Shown piece after piece: positions 1-64,000 of a DNA stretch of 64,000 nt. The position numbers and the translations under genes are program-made. Each line of letters opens with the position of its first letter. The stretch's first letter is position 1. The stretch is from Aedes albopictus. Its lineage: Eukaryota; Arthropoda; Insecta; Diptera; Culicidae. The stretch covers positions 294,172,256 to 294,236,255 of the forward strand of contig NC_085138.1 in the NCBI RefSeq assembly GCF_035046485.1. Reading direction: 5' to 3'. The notes beneath the pieces were generated by a model. The model was not told the DNA's origin. It searched no databases and saw only the letters and a program-made list of their open reading frames with translations.

Positions 1-82
1 CTTCGCGTTTTTGAACTCAGGACATGATTCTACACCAAAAATGATCATCAGCTTACCGAGTTTAAAAATGCTGTAAACTGGT
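1..82 (+). repeat. Terminal segment of a dispersed repeat (copy 1 of 3)
   Basis: TTCGCGTTTTTGAACTCAGGACATGATTCTACACC ... GCTTACCGAGTT. The same segment recurs at 36503-36580 (same strand) and 50460-50520 (opposite strand), in each case beside a TTCGACTTTCCATACAAGG or GAGAAAGGC block. Confidence 0.65.
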
Positions 83-83
83 A

Positions 84-770
84 TTATCTAAAAATCTGTG
101 TAATCCTTGAGAATTTTGTAAAAAAATCTGGATATATTTCTGAGCAAATTATTAGTCGAATTTGTAATAAAAACCATGGTAGATCTTCTAAAATAATCCC
201 TTCAAAAATTGTAAAGAAATCCTTAGGGCAGTCATCTCTGCAGAAAATTCCCGAATATATCTCACAATTTAAAAAGAGTCCTTGGAGGAATTTACAAAGA
301 AATCCCAGGAAGATTTCCTGACAAAAATTCAGATTCTCAAAAAATATCCCTGGAACAATTTTCAAAGCAAACCTCGGAGAAGGTTTTGAAATATATCCTT
401 GGGAGATCGTTTGAAAGAACGCTTTTAGAGGAATTTCCGAAGGATTTATGAAAAAAATCTAGAAAAGCCCTGAAAAAATGGGGTAAATCTCTAAAATATT
501 TTCTAAATAAATCCCTGGAGCAATTTCTGTAGAAACTCATACACAACTTTCTTACACAACTCTTTGTGACACTTCTGGAAAAATTCGAGGTTGCTGTCAA
601 GTGCTTACGACTCTCAAGAAGGAACCCCTTGAGAAATTTCAGAAAATATCCCAGGAAGAATTTCTAAAGCAATTCGTAAAAGAGATTTTTTTAAGCAATT
701 CGTATAGGAATTCCAGGGTAAATTCTCGTAGACATTTTTAAACCAATCCCTGAATGAAAACCTTATTTTT
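84..770. repeat. GGAATTCCTCCAGAA-type degenerate periodic repeat, block 1
   Basis: A continuous run of variants of GAAATCCCTGGAGGAATTTCT with a period near 11-12 and 33 bases. The two minus-strand frames here are only translations of this pattern. Confidence 0.75.
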
Positions 771-1884
771 TTACATTTGTTTTGACATTTATACCAATAA
801 AGTTATTGTGTATGCCCAATAAAAAACTTGCTTTGATTTTAAGTAAAATTCAATTTTATCCACATTTTAAAAATTGAAATGTCCACTAAATCGAGGTATA
901 CTTGTCGTTCGAATACTAATTGTTTCTTGTGTTATATGAGAAATTACAGCATCATTCTTCGCTTCATACCAGAGAACGCTCGACAGTTATTCAAATTTAA
1001 TGTCAGCCTAATCTAACATACTTCCCGCGATATCGAAACAGCAAAGCCCATCCTTCATCGCTTGCCAATTTATATCACCGAGTCTAGTCTTCCTCTGATC
1101 CTCTAGCTAGAGGTCTAGGTACATATAATGGAAACAACCAACAAAGTGGTGAGAAGTTATATTTATCCTAGCTTTTCTATACGAGCCGAGCCGCCTTCAC
1201 GACCAACAAAGTCTCGGTCGCGAAACTGAGCAAACGAGCGAGAACGCTAATGAGGTTTAATATTTTATTGCATTATTTATCTAGATTGATCCTTCTGTTA
1301 GTCGTCCGTAGTTGTACGTTCGACTCATGTTGTGTTCCATCCCAGCAGCATAGATTGTTTTCTTAGCGTCTAACCGTGGTATATGGGGGCATAGCGCTCT
1401 ATTCTTAACTGTGTGGATTGAGTCTCCATCACCAAGTGCTGAACATAGGGTAAGAATGAATAAACCATGGCGACGAAACTTGAGCACCTAAGTGTCTTTA
1501 GCAAAACCATGGTACAAATTCACAAGGGGAAGCAGGCTCAGAATTATTAGGGAATATCAAATGATTAGATGATATATTGGTTCATGTAGTTTATAAAGAG
1601 CTCATTTCCAAATTGCTTTGCATTAGAATTTCAATGTTGTGGAACATGCATTGGAAATTTGGAGTATAGTTGAGGTTTTTATTTTTGGTAACAGTATCTT
1701 ATATGTAATAACAGAATATGAAATGCGTTGTATAACTCATTTTGGTATTATAATAGCCATATTTTCCCAACTGGTTCATTATGCAACTGAAATGAGTTGC
1801 ATAATGAAAAATAGTTTCATAATGAATGAATTATGCAACTCAAATGAGTTGTATAATGAAAAAAAAAATCATTGCATAAAATTT
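770..1884. other. Stretch with no recognised gene
   Basis: Mixed composition. At 1785-1860 there are short repeats of ATGAGTTGCATAATGAA. The ORF 1639-1962 is AT-rich and overlaps a palindromic repeat. Nothing else can be supported. Confidence 0.5.
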
Positions 1885-2012
1885 TGTATGAAACGCTTTG
1901 CAAAACTCGATTTTTTCAGCACTCTTTCGTATTTATCCAACTCGGCAGGCCTCGTCGGATAAATGTAAGAGTCGTGCTGAAAAAATCAGCTTTTTGCAAC
2001 TCGTCACACAAA
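1885..2012. mobile_element. Palindromic short repeat, copy B
   Basis: AAAACTCGATTTTTTCAGCACTC and GAGTCGTGCTGAAAAAATCAGC arms around TATCCAACTCGGCAGGCCTCGTCGGATA. It is in the same family as 37741-37870. Confidence 0.6.
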
Positions 2013-2781
2013 TATTTTTTAATTTTCAATGAAAAGAAAACACCCTATGCTTAAATTTTGTCTGGAATCCCTGATTTTCGCAGCTAACACAATAGAACCG
2101 TCTGGACGGAAATTAAATTTAACTCTCATCATTAATTCAAACATGCGAAAGTTCTCTCATCACACCCCAGTGAGCGAGTCCGATGGAATCCGGCTCCTGT
2201 AACATCTTCACTACAGATGATGCCGGCAACGACAACATCGCGACCGACCCGACCTCGCTTTTGCGAAATAGAAGGGATTTTTACACATTTACTTTTTGAC
2301 CCGTTTTACAGCCAACCAAGTAAATATGGTCGATCTTCGGTCTTAGCTGAATAGTCTGGTCTTCTCGTGACCGACCACACCGCGAGCTTTCGAGGAAGAA
2401 TTTTCTGTTTCCCCGGCCTCGCCTTCCGGAACGAGTGTTTCGCGGTCAATTGATTTAAGATTGACTTTGGGGAGGGATTCATGCTGTTTATAGCCTCTGC
2501 CTGCACAGCTCCTCAGGTCCGCTTGCGAGTCATGAAAAGCTATTAAATGCAACCACAATTCGGGGTTTTGATGGGAAAATCTCTTTCTGACCTTTTGTTG
2601 GCTAGTAACTGCGTTAGGTTGGAAGATTTGACCGGCTTACTGATATTGGCCCTTTCGTACTAGACTGTTTCAGAAATTCATCATGTTTATTGAATAGAAA
2701 GTTTTTTTGAGAAATTATATCTTGGTTGGTGCTTTCTGGCTAAAGTCCGGATATTACTCAAAATGTTTGAAAATGAATCTA
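2013..2781. other. GC-richer unassigned stretch
   Basis: From 2160 to 2660 the sequence is markedly less AT-rich than its surroundings, with two short overlapping minus-strand frames (2558-2306). I see no known motif. Confidence 0.4.
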
Positions 2782-3693
2782 CAGCGTGACCCATAAAAAA
2801 ATGCGACATTCCATTTTTTGCGGTATTTGTTGATTTTTAATGAAATAATCCTAATGAATTAAACTTTTTTGGATTAGGATACAATAAGGAGGTCATTGTC
2901 ATATAGGATCTCTAAATATTTTGTCAAAATATTCATTGATTACGTGTATGGGATACCTTATAATTGTTAACAATTTCTAAATAAAATAAAGCTTTCCTTC
3001 AATTTTCAGAGCAAAATGATCTAAGATAGAAACTTTTAAACACATGGAAACCATGGAGAAATATGTACTCTTTAATACGCCCATGTTTGAAAAATATTTT
3101 AAAAATAATTTCAAATGTTTAGGAAACAAAAACTAAAAAAAGGGCTACATATTAAAAACCGTGTTTAACATAAATTAATAAAAAACTTAACACTGTTTGA
3201 ACATTTTTTAAAACAATCAAACAAATCGATGAAGGCATATAAACCTACCTTTATGATAGGTACAAATACTAAGTGCTTAAAAACAATTTCATGCTTAAAA
3301 CATAATATTTTCTAAAAATTATCATTTGTCAAATAATTCAATTTTCAGAAAATGTCTCTTAATTTATAAGTTACGACGAACCAACGAACTCCTGAAGACC
3401 TTATCCAGCCATGAAAGTACTATTTTGAAAACAAAATGTGATTGAATGTGATTGAAAGCAATTGAAGGAAAATTATATCCTTAAAAACAGCCTCTGGCGC
3501 GTGGACCATTACGACATCCATATGTTCAACGTTATATTTCCAAAGGTATGTGCATCAAATCAGTCTACGTTACTTTGCCATTATCAGATTAGTGGCTCTA
3601 CTATACTATCCAATAGATACATGCAAGGTTAATCAGTTCAAAGTAGGGGAACGATGACTTTTAAAACTGTCGCATTTTTTATGGGTTATACTG
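2782..3693. mobile_element. TA-flanked MITE (912 bp)
   Basis: TA-CAGCGTGACCCATAAAAAAATGCGACA at the left and TGTCGCATTTTTTATGGGTTATACTG-TA at the right form terminal inverted repeats. The interior is AT-rich and non-coding. Confidence 0.72.
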
Positions 3694-3884
3694 TACGTAG
3701 TGATCAGAGTCGAATGCCGCATTGCGGCAAAGTCTCATAAAAAAAAACCTACGTAGTTTATGGACAACACCAAATGTGCATTAAAAGCATGAAATAAAAA
3801 ATGTTCAGTGCATATTCATTCTTATTATTAATGGGCACATTCGGTCCATCCCAGGTACACTAATGGTTCCGTTCATACCTAACA

Positions 3885-4684
3885 GGGAGAGACAAAATGA
3901 TCGGAGCAGGCCAAATTTGCATTTTCTTAAAAATGTTCAACTAGCTGTAACTTTTCGAAAAAGCACCAAACATTCTCAAATTTTCACTGAAAGTTAACCA
4001 ACTACGTGTGTATCAGTGGTCAAAATTTGAAAAATATCAGGCTATTATAAAATTTTTAGAAAAAGGTATTATTTTCGATAGCAACCTTAGAGCTGTCATA
4101 TCTCCGGTGTCAATGAACCGAATGCGATGCAATTTGGAATATTAATTACTTAGATAATGAGCTTTAAAAACATTTGACTCAACTTAAAATTACTAACAAG
4201 AGAAAAATTTATTGCGATTTCATTTATTTTATGATTTTTTAGTTAAGTCAATAAGAGGAAATTTATATGAGCTATAATTAGCATCTTGAATTTTGAAACG
4301 ATGTTGAAGTTTTGAATAATTTGATGATTTATTAGAAAAACATCTAATCGTTATAATTTTCTTCCGTGGTAAGAATTTTAAGTTAAGTCGAACGTTTTTC
4401 GAAGCTCATTATATAAGTCATGAATAGTCAAAATTTCATTGCATTCGGTCTATTGAATTCGGAAATATAGCAGCTCAAAGTTAGCTATCGACTAATTATA
4501 CCTTTTTCTAGACTTTTCTTTATATTTTTGTGCAGAATAGCCCAAACTTTGACCACCGATACACAAGTAGTTGATCAACTTACAGTGAATTTTTGAGAAT
4601 ATTTGATGCACTGAAAAGTTACAGCTAGTTGAACATTTTTTGGAAAATGCAAATTTTGCCTGTCCCGATCATTTTGTCTATCCG
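3885..4684. mobile_element. Palindromic MITE, family with ACAAAATGATCGG ends, copy 1
   Basis: GGGAGAGACAAAATGATCGG near 3885 mirrors CCGATCATTTTGTCTATCC near 4683. Long arms share CAACTAGCTGTAACTTTTCG, TGGTCAAAATTTG and AAAAAGGTATTATT. Another copy is at 18347-18970. Confidence 0.7.
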
Positions 4685-5289
4685 AAAAAACATGATTTTT
4701 CATATACCTGTAGGTGAATTCTGGTACCCTTTTTCTTCGAAGAGAAGACAATTTTCTTGCTGGTGAGAAATGGCAGAAAATTTCTTCTCTTCGAAGAAAC
4801 TTTGCGCTGGAATTCGGCCGCCACTGGTTAGATTATTAAAATAAACAGTTTATAAAATAAAAAATCCCAAAGGATTTTCATCATAACTTCTCCCGGTATA
4901 CAGAATTTCCACCAGTGGTGTCATCGAGGTTACTTCACATTGCTCAATGAATAACAAGCTCTTGAGAACAGAACAAAAATGTTTTTCTCCGAGTATGCGC
5001 GCCATTGCAAATATAAGAAAAATGACCTGTGTATTTTTTTTTTTTTCATTTTTTGCGATTGCATACATGAAAGAAAGCAGTTCTACTGAATATTAAAAAA
5101 AAAACCGGCCTACGTGAAAATCGTCCGAAATTTCATCAGAAAATACTTGCAGACTTTGTAGGAAATTATGCCAGGAATATCTTTGGAGATTTGTCTGAGA
5201 ATTCCTTCAGCAATTTTTCCAAGAACTTCTTAAGAAAATTTATAGTTGGCTTCAGAACTGTCTCCTAAGTTTTCTAGAAATTAGGATCT

Positions 5290-5620
5290 AGGACCATTTG
5301 GGCAAAGGCACCTATTTTGGCCACTTGGTGATATAAAGGTGCCATTAAACTGTTTGTCATCATGACAAATATTTGTCGTGAAGTCCGACATTTATCCAAG
5401 GTTGCTATGATTCACGTAGTGTTGATCATTTGTTGGTCTTGGTTGACCAAATATTTTACTAATGGGCTAACGGGACCTCAGTCAAACCAAATGACAAGAT
5501 TTTTTGTACAGATACTGTGCGTATCTAACCGTATACCAAACATCTAGTCAATTGGTTCACAATAGACTGAGTTATATCAGCATGTGCCTTAAATAGGGCC
5601 CCTGCCCAAATGGACCCTGA
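5290..5620. mobile_element. MITE with TTTGGGCA inverted ends
   Basis: GGACCATTTGGGCAAAGGCACC near 5290 mirrors GGGCCCCTGCCCAAATGGACCC near 5600-5617. Exact ends and target duplication are unclear. Confidence 0.5.
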
Positions 5621-5718
5621 CCCTACTCCCTGAATGAATTTAAGAACTCTGGATTTCTCTAGATTTTTATTCTGTAATTTCCTCCAGAATTTCCCCTAGA
5701 AAAACTTTCATGAGTTTA

Positions 5719-5909
5719 CAGTCAGTTTTTTAAAGCGCGGGATACGTATCGCGTAAAAAAAACTCAGTTCAAATTTCAAAAAAACGCGTAAAAAAATCTC
5801 ACCATTTCTCGACGAATCATGCAAAAATAAGACGATGAAATTTTTTTTTTAATGGAGTTTTCATTTACGCGGCCGCGTAAATCAAAACCGCGTAAAAAAG
5901 ACCTGACTG
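5719..5909. mobile_element. Small MITE rich in CGCGTAAA
   Basis: CAGTCAGTTTTTTAAAGCGCGG at the left mirrors CGCGTAAAAAAGACCTGACTG at the right, with an internal GCGGCCGCG palindrome. It sits within the GGAATTCC periodic repeat. Confidence 0.6.
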
Positions 5910-6264
5910 AACTCAGAAATTCCTCCATAGATTCTTTCAGAAATCCGTACGAAAATTCTTTCAAGAAATTATCTATCAACTCCTACGGAAATGCTCTCAG
6001 CGATTCCTTCAGGCTTTGAAAGTTAACAACTGAATTAAAATAAATTTAGCTTCAGGAAATCAAAAGCTCAGAATAGCTCCAGAAATTCCTCCAAGGATTT
6101 GTCTTAGAAAATCTTCCACCGACTTCTTCAGAAATAATTCCAAAGTTCCTGTCGGAAATTCTTTCTGGGATTTCTTTAGAAATTTTCCTGTAGATTTCTT
6201 CAAATATTTTGTATAAGATTCCTCCATATTTTTTTCCAAGGGGTTTTTCATGAAATTTTTTATG
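5885..6264. repeat. GGAATTCC-type periodic repeat, block 2 left part
   Basis: The same pattern (AGAAATTCCTCCAAGGATTTG) up to the insertion site of the retroelement. The last 24 bases are the left target duplication. Confidence 0.7.
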
Positions 6265-6639
6265 CTTAGCTTAGCTTAGCTTAGCTTAGACTGACTGCAC
6301 ATATCTATGGTTGCTACTCCGTGATTGACTCGAACCAATGACAGTTGCACAATGAATCAACTGAATAATTGACTGGGAGTGGTCAACATTCTCACTGTGC
6401 ACGCTTCAGAGGCTCTCTTTAACAGTACAATAACGGCGCCGGCCACGTCCTTGCAGTCAGGTTGGAAGAGTGAAGGAATGTTAATAGCTACCTTTGTTAT
6501 GTGAAAGTTGGCGTTTACCGCACGTCTCCACCAAAAGCTGCAGGAAGGAGTGATTGTTAGTAGGGCAGGTATCGTTGGGTCAGGATTCACTTCGATAAGT
6601 AATATGACCTTTTGGAGTTGCAGTATGCCGTGCAAACTG

Positions 6640-6995
6640 CAGTGATGTTGTTCGCTTCACGCGGAAAGCAAACAACCAACCACCCTCGTCAGGTGATTGC
6701 TCAATATTGACTACAAATGAAGCAACAAAGTGCTATTGTTCGCATCACGCGGAAAGCAAACAATCGACCACCCACGTCAGGTGATCGTTTAATATTTACT
6801 ATTAAAGACGCGACAACACATACAAACTTAAGCGCTATTGCTCACTCCGCGCGGCAAGTAAACAATCAGCCACCCGCGTCAGGTGGACACTCAAGATTTA
6901 CAACAAACAAACATGCAATCTGATGCGCTATTGCTCGCTTCACGCGGAAAGCAAACAATTGACCACCCACGTAAGGTGATCGCTCAATATTTATT
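6640..6995 (+). repeat. Four diverged copies of a ~65-bp repeat spaced 86-100 bp
   Basis: Each copy carries TTCACGCGGAAAGCAAACAA, GACCACCC, CGTCAGGTGAT and CTCAATATTTA (copies near 6650, 6735, 6835 and 6930). It lies inside the retroelement with the 24-bp duplication. Confidence 0.7.
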
Positions 6996-7299
6996 CATAA
7001 AAATACTTGCAACAAATATACATGGACAGATACATAGAAAAATAGTATGTCGTTAAACGCACAAAAGAAATGAAATGCAATAAAAAGAAGAGATAGTTTG
7101 TAAAATGCCATCTCGAACAGTGACAAAATGGAACAAAAATCCAAGTCGACACTCATGGTGACGAACTATACAAAGTCAATGAAAAAATATTTGAAAAGAG
7201 GATAATATAAATATATGGTATAAAATTGTATTAATATAATAATTGATGTAGAATCCATAGAAAGAGAATAACAAGGAACAAACTCACCGGATAATCGCC

Positions 7300-7693
7300 T
7301 GCCATCAATCGAACCAAAAATGCGAAACGAAAAAAAAACTAAATCGGAGCACCGAAGGCAACGCGCGCGCGAATCCGGCCTCCAGTTGCCGAGCCGTCGC
7401 TACACACACTGACTGAAGCCGGGTCTTCTTCCTCTGCCATCAATCGGATCAAGAAGCGCAAAAAGCAAATGGAAAAAAACTAAATCGGGGTACCGAAGGC
7501 AACGCGCGCGCAAATCTGGCCTCCAGCTGCCGAGCCGTCACTACACACACTGACTGAAGCCGGGTCTTCTTCCTCTGCCATCAATCGGATCAAAAAGCGC
7601 AAAAAGTAAATGGAAAAAAACTAAATCGGAGCACCGAAGGCAACGCGCGCGCAAATCTGGCCTCCAGCTGCCGAGCCGTCACTACACACACTC
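7300..7693 (+). repeat. 141-bp tandem repeat, about 2.7 copies
   Basis: The landmark CAACGCGCGCGC recurs at 7359, 7500 and 7641, so the period is 141 bp. Units include CGAGCCGTC-CTACACACACTGACTGAAGC. Located at the 5' end of the minus-strand retroelement, they could be promoter monomers. Confidence 0.75.
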
Positions 7694-7718
7694 AGGGTTT
7701 TTCATGAAATTTTTTATG

Positions 7719-9000
7719 GATGCTATACAAAATTGTTCCATGGAAGTCTTCAGAAAGTACTCCAGGAATTCAGTCATAAAATCTTTGTACCAAGGTTTCT
7801 TTCAGAAATACTTCTAAGGGTTTTTAAAGATTTTTTTGCAGATATTAGCTCAAGGAATCCTTTATAAATTTCTCCAAGAATTCTTTTGGGCTGATTTTCA
7901 CGCGTTCCTTCTGAAACGCGTGAAAATACGTGAATTTTTTTTCTAAGAGCTCTCAAAGAAGCTCCTTCAATATTTTCTACAGATATGCCTGCAGAAAACT
8001 TCAAGAAATCATGCTGAGATTTGTTCAGGAATTGCTCAGGATTCCAATGAAGGTTTTCGTAAGAGTGAGTCCAAGAATATCTTTTGGGTTTCATTTACAA
8101 AATCTTGTAGGAATTCCTCCAGAGATTCCTACTGGAGTTCATTTAGAGATTCCTTCAGGTTTCCTCTAGATATTCTTCCAAATTTTCCCTCAGATTTTTT
8201 CCGGCATTTTCTTTAAGGGTAACTTTAAGGATTTTCTCCTCAGACTTCTTAAGGAATTTATTCAGAAGTAATTCCCTAGAGCTTTTTTTAGGAATATCTC
8301 AAGAATTTTCACAAAGGATCTTTATAGAAGCTTCTCTAGACGTTTCTCCATGTACATGAATTGCTTCAGAAATACGTTCGCAGATGACTCCCGGTACGCT
8401 TTCGGAATTGTATCAAAGGGTTTCTCTAGGTATTTTTTCAAAATTCATCAATAAACTTTCCTGGGAACTCCACCAAGGTTTTCCCAAATAGTTTCTCCAG
8501 GTGTGTCTCCAGTAAATTGTACAGAAGTTCCTCTAGCGATTTCTTCAAGAACTTCCTTTAGTTTTCTCTAAAGATATGTTCAAGAGTATGTACTTCTTGA
8601 ACATTCCTCAAAAATTCTACTGAAGATTTCATCAGAAACTCTTTCAGAGATTGTTTCAGACATACCAGCACAGATTCTTTTTGAAACTCCTTCAGGAGTT
8701 CCTTCAAAAATATATTAAGAGACTTTTTCAGAGTTTCAGGGATTTCCTCAGGAGTTTGATCAAATAATTTCTTCAAGTTATTCCATAGATTTTCTCAGAA
8801 ATTCATCTAAAAATTTCTTTGAAAATCTTACAGAGATAACTTTGGAAATTCTTCCAAAAATTCCTTCAAGAATCCCATGAGAAATTACTTCGGGGATTCC
8901 TGCAGAAATCTCTCCAATGATTGTTTTTAGAAATTGATACTATGATGCCGTCGGAAATATTTTCAGGGTTTCCTTTAAAAATTCCTCTAGGAGTTATTTC
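7719..9000. repeat. GGAATTCC-type periodic repeat, block 2
   Basis: Over 1.2 kb of TTCCTCCAGAGATTCCTTCAGG variants. It was contiguous with 5885-6264 before the retroelement with the 24-bp duplication inserted. Confidence 0.75.
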
Positions 9001-9337
9001 AGATTTTCATCCAGTTTTTTTAGGATTAGGAATTGCAGAAAAAACGAAATCTTCAAATAAAAAATGCCGGTATGATTTTATGGGGAAATCCCTTAAAAAC
9101 TCTCTATGGGAGAATGGGAGGTCGCCTAACGTTTTCATCGATATATCATTGTTGCGGTCAATACACACCTATTTTTTTAATGTTTTGAAAAGCTTAGACT
9201 CTCAGGTTTCTAATGGTGAGTTGAGATTTGAAATCGGTGGTTGCGAACACAGCGAAAATCGCGATTTAATGATAAAATTCAAAATGGCGACCGAATCCAA
9301 GATGGCTGACAAGAATTTTTCAACTTCAAATGGATTG

Positions 9338-9504
9338 CCCAAGTAACACACATGTTATATAAAAGTTACGACAGCGCAAGTTTTGGTTGTATAGAAGTTT
9401 ATTTTACGTTATTTCAACACAATGTTAGAATTACGTAAAATAAACTTCTATACAACCAAAACTTGCGCTGTCGTAACTCTATTATAACATGTGTGTTGCT
9501 TGGG
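9338..9504. mobile_element. Hairpin MITE with ~72-bp arms
   Basis: Arms 9338-9409 and 9433-9504 are nearly perfectly complementary (CCCAAGTAACACACATG ... CATGTGTGTTGCTTGGG), separated by a 23-base loop. A transcript would form a long near-perfect stem. Confidence 0.75.
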
Positions 9505-9739
9505 TGTCTATACTTTCCCTTCATAGAAAAGTAAAGTTTTGTATATGTTACGACATTAAAATTTGAAATATTACGCGATAAATTAGGTGCAATTTGATGA
9601 AAAATCGTCATTTTTGTCACCTTGTCAGCCCCTTGCCAAGCGATGGTTCCATCAATTTAACCTAACCAAAGTGGTTTTCATCCTTTTTTATCATATTCTA
9701 GCGAATAAATAAGAAAAATTTGAAATCCCAGACTTTATG

Positions 9740-10025
9740 TAAATGGTGGCCTGGTTTCAGAAAGAATTATTCCCTGAAGAATACCAGGAAAAACTGCAGC
9801 AATTTCTGCAAAAAATTCTAAGAGGATCATTGGAAAAATACCTAAAGCAGCACCGGAAATTTTTTGAAAGAATTTCTGAAGAAAGGTCTGAATAAATCTT
9901 AAGCATTTCCTGGAGGAACTTTTGGAGAAACCCCAGAAGCATCTCCCAAAAATTTTCTAGGAAAATTTCAAAATAAATGCCATAGATAATCCCTGAATAT
10001 ATGGAGAAACCAGTGAAACTTTTAT
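9740..10025. repeat. GGAATTCC-type periodic repeat, block 3
   Basis: Variants of GAAGAATACCAGGAAAAACTGC; interrupted by the third-family SINE at 10026-10250 and resumed at 10255-10430 and 10570-10790. Confidence 0.65.
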
Positions 10026-10250
10026 AAAAGACACTACACCGTCTTCAGCCAGAGGCTGCACAGACTGAACATTACATACACGAGACAACGGACAACACAC
10101 GTAACACCCAGTGGCCCAATGGCGAATTTTCCGTTTGACGAAAAGTTTTCCCCGACTGGAGCGGGAATCGAACCCGCACTCCGAGGCTTATGAAACGCCT
10201 AGACGACTGACGCCGCTAACCGCACGGCCACGAAGCCCATCACGGAAAAA
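10026..10250 (-). mobile_element. tRNA-derived SINE, third family
   Basis: On the minus strand GGGCTTCGTGGCCGTGCGGTTAG (A box) ... GTGCGGGTTCGATTCCCGC (B box) is a serine/leucine-type tRNA-like head, followed by GGGGAAAACTTTTCG and a body reaching GAAGACGGTGTAGTG. The same body is seen in plus orientation at 17737-17810. Confidence 0.72.
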
Positions 10251-10254
10251 AATA

Positions 10255-10790
10255 TGTAATTCTAAAGAAAACCTCCAGAGCAAATTTGAAAAAAAAATCT
10301 CCCAATCTCTGTGGAAAGAATTCTCTTGCAATTCCTGCTTTCTGGAGCCTCTGGAAAAAATCCCAGGAGAATTTCTGGAGAAACTTTTACAAGAATTCAA
10401 GAGAAATCTCAAAGAAACCCTGCACTTCGTTAGCAATACCTTGATGACTCAAAGGATAGAGGAATTATACAGGCAGGGTTACAGAATTTAATTGATTTGT
10501 AATTAAACGATTATAAATATACGGCTTCGTTATGCCTAGCGCGCATGGGCCTATCAAATAAAGAAAAAAAAATCTCAAAGAAAACCTACTGGAGGAAACT
10601 CTGATAATATCCCTAGGGAAATTCCTCCGGAAATGTTGAAGAAGTATATGAAGGAATACGAAACAATCTCTGAATGAATCCCAGAAAGAAATTCTGAAGG
10701 AAACTCTTTAAAGAAAACCCAATGAAAATTTCTTGAGGAATCTTGAAAGAATCTTTGAATGATACCCTGGGAAATTTTCAAAGAAATAAA
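10255..10790. repeat. GGAATTCC-type periodic repeat, block 4
   Basis: Continues block 3 beyond the SINE. A stretch at 10490-10570 (ATACGGCTTCGTTATGCCTAGCGCGCATGG then A-run) looks like a retroposon 3' end, not the periodic repeat. Confidence 0.6.
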
Positions 10791-11021
10791 TGGACATTCT
10801 AATGTATTCTAACGGTAGGCATATACCAGCCATTATTTTGTTTTTTTCTGAGACATTTCAAATAATTCAGTTTTATTACTTTCCATGGATGGACCACATT
10901 CCAAATTTTTTGCCCATTCTTCTTTACCATGAATTTGTGTAGATTATAATAACAGATGTGTTTAAACTGCCCAGGTATGCAAAAATACAACCCGTACCCT
11001 ATAATATTATAATCACGCAGA

Positions 11022-11390
11022 ATGTTTTATAATTCTGCTTATATGTACACAATTTTGGTTATTTTTACTATTGACTCTTATTATGAAGAAATTCAGCCCG
11101 AGGCTGGTTCGTCCTCAGATGCTTTGATTACCATTGTATTGGGCCAGCCTGATATTTTTATTCCGGATAAACGCAAAAGGCAAAATCTCTATAAAGCGCA
11201 GGCTTTAGCTCGTCTGGTCAAATTCCAAGCTTACTTCACTCAAGTTTTGCCATCCTCGGAAGCAGAAAATTATACATTTCTTCCGCAAAAAGAAATGACT
11301 ACCGCTGAGATGTGCCCCGGTTACGAGTTTATTCACCTGAAGTTAATGAAGTGTAAAAGCGCATATATACCACCACCAACCATGTGTTGA
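11022..11390 (+). other. Unrecognised ORF, possible exon or gene remnant
   Basis: An open frame of 122 codons whose central part (EEIQPEAGSSSDALITIVLG ... PDKRKRQNLYKAQ) has balanced composition unlike the surrounding AT-rich repeats. No signal peptide or known domain is evident and no neighbour explains it. It could be an exon of an unidentified gene, a fragment of a mobile element or chance. I cannot assign a function. Confidence 0.2.
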
Positions 11391-11711
11391 ACCTCATAAA
11401 TAGAATAAAGGACGAGGGTACCATCATTACCCGCTGCAGCCAGCGCCTCATTCGTTCGTGATGTTCTTCTCCGGCACCCACTCAACCGGATGCTTCAGAG
11501 TAATCTAGTCTTGTTTTTCCCACAAGCCTTGTGCCGGCGTTGAAAGAGTAGTCGTCGGTTTTCATCCCTATTCATGCTGGGGGTTGAAGTATGCATGCTT
11601 CAATGGAGCAGGTCTGCTACTGTTTTTGCCCTGCTTCCCTCTCTGGAAGTGCATAAATCCCCAAAAGTATAGCAATGCTCATTAAAAACATGCATAGTCA
11701 AACGGCTGTGT

Positions 11712-12206
11712 ATGTCGCAAACATCACCCTACATCGAAGCTTTGAATAAGACATATGCCATCGACTTCGAGTATTTGGCACCTTATTCAAAAATCGGATT
11801 AAACCAGATGCAGGAATTGCTTCCGTTTTTCATCAGGGTTTTGATCGTCCATCTGTTGTGTGCCTTGGGTATAGTACAGTTTCAGTTGTGTGAGGAAAAA
11901 CAGGAAATTAATATGATTTTCGATTTCGGAATGCTCTTGTTATCTATGCCTATTACAGCGGTCTGGCTTTTTTCTTACATGAACGATATTGGAAGACACT
12001 GTTGTGGTGCTGTTTGTATATTATCCAATCTGCTCCCATGCAAGTAGTTACATACTCCGACCGTTATGTACTTTGCTCAAATTTTCAGTTCTGCCGAAAG
12101 TTTAAAAATAAAAACCACCTCAAAGCGCTTCATATAAATAGCAAGATATTGGCAGCAGAAGCAAAAGCAACATGGCGTACCGAAACCACGTTAGGAAAAT
12201 GTTGAG
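11712..12206 (+). pseudogene. Possible membrane-protein exon, frameshifted
   Basis: The frame 11712-12047 encodes a soluble N-terminus (YIEALNKTYAIDFEYLAP) followed by two hydrophobic segments (FFIRVLIVHLLCALGIVQF and FDFGMLLLSMPITAVWLF) separated by an acidic stretch. An overlapping frame continues 12002-12206. Two closely spaced membrane helices after a DFEYLAP-type head loosely resemble the first exon of insect odorant receptors, but I cannot confirm this without a search. The frame shift near 12000 suggests decay or a missed splice at a GT near 12016. Confidence 0.22.
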
Positions 12207-12568
12207 CAGCATCGTTACCACTTGGGAAAAGCTAGTCTACTTACTACAGCGTGGTTTTTTCATACTTGAAGTGGGGATTTGAAGCCACTAGATAATTACT
12301 TATATTAGTGGAGACGCATGGTAGTTCAAAGCTTTGTTGCGGGTTTCGACTTATTCGTTTTACCCCTGATAAAAAACGAATAATTACAAAACAACTAAAA
12401 GAATCTCATATAGGTGGCAGGGCATGGGAAACTATAAATATGTACCTATTAAAACGTTTTCGAAGAAAAAAAAATCACATGGCTAAATACAGGCTTGTCC
12501 ACTTTTTTCAAAAATGTTCTTTGATTCTCAAATTCACCCTTATTTTGATTGACATCCAAAAAGAAGTA

Positions 12569-13351
12569 CCGTAAAACGGGGTATCATTGATCAGCGGGGT
12601 AACATTGATCGGCTTGACCGACCTTATGAAATGTTCAAACAAGCATTTTACATTGAATCAGTTTCTGCTATAGAATGGTATATCGTAATCTGCTATTATT
12701 TAGCTATTAAATGACATGTAATTCTAGAAAATTGAATTTCATAAACATTGAAATAAATCGATTTTTCCATAACGATGTTTCATAACGCAATGAGATACAT
12801 GGTCAAACATTCATGCATGGCATGAATACTAGATACAATATGAGGCTCAAAATCACTGTATTAATTCAATATGATATCCTAGAATTGGATTCAATGAACA
12901 AAACTTTTATGAAAATGCTCTTTTTCAGTAAAATATACGATTTATTTAAAATAGACTATCAAATCCGTCCGCCATTGCCTACCTTTAGGCGTTATTCGCG
13001 ATTTGGAGGATTTTAATCTTAAAATAACTCAAAAAGTACATAACTTGTAAGAATTTGGACAAGATATTCGAAATCAGCGACCCCGAATTCAGTAAGTAAG
13101 GGCATTTTCAACACAAACAAACATCGATCACTGACATGATCAATGTTACCCCAAATCAACAAAATCAAAAATTAGATTAAAAAGTCTATTTAAACATGTT
13201 TAAAAGTTTTCCAATACTTTTTCGAGTAGCTTAACACATAATCAGAGGGCCAGTACTTGTTTTAAAAATATAAAACATGTAACATTTGCTTTAACAAGAG
13301 AATTATTCAAGAAAGATCAAAAATTCTGATCAATGTTACCCCGGATTACGG
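12569..13351. mobile_element. TA-flanked MITE, CCGTAA ends
   Basis: TA-CCGTAAAACGGGGTATCATTGATC at the left mirrors GATCAATGTTACCCCGGATTACGG-TA at the right. It is inserted in an older palindromic unit whose arms (GACATCCAAAAAGAAGTA near 12550 and TACTTCTTTTTGGATTTC near 13575) still flank it at about 12487-13652. A lone similar end, GACCCGGTTTACGGTA, occurs near 48407. Confidence 0.72.
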
Positions 13352-14649
13352 TAACTGATCAAAATCCATTGAGATTAAGAGATGCTTCAAATCAATTTTG
13401 TGGTTTTTGACTATTTTCGAACGTCAAAAAATTATAACTACACTAAAACATTTCAATTTGCGCAAAAAAATTCGAATAATTTTAATTATGATTTTTTGAG
13501 GTTCCGAAATAGTCGCAAAAACATAAAATTGATTTGATGCATCTCTTAATTTCAGCTGATTTTTTTTACCAGTTACTTCTTTTTGGATTTCAATGGGGAT
13601 GGTCTTAAGAATCAATTGGCATTTTTTTAGATTAGACAGGCCCACTAAATGTGTAATTTGTTTTATGTGAGATTTAGTAATATTTTAGAACTTGTCTTGT
13701 GCGCAATGTGTAAAGCTCAGATTTTGCGCTTGAAGCTAGAGCACACATTGAAATATACATGTTTATCTCCTACTCACATTGTGTGACTTCATCCCCCTGC
13801 TATGTTATAAAAATATGTCACAACGTCATCAATAAGAAATGTATATGACGAGTAGGGTGAGGCGAATAGGGTGTCTACGACTAACCTAAATGGACAAGTG
13901 TGATTTTCAAGATCTGTTGCTTTTCATATATGTTTGTTTTAATTCATCTATATTTATTAAGAAATCATCGCCAAGCAGATGAATTAAACTGACAGGCACG
14001 GATACCGTACTATACCTAATGTAACCTAACTATGGCTTGGATCATAGGTTCCCATACTTTCAGGTGTGCTACCTCTCGGCCAAAATACGTACTTTTCGCG
14101 ACCCACCAGAGGAAATTGCGAAAAAAAATTCAATCGTATCCATTTTTATTTTTTACAACCATTATATGAAAAAATGAATAGATTCGAAAATAAAAGTGCT
14201 CCGATATAGCTCAAATTCGGTAGGAATTTGATGTATATCCTTTAAAAAAATAATAAGACCTTCTATTTTTTATTTCGCCATTAGGGTGGCCATTTTGAAA
14301 ATAGGGTGGTCCAAAAAAAAGACTCTTTTTTTCAGGATTCTTTCAGGAATTCCACTGTGATTCTTCCAAGAGTTTTCTTGTTTCTGTGATTTCCAAATAG
14401 GTTCCGTCTGGCATGCATCCAGGAGTACCAAGAATCCTCTAGGAATTATTGTTGTGATTCCTCCAGGAAATCATTCTGAGATTTCAATAAAGGTTCCTTA
14501 ACAGAGTGGGCTTTCTTTTGGAATGTCATCAGAAGTACTTTTTAGGGATTCCCAGAAGGAATAACTGGAGAATTGTTATTTTAGAAAAGAAGCTTTTGAA
14601 GGAAACCCAGAACGAACATCTGGAGAAATTTATACAAAACTCCAGGAGG

Positions 14650-16975
14650 ACTTACCGATCTGCTGACTCAAGAGTGTCCCTGATATTCGAACTACGCACA
14701 TCACTCGATCCATCGTAGCCTTGATTAATCGTATCAGTTTATCTGGGAATCCGTATTCGTGCATAATCTGCCATAGCTGTCTCGATCGATTGTATCGTAC
14801 GCCGATTTGAAATCGATGAACAAGTGATGAGTGGGCATGTTGTATTCGCGGCATTTCTGCAACACCTGGCGAATGGCGAACATCTGGTCCGTTGTAGCGC
14901 GTTCACCCATGAATCCAGTCTGATATTACCCCACGAACGCTCTTGCAATCGGTGATAGACGGCGGCATAAAATTTGGGAGAGTACCTTGTAGGCAGCGCT
15001 CAGTAGTGTGATCGCCCGATAGTTCCCGCAATCCAACTTGTCTTTTTGTAGATAGGACACACGACACGATACCTTCCATCCACTCCTCCGGTAATACTTC
15101 CTCCTCCCAAGTCTTGGTAATAACCCAGTGTAGTGCTCTCACCAGTGCTTCTCCATCGTACTTTAGTAACTCGGTTGATAGTTTATGTGCTCCAGCGGCT
15201 TTGTTGTTTTTCAACCGGCTAACCTCCTCTTCAATCTCTTGGAGGTTGGGGCTGGAAATCTTTCGTCCTGCGCACGTACTCCTAGACCTGTTCCACGCCA
15301 CCTTCTATGCTTGCAACGTCGCCATTGAATGAGGTGCTCATCGTAATGCTGCCGCCACCTGTCGACCACCTCACGCTCGCTCGTGAGAATATTCTCGGCA
15401 CATGTCGGCTTGCAGCACAAAGCCTCTGCGCGAGTGGTTCAGCTTCTCGTAGAACTTTCGTGTGTGCTTAGCGCGGTACAGCTCTTCCATCGCTTCGCGA
15501 TCTCGTTCTTCCTGCTGGCGCTTCTTCATCCGGAAGACTGAGTTCTGCCTGTTCCGCGCCTGTCTGTAACGTGCCTCATTCGCTCCCGTACGGTGTTGCA
15601 GCATTGTCGCCCATGCTGCATTCTTTCGTTTTTAACTGTTCACATTCGCCGTCGTACCAGTCGTTTCTGTGATTCGGAGTCGTGAAGCCTAGTGCTGTAG
15701 CCGAGGTATTACCTATGGCGGATCGGATGTCTCTCCAGCCATCTTCAAGTGCAGCTGCGCCAAGCTGCTCTTCCGTTGGTAGGGCCACTGCTAACTGCTG
15801 CGCGTAGTCTTGAGCCACTTCTACGTTACGAAGTTGCTCGATGTTGAGCCGCGGCGTTCGACTTCGACGCGTGGTAATAACTGTCGAAAGTTTTGAGCGC
15901 ATGCATACAGCGACTAAGTAGTGATCCGAATCAATATCCGCACTGCGGTATGTGCGGACATTGGTTATATGAGAAGAATTTACCGTCGATTAGAACGTGG
16001 TCGATTTGGTTTTCTGTTTGATGGTCGGGTGATCTCCAGGTGGCTTTATGGATATCTTTGTGGGGGAAGAAGGTGCTTCGGACTACCATACGGGAGGCTG
16101 CAAAGTTTACGCATCGCTGGTCGTTATCTTTCGATACGGCGTGCAGGCTGTTTCTCCCGATTACCGGTCTGTTCATTTCCTCCCTTCCTACCTGCGCGTT
16201 CATGTCGCCGACAACGATTTTCACGTCACGCGGCGAGCAATATCTTATGTTTGCTCTAACTGCGCGTAGAACGCTTCTTTTTCGTCATCAGGTCTCCCTT
16301 CATGTGGGCAATGGATGTTGATGGTGCCTTAGTTGAAGAAACGGCCCTTAACTCTCAACATACACATCCTTGCGTTGATCGGCTGCCACCCGATCACATG
16401 TTGTCGCATCTTGTCCAACACTATAAATCCTGTTCCCAGTTTATTGGTGGTGCCACAGCTATGGTAGAAGGTAGCCGCTCGATGCCCGCTTTTCCACACT
16501 TTCTGTCCAGTTCAACAAAGTTCCAGCAACGCCGCGATGTCGAATTGGCGGGGATGTAATTCGTCGTAGATTATCCTGTCACATCCTGCGAAACCAAGTG
16601 ACTTACAATTTCATGTTCGAAGTTTCCAATCGTAGTCCTTATTAAGTCGCGTGAGTCTTTGCCGATTGTATCGAGTCGTATTTTCTCCTATGTTATTCGC
16701 AATGGGAATTTTTAAGGGTGGCTTATTGGACCTCCGCCAACACTCCCGGCCCGCCGGGCAGCCATCGTGCCAGTTCGGTTTAACGTCCCAACCCCACGCT
16801 GATGGGGCAACCACCTTGGATCTAGCTGGGCGTGATGCAGCGTTTCTTTCACAGCCACTGGATGCCAGAACAGACGCTATTTGAGCCGCACCACCTTGGT
16901 GAACAGACGCTCGAGTCGTACGTACCTCCTCAATCAAGCTGATGTCAGAAGGACAACAGTGCCCAGGCTGCACTG
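14650..16975 (-). mobile_element. RTE-like non-LTR retrotransposon, decayed, 3'-truncated
   Basis: Read on the minus strand: an unassigned upstream part (16973-16611); an AP-endonuclease-like domain with GDMNAQVG and IDHVLIDG (16224-15931); a linker with RKFYEKLNHSRRGF and VDRWRQHYDEHL (15902-15211); and an RT start with LKNNKAAGAHKLSTELLKY and LPEEWMEGIV (15301 on), then DQLWQIMHEYGFPDKLIRLI (out of frame) to about 14650. Several frameshifts are present and the catalytic YADD part is missing. The clade is inferred from the endonuclease-linker-RT motif style. Confidence 0.8.
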
Positions 16976-17099
16976 CCAGCTAGGCACACAACTCTTAGCT
17001 GGCGGTCTTTGTCATCGCTTGACCCGTGGAAGCATGAGATAGGAACTTGTGAAGACCAGAGCTATGTTGAACGCTCTTCTTATCAACTCACCGATTTGC

Positions 17100-18185
17100 A
17101 GCCCAAAAAACTACAGGAGGAATCCCATATATAAATATGTTAAAGAATGGAGGAGGAAGATGTTTCCTAAGCGATCCCGGAAGGAATCCCAAAAATAATT
17201 CCGGAATAAGTTCTAGGAGGAATCCCCCAAGAAGTTTTTCATGGATGAAATCGAGACAGAATTCCTGGAATTTCTGAAGGAATGCCTGGAAGGAACTTCT
17301 TAGACATGGTGAAATTCCTGAAGGGATTCCACAAGGAACTTCTGGTGTAATCTACGAAAGGAATACCAGAAAAAAAAAAAACATGGGAGAAATTCATGAA
17401 GGAATTCTAGAAGGAGTTCCTGGAGGAATTCCCATAAGAGTTAATGAAAAAATCCCAAGAAATTCCTTGGCGCAATCCAGGAAATATCTGCTGGATCAAT
17501 CCCACAAAGAATTCTTGGAGACATCTCAGAAGGAACTTCTTGAAAAATCCCAGCAGGAACTCCTTGAAGAAGGAACTTCTGGAGGAATACGGAAGAAATC
17601 ATGGTTGAAACTCCCAGGAGATGGAATCTTTGAAGGAACTCTTGGATGAATCCTAGAAGCAACTCCTGGTAAATCTTGGAAAATTTTGCAGGAATCCCAC
17701 TAGAAACTCCTTGAAAAATCAGAGAAGAAATTATATGTGTTGTCCGTTGTCGAATGTTTGTACTGTTCAGTCTGTAGAGGCCGTAAGGTCGAAGACGGTG
17801 TAATTGTCTTTAAAAAAAAAATTCTCAGAAGGAGCGCAGAGGAATTCTCAAAAAAGGAACTCATTGATGAATCCAATAAAACCATCCTATAAAACTTCTG
17901 AGGATTCCCAGAATTAATTTCTGGAGGAACACGAGAAGAAATTACTGGAGTAATTTTACTAAGAATTCCTGGGGATCCCTCGAAAGAATTGCTAGAGAAA
18001 TCTCAAAAAGAACTCTAACATGATTTGCTGAAGGCACTCCTGGAGGAATTGCAGAAGAAGCTCTTGAATGAATCTTAGAAAGAACTCTAGGAGAAATCTG
18101 AGAAGAAACATTCGTAGGAAAATCAGAAAGAATTTATGAAGTAATTCAGAAGGAACTTCTAAAGGAATGCCTGAAGGAATCACTA
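17100..18185. repeat. GGAATTCC-type periodic repeat, block 5
   Basis: About 1 kb of GGAACTTCTGGAGGAATCC variants, interrupted at 17737-17812 by a SINE fragment. Apparent ORFs here are low-complexity translations. Confidence 0.75.
17737..17812 (+). mobile_element. Third SINE family, 3' body fragment
   Basis: TGTTGTCCGTTGTCGAATGTTTG ... GTCGAAGACGGTGTAATTGTC matches the body of the SINE at 10026-10250 in the opposite orientation. It is embedded in a block of GGAATTCC periodic repeat. Confidence 0.6.
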
Positions 18186-18346
18186 TGTAACAGGCGAATT
18201 CGCTGGTATTTTTTTACTAATTAAAGTTCACCCAGATAGTTCATGGCTGTATATGTATATAATATATATAAATAAATGAAAAATAGATAATGAACAAAAT
18301 AAATGCCTATTTTATAGTGATGGAGACGAACGGTTATTCCATACAC

Positions 18347-18970
18347 ACAAGGGATACCAAAATGATCGGGACAAGCAAAATTTTCACTTTTCAAAAAATT
18401 GACAGCTAGCTGTAACTTTTCGGAAAGAGCATCAGATATTCTCAATTTTTTACTGAAAGTTGGGCTACTAACTGTCTATCAATGGTCGAAATTTGGGAAA
18501 GATCGGGATATTCTACATGAAGTTAGAAAAAAATTAGAAAAACATTATCCGATAGCTAATTTTGGACTGTTATCAATGAATCGAATGCAATGAAATTTTG
18601 AGCGTTTTTGACTTTTTATTTACTAAACATTTATAGAATAAGTTGAATCGCTATAACTTTTTTTCTTATAAACAATTTCAAGTTTAGTGAAACGTTTTTC
18701 AAAGCTTATAAGTTATAATCGCTCAAAACTTCATTACATTACCTCCAGAGATATAACAGTTCAAAGTTGGCTATCGGATAATTATGCCTTTTTCTCGAAT
18801 CTTTCTTACTTCATGTAGAATAGCTCGATCTTTCTTTAATTTGTACCATTGATAGACAACTAGTTGACCAACTTACAGTAAAATTTTGAAAATATTTGGT
18901 ACACTTTTCGGAAAGTAACAGCTTAACTGATATTTTGACCATTTTTGCATATTGAAGAAAACAATTTTTT
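18347..18970. mobile_element. Palindromic MITE, family with ACAAAATGATCGG ends, copy 2
   Basis: Starts AAGGGATACCAAAATGATCGGGACAAG and carries ACAGCTAGCTGTAACTTTTCGG. The right arm has TTTCGGAAAGTAACAGC. The right terminus is eroded, and a Feilai SINE sits just beyond it. Confidence 0.6.
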
Positions 18971-19014
18971 TCGCGATATTTTTTCTACAATCTAGAACTA
19001 ATAATCTTTATATT

Positions 19015-19264
19015 CTCCTGTTAGCCTAGTGGTTGAGGCTATGGATCGCCAATCCGGAGACGGCGCGGCGGGTTCGATTCCCGTTCCAGTTGGGAAAATT
19101 TCCTTGACTCCCTGGGCATTGTGTATCATTGTCCTTGCCTCACAATGTAGAAATTCATGCAATGGCAGGCAAAGAAAGCCCTTCAATTAATAACTGTGGA
19201 AATGCTCAAAAGAACACTAAGTTGAGGCGAGGCAGGTCAAGTCCCAGTGCAGAAGAAGAAGAAG
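19015..19264 (+). mobile_element. Feilai-type tRNA-derived SINE
   Basis: A tRNA-like head (TTAGCCTAGTGG A box; GGTTCGATTCC B box), body with CTCCCTGGGCATTGTGTATCATTG and AACTGTGGAAATGCTC, and an (AGA)n tail. Flanked by a 12-bp duplication AATCTYTATATT (19003-19014 and 19265-19276, one mismatch). Inserted into a palindromic MITE relative. Confidence 0.88.
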
Positions 19265-19499
19265 AATCTCTATATTCGTGAAAAAAGATTGCAAATCGGT
19301 CTTTTAGTTCAAAAGTTATGACGGTTTAGTAATAAAAATAAAATGAGAAATGTTGTTTTATGGACCACCCTATTTTAAAAATGCCCACTCCAATAGTCAA
19401 CCTCACGGCAAAATTCTATCTCTTTCGCTCTTTCAGAGAGTTCGAAAACAACAGGACCAGTACCTGTCAAATATGACAAGTGTTGGTTCTGTTGTTTGT

Positions 19500-19900
19500 T
19501 AAATTTTTGGAATCTCACAAGAATTCTTAGAAACCAAAAAACGAATTCTTGAAGCAAAATCTGCAGAAATTCATAGAGGAGTCTTTGGGAAAACCCTATC
19601 AGGATTTTTTTTATGAATTCCTGGAAGATTATGTAGAAACAATCTGAAACAATATCTGTATCAATTCCTTCAAGAACCTGTTAAATAATTTCTGAATTGG
19701 ACGATTCTCTTGAGATTTCCTAGGTAAATCTTTGAAAGGATATGAGTAGTTACCGGAAGATTTCATGATGTATTTCTTACAGGAAACTCTAGAGAAAATG
19801 GTGGAGGAATTCCTAGAGGATATGCGGGGGAAGTTTTGGAGAAATTTGGAAGTTATAGAAATATTTCAGATAGTATTCATGGAAGCAACTCGAGAGGAAC
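19500..19900. repeat. GGAATTCC-type periodic repeat, block 6
   Basis: The same family (AGAAATTCATAGAGGAGTCTTTGGG). Shorter tracts also occur at 5130-5280, 5640-5715 and 14325-14650. Confidence 0.65.
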
Positions 19901-20311
19901 TGCTGAAGTAAATTCTGGTGAAGCATTTTGAAAATCTCATGCAGGACTTCGTGACTTGCTGTTTCCTTATGCAGAGAGAGAAATTGAAATGTAAAAACAC
20001 TGCTGAAACATGTATAAATTACAGTCAATTGTGGATGAAAAAATGGGCAGCCGTTAGTCAAAATAAAAAAAAAATATTTTGATTGATGGAAAGTTAATTT
20101 GGATATTTCATTCGAAACTCGCCTCACCCTAATAAACACTCAAGCGTCATACCTTGTTCGTTTATCATGAATGGTGAAAATAGAATGGAAAAGGGCAAAC
20201 ACATTATAGGTCAGTGTCTCTCCCAAGTGGCGAAACACAAACCGGCTGGCTGGCTGGCTGCTGGAGCCTTTCACCACCAATGTGCCAAACACCGTATCCC
20301 TCATGCCCGTG

Positions 20312-20372
20312 TACTATAAAGAAGCCACATATACCATCAGCAGAGGAGTCTCAGTACCAAATACGTTCAAAC
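20312..20372 (+). promoter_or_regulatory. Promoter-like TATA/initiator region, possible non-coding first exon
   Basis: GTGTACTATAAAGAAGCC is followed at about 38 nt by GTCTCAGTACC (initiator-like TCAGT) and then CGACTAG|GTATGG, which could be a splice donor. No coding exon can be tied to it in the following 2 kb. Confidence 0.25.
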
Positions 20373-20964
20373 GACTAGGTATGGGACGGTGCTATTGATG
20401 TTGCCACTCTTGGGTGGTTTTTGTTTTGTCTGGAAACGGGATCGTTTATTTATGGATACAGGGGAGATGTGTCAACGTTGACATAAAAGACAAAGGTTAA
20501 TAATGCACAGTTTATGAATGACCAGTTTGTGCCTACGTTGAGTGTGTCGTACTCTAAATACACACAACAATATATGTACATGTTTTTTAAAAAAGAAGAA
20601 TTGAAAATGCATTAAAATGTGCATATCTGAGATCGTTACAGTGATAATGTGCAATGTAGGCCACGCAGATCGTAAATCACCAACCTTGGAAAAAAATACC
20701 ATAAAACATTCAGGAGACAACCAAAAGATGAAACTGAACTGCGAAATTGCAATGAAATCATAATATATGAGCTCTTTTAGTTGACTTAAAAAATCGTATG
20801 CTACAAGCCATGAATCCTTGCTTCGCATTGTTACATCTTTCTATGATTGTATATCGTAGAGCACCATGCGTCTCCATTAGCATTTTCAAGTAAAACCAAC
20901 AGTATTCAGTCAGTATCAGCGTGGAGATTTCGCCGTCACGAATGCTAGACACCACATAGATAGC

Positions 20965-21075
20965 AGAAGCGATAAATTTACGGGAATTCACCAAGACCAT
21001 GCTGATGGTGACGGATTCAATTCCTGTTCGGTCCAGAATCTTTTCGTAATGTAAACATTTCTCACTTCGTTGGGC
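20965..21075 (+). mobile_element. Second SINE family, head fragment
   Basis: GGGAATTCACCAAGACCATGCTGATGGTGACGG then ATTCAATTCCTGTTCGGTCC (eroded B box) and CTTTTCGTAATG. It matches the reverse complement of the head of the copy near 24057-24290. Confidence 0.55.
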
Positions 21076-21215
21076 ATATAGAGCATCGTCGTCTTGACAC
21101 ACGCTATCAGTTATTATCTGTGACAGTGCTCATTGAACGCTGAACTGAAAAGCAGGCTCTGCCGGAATTGAGACGTAAAGCTAAAGATAAAAAAAAAGAG
21201 AAGAAAATATTGATA

Positions 21216-21985
21216 CCGTCGTGCGGGGCTACTTTGGACACTTTTGAATATGGATTTTTTGAGATCAAAATATGGTTCAAATCTGTTTGATGTCTATGGG
21301 ACTATTATGAAGCAATGGTTTACCCTTCATTTGGTTGAAATTATTTTTCAAACAGACCGTTTATTGCTTGTCAGAACGCGAAAAAACATCGAATAATCCA
21401 ATAAAATATACATAACGTATCAGAACATTTGGTTTGTAAGCATTGTTTCTACAGTTCATAAACTTCCAAAGGTTTATCAATTTAATCAAAATGTATCAAC
21501 GTAGCATATACAATCGAATAATTGTATCGTTATACATTATAAATGACCGTTTCACCTAATTAAAGGACTGATGGCCTCTTTTTTCAGGCTATCTAATAGC
21601 AATATCACGCTGCCCATAATACCAAAAGTAGCGCAGAACCATCTTAAAACGCATATATTTATTGAAATCATGTCTGATATAGTATACTACAGCATTGGTA
21701 CGAAGTAGTTTTCTAAATAATCCTGGAATTTGAAGTGTAGTTTTTGTTATAGATAAAAATGTCCAAAGTAGCCCCCATCCGGTTCTATATGAGATGTGTC
21801 CGATTGGTGTATGAACAACTTTTTTGTTTATTGATGGATTTAGTTCAAATTTTGCATACATCCTACATACATACTCACGATCATTATGTGTAAAAATTGT
21901 GGGAATTCATTCACTACTCTGGGAGTTATGATGTCATAAAGTTGGAAAACCACGAAAAAGTGTTAAAAGAAGCCCCGCACGACGG
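21216..21985. mobile_element. MITE with CCGTCGTGCGGGG ends, copy 1
   Basis: TA-CCGTCGTGCGGGGCTACTTTGGACA at the left, AGCCCCGCACGACGG-TA at the right, 770 bp, no credible ORF. The second copy is at 25797-26586. Confidence 0.8.
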
Positions 21986-22686
21986 TATCTCGACATATTC
22001 TGGAAGAAGTTTAGTTTTACCAGCGACTCAAAAAATGTGCATTGTACTTTCCATTTATTATGCACTGAGTATTTCTTTAGAGATGATGACTGTAATAGCC
22101 TATGTCGTGAAATAATAAACACGTAATGAACAACCTCCTATAGCGGCATATTTGCTCACTCAACAAAATCCCCACAATAAACTAAGTTTTCGGCCTATCC
22201 ACCAAACGCTCAGGGAATTCGCCATCCGCCAAAACCCTCGCCATCAACGTCAGCTTCTATTAGATTAAGCGTGGAAATACTGGCAAACAGCCAACCCGAA
22301 TTTCGTAGACCGCCTGCTTTCGCAGCACCAACAAAGGCGACATAAACGGACTTTGTCACATTGCTCGACTCATGCTTACCTAGCAGATCAGGCGGACTTG
22401 CTGTGTGGTTGGCGATGTTAATGGGATGGATGATTCGATCAATGAAACAGGTGTGCATGGAACCTGTGCAACACAAGCCTGTGTTCATTTTAAAAGGCGA
22501 ACACAGTCTTTGTACGCAATCATAACAGCGTGAATAAGCAATGGTTCGTGGTGGTTCACTAAACTATGTTAGGCGGAGATGAGGTTTTCGTTTTCAATAC
22601 TATTTCGCAGTTTGAGAACCATGGTTACGTTATGGGAATAATTTTCCATGCAAATACATATGTGTTCAAAAATATGTTGAGAGAGT

Positions 22687-22956
22687 CTTCTTCTTCTTCT
22701 TCTTCTTTATGGCACTACGTCCCCACTGGGACTTGGCCTGCCTCGCTTCAACTTAGTGTTCTTTGAGCACTTCCACAGTTATTAATTGAAGGGCTTTCTT
22801 TGCCTGCCATTGCATGAATTTGTACATTGTGAGGCAAGCACAATGACACACTATGCCCAGGGAGTCGAGAAAAGTTTCCCGACTGGAACGGGAATCGAAC
22901 CCGCCGTCTCCGGATTGGCAATCCATAGCCTTAACCACTAGGCTAACTGGAGACCC
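22687..22956 (-). mobile_element. Feilai-type SINE
   Basis: Reverse orientation: (CTT)n tail at the left, GGGACTTGGCCTGCCTCG, then the B box GGAATCGAACCC and A box at the right. Perfect 13-bp duplication ATGTTGAGAGAGT at 22674-22686 and 22957-22969, so this is a relatively recent insertion. Confidence 0.9.
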
Positions 22957-23159
22957 ATGTTGAGAGAGTATCCCCAGTTAATACTGTTTTCTATTTCAGA
23001 TGTACAAGCAAGTAACCCTGCAGTCAAGACGGCGGAATATCCTTTTTTTAAGATGAGGCACACACTTGTCCATTCTATGGCAAGTCGGCCACGTTGTTCG
23101 CGTCTTTTTTCGTTTCGTAATTTCGCCGGTAGATGTGTTTTTTCTTCAGTTTTTTTTCC

Positions 23160-23580
23160 ATTTTTCGTTTAACTCGTTTAACGCGTTTTTTTTCTCGGAT
23201 CGTCATTTTTTTTCTTTTTGTTTTTTGTGCTTTTCAAACAGTTTTTGCAAATTTCCGATGACCCTGGAGGGATCGGTTCTGCTGCAGCAAAAAAAATATT
23301 TATACAATAAATAGAAAAAAATCTCATTTGATTTTATTTCCGTTCAACTCGTTTTACGCGTTTTTTTAAATTTATTTTAAGGTAATTTAATTTGTTTTTT
23401 TTTTTATTTATTTTGTTTTGTTTATTTATTTTATTTTTGCTCGGATCACCCACTTTTTTATCGCGCGTTTTAAACATTTATTGCAAATTTCCGATGACCC
23501 TGGAGGGATCGGTTCTGCTTGTGTCTCTCACTTAGCAAAAGCATGATCATTTATCAAATAAATAGAAAAAAACCTCTTTT
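23160..23580 (+). repeat. Two diverged copies of a ~200-bp AT-rich repeat
   Basis: Both copies carry AACTCGTTTNACGCGTTTTTT, CTCGGATC, GCAAATTTCCGATGACC and CTGGAGGGATCGGTTCTGCT, then AATAAATAGAAAAAA (first near 23165-23335, second near 23345-23575). Confidence 0.7.
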
Positions 23581-24056
23581 GATTGCCGGATTTTCAAAGA
23601 TTAAATTTTAACCAAGTAAACAACAAATGCCATGGGTCCATCGGCAGCTTTTCAGGCGAATCCTGACTTACGTGGGTGTCCCTGAGTCGGAGGCCTCTTA
23701 AGTAAGTGCTAGAACAACATTTCCTTCCCTTATTCCAAGTTACGCTAACGATGGGCGTGGCCGGGATAATGACATTTGTGCTTTTTGTATTCTTGCTTGA
23801 GATTGGAGCAAAGTTAAATCTCCGGCCTTGTTCCGAAAAGCAATCCGAGGAAGATTATCAAAAGATACATGAATGTTGTTAGTATCCAATCTACGAAGTA
23901 TGTATACTGTAACTACGCTAACGCTAACGCTATAATTTTCCATGCAAATATGTGGTACCTATCAGAACCCTAGCTGCTTCAAATAATTTGGACAAACATT
24001 TATGGACTACAATTTGCATCATTCAGCCATACAATCCATAACCAAAGCTCTTTCAC

Positions 24057-24290
24057 TTCTTCTTCTTTTTGGCGTAACGTGTGAACTGGGACAAAGCCTG
24101 CTTCTCAGCCTATGTTCTATGACCACTTGCACAGTTTGTAACTGAGAGCTTTCTCTGTCAATGACCACTTTGCATGACATACTGTGGCAGACATGAAAAT
24201 ACTTAATGTTCAGGAAATAAATAAAGTTCCAACCCGTCACTCTCAGCATGGTCCTGCTGAATACCCTTGTGTTCACCGCATCGGCTTGTG
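24057..24290 (-). mobile_element. Second SINE family, reverse copy, internally deleted
   Basis: CTTCTTCTTCTTTTTGGCGTAACG tail side, GAACTGGGACAAAGCCTGCTTCTCAGC body, and CACTCTCAGCATGGTCCTGCTGAATACC head side. Similar heads occur at 20970-21070 and 30630-30725. The tRNA-like B box region is largely lost here. Confidence 0.65.
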
Positions 24291-24979
24291 GGTCCTTCTT
24301 TCAAGTTTATAGATCGATCTTCAATAGGATAACGCAGAGAACAGACATCCAAGCTATACCAAAATCTCTAGAAAGCTGTGTAAGGACTTAAGTTTATCGC
24401 ACAAAAATGTGCTCTTAAACTGGTTCTTGTATGTTTTTTTAAGAAACAAACGATCGTAACTATCGAACAAAAAGAGATAACGATAATCTCCGCGCACGAA
24501 ACGACACATTTTTTTCCTGAAGCACCCTAAGCTAATTCAGAAAAATATCTCTAGATCGATCCATTTTAAAGCTACATAAAAGGCTAACTTGTTCAAAATT
24601 GATACAAAATTTACAAGTTGGCCGAAGAGTTATTAGGGTTATTAGGATGGATCGACGTTGTATGCGAAAATTTAAAATTGCTCTGACTCAATTAGATCAA
24701 CGGTTTTTGGTTGGAGGACAAAAGGTCGAAGGTCAAAAGGTCTAAGGCCAAAAGGTCGACGGTCAAAAGGTCGAAGGGTCAAAAGGTCGAAGGGTCAAAA
24801 GGTCGAAAGGTCGAAATAAAAAAATACCTAGGACAAAAGGTCGAAAGGTCGAAGGGTCAAAAGGTAGAAAGGTCGAAACTGAAAAAAAAATAAACTAGGA
24901 TAAAAGGTCGAAAGGTCGAATTGAAAAATGGATGGAAGGGAACAATGACGATGATACAGAAGATCAAAATAACCATAAA

Positions 24980-25100
24980 TCTTTTCTTTCCTCTTCCTTC
25001 TTACTTTACATTCTCACTGCAGCTAGGTCTGCATCTTTTCATCTTAGTGTTCTTTTAGCACTTTCGCAGTTATTATTTGGAACGGGAATCCAACCTTTAA
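24980..25100 (-). mobile_element. Decayed Feilai-type SINE
   Basis: Diverged reverse copy: CTTCCTTCTTAC tail region, CTTAGTGTTCTTTTAGCAC, and GGAACGGGAATCCAACC as the eroded B box. Older than the other copies because it is heavily substituted. It lies within the minisatellite-bounded element. Confidence 0.6.
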
Positions 25101-25199
25101 TTACAGTGGGTTTTTATAATAGTTGGCGTTTTCCTAGTACTAGTTTGTTGTAGAATGGATGATTCATTTGAACAATTATTGGCGTTACTACTATTAATT

Positions 25200-25795
25200 T
25201 CTTTTATAGAATTCAACCTTTTTTTAAAGATAAGCTGTTCTTTCTAGTAATGCTTTTTGGCAGTTGTTGACATTATTACTATAATTTTTTTAAATAGAAT
25301 TTTGCATTCTTTTAAACATAGGCTGTTCTTTCTAGTAGTGCTACTTGACATTTTTTGTCTGCTTACTAATAATATATTCGTTTCTAAAATTTTGCCTTTT
25401 TTGAAAAATTGGTCGTTTTTTCGAGTTACTGCTCACAGGGAGCATTCAAAAAAAAACCCGCAATATTTTCTTCAAAGTGACAAGGAGATTTTCAATTCGG
25501 TGTCCAAGTACTCGCCCAGCAACATTTCAGATCATTTAACAGGAATCGCATTAGTCCTTAAGAGTTTTTAAATAAGCATAGATATTACTATATGAAGCAA
25601 TGAATTCAATAAATAAGTAAACTATTTCAAATCATGTTTTTATGTTGTTTTTTTATTACTTTTTGTAGTAACATATTTACAGCTACAGGCGTGACTACCA
25701 TTATTTTTTCCTATATAATTTTACCTTCTTTTGAACATAGGCTGTTCTTTCTAGTAATGCTTTTTGATAATATTTGGAGTACTTACTAATAATAT
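25200..25795 (+). repeat. Diverged ~100-bp repeats with GGCTGTTCTTTCTAGTA
   Basis: The landmark recurs near 25236, 25320, 25740 and, beyond the nested MITE, near 26625, with shared flanks TTTTGCNTTCTTTTAAACATA and CTTACTAATAATAT. It is the internal body of the minisatellite-bounded element. Confidence 0.6.
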
Positions 25796-25796
25796 A

Positions 25797-26586
25797 CCGT
25801 CGTGCGGGGTTACTTTTGACATGCGGGGCTACTTTGGACACTTTTGAATATGGATGTTTTGAATTCAAAATATGGTTCAAATCTGTTTGATGTCTTTAGG
25901 ACTATTATGAAGCAATAGTTTTTCCTTCATTTGGTTGAAATTGTTTTTCAAACAGACCGTTTATTGCTTGTCAGGACGCGAAAAAACATCGAATAAACCA
26001 ATAAAATATACATAACGTATCAGAACATTTGCTCTGTAAGCATTGTTTCTACAGTTCATAAAATTCAAAGGGTTGATCAATTCATTCAAAATGTATCAAC
26101 GTACCATATACAATCGAATATCTGTATCATTATACTTTATAAATGCCCGTTTCACCCATATAAAGGATTGATGGTCCCTTTTTTCAGGCTGTCTATATAT
26201 GTAGCAATATCACGCTGCTCATAATACCAAAGATAGCACAGAACCATCTAAAAACGCATATATTTATTGAAATCATGTACGATATAGTATGCTACAGTAT
26301 TGGTACAATGTAGTTTTCTAAATAACCCTAGAATTTTAAATGCAGTTTAGTTATAGTTACAAATGTCCAAAGTAGCCCCCATCCAGTTCTAAATGAGATG
26401 TGTCCGATTGGTGTATGAACAACTTTTTTGTTTATTGATGGATTTAGCTCAAATTTTGCATACATCCTACATACATACTCACGATTATTGTGTGTAAAAA
26501 TTGTGGAAATCCATTCACTACTCTGGGAGTTATAATGTCAAAAAATTAAACCCCTAAAAAATGTATAGAGAAGCCCCGCACGACGG
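25797..26586. mobile_element. MITE with CCGTCGTGCGGGG ends, copy 2
   Basis: The same termini and TA duplication, colinear with copy 1 throughout. It differs by about 20 extra bases at the left end, where the GCGGGG motif is repeated (GGGTTACTTTTGACATGCGGGG). It is nested in the minisatellite-bounded element. Confidence 0.8.
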
Positions 26587-27585
26587 TAATTGTGTATACT
26601 ATTTTTCCTTCTTTTAAAAATAGGTCGTTCTTTCTAGTTATACTATCACAGCGATTATTTTAATTATGTCCAAAGAGATCTCCTACAAAGATCTACTTAA
26701 ATATCAAAAGATGTGAAGATCAACGTTACGGTTTATTTTTTTAATAACCTCTAGTTCAATGTACTTACTAGACATTGCATTTTTGAAACTTTATACGTAT
26801 TTTTTCTATTCGTTTTAACCATTTCTTTTTATTCCATACAAAAACTCATATTGATTATGAGTGACGCAATGCGAAAAATATTTATGGCGTAAATCATCGC
26901 ACTGCAGGTACTTGAATAAATTTGAAATCCGCTTTTCGTGCCTAACGAATCCTGGCCTTTCAGTTTTATTACTAACTACAGCCTTCGAGCCTTTGACCTT
27001 CCAACCGTCTTCCTCTCGACATTTAGCCTTGTTATTTTTTTATTTTGAATTTTCGACTTTTTGACCCTTCGACCTTTTGTTCTAGTTATTTTTTTGTTAT
27101 TTCGACCTTTCGACCTTTTGACCGCTTGTCATTTCGACCTTTCGACCTTTTGTTATTTTTTCATTTCGACCTTTTGACCCTTCGACCTTTTGTCCTTTCG
27201 ACCTTATGACCTTCGACCTTTTGACCTTCGACCTTTTGTCATAGATCCACGGTTTTTAGATGCCCTTTGAGGTCCCAAATAAATGTGCAAAATTTGAGCT
27301 ACGTTTTGCGCATAGTGATTGAAGTTTGTTTGGGATTTTACATGGGAAAACATACTTTTTAGTATTTTTCTTGAAAGTTGCTCAAATCTGTCCTATACCA
27401 TATAAGCTAATGTGAAAGTATAGTACAGGATATGTGGAAAAACTATGTCGAATGCCGCAAAGCGATCCGATGCTTGTGAAAAAAAGATATGCTCCTGGCA
27501 ATTCAGATCAAAAATTTAGATTTTATTATTGATGTTTTTTATTTACATGTTAAATGTTAAAGACACCCAGATGATTAGTAAGTTA

Positions 27586-28860
27586 AGGACTGTTCATTTT
27601 ATAAAGAGGACAACTTTGCAAGACTATAAAAAGAAAACGCGTAGTTCAAATTTGAGCAGCCTTGGTTAGTTGTTCAGTACATTATATTAGCAGATAATAA
27701 CCATAAATAAATTAGTTTGAAATTATTGAACTTCATAGAAATGTGGCAAAGTATTTCGAGAGATCAATTTTTCAACTCCCAAAAACTAAAGATAAACACA
27801 AAATTTCTGTAAAACATCGGTGTATCGTTTTTAATTGCAAAAAAGTGTTTGCCATGCTGCAGCAGTTTGAGTGATACATATTCTGGCAAAATATAATCCT
27901 AATCGGAATAATGGTTGTTGAGATATTAAAGTTACAAATTGGACTCGATTTTCAGAATAAAATTTTTTTGTTAAAAAAAATGTATAAAAATATTTAATTT
28001 TGGATGTTTTCAATGGATCTAGTCGAAAGTACTAATAATGCAAATTCAAATGCAGAAAACCGCTTCTTGATAGCATTGTTGGCTTGGTTACTGTGCTTCA
28101 TGGCAGTTACCGGAGATAAAACCGCTTCGTTCTATGAAGGTTCTTCTTAATAACGATGTACTCTATTGCAAATACAACGTAACAATGATGTCGAAAATAA
28201 AAATTAACATGTAGTTATTTTCAAATAAGGTATATAATTACATAGGGTCAGACCTTGCTGAAAATAAATAATAATAAGCTTCTCTAGAATCAAAAACTTG
28301 CATTTATGGAGCAAAAAGTATGTAATTTTTCATTATGGCCATCATTAAGTATTAAATTTATGATGAAGAATGTACTTTAAAGCATATTTTTCTTCGGTAT
28401 CATTTAGAATGCGATTCTCTTCTATACTGGACAAATTTTGAACTGATTCCGTAGTGTTATTGCATCACTGGACTTAAATAAGTATTTTTTTTATCAATTT
28501 CATTGATAACAAGGCAACTCACTATATCAAGCTGTATAATGCTTGGTGCATTATTACTGATCAACTATTACACTCTACCTTTAGAAGAATAGTATTAGAT
28601 TCCAACACATTGAAAAGTTCATGAAAATTTTAAAGTTATGTATGTGGAAAGTTGTGTAGAATTTTGAGAAATGGGGTTTTATTGAGTTTTAACGAAAACC
28701 GCTTCAGTTCCATAACTAAGGACAATTTGTATAATGTTATATTTTTCCTACACTATAGAATAGCTATGGAAATTTATGCAAAAAACCGATAATGATTTTA
28801 TTGAAAAATAAAAAAGATATCACACAAATAAGGTGTCCTCTTTATAAAATGAACAGTCCT
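27586..28860. mobile_element. TA-flanked MITE with AGGACTGTTC ends (1.28 kb)
   Basis: TA-AGGACTGTTCATTTTATAAAGAGGAC at the left mirrors GTCCTCTTTATAAAATGAACAGTCCT-TA at the right. The interior is AT-rich without ORFs. It is nested within the larger palindromic element. Confidence 0.75.
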
Positions 28861-29871
28861 TATAACTTTAGTCACAAGACTTGGATCGCTTTGCGGTCTT
28901 CAGCCAAGTTTTTCAGGACATCTAAGGCTATATATTAGCGTGGGTCATAGAAGTCTTTTTTTGAGATCAAGGTTTTTTTGACTTCATTCCGGGTCCTGAA
29001 TGAATGTACAAAATTTAAGCGCGATCAGTCATGCCTACACTTTGCGCATCGCGATTGAAATTTGTATGGGATTTTATATAGAAAAACTCGCTTTTTTGAA
29101 TTTTCCGTATAAAATAATAAAATTATTCTGAAAATTTTTAACCGATTATGTAAAAGTATAGCCTCAGATGTCCTGAAAAACTTTTCCGAAGATCGCAAAG
29201 TGATCCGAGTCTTGTAACACTAGTTATAACCTACAGATCGCCTGAGTGTGCTTATCTTTTAACATGTAAAGGAATAACTCAATAATAAAATCTCTATTTT
29301 TGGCCTGACTTTCGAAGAGTGTATCTTTTTCCACAGGCATCGGATCGCTTTACGGTCTTGAACAAAGTTTTTCGACACATCCTGGGCTATACTTTAACAT
29401 TAGCGGTTATATAGTATAGGACCATCTTGAGCATCTCTCAAGAAAAATACGAAAAAGTATGATTTCCCATGTAAAATCACATACAAACTTTAATCGCGAT
29501 GCGCAAAACGTAGGCTAAACCAATCATGCCCAAATTTTGCACAGTTCTTTGGGACCTCGAAGGGCATCTTAAAAAACTTTGATCTGATTGAATCTGCCTG
29601 ATCAATTTCAAATTTTTCCATACAACGTTGACCCACCCTACTATATATTTATATTATCGGTTACATACTTTTAGAATAATTTTACTCGTTTATAAGGAAA
29701 ATGAAAAAAAAAAAAGTTTTTCCATATACTTAAAATTCTATGCAAATTTCAATTGCGATGCGCAAAGTGTAGGCATAACAGATCGCGCTCAAATTGTGTA
29801 CAGTTACTCAGGACCCGAAATGGAATAAAAAAAAACCTGATCAGAAAAAACGACATTTATGACCCACGCTA

Positions 29872-30559
29872 ACAGTTAAGATTTATCATGAGTCTTGTGA
29901 TTGAGTTTTATCGAAAACTATTCTAGGACATGCATGATGAAATTATTTCAGGATACCACCTTCAGAAAAAATTTCTATGAATATTTGAAATTTTTATTTA
30001 TACTAAAGATTTCCCTTGGGAATTCAGAAAAACAAGCAGATGCCCAGCCAACATTTTTTACAAGTTTCAACTGAAATTTCTAATATTTTTTTTTTGTTTT
30101 CAATTTTGCCAAAAATCGGCTCAAAAATCTCGTCAAAAATAGCTTCATCGGCGACCTTGCCAGATATTTTTCAAAAACTACAATACATACTTCCAGACAT
30201 TCCAGCAGTAGTTTGCCAATTGCATTGAAAATTAAGTCATACATTGGCAAGATATTCTTCGAAGCTCTCCAAAATTGCACAATGTTCATCTTTTTTCAGC
30301 TCAATGTACTAGTTTTCACATGAATATGCCTAAACTAGATGAACTGCATCAATATTATCCGAATTTCATTGGTTTTGAGAGGCCTTGCCTTTAATGGTTT
30401 TCTTTGGTACATCGAGGTCTTGAAATTAGTCTATGTAGATACTTCTACAAATCCAAATTCTCCTCTGAAATTCTCACCAGTAATTTTCTAAATCTAAGAA
30501 ATACATAATTTTCTCAAAGATTTCACAAGCACATTCCCCAGAATCACTTCTAGAATTTA
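29872..30559. other. Stretch with no recognised gene
   Basis: AT-rich. 30470-30560 resembles the periodic GGAATTCC repeat. No ORF is supported. Confidence 0.4.
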
Positions 30560-30725
30560 TTCTGTTTTGCGTGTTTACTTGTTTGTTTTATGTATTTAGG
30601 TGCTTTTAGTCTAGGAGATTTCCTTTCAAAGTTTCTGAACCGACCGGGAATCAAGCCCGTCACCCTATGCATGGTTAAGTTGAATTCCCACGCCTTCAAT
30701 AAGCTGTGTAGCCCTTACGTTCTTA
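30560..30725 (-). mobile_element. Second SINE family, head fragment
   Basis: GAACCGACCGGGAATCAAGCCCGTCACCCTATGCATGG is the reverse complement of a tRNA-like head. A diverged body extends left. It lies just downstream of the candidate secreted-peptide gene. Confidence 0.5.
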
Positions 30726-30913
30726 TTTATGTTACGCGGATTTCGCATCATGGATTTGAAAGGTACAGCATGTGTACAGTAGGGCAGAAGCTTCGAATTA
30801 TACAACCACAATATCCCATTGCTCGAAAGTAAAAATCTGCTCAATTTGAAACTCCAAAACAACTGAACCGAACAATATCCTGGTTAGTTGGCAGTTAAGG
30901 GTACCAAACCCAT

Positions 30914-31233
30914 TCAGTGCAATGAAGTTTTTTTAACAGAATTTTGCAATTCACCGTTGCACTCCGCTACGTTTTGCACTTGCAGACACACATTAGTGAA
31001 ACTCACTGTTAGTTGACCGTCAACTGCGTTCCGCGGTTTCAGTTTAGATATCAAACAAAACGCGTAGCGAAAACTAAATATTCGATGATATGCATTGAAT
31101 TCGGGGTGTCTATAAATACAAAACACCTCCCCTTTCACCGTTGTTGGGCGCTCAAACCTAGAAATTCCTTACCTCTGAAAAGCACGCACACGATTATCAA
31201 CAGTGCACAGTTGAACGATTTAATTCCATTCAT
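30914..31233 (-). CDS. Putative two-exon small secreted peptide
   Basis: Exon 1 (31233-31173) starts with ATG and encodes MNGIKSFNCALLIIVCVLFR, a textbook signal peptide (short polar head, hydrophobic core). It ends at a consensus donor G|GTAAGG in phase 1. Exon 2 (31023-30914) follows an acceptor CGCAG and continues in frame for 35 residues with two cysteines (VCLQVQ, AECNGE), ending TSLH-stop. The total is 56 residues, with predicted cleavage near the VDG/Q junction. The intron would be 149 bp with a weak pyrimidine tract. I recognise no family. The matching phase, donor, signal peptide and promoter-like sequence upstream are the support; a chance assembly is possible. Confidence 0.42.
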
Positions 31234-31255
31234 ATTGATATGTTTGTATCCATCC

Positions 31256-31294
31256 ACTGAACCACGGGTAATCCTCGGCAGTGCAGCCTTTATA
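31256..31294 (-). promoter_or_regulatory. TATA box and initiator-like pair upstream of the peptide gene
   Basis: On the minus strand a TATAAA at 31294-31289 is followed about 36 nt later by TCAGT (31260-31256), the arthropod initiator core, and then 23 nt of leader before the ATG. The spacing is a few bases longer than the usual 30-31, which lowers confidence. Confidence 0.38.
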
Positions 31295-31743
31295 CACAGT
31301 ACGAGTCTGATTAACACAAAACTTATTTGATGAATTTTATTTATTTTTTAACTTGAAATGGGATCAAACTTTATTTTTTAAATTCAAACACTAAGTCATT
31401 CCACCACCTTTCGACTCCCATCTGACGAAACACGTCCTATCCGATCAGGCATCCAACACCCGACTGAACTGCTCCACTGGATGGGACCAACCGAGAAGCG
31501 TGGTGTGTGATAATTTGAACAGGATATCGTCTAAATGAAGCAATGTGGATGAAGCGCGCGCTTACCCGCTCTGTGTCCTTACGGTATGAAGATGGGTTTA
31601 GGAAGGATGCAAACTGTGGGCCCGTGTGGATTCATTCATTCACAAATCATGACGATAAAGAAATGTGTTTTATTCAGTGTTGAACTTAAACTGAACAGAA
31701 ACGATGATACCGTAGTTCATAGTTCTACTTTAATTTTCGTATC

Positions 31744-32221
31744 CTACTCAACTAATGAAAAAAAATCTTCCCGAAAAAACGGTGGAGATCCAGAGGATTC
31801 TTGGCCATTTTTGATTGCCCATGAAGTCAGTTCTGGTTTTGCTGAATATTGTTTTCTTAATTTTCCGAAAGCTTTTCGGTCTGCTTCCTGGGACGCATCG
31901 TGACCGTAGAGGGCCAATGGAACAGTCAGGGTTTTATACAAGGCGAACCTTGTTTGCATTTGCAAGTAACAAAACTTAAGTCGGTTACCGTTACGTATTC
32001 CCTACAAACAACGACTCATTCGCAGCTGCAATATGGTCGTCCACTTCACGGTAAAAGTAGTTCAAAAGTGCTTCAAGATACACAAATTCTTCTACTTCAA
32101 ACACATATCTATTCATCTCTACTTTAGCAATTACCAATAGGCATGCATCTGTCTCTACCCGCAACGCAATCATGTCCTTCGTCTTGGTAATGTTTGCCGT
32201 CAAGCTTATCCTCGCTGTCAC
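31744..32221 (-). mobile_element. RTE-like retrotransposon 3' fragment
   Basis: Two overlapping minus-strand frames give TAKTKxM-like NITKTKDMIALR, FEVEEFVYLEALL, DHIAAANESLF, and TRFALYKTLTVPLALYGHDA ... EADRKAFGKLRK. This is the post-RT thumb region typical of the element class at 14.6-17 kb. It is frameshifted and lacks endonuclease and catalytic core. Confidence 0.72.
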
Positions 32222-32332
32222 CCTATTCAGCGTTGGACTGTAAAAACGCCAGAACGAATGAAGAATTTAGACGAAAATGTTCTGTGTGGGTAAAGGATAA
32301 GTACAGTGTAAGATGAAGATTGTAGTTGAGAC

Positions 32333-32497
32333 CAAGGGGAATGACATATCCTTTTCTAACCGGAAAATCCATATTTATCCGTTCCTAACCGTCGCTAATC
32401 GCTGCTAACTTGAGCAGCAGTTAGACGCGGTTAACGACGGTTAGCAACGGATAAATGCGGATTTTTCCGGTTAGCAAAGGAAGTGCCATTCCCCCTG
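32333..32497. mobile_element. hAT-like MITE (165 bp)
   Basis: CAAGGGGAATGAC at the left mirrors GCCATTCCCCCTG at the right. The arms continue through AACCGGAAAA/TTTTTCCGGTT almost to the centre. A perfect 8-bp duplication GTTGAGAC (32325-32332 and 32498-32505) plus a CA-GGG end fits the hAT superfamily. Confidence 0.78.
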
Positions 32498-32505
32498 GTT
32501 GAGAC

Positions 32506-33208
32506 TGGGGAGACTTGATCCCTTTTTCTTAATTTACCTGAAACTTTAAGAAAAAAAAAGCACAAAACTAGATCCGATTCCGTACAAAATGGCAGGTAAA
32601 CATCTATTGCAAGTTAATACACAACAGAAGACCTTCAAATTATTGTTAAAGTTTTCAAAACTGTGTTTTTATGGAGACATGTCTTATGATGTATTTTACA
32701 AAAATGGGTGACACTTAATTCCCCTTTCTGACATATTTTATCGTTTAATAGACTAGAATTTAAAGTAAATAGAGGCTTCCGAATAGAATTTTATTTTTCA
32801 CATGTAAATGTGTGTGTAATCCTCGAGGGATCAAGTCTCCCCATGTCACTGTTGTGTATACTAAGCTAAATTAAATAAAATATGTTAACAACAACCTTAT
32901 TTGGATAAATAAGTTTGAAAGTATTTTATTTAAACTGTGTGCTGTTAAATTTTGACACGATTTGGTTCAATTTTCACAAAGTTATTGAGATTTTTCGGAA
33001 TCGCCTAAAAGATTTCTGAAGGACTGAAAACAAATCATCAGCCGTTAAAAAAATAATGCAATGTACAATCGAAATCACTTGTAGCCAAAACATAGTCGTT
33101 TGTCCAGGAGTAGTTTTGGAAAAATTATGCTAGAGGAAAAATGTTTTTGATTCCGAGCAAATATGGGGGGAACAAGTCTTCCCAGGGATCAAGTCTCCTC
33201 AGTCTCCC
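32506..33208. mobile_element. MITE with GGGGAGACTTGATCCC ends
   Basis: GGTTGAGACTGGGGAGACTTGATCCC near 32500 mirrors GGGATCAAGTCTCCTCAGTCTCCCC near 33190-33208. An internal copy of the motif occurs near 32825. The hAT-like MITE is inserted at its left end. Confidence 0.6.
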
Positions 33209-34259
33209 CTATTGTATAACATGAATTTTGTATAAGCATTAGCATGGGACAAAAATCAAATCCTCTCTCCAGTAGACTTATTGGATGCCATTTAGGTCCC
33301 ATACGAACTGTATAAAATTTCAGCGAAATCGGTGAAACTATAATTTAGCGCAAGCGGTTCAAAGTTTGCATAGGATTTACTATGGGAAGTGTTACACGTA
33401 CAGAGAAAATATCCCAAAGATCGGCCCTTGTCTCCGTAACTTAAATCGCTCAACGTTCCTGGTGGAAAATTCATCCATGAATTATTCCTTCGAAGACCGC
33501 AAAACGATTGGATGCTTGTGAAAAAAGTTATTTAATTATTACCAATAACACTAGTTTACAAAATAAAACGAAAGTCGTGAACTTCTGTCAACGACCACAA
33601 CTTTTGACGCATAATTTAGCGCTGATTTCGAAACCGTACTTCAAAAAATTTAAAGTAGAACAGTTTTTGAGTTTTAGCTCAATATCGAGATTTACAACTT
33701 TTTAAAATATGGAAATAAATAAAATTCAAATATCTTGCGTTTTGTTCAACCAATTTTAAATCTTTTTCCATAAATTAGAAGCTGAATATAATACCGATCA
33801 TCTGAATGCAGGTTTTGCGTCAGATTGATGAAAATCAAGATATTGGCGAGTTTTGGGGACGATCTCCTTAAATTTTAGCAAAATTTCCAAAAAATTATGA
33901 AGAAATGTACTTTTTTCAATAAGAAAAAACAATTTAAAAATTCTTTCTTAACGTTTATTTGGCATATCATACGTGGGTGAGTTACAGTAAAAAAATTCAA
34001 CTCAGTCGGAGCATTGATTACGGAGAATGAGATGTGTGAAGTGAGCTGCTTTGCTAAAAAAATAGAACAAAAATCGATTTCAAATCATCAGCCTTGTATG
34101 GAAAGTCGAAAAAAATTCCGCTCTACTGTAATTTTTGCCTTTCTCGTACACTAAGTGTACTGGAAAGGCTATATGTTCACTCCAAAAATGACTTTTTGAT
34201 AGAAGGCCCGGAGAGTCGAGTCACATATACCAATCGACTCAGCTCGACGAATTGAGGTG

Positions 34260-34345
34260 ATGTCTGTGTGTGTGTATGTGTGTGTGTGTATGTGTGTGTG
34301 TGTGTGTGTGTGCGTGTGTGTATGTGTGTATGTGTGTGTACAAAA
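34260..34345 (+). repeat. (TG)n microsatellite
   Basis: About 80 bases of TGTGTG with scattered TATG interruptions. Confidence 0.95.
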
Positions 34346-34479
34346 AACTCACATCACTTTTTGGCAGTAAACCTCAACCGATTTTAATGACCGACGGTTC
34401 ATTCGACGCGGCACATAGTCCCATTGTTTCCTATTGAAAATGGTTCGAATCGGTCCAGCCGTTCCGGAGTTATGGCCAT

Positions 34480-35410
34480 TTAGGTGTTCCGAACCGGTAC
34501 CCCTGGTAGGGGTCAGACATGAAAATCCAACAAACCCATGCATGCGACATATCAAACCACGGCATTTTTGATGATATGATGAACGGTAAGCAGGAAAATA
34601 GTCTCAGACCATATCAGAACCGGTAGCGTTCCGGAACCGGTTCCGGATGTCCCGCCGGAAGTTGTCAAATATAAAAGAGAACCAAACCTATGCATGCGAC
34701 ACATCAAACAGCGGCATTTTCGATAGCCTGATGAACAGTTAGCAGAAAAACAGTGTAAGACCATATCGGAACCGGTAGTGTTCCGGAACCGGTTGTGGGT
34801 GTCCCGCCGGAAGTGGCCATATATAAAATTGAAAATAACTCATTCATGCGACACATCAAACAGCGACATTTTCGGTAACCTGATGAACGGTTAGCAGGAA
34901 AATAGTATCAGACCATATCTTAACCGGTAGTGTTCCGGAACCGGTTCCGGATGTCCCGACGGAAATGGCCAAATATAAAAGAGAACCAAACCCATGCATG
35001 CGACACACCAAACAGCTGCATTTTCGATAACCTGATGAACGATGAGCAGGAAAATAGTCTCAGACCATATCTGAACCGGTAGTGTTCCGGAACCGGTTCT
35101 GGATGTCCCGCCGGAAGTGGTCAAATATAAAAGAGAACCAAACAATGCATGCGACACATCAAACCACAGCATTTTCGATAACCTGATGAACAGTAAGCAG
35201 GAAAATAGTCTCAGACCATATCAGAACCGGTTGTGTCCCGGAAACGGTTCCGGATGACCCGCCGGGATTTGCCAAATTTAAAAGAGAACCAAACCCATGC
35301 ATATGACACATCAAACAGCGACATTTTCAGTAACCTAATGAAAGGTTAGCAACAGTATCAGACCCTATCAGAACCGATAGTGTTTCGGAACCGGCTCCGG
35401 GGGTCCCGAT
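34480..35410 (+). repeat. 151-bp tandem repeat, about six copies
   Basis: GGAACCGGTTCCGGATGTCCCGCCGGAA recurs near 34636, 34788, 34939, 35090, 35240 and 35391. Other landmarks are CATGCATGCGACACATCAAAC and AACCTGATGAACGGTTAGCAG. Confidence 0.85.
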
Positions 35411-35749
35411 GGATGAATGCAAACTTTTTAAGGAGTGATAGAGGATCATTAATGGTGAAAAAAATGTGTACGCATATGGTCAAATCTCAACCGTTACGTA
35501 GTAATTGAACTTTACATGTTTTGTTTCGGATTATAACTCGAGCCGAACCGGAGTTTTACCACATTGTTTGCTACCAAAAATGGTTCGGATAGGTCGAGGC
35601 GTTCCGGAGTTATGGCCATTTCAGTGATTCGGACCAGCACCGGTGGAACTGGCCGTATATAAAACTGAACCAAGCCCCATCACACATCAAACTGCGGCGA
35701 TTTTTGTAACCTTTAGCATGGTTTACGAACTTTATGCGGAAACGAACAC

Positions 35750-36345
35750 TGGAGACCAGAAATTCCACGATTTCGGTCCAAATTTCAAGATGACAGCCTG
35801 ATATTCAAGATGGCGGCTCCAAATTCAAGATGGCGAATGTTTATTGAGGTTTTAGGACTTGAAACCATGCAATGGTTCCAAAAATGCAAAAATGACAAAC
35901 GGAGTATCGAAGATAGTGGTCTAAAATCCAAGATGGCAGCTCAAAGCTCAAAATGACTTCTGTTTAATGGAGTTTTAGGCTCAAAACCACGCAATATGGG
36001 TATATCTGGTATTGGGACGAAGTCTGGAGTACAAAAATGAAGATTAAAATATCCAAGATGGCGTCTCAAAATTCATGATGGCAGCATAAACTTCAAGATG
36101 GCAGCTGTTTAGGCTCAGGTTTAGGCTCTAAAACCGTTCAATATGGGTATATTTGGTATGGTGAAGACAACCGGAGATCAAAAAGGGCTACCAGAATATC
36201 CAAAAAGGCGTCTCAACAATCAAAATGGCGGCTGTTTAATGGAGTTTTGGGCTCAAAATAGCGACCAGAATTTCCAAGCTGTCGGACTTTAATCCTAAAT
36301 GGCGGCTTAAACATCAAGATTGCGGCTCAAAAATCAAAATGCAGA
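35750..36345 (+). repeat. Degenerate CAAGATGGCGGCTC repeats
   Basis: Many variants of AAATTCAAGATGGCGGCTC and two or three copies of the longer block TTTAATGGAGTTTTAGGCTCAAAACC. It is part of the compound element. Confidence 0.7.
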
Positions 36346-36502
36346 TAAGCGATATGATCTTTGATGCCATGAAATTGATTTCTGTTATACGTATGAAAGT
36401 GCGATTATCATCAACATGTCACTTGAGTTGTGTTGAAATGTGTTTTCGAAGGCACGAGAAAGGCGCCATCACCGCTAGGTGGATTAATTAAGGTTTTTTT
36501 TT

Positions 36503-36580
36503 TCGCGTTTCCGAACTCAGGGCATGATTATACACCAAAAACGATCATCAGCTTACCGAGTTCAAAAATGCTGTAAACTA
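36503..36580 (+). repeat. Terminal segment of a dispersed repeat (copy 2 of 3)
   Basis: TTTCGCGTTTCCGAACTCAGGGCATGATTATACACC ... CAGCTTACCGAGTTC, immediately right of the compound element end at 36495. Confidence 0.65.
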
Positions 36581-37022
36581 GTGTAAGTGATCCGACGAAT
36601 GACTCGTTGCTTTGTTTTCTTAGCAGTTCATGCTAGTTTGTGCCTTTCTTGCAGATTGGGCAACCAATTCATCATCCTCCCATATCTTCATAAGAATCTG
36701 AGAGACTTATTGATGCAGCTGCTTGCTTCCGTGTTTAAGAAGTTCGAGCGGAATCTCGTTCTTCTCAGCAGCCTTGTTTTTTTTTGCAATTTCTCATCGT
36801 AATAGGCTGTTTTACCTCACGCAAATCTGACAGGAAAAGGCCTACTTTCCCACACCTAATTAACAGTGCTGTAATGATTCATTACAGCACTGATTTGCGC
36901 TGCGTAATGAACCATTACAGCACTGTTTTCAGTTTTGGTCAACTTCTTCATGCTTTCTGGACGCAGTTTTGAAAAATTGTGACAACTGCACAGTATAACC
37001 TATTATGATCAGATTTTCTTAA

Positions 37023-37638
37023 CCCTCTAATACCCAATCCCGCCTTTAGACGGGGTATAGTTTGAGCATTTTTGTAATTTTTGTTTCGTGGGTAATCAAA
37101 ATTTTTATATTTTTGGCTGATATTTAGGACTGTTATGTATATCTCAAAATGGTTTTTGGTGTATTTTAAAGCGTATTTACATTTTTTAAAAATCATTGAA
37201 AAATTGATGTTTTGGTCACCTTTCAGAAGTCATTGTTTATTTTGTATTGAATCGCTACAATTAACATATTTTAAATTTTTGCCAAACCATTCTATCCTTG
37301 TTTAATAGTTTAAGGGGATCGAATACACTCTAAAATTATTTTCCTCAAAACTACACGGAAAATAAAATATTATGTGAAAAAAATTTAAAATAAAAATATT
37401 TCAAAAATAATCATAAAATCTCAAAATGTTTTCATCCCAAAAAATCCGTATTCCAAATAGGCTTCCAGGAAAAATATAAAAGTGTGGGGAAGTTTAAAAA
37501 TAAAAATAAGAAAAATCAAAAACTGAAATTCACGAAATCGAGAATTAAAAAGAATCATCTTCCAAAACATGTTTAAATCGATTTTAGATGACGAAAAATG
37601 ATATTTAGATCAAAATCAAAAATTTGGGTATTAGAGGG
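37023..37638. mobile_element. piggyBac-like MITE, uninterrupted copy (616 bp)
   Basis: TTAA (37019-37022) CCCTCTAATACCC at the left and GGGTATTAGAGGG TTAA (37639-37642) at the right. CCCT ends and a TTAA target duplication are the hallmark of the piggyBac superfamily. No ORF of note. It is the direct reference for the interrupted copy at 56857. Confidence 0.75.
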
Positions 37639-37740
37639 TTAAACATTGGCTATGAACATCAGTGTGCAGTTTGATGAAAAAGTTTTGTTGAAAACTATCC
37701 TCAAGACCCTCAAGGGTAACTTATGAAATTGCAAAAAACG

Positions 37741-37870
37741 TTGTACGCAACTCGGTGCAGAACTCGATTTTTCCAGCACTCGTCGTAATTATCCAACTCG
37801 GCAAGCCTCGTTGGATAAATGTACGACTCGTGCTGTAAAAATCGTCATTCTGCACCTTGTTGCGTAAACT
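37741..37870. mobile_element. Palindromic short repeat, copy A
   Basis: TACGCAACTCGGTGCAGAACTCGATTTTTCCAGCACTCGT mirrors ACGACTCGTGCTGTAAAAATCG ... GTTGCGTA, with the centre ATCCAACTCGGCAAGCCTCGTTGGAT. Related to 1885-2012. Confidence 0.6.
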
Positions 37871-38220
37871 ACTATTTTCAGCCCCTCAAGAACTCTCTTA
37901 ACTTTATTTAGTATTGGTAATATTACTACTTGACCGCCGTCAACTACGCTAATCGTGCTTCTTCGATGCACTCCTTCCACCTGGTTGTCAAAAATTGTTT
38001 TGTCTGTCAGCAAATTTCCTCCCCGGCCATAACACATGGGGGCACTGCTGGCGCAATTTTGTGCCGCGCATCATTGACAATTTTATAAAACCTCTACATA
38101 TCGAACAGATCCATGCTTTCCAACGCTTCAACAATTACACTCTTCCCATTTCGCTGTTTCTTGCTGCGGTAGATGAGTTTCTCTTCTACTCTTGCCCATG
38201 TACCGCTCTCGGTTGAGCTT
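37850..38220 (-). mobile_element. RTE-like linker fragment
   Basis: On the minus strand, RFYKIVNDARHKIAPAVPPCVM and then (in another frame) GGNLLTDKTIFDN ... VVILPILNKVKRVLEGLK resemble the segment between endonuclease and RT of RTE-like elements (RKFYKK-NDAR, GNLLTD, EV-IPP-LNEVK--I--LK). It is short and multiply frameshifted. Confidence 0.5.
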
Positions 38221-38579
38221 ACAGTTGTATTCGACTCATGACGGCATTTTTTTCGTTTTCCACTAGTTGGTACTTCTCGTCAAACCAACTTAAACCATTA
38301 CATTGGTATCGCGATTCATCGTTGAGCGATATCCATCATTTCGTCACCTACTAGTTGGCAGACCTATGGATCACTCCTATCCTCTCCTATCCACCATCCT
38401 TCTGATGGTGCTGAAAGCGGCTGATAAGCGTAGAATTTTGAAGTACAACCTTCTGTTATTTCTGGAACTCGTAACGCTGGATAATCACGCCTTAATTACA
38501 CTAGTCGACAAAATTGAAACTTTTTTCACGCACTTTGACCATTTGTCCCATTTCTAATGGAATTTGGCCCGCTGAATCC

Positions 38580-40520
38580 GAATCTGACTTCAGAATTCCT
38601 GTAACACGTACAGTTTTTGAGAAAAATAGGGTTTTATTCACAAAGTTTCATATTTTCAAAGAAAATTTAATATTGTCTTTAAAATTTTAAGTTTTTCATC
38701 TGCTCATTATAACCAATATTCATATTCAATAGATTTTGATCCACTGAGTCAGAATCTGACCTAATAATTTTAGTAATACGTAAATTTTTTGAAAAAAATA
38801 GGGTTATATTCACAAATTCCATATTTTCATAGAAAATAGACTATTGTATTTATAATTTTATTTTTTTATCTGCCCATCTTTACCAAAATTTATATTGAAT
38901 AGATTTTCATATTCTGATTTGCAATCTGACCTAAGAATTTCTGTAACACGTAAAATTTTTGAGAAAATAGGGTTTTAAACACAAAATTTCATATTTTCAT
39001 AGAAAATAAACTACTGTCTTTAAAATTTTCATTTTTTTATCTGCTCATGTAATGTTTTTTAGAAAAATAGGGTTTTATTCCGAAAATTTCAGATTTTCAT
39101 ATAAAATAAAATATTGTTTTTATATTTTTCAATTTCCCACCTGCTCATCATAACCATTTTTTTTTTATTCAATAGATTTTGATCCACTGATTCAGAAACT
39201 GGCCTAAGAATTTCTGTAACACGTAAAATTTTTGAGAAAGTAGGGTATTATTCACAAAATTTCATATTTTCAGAGAAAATTTAATATTGTCTTTATAATT
39301 TTAAATTCAAATCTGATCTTTATAACCAATATTCATATTCAATAGATTTTGATCCACTGAGTCAGAATCTGACCTAATAATTTTCGTAACACGTATTTTT
39401 TTCAGAAAAATTGGGTTTTATTCACAAATTCCATATTATCATAGAAAATAGACTATTGTATTTATAATTTTATTATTTTATCTGCCCATGTTTACCAATA
39501 TTTATATTAAATAAATTTTCATATTCTGATTTGCAATCTGACCTAAACATTTCTGTAACACGTAAAATTTTTGAAAAAAATAGAATTTTAAATACAAAAT
39601 TTCATATTTTCATAGAAAATAAACTATTGTCTTTATAATTTTAATTTTTCATAGAAAATAAACTACTGTCTTTATAATTTTAATTTTTTCTATCTGCTCA
39701 TCTCAACCAACATTTGCATTCAATAGATTTTCATATACTGATTCGGAATCTGACCTAAGAATTTCTGTAACACGTAAAATTTTTGAGAATAATAGGGTTT
39801 TATACACAAATTTCATAATTGCATATAAAATAAAATATTGTTTTTTTTTTATAATTTTCAATTTTCCACCTGCTCATCATAACCATTTTTTTTATTCAAA
39901 TGATTTTGATCTATTGATTCAGAATCTGGCCTAATAATTTCTGTAACACGTAAAATTTTAGTAATGTTTATTAATAAAAAAATCATATTTTCACATGTCT
40001 TTATAATATTAATATTTTTATCTGCTCATCTTAACCAATATTTGTATTTAATAGATTTTCATATTCTGATTCAGAATCTGACCTAAAAATTTCTGTAACA
40101 CGTAAAATTTTAGAGAGAAATGGGGTTATACAAAAAAAATCATATTCTCATAGAAAATAAATAATTGTCTTCATAATTTTCATAATTTTATCTGCGCATC
40201 TTAACCAATATTTGTATTTAATAGATTTTCATATACTGAATTGAAATTTGACCTGAGAATTTCTGTAACACCTATAATTTTTAAGAAAAACAGGGTTTTA
40301 TTCACAAAATTTCATATTTCAAGAGAAAATAAAATATTGTCTTTAAAATTTTATCTTCTCATCTTAACCAATATTTAATAGATTTTGATCCAATAATTCG
40401 GAAACTGATCTAAGAATTTCTGTAACCCGTGAATTTTTTGAGAAAAAATAAAACCCCATTCTTCTCAAACATTCCACGTGTCACAAAATTCCATATTTTC
40501 ATAAAAAATAAAATATTACC
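38580..40520 (+). repeat. AT-rich 170-bp tandem repeat, left block
   Basis: About eleven diverged units, each with the landmark TTTCTGTAACACGTAAAATTTTTGA, ATAGGGTTTTATTCACAAA and TCTGCTCATCTTAACCA, spaced about 157-212 bp apart and mostly near 170; one unit near 39040 is shortened. It forms the left subterminal array of the CACT-terminus element. Confidence 0.8.
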
Positions 40521-40575
40521 TTGGTTTTTTTTTATTTATTTAAGGTTCTCGCATCAAAACATATATTTATCTATT

Positions 40576-40884
40576 CTATCTATATATATAAAAATGAGTT
40601 TGAATTCTCTTTGAGGCAACAAAACTCAAGAACGGCTGAACCGATCGGGATGACTCTTGCAGGGTTTGATTCGTATTCATGGTGGCTGTGTTTATATGCA
40701 AAAAAAAGTTATGAAAATCATCTAGAAAAGTATGAAAATGGTGAAATAACGGATTTTTTTTATGAATTGGGAAGAAAATCAACACGATCGAAATAAAACC
40801 AATCTAGAGTGCCATGTTGCAAGACCTTAACAATTGTCAAACCACCACAACTTGGCAAGACAAAGTTTTCCGGGCCAGCTAGTA
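40576..40884 (+). mobile_element. Helitron-like short element, copy 1
   Basis: Starts TATATATATAAAAATGAGTTTGAA, includes CGGCTGAACCGATCGGGATGA, and ends in CCGGGCCAGCTAGTAT. A second copy with the same ends lies at 62507-62815. A non-inverted asymmetric pair of ends and the CAGCTAGTA terminus fit the non-autonomous Helitron/Helentron pattern in insects; no target duplication is visible. The class is inferred. Confidence 0.5.
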
Positions 40885-40889
40885 TGTGA

Positions 40890-41147
40890 TTAATTTCAAT
40901 CTGTTTATTCAAAATCTAACCCCAGAACTTCTGTACCACGTACAGTTTTTGAGAAAAACACAACTATTCATATATTCGTGTAATATACATATACTGTGTT
41001 TTCCTTTTAATTACGCCAACAATTATTTTTCTCAAAAATTGTACGTGTTACGAAAATTCTTGGGTCAGATTTTGAATCAGTATATGTAAATCCATTAAAC
41101 ATAAATATTTGTTAAGATGAGCAGATAAAAAAAATATAAAGACGATA
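40890..41147 (-). repeat. AT-rich 170-bp repeat, inverted copies left of array copy 1
   Basis: Shows the reverse complement of the left block (TTGTACGTGTTACGAAAATTC near 41038) and joins the right block across array copy 1. It contains the left 13-bp duplication. Confidence 0.65.
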
Positions 41148-44100
41148 TGTCAATTTCTTGATTTTGTTTTGGCTGACCAAGCCATGTGGGAAATTACACT
41201 GTTGAAAATGCTTTGACATCCATGTGCACAACAGAACATGTGCTCGATGAACAAATTGAGATTTGAAATTATGAAAAGAAATCCACGTACTCCGGTGAGA
41301 CTCGAACTCACGACTCCCAATTCGCTAGACGGGCGCTTCTATTCCTTCAAGCTACGGAGTCACTCGACTATCTCCGTCGCCAGCAGGCCTAGAACTGAAC
41401 TCGATTCCACAATCGCACATGGTTATCTTCTTTTCACAATCCAAACCCCCTTCGGATGGGATTAGATGAACATCTAACACATTGTCTGTTGTGCACATGT
41501 ATGTCAAAGCGGGAGAGGAAGTTATTTTTAATTGTCGAGAGCTTCGGGCACTGCCTTCCAATCACTTATTGGTATGGCAATTAGTGTGCAGTCGGACTCT
41601 CGACGGGTCGGTCCTCGGCCGACCGAATACGGTAAGGGTGACCGTAGCACCTTACAAATGTCAATTTCTTGATTTTGTTTTGGCTGACCAAGCCATGTGG
41701 GAAATTACACTGTTGAAAATGCTTTGACATCCATGTGCACAACAGAACATGTGCTCGATGAACAAATTGAGATTTGAAATTATGAAAAGAAATCCACGTA
41801 CTCCGGTGAGACTCGAACTCACGACTCCCAATTCGCTAGACGGGCGCTTCTATTCCTTCAAGCTACGGAGTCACTCGACTATCTCCGTCGCCAGCAGGCC
41901 TAGAACTGAACTCGATTCCACAATCGCACATGGTTATCTTCTTTTCACAATCCAAACCCCCTTCGGATGGGATTAGATGAACATCTAACACATTGTCTGT
42001 TGTGCACATGTATGTCAAAGCGGGAGAGGAAGTTATTTTTAATTGTCGAGAGCTTCGGGCACTGCCTTCCAATCACTTATTGGTATGGCAATTAGTGTGC
42101 AGTCGGACTCTCGACGGGTCGGTCCTCGGCCGACCGTGTTCGATGTGTTCGATGTGTTCATCGAGCACATGTTCTGTTGTGCACATGGATGTCAAAGCAT
42201 TTTCAACAGTGTAATTTCCCACATGGCTTGGTCAGCCAAAACAAAATCAAGAAATTGACATTTGTAAGGTGCTACGGTCACCCTTACCGTATTCGGTCGG
42301 CCGAGGACCGACCCGTCGAGAGTCCGACTGCACACTAATTGCCATACCAATAAGTGATTGGAAGGCAGTGCCCGAAGCTCTCGACAATTAAAAATAACTT
42401 CCTCTCCCGCTTTGACATACATGTGCACAACAGACAATGTGTTAGATGTTCATCTAATCCCATCCGAAGGGGGTTTGGATTGTGAAAAGAAGATAACCAT
42501 GTGCGATTGTGGAATCGAGTTCAGTTCTAGGCCTGCTGGCGACGGAGATAGTCGAGTGACTCCGTAGCTTGAAGGAATAGAAGCGCCCGTCTAGCGAATT
42601 GGGAGTCGTGAGTTCGAGTCTCACCGGAGTACGTGGATTTCTTTTCATAATTTCAAATCTCAATTTGTTCATCGAGCACATGTTCTGTTGTGCACATGGA
42701 TGTCAAAGCATTTTCAACAGTGTAATTTCCCACATGGCTTGGTCAGCCAAAACAAAATCAAGAAATTGACATTTGTAAGGTGCTACGGTCACCCTTACCG
42801 TATTCGGTCGGCCGAGGACCGACCCGTCGAGAGTCCGACTGCACACTAATTGCCATACCAATAAGTGATTGGAAGGCAGTGCCCGAAGCTCTCGACAATT
42901 AAAAATAACTTCCTCTCCCGCTTTGACATACATGTGCACAACAGACAATGTGTTAGATGTTCATCTAATCCCATCCGAAGGGGGTTTGGATTGTGAAAAG
43001 AAGATAACCATGTGCGATTGTGGAATCGAGTTCAGTTCTAGGCCTGCTGGCGACGGAGATAGTCGAGTGACTCCGTAGCTTGAAGGAATAGAAGCGCCCG
43101 TCTAGCGAATTGGGAGTCGTGAGTTCGAGTCTCACCGGAGTACGTGGATTTCTTTTCATAATTTCAAATCTCAATTTGTTCATCGAGCACATGTTCTGTT
43201 GTGCACATGGATGTCAAAGCATTTTCAACAGTGTAATTTCCCACATGGCTTGGTCAGCCAAAACAAAATCAAGAAATTGACATTTGTAAGGTGCTACGGT
43301 CACCCTTACCGTATTCGGTCGGCCGAGGACCGACCCGTCGAGAGTCCGACTGCACACTAATTGCCATACCAATAAGTGATTGGAAGGCAGTGCCCGAAGC
43401 TCTCGACAATTAAAAATAACTTCCTCTCCCGCTTTGACATACATGTGCACAACAGACAATGTGTTAGATGTTCATCTAATCCCATCCGAAGGGGGTTTGG
43501 ATTGTGAAAAGAAGATAACCATGTGCGATTGTGGAATCGAGTTCAGTTCTAGGCCTGCTGGCGACGGAGATAGTCGAGTGACTCCGTAGCTTGAAGGAAT
43601 AGAAGCGCCCGTCTAGCGAATTGGGAGTCGTGAGTTCGAGTCTCACCGGAGTACGTGGATTTCTTTTCATAATTTCAAATCTCAATTTGTTCATCGAGCA
43701 CATGTTCTGTTGTGCACATGGATGTCAAAGCATTTTCAACAGTGTAATTTCCCACATGGCTTGGTCAGCCAAAACAAAATCAAGAAATTGACATTTGTAA
43801 GGTGCTACGGTCACCCTTACCGTATTCGGTCGGCCGAGGACCGACCCGTCGAGAGTCCGACTGCACACTAATTGCCATACCAATAAGTGATTGGAAGGCA
43901 GTGCCCGAAGCTCTCGACAATTAAAAATAACTTCCTCTCCCGCTTTGACATACATGTGCACAACAGACAATGTGTTAGATGTTCATCTAATCCCATCCGA
44001 AGGGGGTTTGGATTGTGAAAAGAAGATAACCATGTGCGATTGTGGAATCGAGTTCAGTTCTAGGCCTGCTGGCGACGGAGATAGTCGAGTGACTCCGTAG

Positions 44101-45275
44101 CTTGAAGGAATAGAAGCGCCCGTCTAGCGAATTGGGAGTCGTGAGTTCGAGTCTCACCGGAGTACGTGGATTTCTTTTCATAATTTCAAATCTCAATTTG
44201 TTCATCGAGCACATGTTCTGTTGTGCACATGGATGTCAAAGCATTTTCAACAGTGTAATTTCCCACATGGCTTGGTCAGCCAAAACAAAATCAAGAAATT
44301 GACATTTGTAAGGTGCTACGGTCACCCTTACCGTATTCGGTCGGCCGAGGACCGACCCGTCGAGAGTCCGACTGCACACTAATTGCCATACCAATAAGTG
44401 ATTGGAAGGCAGTGCCCGAAGCTCTCGACAATTAAAAATAACTTCCTCTCCCGCTTTGACATACATGTGCACAACAGACAATGTGTTAGATGTTCATCTA
44501 ATCCCATCCGAAGGGGGTTTGGATTGTGAAAAGAAGATAACCATGTGCGATTGTGGAATCGAGTTCAGTTCTATGCCTGCTGGCGACGGAGATAGTCGAG
44601 TGACTCCGTAGCTTGAAGGAATAGAAGCGCCCGTCTAGCGAATTGGGAGTCGTGAGTTCGAGTCTCACCGGAGTACGTGGATTTCTTTTCATAATTTCAA
44701 ATCTCAATTTGTTCATCGAGCACATGTTCTGTTGTGCACATGGATGTCAAAGCATTTTCAACAGTGTAATTTCCCACATGGCTTGGTCAGCCAAAACAAA
44801 ATCAAGAAATTGACATTTGTAAGGTGCTACGGTCACCCTTACCGTATTCGGTCGGCCGAGGACCGACCCGTCGAGAGTCCGACTGCACACTAATTGCCAT
44901 ACCAATAAGTGATTGGAAGGCAGTGCCCGAAGCTCTCGACAATTAAAAATAACTTCCTCTCCCGCTTTGACATACATGTGCACAACAGACAATGTGTTAG
45001 ATGTTCATCTAATCCCATCCGAAGGGGGTTTGGATTGTGAAAAGAAGATAACCATGTGCGATTGTGGAATCGAGTTCAGTTCTAGGCCTGCTGGCGACGG
45101 AGATAGTCGAGTGACTCCGTAGCTTGAAGGAATAGAAGCGCCCGTCTAGCGAATTGGGAGTCGTGAGTTCGAGTCTCACCGGAGTACGTGGATTTCTTTT
45201 CATAATTTCAAATCTCAATTTGTTCATCGAGCACATGTTCTGTTGTGCACATGGATGTCAAAGCATTTTCAACAG
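41148..45275. mobile_element. 511-bp-monomer mobile array, copy 1 (4.1 kb)
   Basis: Tandem units of exactly 511 bp, judged from the spacing of all internal landmarks. Two near-complete units run in one orientation (41148-42136). An 18-bp filler made of two TGTTCGATG 9-mers follows (42137-42154). About 6.1 units then run in the opposite orientation (42155-45275). Units are essentially identical; one substitution is seen near 44573. The block is flanked by a perfect 13-bp duplication TATAAAGACGATA at 41135-41147 and 45276-45288, and the flanks rejoin as a 170-bp satellite unit. No protein domain is encoded: the recurring 69-81-codon frames are by-products. No family is recognised. Confidence 0.85.
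42540..42660 (+). repeat. tRNA-like module inside the 511-bp unit (representative copy)
   Basis: About 70 bases starting near GACTCCG: acceptor-like GACTCCG pairs with CGGAGT; a D-arm-like GCTT/AAGC follows; then an anticodon-arm-like region with CCCG/TGGG; and a perfect 5-bp T stem GTGAG/CTCAC with loop TTCGAGT. GAGTTCGAGTC fits the pol III B box and TAGCTTGAAGG loosely fits the A box. It is present in every full unit of both arrays. It is probably a tRNA-derived promoter or head rather than a working tRNA gene, since it is only an internal part of a repeat. Confidence 0.6.
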
Positions 45276-45900
45276 TATAAAGACGATAGTTTTTCCATGA
45301 AAATATGAAATTTTGCGAATAAAATATTTTTCTCCAAAATTTTACGTGTTGCAGAAATTCTTAGGTCAGATTACGAATAAGTGAAATAAAATCTTAAAAT
45401 ATAAAATATGAATTAAGATGAGTAGATAAAAACTTTAAAATTATAAAGACAATATTTTATTTTCTTTGAAAATATGATATTTTGTGAATAAAACCTCATT
45501 TTTCTCAAGAACTGCACGTGTTACAGAGATTCTTAGGTTAGTTACCGAATCTGTGGATGAAAATCTAATAAATATAAATATTGGCAAAAATGAGGAGATA
45601 AAAAAATTAAAATTATAAAGACAATAGTTTATTTTCTTCGAAAATATGAAATTTTGTAAATAAAGCCCCATTTTTCTCAAAAAAGATACGTTTTAAAAAA
45701 ATTCTTAGGTCAGATTGAGAATCAGTGGATCAAAATCTATTGAATTTAAATATTGGTTATGATGAGCAGAAAAAATATAAATATTAAGAAAATATTTTGT
45801 TTTCTATGAAAATATGAAATTTTGTGAATAAAACCCTATTTTTCTCAAAAACTGTACGTGTTACAGCAATTCCGAAGTCAGATTCGGAATCAGCGGGCCA
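45276..45900 (-). repeat. AT-rich 170-bp tandem repeat, right block (inverted)
   Basis: About four units in the opposite orientation to the left block, with landmarks near 45343, 45516, 45690 and 45865. It forms the right subterminal array of the CACT-terminus element. Confidence 0.75.
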
Positions 45901-46534
45901 AAATCCTTCGGAAATGGATCAAGTGGTCAAAGTGCGTGATCCGCTGTCGACCAGTGTTATTGCCTCAAATAAATAGTGATCCGAGTTAATGTTCGAACCT
46001 ATGTGTCACATCTGTGGCCTTCGAAGAATGTCGCCTGCAGACCTATTTTGTTGAACTGTTCATTCGCGAAACTAAAACTGATTATTTTCCTAGACCAGAA
46101 TATAAAACTCAACTTATCATCGATGGCCCATAGGGTATTCAATTGAGGCAAAGATAAAGCAGCGGCTCACGAAGTTGGATGAAATTTTAAATTTAATTCT
46201 GCATCTGTTGTCGAGATACCTATAGATAGGATATTGTTCGGAAGCTTTCATTCGTGAAAATTCTATATTCAATTCAAACAGTCCTTTTTACAGCATAAAT
46301 TAATAATTAGGTATCTACTCGGGAAGAGCCTGAATGTGATTCTGTGCATAGCGCATGAGCAGTTTAAATCTAGGAAAGCAAAAGGGAAAACGTTCTCAAC
46401 TATTCTTCTCGAAATCAAACACATGATTTAAGCGCTCTCAACCGCCCTTCAACAGCTGGTGTCGAGTCGATGGTAGTAACCGTAGATTTCATACATATAT
46501 TACCTAAATACAACCTGTGTTGTTTGTACTATAC

Positions 46535-46792
46535 TTACTCAAACCAAAAGCTTACCGAAAAACTTGGCGCCAAAGATTCCACGTAGTGCCACCATCCTGG
46601 AGGGATGTACAGAACCTCACCACGGCGAAGCTCCAGCCGACGCAGTCTGACCGCCCGAACCAGCGGAAATTGGTCGTAGTCTATGTTCTTCATGTCCAAC
46701 CGGGAGGTGTTGGCTAGGATGAAATGTTCGTGTGGGTACAGATTCGGAGTGTCCTCAGGAGAAGCCAAAATAATTGTTTTACTTCCGAATAC
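46535..46792 (-). CDS. KDM8: KDM8 terminal exon, second half of JmjC domain
   Basis: The acceptor is ACACACAG at 46800-46793, phase 0, continuing Q-VFGSK. Encodes 85 residues followed by TAA: SPEDTPNLYP, the LRRGEVLYIPPGWWHYVESL strand pair with the second iron histidine, and the terminal SFSVSFWFE. It is separated from the previous exon by a 7.1-kb intron. I see no canonical AATAAA close to the stop on this strand; an AATTAAA variant lies near 46190. Confidence 0.93.
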   Translation of the reverse strand, partial: VFGSKTIILASPEDTPNLYPHEHFILANTSRLDMKNIDYDQFPLVRAVRLRRLELRRGEVLYIPPGWWHYVESLAPSFSVSFWFE

Positions 46793-49700
46793 CTGTGTGT
46801 TTACGTGTAGGACCATGCATGTTCCGAGTTGTGGTGGGCAGACGTTGCGGTTTCGCATGAGAAAAAAATACCGAAACAAAAAGGGAAAAAATATTTAGAA
46901 GATGCTGCACGTGAAGCATGTTGTTTGAGTTCGTTGGCGTGCATAGGGGGTTGCGGTTTGAAGTTTGATGCATTTATTGGTTCAAGGATTACCTAACTAT
47001 ATTGTGCAATACCGAGACATTAAAAATTAAAATCCAATTTGCAAACGCTACTACACATTCTATGTGCTGCATGGATGTTTACTAAAAATGAATACTTTTA
47101 TTTTAGACAGTCGAACTGCAAGCCATCAAGCTTGGAAATATTTTTTTTTAAGCAATCAAAAGGTTAATTGGTCAATTAACATCTAAACTAACGACTCATG
47201 CAAAATATTTCGTTTTACCAAATTGAATTTGATAGTTTTAAGCGATTTATGTTAGGTACGATATTTCCCATACAAGGCACCCTCCAAAAGTTGCATGCAA
47301 GTTTTCATACTTACATAAAATGCTTAAATCCATCAAATTTGATTAGGTAAAACGAAATATTTTGCATGAGTCGTTGATTTAGATGTTAATTGACCAATTA
47401 ATCTTTTGATTGCTTAAAAAAAATATTTCCAAGCTTAATGGCTTGCAGTCAAAAAAGCCCAAAATCGCATATTTTGCCCTATAAATTGTGGTATAGCTCA
47501 AAATTGTGACGTGTTAGAACAAATCTGAGCCCGGATTCGGATTTAGCGGCCCAAAAACCTTCGGAGACACATAAGTTTGCTCTTGAGACAAAAAAATGTT
47601 GCGCTGTGTTAGTGATCCGGGTTCAAATTGATCACTTTAAAACAACTTTTGCGGATAACATTAGTGACAATTCAAATATTGCCAAAAGAATTTCTGTAAA
47701 ATCAGTACCCAGTGGATCTCCATGAAATCATGTGACAAAATTTTGTTCAACAAGTTTAAACTTTTAGTTAAATTAATTCAAAAATCAAAAATTTGAGGAT
47801 GCCACTTTGGGGCGAAATTGATCAGTATACAATTAAGAATCGATTAAAAAGATAAAAATCCTTATCCACTTAATTGTGCTCTTGTAAACCCGAATAACGC
47901 GTCAAAACTCTTACAACTAGTGTATTTGACGCTTAAAATGCAAAATTATATTTTGAAATTTCCCCTTTAACGCCTACAGATAGGCAATTGCTTTTGAAAT
48001 AAGTGATTTTTGTTACAATAAATGACTTTTTCGTCAAAAAAGAACTTTTTTTTTTAACTTATTCATATTCAGAATAGCTTCATAACTTTTCAACCAAGGC
48101 TTCACAAAAATGTTAAAACAAAAAAAAAAATACGGGAAGTCCTAGTGGCAATCGATTGTTTAGAAGCAATGATTTCCGCTAAGTGAGAAATACATTGCAA
48201 ATTCCTAAAAAAATAAGGCAAAACTGACTTTTTTTTTAAACAAATAAAAGTCGAAACTTATCTCTAGACACCTATGAACTAGATGAGGCAAGAAGTTTAA
48301 GATCATTGCGACGCTTAGAAGTTCCTGGTATGCAATTACAATGTAGTACTCAAATGATCAATTTCACCCCGCTGATCAATTTGACCCGGTTTACGGTACC
48401 ATCAAAATGGTAGATACCGTATTGCGGTATTGATACAAAAATATTGGTTCTTATATTGCGAAATTTGCACCCACTCGGTCCGAATTCATTACTATTACAG
48501 CCGAATTTCGCACACGACTTTGCAGCGCCTATACGTTAGGCAAGTTTGCTTGAGCTCATTATAAGGTTGTCTGCTGCACAACAGTAAAACAAAATAAGTA
48601 ATAATCGTATAAGATGCTGCACAAGATGATAAAGTGGAGCCCATGTGCGTGCATGCCTTCATTTAGGCGCAAGTAAAATGTACGCATATACCCGCCCCTT
48701 TAAAATCCTACTCAACATCTTATACGATCATTTACGGTGGTTCCGCCATAGGTCATTAATCCACAAAAATGACCACAAAGAAATTGTGATATAATTGCGG
48801 GAGCAGAAAGTTTAATGCTTTAATACCCAATCAGCACCTGTAACATCATTCAAAATTTGGCTTTGGTCTAAATGAGTTGCACTGAAAGCACACGTAACTT
48901 CCATCTTGTCAATTGAGTTGCATTTAAACTCAGAGTTTCGTAAAGATTCGGCTTTGTTTCATAGAAATCACCAAATGTCTCGTGTTTGGCATCGATTCGT
49001 GTAGACGCAGCTTACACATTCCTTACAAGTGTCGAAACAGTCAGCTTGTATTAAATGTGCTATGTTACAGTTATGCAACATCTAACTCTGCTTTGTCTGT
49101 TCGGATTATGCTCCAACTATGTTGCGAAAAATTTGCACATCTTTTCATGTTGACAGTTCTCTAACTTATGACAAAGAAGGTGCAATAAAGTAACAAGTAA
49201 CTTCAGTAGCTTTTATGGTGTGTTGAGCAGCAACAGTCTCACACAGCGTTCGGTGAGTATGTAAGGTAAGTAGTTAATACTCCTGGTGTCCATGGTGTGA
49301 GTTTGGACAAAATCTTTTTTTCCATTTTTTTATAATTCCCTCTCATTCAAGTTGCATAACAATTCAAAATCTGCGCTTTTTGGGTTTCAAAGAAGAAGCA
49401 ATTGTGTTCTATCGTCTATAATAAGGACAGTGAATAAACTGCACTAAGGTTACTGTTACTGGCTTCGAAACAAGTCGTGTTGCTTGGGTAACTAGGATTA
49501 ATCATTACCTTTATCGAATGTATGCCGAAACTTTTCTGTAGAGCTCATGAAGATTGTTGTTCTTGAGTAGACATTTTAATTGATTTTTTTTTTAATTTCA
49601 GTTCTATGCATTCATCACTTTTTTAAAAAGTCTCAACCATTCGACATGTATTTGGTTGATTATATTTGATTCTTGCATAGTTTAAGTGGATGTTTATCAT

Positions 49701-52700
49701 AAATGAAGATGACATTCTTTCTCATTTGATTTTAATAAGTATGACTGAATTAGATGCTTTTTCGACAAATATAAAAAAACATAAAATTTTCAATAGGCCA
49801 GAAAAAAAAGGTTTCCCCTTCCGACCCCTTCGGGCGTTCTTCTATAAAACTTCCCTATAATACCAAACAATGATTTTTGGTGAGTTCAGCTGCGACCCTT
49901 TGCGACCAGATTGGTGGTAGTCACTTAAGTGTCGTACCTTCAACTCAAAAACTAACAAATACCTCCGGCATTGCATTGCATTGCAGGGAACACTTTTTCC
50001 CAGCTTCTACTCTCCCAATCTATCACGTTATGTGTGTTTCACTATTCTTGCGCAGTTTTGCCTACCGTGGACTGAATAAACTAGTACATATAAATCAGTT
50101 GGTTGATAAATAATGAATTTCGGCTCCGTAAAGCTAAACACTCGATTGAGCCCATTTTTATTAAACAATACAAAAACGCATTTGGGATGCAAATGTGCAT
50201 CAAATTTAGCTGTTTAATCATGAAAATAGAGAACATTAAATTTATGACCGCCCTCACATGGGACTGGAACCAGTGTGGCACTGGTTGACTGGGTAACTGT
50301 TATGAACTTTTGGAATGCTGCTTGGAATGCTAGAATCTATACCACTATATGCAAAATCATCGAAATGTTAATTATTTGTTTACATTTGCAACATAGGTGT
50401 TTTCCAAAATTAGGCTTGTTTGATATAGGCCATATCATTATTACACTAGTTTACTGCATTTTTGAGCTCGGTAAGCTGATGGTTATTTTTAGTGTAGAAT
50501 CATGCCCTGAGTTCGATAAAAAAAGGGAAAAAGGAGATAGGAAGGAAAAAAAGGACAAGAAAAAAATATATTAGAACGGATTTTTTTTCGACTTTCCATA
50601 CAAGGATTTGAAATCGATTTTTGTTCTAGTTTTAAGCAAAGTTGCTTGATAGAAACAAAAATCATTTTCCTTCAAATTTCGGCTTCCTTGCACCCTATTT
50701 CGCCATAGTGTACCAGTTATGGCAAATCCCATAAGGGATGCATGTAAATTAGGAGCGTATCGGAAATTAACTTTAACCGTTCAAAATGCTTTATCTCGAA
50801 GCACGGTTAGTGTTAGCAATACTAGCAGCATTGCCTTCGAACCGCCTTGCGATGCTTCCGACTCCAAGCTGCCCAACTACATCTGGCCGGTAAACGTTAC
50901 AGGGGTCGCAATTGTCTAATATATCAATGTTAGTCTAGAGTCGAATGTCAGCTATATGTATGTATGGAATGATAGCTAGAAGTCAGATGAGTTTGTTTAT
51001 ATTGCGTATTGCATAACTCGATTCGGGAAGCAGGTATAGTGGCATTATTTAATGATAATTTACGTTTATTAATTCCCAATTGAATTCGATTATAGAATAT
51101 AAGAAGAGCACAATCAAGTTGCGATTTAGTACACAGTCTGCTAGCCAGTGAATAATTACTATTATTGTAAGTAATACTGTACTACTATACCTTAACCTTC
51201 AATCTATGAATGTATTTCATCATTATTAGGTCCGCACCGCTTGTGCACTATAGACTTGTTGGATTTATTCCGGTGAAGGAGACCAAATTGTAAGCAATCA
51301 AATATCGTTAGATTACCCATACATTATGACCATTATCCATTACAGCTTCAAGTTATTATCACCATCAGAGAATTGCGTGTTTCTTTGAGGAGGTCCGAAC
51401 CACCAAATCCAACAGTTGGTATTTTTATTCTGGTTCTTCTATGAAATCTTCTATGAAATCTTCACAAGCTGTTCTACAGCTCTTGAAGAAATTTGGAAAA
51501 TGTTTATTATTATTGAAAATATGGTTTTATGAGTACACTACACAAAATAACAATATGTACAAAATGCATTTTAAAAAAAAATATCTAACGTTTGAATAAT
51601 TTGTAGCGAAAAAAAATGTACGGGGAAAAATCTGGAAAATTATGAATATTACTAGCAGTAGTTATGTACATATAACATATCACTCAATACCGACTTTTAA
51701 AATTCCAATTTTGGATGGAAAAATCTCCACCATGTAGAAACTGGTCTTTCCCAAACAACACCTACTTTTTGATCGCACTTTGACGCTCTGTTTCATTTAT
51801 CTACAGAGGTTATAAAATTCCGTTCGCTGGTAAAACTACCTCTTCAATAAATTTAACTTCATGCCCAATTGAAAAAAATGCGAATTTTCAACTTTATGTA
51901 TTTTTTTTTGCGTGCGCATAAAAATCCTCGAAAAATGGCCATTTTTTTCATTTTTAAGAATTGCGCTAAACCGCGGAGTAAATTTTTCTTGATATAAAAA
52001 AATTCCTATATCGTGAGCATTATGGAAAACAATATATTTGCGCAGAAAAAAGAGAAAAAATTGAATATTTTTCCACAGTTTTCGCAATTTAAAATTTTTA
52101 GGAGGTGTCCAAAATTTCAAAAATATATAAAGACCACGGTCCATACAAATTAAAAAAAATGTATGTACGAAGGACCAGGGGGAGGGGGTCGGAATCTCCC
52201 AAAAAATTACCACGTGGTTTACAGACAGCCCCAGTATGTGTGGCTCAATGTCTATGCAGTAAGTAACATTCATTATGTTTCAAATAAGCCAAGAAGAATT
52301 AAAGTTGAATGAAAGATGACAAAGATATCAACAAATAACTTTATCATGTTTTACAACAGTGAGCCCAAACTTTTGGCCGATTCATCATTTTGAGGGGTGA
52401 CCCCAAACTTTTGGTCAATGACATCAAGAGTTAATTTACTTATTAACTTTTTTTTCTAGATTGTTTAGCTAAATTCAGTGAAAAGCAATTGAAAGCTAAT
52501 AGAAAATAGGTTATATTACCGCTCTCATCTTAAAATTTGGTCGACTCAATTTCCAGCGGCACTGAAGTAAGTTTATATTCATTTTTAAGAAAATTTGGCA
52601 ACTTTAGCATAACTTCTTAAAACATTCTAATTGTAATATTTTTACACAGGACCTACAAAACTACATATGCAAAGTAGGTCATATGTATTTTTCTTTCATT

Positions 52701-55700
52701 TACTGCACTTTTACTAGTGGAAAACTTTAGGCGATTCTATGTGTAAAACATGATAAATTTATCAACTTCGTCAACCACATAAGCATATCCTATTCATATT
52801 TTTTGTAGTGAACACATTAAAACAAGATTACCTGATAAATGCTCATGTGTTAGTGTACCATTAAAAAAGTTTAAAATTATTTCATCCAATACGCTGTGTG
52901 ATATTGAGTTTTGAAATTTTGTCCCATAAACCCTCAGCCTTCACTAACAATTCTATAACTTTCAGGAAACTTATTCGATCTCGCTCAAATTTTCACCAAT
53001 AAAGTTTTAAAAGGTCAAAATTTAAGCGTTTTAGATTTTGACGGAAAAAACTGCTGTATGGACAATTGTTCGATACACTGTATAATTCAGCCAATTTGGA
53101 ACCAATTGATCTATCGATTTTTGGAACACGGTGAGATACGTGTAGTATCTGGCCGTGTACAAAATTTCAAGCCAATTGGTTTGGGAATGCCTGAGTTATA
53201 GCGAAAATTGCCCAAAATATCGGCCACTGCACTGCCCAAGTGGCTCGCTACCCTACCTTGGCTTTCTTTCGAAATTTTTGGTTTATGTTTTTTTAGAAAT
53301 TGAAAAAAAATGAGCAAATAATTATACACAAAGCAGCCCGGACACGCCAGTGGCCCAGCTTTATTTCTACTCTACAGGCGTTCAGGTGTTTTGGAAGCAA
53401 ATGGTCCTTTAGTTGGGGTGAGCACGTGCTCTATAACTATGCATGCACCCTTTTGAGCTGCCATGCCCAGCACACATTTCACTGATTTGTGTTCGGACAG
53501 CGAGGTGTGCTTTTTGTTTTCTTCCGTAAATACCCCGGCGATGATTTGCTGAACAGAAACCAAGAATAGGAGCATCAGAGTCTATATACATATGTGATGC
53601 CAACCTACCTTCCATTGAACCAAAACAACATGCATAAATAAGTGAGTTCAATTTTGTTTCCCAAATGTTCTGCCACCGTTCCAGATTCAATTGGTTGGAT
53701 AGGTGCCAATGGATGGCATTAAATTAGTTAACCTTTTTTTTGTAACAATCGCAACATGTATAACCAAACAAATACTCATCATCATATACTCTGTCCACAC
53801 ATTCCATGTTATAAAAATGGGAAAGTAGGTAGCCAAATAGTCCTTTGAATAAAATTACGCGGTGAAAGGATAGCCCCTAGCACATGTAAAATCTCAGACA
53901 GTAACCTACCTGGCACAGCAGATTGTGGCTCGGATCGGTGTGCAGCGGAGAGATGGTTCCCTTCGGACCCAACCATGCTTTGATCCGTGGATTTACATCT
54001 GTTCTCCCGATGTAATCCGGCACATGGATGTCCTTCCTCAATTCTGGAATTTGGTCAAACAACTCATGCTGCGCTAGATAGGCGCGGCGGTTCTCGTTGT
54101 CGGAGTCATCATCCTTGCCTTCGGGATTCAAATTGTCAACGATAAAATCTTTAAACCGAACCAACCGCTGGGACCAATCCTCGCTGCTGTACTGGGAGCC
54201 TATCTCCACCGGGACAGTTCGTTCACCTGCCAGCCCAACAAGGTAGTTGGGGTCGTGCCACTTTTGCATCGCAGGCCAGTCATCGATGATACCCCGGAGC
54301 AATAGGGGTTCCCGTTTATCGTAGTGCTCCGAGCTGGAAGGGGCGAAGGATGGATAATTAATGATGCAGTTTTTCAGCATCCGATTTTTTCGTTTCGCTG
54401 AATTATCTAGTGGAGCTCTCGTGTGTGCGGAAATCATGAATACATTATGTATGTACTGCACATCAAACGTGATGTGGAATTTAAATTTATAGTAATATTA
54501 TACGTGAAAGTAGGTACATATATGTACAGTGCGAGAAATTAGTATAAAGACAGAGCCGATTTCCATACAAAATGATCATGTTTGAGGATCAAAATCTCTG
54601 TTTCTAGCGATTCGATTGTGATGGAGTTTTGTCTGCAACCATTAAATAACTAGAATTTTAGCTAGTATTATAAATCGTCATCCATGAAAATATTTACATT
54701 GACTTTTCAGATTCAAATAAATATAAATACACTTTTTGTATGGAAAATGCGTCTTTTTATTTATTTGAATCTGAAAAGTCAATGTAAACATTTGCATGGA
54801 TGATGATTAATGATACTAGCTGATAGTCTTGCTATTTTAAGGCGGCAGCCAACATTCCATTACAATCGAATCGCTAGAAACAGAGATTTTGATCATCAAA
54901 CATGATTATTTTGTATGAATATCAGCTCTGTCTTTATACTTTATTTCTCGCACTGTATAATATATTTATTTATTTATTTGTCGTCAATCAAAACGTAGAC
55001 CAAATTTTACAGTAAAATTTATGATAAATAACGTCTGTAACAATGAAATTCTTAATTTTCATTTTCACCTGTCTTACTGCCTTGTGTATCTTGAAAAGAA
55101 AACATGTTTAAGTTTCGTTCTATTCATTGTTATATCAATTGCTTCACAATAACTATTATAGCACGACATCATTCTATTAACAGGCCCATTAATGCCATAG
55201 TCAGTTCTTTGATATTTAATATAAAATAGATTTCTATATCTTAGTTGACGAGTGGGAGCGATAAAATTTAGATTTTCTAGCATAACTACGCTATCGATTT
55301 TCTGTGATATAACATCGTTGATGAAGGCAATAATGGCAAATTCTCTTCTTTTTTTTTTGAGACCGACCAAATTTATTAGCAAACATGGCGATTTATAAGA
55401 GGGGAAAGGTAGTGTAGTCCAGCAAAGCTTACGAAGCGCAAAAAGCAAAAACTGTTTTTGAACAGACTCTATAAGATTTATATGCGTTTCATGATATGGA
55501 GCCCACACAATACTACAATATTCAAGGAGTGGTCTCACATATGTAATATAGAATGTCTTGATTGTGTAAGGGTCATCGAAATGGTAACTGAATCTCTTTA
55601 TGAATCCTAGCTTGTTACTTGCTTTGTATATGATGTTGTTGTAATGATTATTGAAACACAATTTAGAGTCAAGAATTATACCTAAATCTCTAACTTGCTT

Positions 55701-58700
55701 ACATCGTTCAACTGGTATTTTATTAAGGTAAACAGCTGTTGGCTCAACCGTATATTTTCTTGTAAATGAAATAAAAACGCAGTTTTTAACATTAATTTCA
55801 AGCAAATTTTTCTGACACCTCTGACACCAGTTCTGCTGAATTACAAATCTCAAGAAACAGTTTCATATCATCAGCATATATTAAAACATTGAGGCGATTC
55901 AAGACACGTTCTACATCATTGACAAATAAAATGAACAATAGAGGACCAAGATGAGATCCTTGTGGTACCCCGGATGTAACCTCAATTATTGTTGTGGATA
56001 TACTATGTTCAAATCTTACTCTTTGGGTTCTATCGGATAGGTACGGTTGTATCCACTTTAACAATCCAGGATTGAAACCAAGCCTACCTAATTTAAATAG
56101 TAATAGGTAAAGCAATATCAACTCTATCGAATGCCTTACTGAAATCAGTGTAGGTACAGTGTTTCAACATAATGCTCTCTATCCATGGCGTTAATTGAAA
56201 ATGTTACAAATTGCAATAGATTAGTGATCGTTGATCGTCCTTTGAAAAAACCATGTTGATTACAAGTTATTAGACATTTGACTAGAGAGAATATCTTGTC
56301 ATTGATTATTGATTCAAATAATTTAGAGATACAGAATAAAATGGCTATTCCGTGATAGTTTTTAATATCAGATTTTTTACCTGATTTAAAAATTGAGACT
56401 AAAAAAGAATCTTTCCAACATTAAGACATTTGACTTAACTTATTCTCAACACGGAAGAAAATTATAATGAAACGCCGTTTCCAAGCAAAACACCTCAAGC
56501 AGTTGAAATGCTAATTAACAGCCCAAAGCTTTTGAACAGCACCGTTTACGCCAATTCAAGGCAGCTATGCATTCGAACTGCTTATGTAGGGCAGCAAGCA
56601 GGTCAAATACTTAATAGGGTCTGCTCTGCGGATTATTCAAATGCTTAGTGTTTTACCTGGGTATTAATCAGTTTTGAAGGAAAGTTACACAATAGTCGAC
56701 AAAAAATTGAAATATTGATATGCATCCTATCAATATTTCAATTTTTTGTCGACTATCAGGAACTATCAGGACTATCAGGAATAGTCCATTAATTTTAAAA
56801 ATCACAAAAAAAATAATTCGCTGAACATTTTTTTCTTATTAATAATTTTAAGTTAACCCTCTAATACCCAATCCCGCCTTTAGACGGGGTATAGTTTGAG
56901 CATTTTTGTAATTTTTGTTTCGTGGAATTTTTTTTTTTTTTTGGCTGATATTTAGGACTGTTCTGTATATCTCAAAATGGTTTTTGGTGTATTTTAAAAC
57001 GTATTTACATTTTTTTAAATCATTGAAAAATTGATGTTTTAGTCACCTTTTAGAAGCCATTGTTTATTTTGTATTGAATCGCTACAATTAACATATTTTC
57101 AATTTTTCCCAAATCATTCTATCCTTGTTTAATAGTTAAAGGGAATCGAATACACTCTAAAATTATTTTCCTTAAAATTACACGGAAAATAAAATTTTCT
57201 GTAAAAAAAACTTAAAATAATACACTGTTGAAAATGCTTTGACATCCATGTGCACAACAGAACATGTGCTCGATGAACAAATTGAGATTTGAAATTATGA
57301 AAAGAAATCCACGTACTCCGGTGAGACTCGAACTCACGACTCCCAATTCGCTAGACGGGCGCTTCTATTCCTTCAAGCTACGGAGTCACTCGACTATCTC
57401 CGTCGCCAGCAGGCCTAGAACTGAACTCGATTCCACAATCGCACATGGTTATCTTCTTTTCACAATCCAAACCCCCTTCGGATGGGATTAGATGAACATC
57501 TAACACATTGTCTGTTGTGCACATGTATGTCAAAGCGGGAGAGGAAGTTATTTTTAATTGTCGAGAGCTTCGGGCACTGCCTTCCAATCACTTATTGGTA
57601 TGGCAATTAGTGTGCAGTCGGACTCTCGACGGGTCGGTCCTCGGCCGACCGAATACGGTAAGGGTGACCGTAGCACCTTACAAATGTCAATTTCTTGATT
57701 TTGCTTTGGCTGACCAAGCCATGTGGGAAATTACACTGTTGAAAATGCTTTGACATCCATGTGCACAACAGAACATGTGCTCGATGAACAAATTGAGATT
57801 TGAAATTATGAAAAGAAATCCAAATCAAGAAATTGACATTTGTAAGGTGCTACGGTCACCCTTACCGTATTCGGTCGGCCGAGGACCGACCCGTCGAGAG
57901 TCCGACTGCACACTAATTGCCATACCAATAAGTGATTGGAAGGCAGTGCCCGAAGCTCTCGACAATTAAAAATAACTTCCTCTCCCGCTTTGACATACAT
58001 GTGCACAACAGACAATGTGTTAGATGTTCATCTAATCCCATCCGAAGGGGGTTTGGATTGTGAAAAGAAGATAACCATGTGCGATTGTGGAATCGAGTTC
58101 AGTTCTAGGCCTGCTGGCGACGGAGATAGTCGAGTGACTCCGTAGCTTGAAGGAATAGAAGCGCCCGTCTAGCGAATTGGGAGTCGTGAGTTCGAGTCTC
58201 ACCGGAGTACGTGGATTTCTTTTCATAATTTCAAATCTCAATTTGTTCATCGAGCACATGTTCTGTTGTGCACATGGATGTCAAAGCATTTTCAACAGTG
58301 TAATTTCCCACATGGCTTGGTCAGCCAAAGCAAAATCAAGAAATTGACATTTGTAAGGTGCTACGGTCACCCTTACCGTATTCGGTCGGCCGAGGACCGA
58401 CCCGTCGAGAGTCCGACTGCACACTAATTGCCATACCAATAAGTGATTGGAAGGCAGTGCCCGAAGCTCTCGACAATTAAAAATAACTTCCTCTCCCGCT
58501 TTGACATACATGTGCACAACAGACAATGTGTTAGATGTTCATCTAATCCCATCCGAAGGGGGTTTGGATTGTGAAAAGAAGATAACCATGTGCGATTGTG
58601 GAATCGAGTTCAGTTCTAGGCCTGCTGGCGACGGAGATAGTCGAGTGACTCCGTAGCTTGAAGGAATAGAAGCGCCCGTCTAGCGAATTGGGAGTCGTGA

Positions 58701-61700
58701 GTTCGAGTCTCACCGGAGTACGTGGATTTCTTTTCATAATTTCAAATCTCAATTTGTTCATCGAGCACATGTTCTGTTGTGCACATGGATGTCAAAGCAT
58801 TTTCAACAATGTAATTTCCCACATGGCTTGGTCAGCCAAAACAAAATCAAGAAATTGACATTTGTAAGGTGCTACGGTCACCCTTACCGTATTCGGTCGG
58901 CCGAGGACCGACCCGTCGAGAGTCCGACTGCACACTAATTGCCATACCAATAAGTGATTGGAAGGCAGTGCCCGAAGCTCTCGACAATTAAAAATAACTT
59001 CCTCTCCCGCTTTGACATACATGTGCACAACAGACAATGTGTTAGATGTTCATCTAATCCCATCCGAAGGGGGTTTGGATTGTGAAAAGAAGATAACCAT
59101 GTGCGATTGTGGAATCGAGTTCAGTTCTAGGCCTGCTGGCGACGGAGATAGTCGAGTGACTCCGTAGCTTGAAGGAATAGAAGCGCCCGTCTAGCGAATT
59201 GGGAGTCGTGAGTTCGAGTCTCACCGGAGTACGTGGATTTCTTTTCATAATTTCAAATCTCAATTTGTTCATCGAGCACATGTTCTGTTGTGCACATGGA
59301 TGTCAAAGCATTTTCAACAGTGTAATTTCCCACATGGCTTGGTCAGCCAAAGCAAAATCAAGAAATTCACACTTAAAATAATAATATTTCAACAATAACC
59401 ATAAAATCTCAAAATGTTTTCATCTAAAAAAATGCGTTCCCCAAATTGGCTTCCAGGAAAAATGTAAAAGTGTGGGAATGGGAATGTTCAAAAATAAAAA
59501 TTAGAAAAATCAAAAACAAAAATTCACGAAATCAAGAATTAAAAAGAATCATCTTCCAAAACATGTTGAAATCGATTTTAGATGACAAAAAATGATATTA
59601 AGATCGAAATCAAAAATTTGGGTATTAGAGGGTTGAGAAAAAATGCTAAAAATATCCTATGATTCATATTTTATCCAGAATTTTTCAAAAGCCTTTTCTA
59701 TGGAATTATTCAAGAATGCAGTCATAAAAATCTCCAGGACATTTTACCTGTATCTTTTTTCCAGAATTTCGGACATTATGTGTCAGAAAACCAATCAGAT
59801 TCTATCAGATTGATTGCTTACGATACACAGTAAGGTGGCCCACAGTTATATGAAAAACAAAAATATCGAAAAATGCTAAGTCTTACCTCCTAAATCAGTT
59901 GTTTTGGACTCCCAGAAGCTACGTTCAAAATTTGAGCAAAATCAATTAAGCCTAAGGGGGCGCTCAAAACGCTTGAAGTTTGTATGGGAAAACTGAGCAA
60001 AATGTATGCAGAAATTTTAAGTTTTCGAATTTTGCCGCTAGGTAGCGCTGTAAGCGTTCAATAATCAAACCCTTTGGAATTATTGTAGGTGACTATATGC
60101 CAAACAACTTTTTTTTTTTTAATTGTTTGTGGTGTTGTCAGACGACTGGCTAAGACCGGTCATGCCAAACAACTTTGTCGGAGACCGCAAAGTGATCCAA
60201 CGTCTGTGAAAAAAGTTATACCCTAGGTAAACTGAGGATGAACTTTATTTTTGTTTTTCCAATACACGTAAAGGAATAATATCAATAACGAAATCTCAAA
60301 ACTTTACCTCACTTTGCCTAGGTTATAACTTTTTTCACAGCCGTCGGATCACTTTGCGGTCTTCGACATAGTTGTTTGGCATAGTCATTTACAATAATAC
60401 CAAAGGGTTTGATTATTGAACGCTTACAGCGCCACCTAGCGGCAAAATTCGAAAACTTAAAATTTCTGCATACATTTTACTCAGTTTTCCCATACAAACT
60501 TCAAGCGTTTTGAGCGCCCCCTTAGGCTTAATTGATTTTGCTCAAATTTTGAACGTAGCTTCTGGGAGGCCAAAACAACTGATTTAGGAGGTAAGACTTG
60601 GCATTTTTCGAAATTTTTGCTTTTCATATAAGTGTGGGCCACCCTAACACACAGTCTACAAAACCTAGGATAGGATACGACAACTAGTCAGCCCAAAAGA
60701 GACCAATTTGGGGACCAATAATCTTAGCAACGCGGAAAAACAAGACAGCAAGCTGTGAAATTAGACAGAGAAGTTGCAGGTGTCACATCCTATCCTAGTA
60801 CAAAACCAATGGTTTTTTTTGACGGGATTCGTTACATTTGACTACAAAATTCAACCAAATGTTTCTTAAAAATTTCCGATAGACGTTCTCTTGCAAATTC
60901 CACAAAAAAGCTTTCAGAAACAACAATTTTAGAAATCTTGCCATTATTTAGTTTTTTTTTAACGTCAGGCATTGCTCTATACGTTAGTTCCGTCCAAAAT
61001 TTATATTAAATCCAAAATATTAGCCAAAAACTGATTAGCAGGGTTAAGACAGAAATTACTTCAAGAGTTTAACTAAGAAATTCAGAATATGATCTTCTAA
61101 GTTTAGATAAATTGAGCTTCTAGTGCAATGCAACTTAACTAACACTCCACACTATTGACTATAAACATTGTTTTTGCTCAAACACAAAATTCCATAATTC
61201 TCTAATACTCTAATTCTAATACCATCAGGGTACCAGATTCCGCTCATCTAAGGCCAGTTTCGGAGAAAAACATCATCTATTGAATGATTGTTAAGCCGAT
61301 TTGAAATATTTTTGCATTTTATGTTAGTTCAATCTAAGCACAATCAGATACAAATCAAGACTAAAGTAGAACTTTTTATAAAAATATGATTTTATTACAG
61401 TTGGTGTGAGACCAAAGTGGTCCTAATTCCGCTCACGAACAAATTTTTGTCACCTTTTAAGTAGACTTTTCCGAAAAATTGTATTCTTTTTGCAATTCTA
61501 TGTTTTTACAATTAGTTTTTCCTGTTTAGTGTAAGTATATAACAGTGATTAAATACACGATGTACTAAAACTGGCAGATTTTACGATTTTCACGCACTTT
61601 ATTGCGTGAGCGGTTATTGGAACACATAAAATTAACTACAGCTTTTTTGGGCCCAATAGCCGCTCAAAAATTTTCATTGTTTTGTTCATAAAATTTATGT

Positions 61701-63960
61701 GTTTCGGTAAATATTGCATAAAATGGCTGTGCTCTTATCTAATTCACATTGTCCAAGAATATCCGCGCCAAAAAGAGTGTATTTATGCGTGTAAACTTGA
61801 TTTTTACAACAATGAGCGGCTATTGGGTCATGAGCGGCTACTGGTACACTGACGGTACTTCTAAATCTCTAATTTGAAAATGTTTTTTTTTTCGATTGTG
61901 TTGAACTCTATGTCCAAATGTTTGATGTAAGTACATTTATAAACTATTTCCGCAAAATCCGCGCCAAAATTAGTAAAAACGCGCGAAACGCAAAAACCGC
62001 GAAAAACGCAAATTCCGCGCCGCCTGTAACAGCCCTGTAGTTGTGACTTTCACAATCAGAGGCGGGCGCGCGCATCGTTTTTCTATGCGTTTGACGTTTC
62101 ACACTAGCGCCTTCTGTTGACGATATTGCACAACACAGTGATTCGTGCAAATTTTCCACCAGGTGATGGTAGTGTGAACTGGGCGATGGATTTCCATGAA
62201 AATCGTTCAAGGTGTTACGTCTGTTTGTGGTTAGGGATCGTTCAAAAATTACGTCTATCATTTGGGGGGGGGGGGTTTAGAAAAGTGTGTCAGTACGTGT
62301 ATAAGGTATAGGGAAAAAGCTTGACAGAGGGGGGAGGGGGGTTGTCTAGAAAACCTGAAAAACGATGGACGTAATTAATGAACCTTCCCTTACACTAATT
62401 TTCATAAGATATATTTTGATGAATTTCGTTACTTCCCTGAGTGTAGTGTTATAATTTGCATAAAACTCGATGCATAAATAACTCCCTATTATGCAACTCA
62501 TAACAATTTCTCCATATATATAAAAATGAGTTTGAAATCCCTTTGAGGCAACAAAACTCACGAACGGCTGAACCGAACGGGATGAATTTTGCATGGTTTG
62601 ATTTGTATTTAGAATGGCTGTGTTTATAAGTAAAAAAAAAGTTATGAAAATGGAATGAAAAGTAAGAAAATTAATAAATTACTGATTTTTCATGAGCTGG
62701 GAAAAAAATCAACACGGACGGAATGAAACCAATCTAGAGTGCGGTGCTGTTATGAGCTCAACAGTTGTCAAACCACCAAGCTTGGCAAGACAAAGTTTGC
62801 CGGGACAGCTAGTATTTCATAAAATTCATAATTGGGGTCTCCAGTTAGCCTAATGGTTAAGGCTATGGATCGCCAATCCAGAGACGGCGGGTTCGATTCC
62901 CGTTCCAGTCGGGAATTTTTCTCGACTCCCTGGGCATAGTGTATCATTGTACTTGCCTCACAATCAAGCTCACAATATACAAATTTATACAATGGCAGGC
63001 AAAGAACGCCCTTGAATTAATAACTGTGGAGAAGTGCTTAAAGAACACTAAGTTGAAACAAAGCAGGCCAAGTCCCAGTGGGGACATTGAGCCATAAAGA
63101 AGAAGAAAATTCATAATTAATACCATAATGACCACGGCAAACCGTGTTAGATAAATATACGATAACTCGTTGCGCAAAACTATTAATTATTATTATATAA
63201 CTCACCCAAAATACTCCACGGAGGGCTGAAAAACAACAGGAACATCGCAGTTATCTGCCGCAGAACAATCGGAATCGATCTTTAGTTTTTTGAGTGGCGG
63301 CGCATCTTTCAGATTGTCTGTTAAATAAAATTTATCTTTCAAATCCTTATCCACATTATGTATGAAAATGCTTACCTCTACCTTCCGAAAGAACTGATGC
63401 TACTTGGGTTAATAAATCACATTCATTGCCATCAATATCAATTTTAACTTTACACCCGAGCATTATACCGATGTCAGCTATGAAAATAGCATTACCAACA
63501 TTTTCAAATGAGTCGGCGGAATGAATGAGCATATAAATTATCTGAAAAAAAAAAGAAGTAATAAATTTATAAAACTTACAACTTAAAAAAAAAGTTTTAT
63601 TTATTTTTGAATTAATTATTTTATTTTAAACGTACTTATTTTTTTACGTCAATTTTTTCCTTGACCCGATAATTATAAACTGGTTTACGTTCGATCAATA
63701 AATACAATTACAATTACAATTTTAAACGTACCCGCAGATAGCAAACGATGGTGAATACCTCCCTTTCTTCGCGAGGAACGGCATGCCATTCGCCGGTGTG
63801 TAAACAAGCGTACACCAGGTCGTACACAACTCCAATCCGAACGAGAGTTCGTTTAGCACAAATTGAATCGACTTCACTGCAGCTTCCATTCCGCAGAGGC
63901 TTTAACGCACCTTCTATCACATCACAATAAAGCCGTTTTATTTTAATTGATTTATTTTCT
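46535..63960 (-). CDS. KDM8: KDM8/JMJD5 JmjC-domain oxygenase gene, five coding exons, 5' partial
   Basis: Joined exons 63960-63732, 63541-63376, 63317-63206, 54333-53910 and 46792-46535 encode about 395 residues ending in a stop; the animal protein is about 416 aa. Order: an N-terminal helical region matching the animal JMJD5 N-terminus (LHTGEW block near residue 60), a charged linker, then the JmjC barrel. Visible catalytic residues are the iron-binding HTD (about residues 300-302), a 2-oxoglutarate lysine in FGSK, and the second iron histidine in WWHYVESL (about 379). The C-terminus SFSVSFWFE matches the family ending SFSVSFWW. JMJD5 is a nuclear Fe(II)/2-oxoglutarate oxygenase, reported as an H3K36me2 demethylase and later as an arginyl C3-hydroxylase; the biochemical assignment is debated. 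There is no in-frame ATG in the first exon seen, so the start lies right of 64000. All internal junctions are GT-AG with matching phase and no breaks, so the gene looks intact. Confidence 0.93.
47108..47452. mobile_element. Palindromic MITE in KDM8 downstream intron
   Basis: ACTGCAAGCCATCAAGCTTGGAAATATTTT near 47116 mirrors AAATATTTCCAAGCTTAATGGCTTGCAGT near 47450. The arms of about 120 bp share AATTGGTCAATTAACATCTAAA and GACTCATGCAAAATATTTCG. Confidence 0.7.
48430..51835. other. KDM8 intronic sequence without recognised genes
   Basis: Contains a short palindrome near 48600-48740 (ATCGTATAAGATG ... CATCTTATACGAT) and the reverse dispersed repeat at 50460-50720. A GC-richer patch at 50790-50905 has open frames on both strands, but no domain is visible. 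Confidence 0.45.
50460..50720 (-). repeat. Dispersed repeat, reverse copy 3 of 3, with TTCGACTTTCCATACAAGG block
   Basis: GAGCTCGGTAAGCTGATGG ... GTGTAGAATCATGCCCTGAGTTCG is the reverse complement of 1-82. The adjoining CGACTTTCCATACAAGGATTTGAAATCG is the reverse complement of a stretch at 34070-34110, so both belong to one larger family. Confidence 0.55.
52280..53900. other. KDM8 intronic sequence without recognised genes
   Basis: No inverted ends or domain-bearing frames recognised. Frames at 53300-53690 on both strands lack known motifs. Confidence 0.45.
53910..54333 (-). CDS. KDM8: KDM8 exon 4 (in window), first half of JmjC domain
   Basis: The acceptor is the pyrimidine-rich CCCCTTCCAG just right of 54333; a single base completes the split glycine codon (EYFG-SEHYD). 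Encodes 141 residues containing WPAMQKW, TVPVEIGSQY, the LAQHELFDQIPEL signature of JMJD5, and the HTD iron triad near 53940. The donor is CAG|GTAGGT at 53909, phase 0. Upstream in-frame codons to 54461 are intronic read-through, not coding, because the family alignment starts at the splice site. Confidence 0.93.
54527..54955. mobile_element. Tc1/mariner-like palindromic MITE
   Basis: TA-CAGTGCGAGAAATTAGTATAAAGACAGAGC at the left mirrors GCTCTGTCTTTATACTTTATTTCTCGCACTG-TA at the right. The arms run almost to the centre (about 200 bp each), making a long hairpin. The TA duplication suggests the IS630-Tc1-mariner group. Confidence 0.8.
54960..56425 (-). mobile_element. Jockey-clade non-LTR retrotransposon, 5'-truncated reverse transcriptase
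   Basis: Read on the minus strand from 56425: IFKSGKKSDIKNYHGIAIL, QHGFFKGRST, then SGVPQGSHLGPLLFILFVNDV and the catalytic YADDMKLF (frame 56121-55798), then the thumb and C-terminal region (frame 55853-55074) with LGIILDSKL and ITYVRPLLEYCSIVW. At least two frame changes and a 5' truncation make it inactive. The 3' end has a short (ATAA)n tail at about 54960-54985 and abuts the TA-flanked palindrome at 54955. It lies antisense-free, in the same orientation as KDM8, in its big intron. Confidence 0.88.
56692..56756. repeat. Perfect 29-bp inverted repeat with 7-base loop
   Basis: Arms 56692-56720 and 56728-56756 (ATAGTCGACAAAAAATTG ...) are exactly complementary around TGCATCC. They are followed by direct repeats of AACTATCAGG. 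Confidence 0.85.
56857..59632. mobile_element. piggyBac-like MITE interrupted by array copy 2
   Basis: The left end TTAA-CCCTCTAATACCC (from 56853) and right end GGGTATTAGAGGG-TTGA (to 59636; the duplication has one change) enclose 2776 bp. Subtracting array copy 2 (2148 bp) and one 13-bp duplication leaves 615 bp, against 616 bp for the intact copy. The sequence on both sides matches the copy at 37023. Confidence 0.8.
57223..59370. mobile_element. 511-bp-monomer mobile array, copy 2 (2.1 kb)
   Basis: The same monomer as copy 1, inserted within a TTAA-flanked MITE. About 1.2 units run one way (57223-57821), an abrupt junction follows at about 57822, then about 3 units run the other way to 59370. 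It is flanked by a perfect 13-bp duplication ACTTAAAATAATA (57210-57222 and 59371-59383). Three of four units carry GCCAAAGC where copy 1 has GCCAAAAC, so the copies are separable. Read from the opposite strand, the outer ends nearly coincide with those of copy 1 (start near GTCAATTTCTTG, end near TTTTCAACAG). Confidence 0.85.
59833..60644. mobile_element. Long palindromic MITE (812 bp), TA-flanked
   Basis: TA-AGGTGGCCCACAG at the left mirrors GTGTGGGCCACCC-TA at the right. Arms of nearly 400 bp share CAGTTTTCCCATACAAACTTCAAGCG and GGGGGCGCTCAAAACG. It lies in the big KDM8 intron. Confidence 0.8.
60114..60163 (-). mobile_element. Truncated retro-insert with poly(T) end
   Basis: A T-run followed by about 40 bases (GTTTGTGGTGTTGTCAGACGACTGG) interrupts the palindrome. 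ATGCCAAACAACTT is repeated on both sides (about 60099-60112 and 60164-60178), giving a 14-15-bp target duplication. It looks like a severely 5'-truncated minus-strand retroposon. Confidence 0.6.
61227..61851. mobile_element. MITE with GTACCAG inverted ends
   Basis: CAGGGTACCAGATTCCGCTCAT at the left mirrors ATGAGCGGCTACTGGTACACTG at the right. GAGCGG motifs recur inside. The target duplication is not clear. Confidence 0.65.
62234..62389. mobile_element. Small MITE, TTA-flanked
   Basis: TTA-GGGATCGTTCAAAAATTACGTC at the left mirrors GGACGTAATTAATGAACCTTCCC-TTA at the right. It has an internal G-run and a GGGGGGAGGGGGG tract. Confidence 0.7.
62507..62815 (+). mobile_element. Helitron-like short element, copy 2
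   Basis: Shares the full layout of copy 1, from ATATATATAAAAATGAGTTTG through GAACGGCTGAACCGAACGG to the end CCGGGACAGCTAGTAT. It lies in the large KDM8 intron, immediately left of a Feilai SINE. Confidence 0.5.
62834..63105 (+). mobile_element. Feilai-type SINE in KDM8 intron
   Basis: Head GTCTCCAGTTAGCCTAATGG, B box GGGTTCGATTCCC, tail AAGAAGAAG. Perfect 13-bp duplication AAAATTCATAATT (62821-62833 and 63106-63118). It lies about 100 bp from the splice donor of the KDM8 exon 63317-63206 and runs opposite to the gene. Confidence 0.9.
63206..63317 (-). CDS. KDM8: KDM8 exon 3 (in window), linker
   Basis: A short exon after a 58-bp intron. The acceptor is TTTAACAG and the donor is TTTTGG|GTGAGT, phase 2. 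It encodes a lysine-rich linker (PPLKKLKID, a possible nuclear localisation segment) and the start of the JmjC N-terminal flank, QPSVEYFG, matching the family PSLEYFRE motif. The following intron is 8.9 kb and carries a Feilai SINE, a Helitron-like copy, the 511-bp array copy 2 and a Jockey fragment. Confidence 0.88.
63376..63541 (-). CDS. KDM8: KDM8 exon 2 (in window)
   Basis: Begins after a polypyrimidine tract and CAG at 63544-63542, directly continuing the reading frame (CYLR-IIYML). Encodes 55 residues ending VASVLSEGR. The donor is G|GTAAGC at 63375, phase 1. The segment IADIGIMLGCKVKIDIDGN corresponds to the helical repeat of the JMJD5 N-terminal domain. The intron to the previous exon is 190 bp. 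Confidence 0.88.
63732..63960 (-). CDS. KDM8: KDM8 exon (most 5' one visible)
   Basis: Encodes 76 residues of the N-terminal helical domain, including LHTGEW and REEREVFTIVCYLR, which align with the animal JMJD5 pattern LNTGTW ... VYAIGCLLKAL. The donor is CGG|GTACGT at 63731. The left boundary is my choice of a strong acceptor (TCTTTCTTCAG) at 63961-63970. The frame stays open to the window edge, so a longer or earlier exon is possible. Confidence 0.82.
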
Positions 63961-64000
63961 CTGAAGAAAGACGGTTCAGGCAAAAATTTTAACAATCTTG

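Follow-up and report, generated by a model that had tools for sequence, protein, structure and literature searches.

The window, by which we mean the whole 64,000-nucleotide stretch of Aedes albopictus DNA analysed here, contains two insertions built from tandem units of 511 bp. Copy 1 is bounded by two copies of TATAAAGACGATA, at 41135-41147 and 45276-45288 (both on the plus strand), which an exact-repeat search showed to be the only occurrences in the window; none of 100 shuffles contained two. The 13-bp target-site duplication (TSD) that an earlier note on this DNA had proposed is thereby borne out. The interval between the TSD copies is 4,128 bp, or 8.08 units, and relative to a reference unit at 42771-43281 (plus strand, unit positions 1-511) the whole units are 99.8-100% identical, whilst a 111-bp piece at the inner junction is 98.2% identical. 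The same note was right to count about eight near-identical units but wrong to place them in a single head-to-tail run: copy 1 is composed of two head-to-head arms, 1.9 units on the minus strand (41148-42136) and 6.1 units on the plus strand (42149-45275), with a 12-bp filler between them (42137-42148), and a simple head-to-tail array is ruled out by these orientations. The outer end of the minus arm is here called end A (sense 3' end ...AAATTGACA) and that of the plus arm end B (...CATTTTCAACAG). When joined, the flanks match adjacent 170-bp repeats across the join at approximately 73-78%, with small gaps, in agreement with the suggestion that they restore one 170-bp satellite unit.

Copy 2, at 57223-59370, has its own 13-bp TSD, ACTTAAAATAATA (57210-57222 and 59371-59383, plus strand), and the same two-armed plan: 1.2 units on the minus strand with outer end B (57223-57822), a 15-bp filler (57823-57837) and 3.0 units on the plus strand with outer end A (57838-59370). 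Its joined flanks are identical to window positions 37226-37559 (plus strand) at 306 of 340 positions, gap-free at the insertion point; judged from this alignment the segment, in which the target sequence is present in one copy, is a paralogous empty site for copy 2.

The unit has a GC content of 46% and carries a tRNA-like domain, found in all eight copy 1 units: at 41287-41361 and 41798-41872 on the minus strand, and at 42558-42632, 43069-43143, 43580-43654, 44091-44165, 44602-44676 and 45113-45187 on the plus strand. The domain scores 31.1 bits against the Rfam tRNA model (gathering cut-off 29) and is called as tRNA-Ala AGC by ARAGORN. Four further domains lie in copy 2, at 57313-57387 (minus) and 58136-58210, 58647-58721 and 59158-59232 (plus). 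The B box of the Pol III promoter is matched, whereas the A box departs from the strict consensus; the sense strand is interrupted only by T4 runs, so that transcriptional read-through is possible. A structured circular fold is predicted (z -7.1), and the unit contains an internal inverted repeat. No reverse transcriptase (RT) or GIY-YIG frame was found in the array, the longest frame being 81 amino acids, which rules out a coding element. No hammerhead was found in the unit by a motif scan which was positive for 12 of 22 loci of Penelope-like elements (PLEs) and for none in 56 kb of the window, using a looser pattern tuned with the PLE sequence already in view, a first, stricter pattern having recovered 0 of the 22. 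Rfam likewise reported none and, since it overlooks the PLE motif as well, its negative taken alone proves little. With neither search finding the motif, a hammerhead retrozyme was rejected, as was kinship with the SINEs of this window, which we take to be Feilai-like and which have no clear similarity to the unit.

The tRNA core occurs in 1,991 exact copies in the genome, from which a family of around 1,200 loci was extrapolated; the family is large and very young. Among the matches listed, the density is approximately 0.9 dispersed loci per Mb, two-stranded loci are head-to-head in 30 of 30 cases and spacings are exactly 511 in 35 of 35, these orientation and spacing counts being drawn from the 100 leading places listed for each of two probes, out of 1,991 and 1,760 (97 and 100 used). 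A decay away from B was predicted, but the exact whole-genome counts (1,760 at unit positions 420-448 versus 1,991 at the tRNA core) do not show it, a comparison confounded by subfamily mutations. Loci studied in detail were picked by best match to the full copy 1 unit, with 40 of 648 candidates scored, a selection in which long, young arrays are over-represented. Matches no longer than 41 bp, most of them arising from the internal inverted repeat, were dropped (in one comparison, only those of exactly 40 bp). In the open PMC literature, represented mostly by titles and the openings of abstracts, no described equivalent of the element was recognised.

Both ends were visible in 23 insertions, with L016 a later addition to the set and L030, L031-L033 and L036-L038, which are cut at an edge or run into N, excluded. 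TSDs of 10-15 bp flank 20 of them, one is ambiguous and two (L039 and L044) have none; these two and L040, a 36-bp repeat within a tandem repeat, stand outside the TSD and microhomology tables, whilst the TSD table does include the one-armed L021, whose duplication is less secure because of a 6-bp filler and a target that is itself repeated. The reading of the array as an inserted mobile object therefore stands, and the outcome named in the earlier note as one that would undo it, a lack of duplications at other copies, is not borne out. A fixed-length transposase is ruled out by the variation in TSD length. Two arms are present in 20 of the 23, one-armed copies also exist, and every two-armed insertion has one end A (unit 509-514) and one end B (unit 453-468), approximately 46 nt apart (20/20).

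Microhomology between target and element averages 1.84 nt at A (19 insertions) and 2.11 nt at B (18), relative to about 0.7 with shuffled primers, a level attained in 0 of 5,000 primer shuffles; it is absent from 3/19 A ends and 3/18 B ends. On the strand priming at B the base after the nick is G in 14 of 19 cases, and GTT follows in 8, whilst on the A strand the preference is weak (G in 6/19). The ends tabulated have no poly(A) or simple-repeat tail. The unit variant 493A/G is mixed in only one of 26 insertions, where 12.1 were expected, and uniform in the other 25; both arms carry the same variant in 17/17. The inner junctions, on the other hand, are variable.

These duplications, arm orientations, fixed ends, microhomologies and nick preference, all read directly from the genome, match what has been described for a PLE, in which both strands are cut and extended, reverse transcription starts internally at either of two sites, and a corresponding tail is left (PMC11167929). 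PLEs are abundant in this genome, their two-stranded clusters are head-to-head in 7/7 cases, and four copies are flanked by TSDs of 13-14 bp and carry a tail at one end but not at the other; a TSD was sought at seven PLE loci, of which L060 yielded nothing beyond a low-complexity 10-mer, while L061 and L063 lacked one altogether. The 511-bp element thus shares with PLEs of the Penelope/Poseidon type the tandem and head-to-head arms, the single tailed end, internal initiation at two sites, priming from both strands and variable TSDs (PMC11167929, PMC3846280). However, the unit differs in having a tRNA-like domain and a tail of around 46 bp, as opposed to around 28-40 bp in PLEs, and in having no RT or GIY-YIG frame, detected hammerhead or detected sequence similarity. 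Comparison of the start regions with three PLE families gave no convincing match (P 0.027, 0.21 and 0.55), and no helper PLE was found among them. As variable TSDs, two internal starts, a one-sided tail and two-strand priming constitute the published PLE signature, we would class the element, on its anatomy, as non-autonomous and of PLE type, similar to the retrozymes but carrying a tRNA-like domain, with no hammerhead detected.

Our preferred reading, to which we would give a probability of roughly 60%, is that this is a non-autonomous retroelement which is copied into DNA as PLEs are, likely from an RNA circle. A PLE-type protein would nick both target strands 10-15 nt apart, favouring sites at which G, and often GTT, follows the nick on one strand, and each target 3' end would prime reverse transcription, aided by around 2 nt of pairing. 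The cDNAs would start inside the same sense RNA at A or B, some 46 nt apart, and each would run upstream along a repeating template, completing approximately 0.3 to 6 laps; this template is most likely an RNA circle of 511 nt, presumably transcribed from the tRNA-like promoter. Joining of the two cDNA ends head-to-head would then leave two tandem arrays that diverge from one another and are flanked by TSDs. The fixed starts, the varying inner junctions and the single unit type within an insertion are consistent with an array made anew at the target, both nicked strands priming the reverse transcription of an RNA with repeating units (circular or multimeric). In the earlier note the whole array had been thought to move as one object, through a multimeric RNA or a circular DNA; the insertion is real and an RNA route likely, but movement of a ready-made array is less well supported by the ends and junctions, and circular DNA is disfavoured. 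W2 and L023 contain unlike units, which a pure circle does not explain.

It is possible, though we consider it doubtful, that PLE-type insertion instead uses as its template a linear transcript spanning several units of an array already present. Unprocessed multi-copy transcripts have been proposed as the PLE template, and hammerhead mutants are still capable of insertion in vitro (PMC11167929); the mixed units of W2 and L023 and the possibility of read-through past the T4 runs point the same way. The homogeneity of 493A/G within insertions and between arms weighs against a linear template, as arrays breeding arrays would need repeated homogenisation, but uniform source arrays, if inherited, would give the same uniformity.

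An APE-endonuclease LINE that mobilises the RNA through target-primed reverse transcription and twin priming is improbable. Variable TSDs, microhomology and inverted 5' parts are also products of LINE twin priming. However, here both arms begin at fixed internal sites and run for several laps, two arms are the rule and the tabulated ends have no poly(A) or simple-repeat tail; moreover, classic twin priming on a single RNA predicts that the inner end of the A arm lies at B, which is not generally seen. Less probable still is a foldback-type DNA transposon with tandem arrays as its long inverted repeats. Foldback elements with tandem-repeat terminal inverted repeats do have long inverted arms of this kind, and the two arms of the 511-bp family likewise lie between TSDs, but the variable TSD length and the non-identical ends A and B, different by about 46 bp in 20/20, rule such an element out, and the arrays examined have neither core nor transposase and include one-armed, truncated copies. 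Growth of a conventional satellite in place, or re-insertion of extrachromosomal DNA circles at breaks, would account for the exact head-to-tail periodicity but is the least credible explanation of all. It is contradicted for the studied insertions with TSDs, and the paralogous empty site, the fixed ends and the dispersal of the loci listed also count against it.

Returning to a PLE-fashion origin from an RNA circle, among the closest described systems, besides PLEs themselves, are the animal non-LTR retrozymes, with tandem units of approximately 150-450 bp, GC below 50% and TSDs of more than 4 bp (PMC7229834, PMC7761336). The 511-bp element resembles them in its short, non-coding tandem units, GC below 50%, TSDs and structured RNA, and for them too a circular template and a PLE helper have been proposed (PMC7229834, PMC7761336), the latter from the co-occurrence of hammerheads in tandem circle-derived elements and in PLEs (PMC7761336). 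It differs in its longer unit, the tRNA-like domain, the lack of a detected hammerhead and the documented paired divergent arms with two fixed ends. The tRNA-like domain with its B-box match and the non-autonomous nature recall tRNA-derived SINEs, although these are not tandem and two-armed with internal starts, and have the simple-repeat or poly(A) tail missing here. We tentatively suggest, as something that may well prove otherwise, that such elements form a class of retrozymes lacking a ribozyme. They would be RNA circles dependent on PLEs, with a tRNA-like domain taking over the hammerhead's part in transcription and perhaps, through tRNA-processing enzymes, in circularisation; by rolling-circle reverse transcription primed on both strands they would seed dispersed satellites ready-made, as paired divergent arrays. 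On the evidence of this family the ribozyme seems dispensable, and dispersed satellite arrays would have a direct way of arising already tandem. A young family of this size also gives a natural record of nick preference, two starts, primer pairing, laps and cDNA joining, and would be a natural test substrate for PLE biochemistry.

The inner junctions permit one further observation. Snap-back self-priming, which has been proposed for PLEs (PMC3846280), predicts equal arms. In 14 of 20 uncut two-armed insertions the arms differ in length by more than 10%, and in six they do not; in unit coordinates, no more than 37 nt separate the two inner ends at 8 of 23 junctions, where 3.4 would be expected (P 0.013, with a cut-off set post hoc), and thus self-priming may contribute to some insertions.

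Copy 1 of the 511-bp array (41148-45275), described in the earlier note as eight units lying between perfect duplications, is bordered by TATAAAGACGATA, which occurs exactly twice in the window. Its 4,128 bp do amount to 8.08 units, and the whole units are, as claimed, near-identical (99.8-100%); however, they form two arms on opposite strands, a minus arm (41148-42136) and a plus arm (42149-45275) joined head-to-head across a 12-bp filler, the plus strand being defined as that bearing a tRNA-like domain. The flanks were also thought to rejoin cleanly into one 170-bp satellite unit; once joined they align through the join to nearby 170-bp repeats, at about 73-78%. Copy 2 (57223-59370) lies between two copies of ACTTAAAATAATA (57210-57222 and 59371-59383), and a paralogous empty site at 37226-37559 is gapless at the insertion point and identical at 306 of 340 positions. 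The satellite hosting copy 1 (38494-41159 and 45271-45905) itself switches strand: before about 40.96 kb almost every unit has one orientation, and the units at 41025-41159 and beyond the right end of copy 1 have the opposite one. The satellite is perhaps an older two-armed array of the same kind.

In the genome assembly (1.344 Gb, 1,494 contigs; the window is 294172256-294236255 of contig C3), a 29-mer from the tRNA core had 1,991 exact places (1,029 forward, 962 reverse; reversed control 0) and a second 29-mer, from unit positions 420-448, had 1,760 (control 0). Within the initial 82 Mb of contig C1, the listed places used (97 for the first probe, 100 for the second) group into 73 loci, which extrapolates to about 1,200 per genome. 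Among these listed places the order was minus then plus in all 30 loci having both strands, and the sense strand therefore faces outward on both sides; same-probe, same-strand spacing was exactly 511 in 35 of 35 cases, and head-to-head spacings ran from 49 to 1,007 (25 loci).

Both ends were visible in 23 insertions, 20 of them two-armed and three one-armed (L021, L039 and L044). Target-site duplications (TSDs) of 10-15 bp flank 20 of the 23 (one of 10 bp, seven of 11, five of 12, five of 13, one of 14 and one of 15), so that the duplication extends to other arrays; that of L040 is ambiguous and none was detected in L039 or L044. Every two-armed insertion (20/20) has one outer end at start site A (unit 509-514) and one at start site B (453-468). 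At both sites the unit sequence past the start agrees with the 3' end of the TSD, with a mean microhomology of 1.84 nt at A (range 0-6, 19 insertions, three with none) and 2.11 nt at B (range 0-4, 18 insertions, three with none), against approximately 0.7 nt with shuffled primers and 0.43 at random flank positions; none of 5,000 shuffles reached the observed values. G follows the nick in 14 of 19 cases on the B-priming strand (P = 2e-7 against a G frequency of 0.18 in the flanks, the position having been chosen post hoc), often with T after it (GTT in 8/19), and in 6 of 19 on the A strand. Certain A ends extend up to 3 nt beyond the 511/1 boundary, thus the RNA extends beyond A and initiation is internal.

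We conclude with high confidence that insertion occurred by two-strand primed reverse transcription, the putative agent very likely being the protein of a Penelope-like element (PLE). For PLEs, passages of PMC11167929 and PMC3846280 describe priming on both strands, internal starts at two neighbouring sites and one tailed end; those on the Anolis PLE report both strands cut and extended in vitro from two internal sites, fitting the genomic tail of 30-40 bp (PMC11167929), and those on bdelloid PLEs report TSDs of 8-10 bp together with partial tandems, inverted pLTRs and a tail that may be absent (PMC3846280). The mosquito genome holds at least 22 GIY-YIG matches (best 150 of 1,587 candidates scored) and, with 75 of 3,970 candidates scored, at least 76 that match one PLE protein. 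Among the 76 listed, 24 have frames of at least 800 aa without internal stop; of two frames scanned, both had GIY-YIG above the cut-off, with RVT_1 above it in one and below it in the other. All seven two-stranded PLE clusters among the matches listed read minus then plus. Of the seven PLE loci tested, four carry a clear TSD (13, 14, 14 and 14 bp), and in all four one end is tailed and the other not; L060 offers only a low-complexity 10-mer, and no TSD was found in L061 or L063. The unit is like PLE ends in anatomy, whereas no sequence likeness to a putative helper PLE was detected in the comparisons made.

As to the template, 99 units from 26 insertions were typed for variant 493A/G, giving 16 A and 83 G. 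Only one insertion (W2) is mixed, where random dealing expects 12.1 with a minimum of 7 in 10,000 shuffles, although this null is a weak one, since an array may inherit its 493 type; both arms share the allele in all 17 insertions typed on both, and copy 1 carries the rarer A in 8/8 typed units across both arms. Overall this suggests a single monomer-like source for an insertion. The template was very probably repeating, and the one-source pattern is best explained by an RNA circle, failing that by a multimer transcribed from a uniform array; the circle is the likelier of the two, although W2 and L023 are exceptions for which a pure circle does not account. The full chain, PLE-type priming of both strands on an RNA circle, keeps a probability of about 0.6.

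The inner junctions (23, including those of L030, L033 and L038) comprise 12 overlaps of 1-6 nt, one blunt join and 10 with 1-36 nt of filler, as in microhomology-mediated joining, and inner ends are scattered across the unit. The two inner ends of a junction are no more than 37 nt apart in 8 of 23 (expected 3.4, P = 0.013, cut-off set post hoc), and six of the 20 uncut two-armed insertions have arms that differ in length by at most 10%, for which reasons self-priming may contribute to some insertions. In the 21 insertions with the A end located, the A arm has a median length of 755 bp (range 511-2,215) and the B arm one of 602 bp (range 0-3,132, the value 0 standing for two one-armed copies). 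In a sample biased to long arrays, unit coverage is highest immediately upstream of B, with 101 for position 450 and 68 for position 5; this gradient is absent from the genome-wide exact counts (1,760 vs. 1,991), which mutations also affect. The independent insertions L023 and L027 have nearly the same head-to-head junction (minus inner end 97 and 101, plus inner end 64), which adjoins a predicted hairpin and is a possible preferred joining or stalling point.

The unit has a GC content of 46%, against 37% for the window. A 75-nt tRNA-like domain, present in each of the eight copy 1 units and four times in copy 2, scores 31.1 bits with the Rfam tRNA model (cut-off 29) and is called tRNA-Ala AGC by ARAGORN in copy 1; its B box fits the consensus and its A box only approximately, and any role assigned to it would be a guess. 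No open frame exceeds 81 aa in the copy 1 array. The unit RNA is predicted to fold better than shuffles (z = -7.6 linear, -7.1 circular; antisense weaker, -5.3), with a long stem surrounding the tRNA-like domain. A hammerhead motif scan of the unit found none and an Rfam scan no ribozyme; the former is the better evidence, as Rfam also misses the one kind of hammerhead-like motif seen in 12 of 22 PLE loci (two pairs of which overlap; a dissimilar match in PLE locus L051 is perhaps chance). Insertion of repeating RNA in the PLE manner, as would apply here, is proposed for animal retrozymes in passages of PMC7229834 and PMC7761336. The 511-bp element works alike, yet the definition of a retrozyme leaves it out, no hammerhead having been detected, and it is neither an ordinary SINE nor a foldback element. 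We class it as a tandem retroelement of PLE type, ribozyme-free and tRNA-bearing.

Adjoining insertion L016, a diverged tRNA-like piece (583-635 of that locus) matches unit 302-355 at 90.7% identity, stands without the other parts of the unit, and is possibly another element or an ancestor with the same domain. Two tRNA matches in the window, 22888-22945 (minus) and 62846-62903 (plus), belong to one SINE family with AAG-repeat ends (copies 88% alike), neither showing clear similarity to the unit. A separate tandem array at 34531-35408 has a 152-bp repeat in about 5.8 copies, with 84% matches. Short-repeat arrays like AGGTCAAA / TTTCGACC lie at 24715-24920 and 27092-27238, in opposite orientation and about 2.3 kb apart, and are perhaps two ends of one element.
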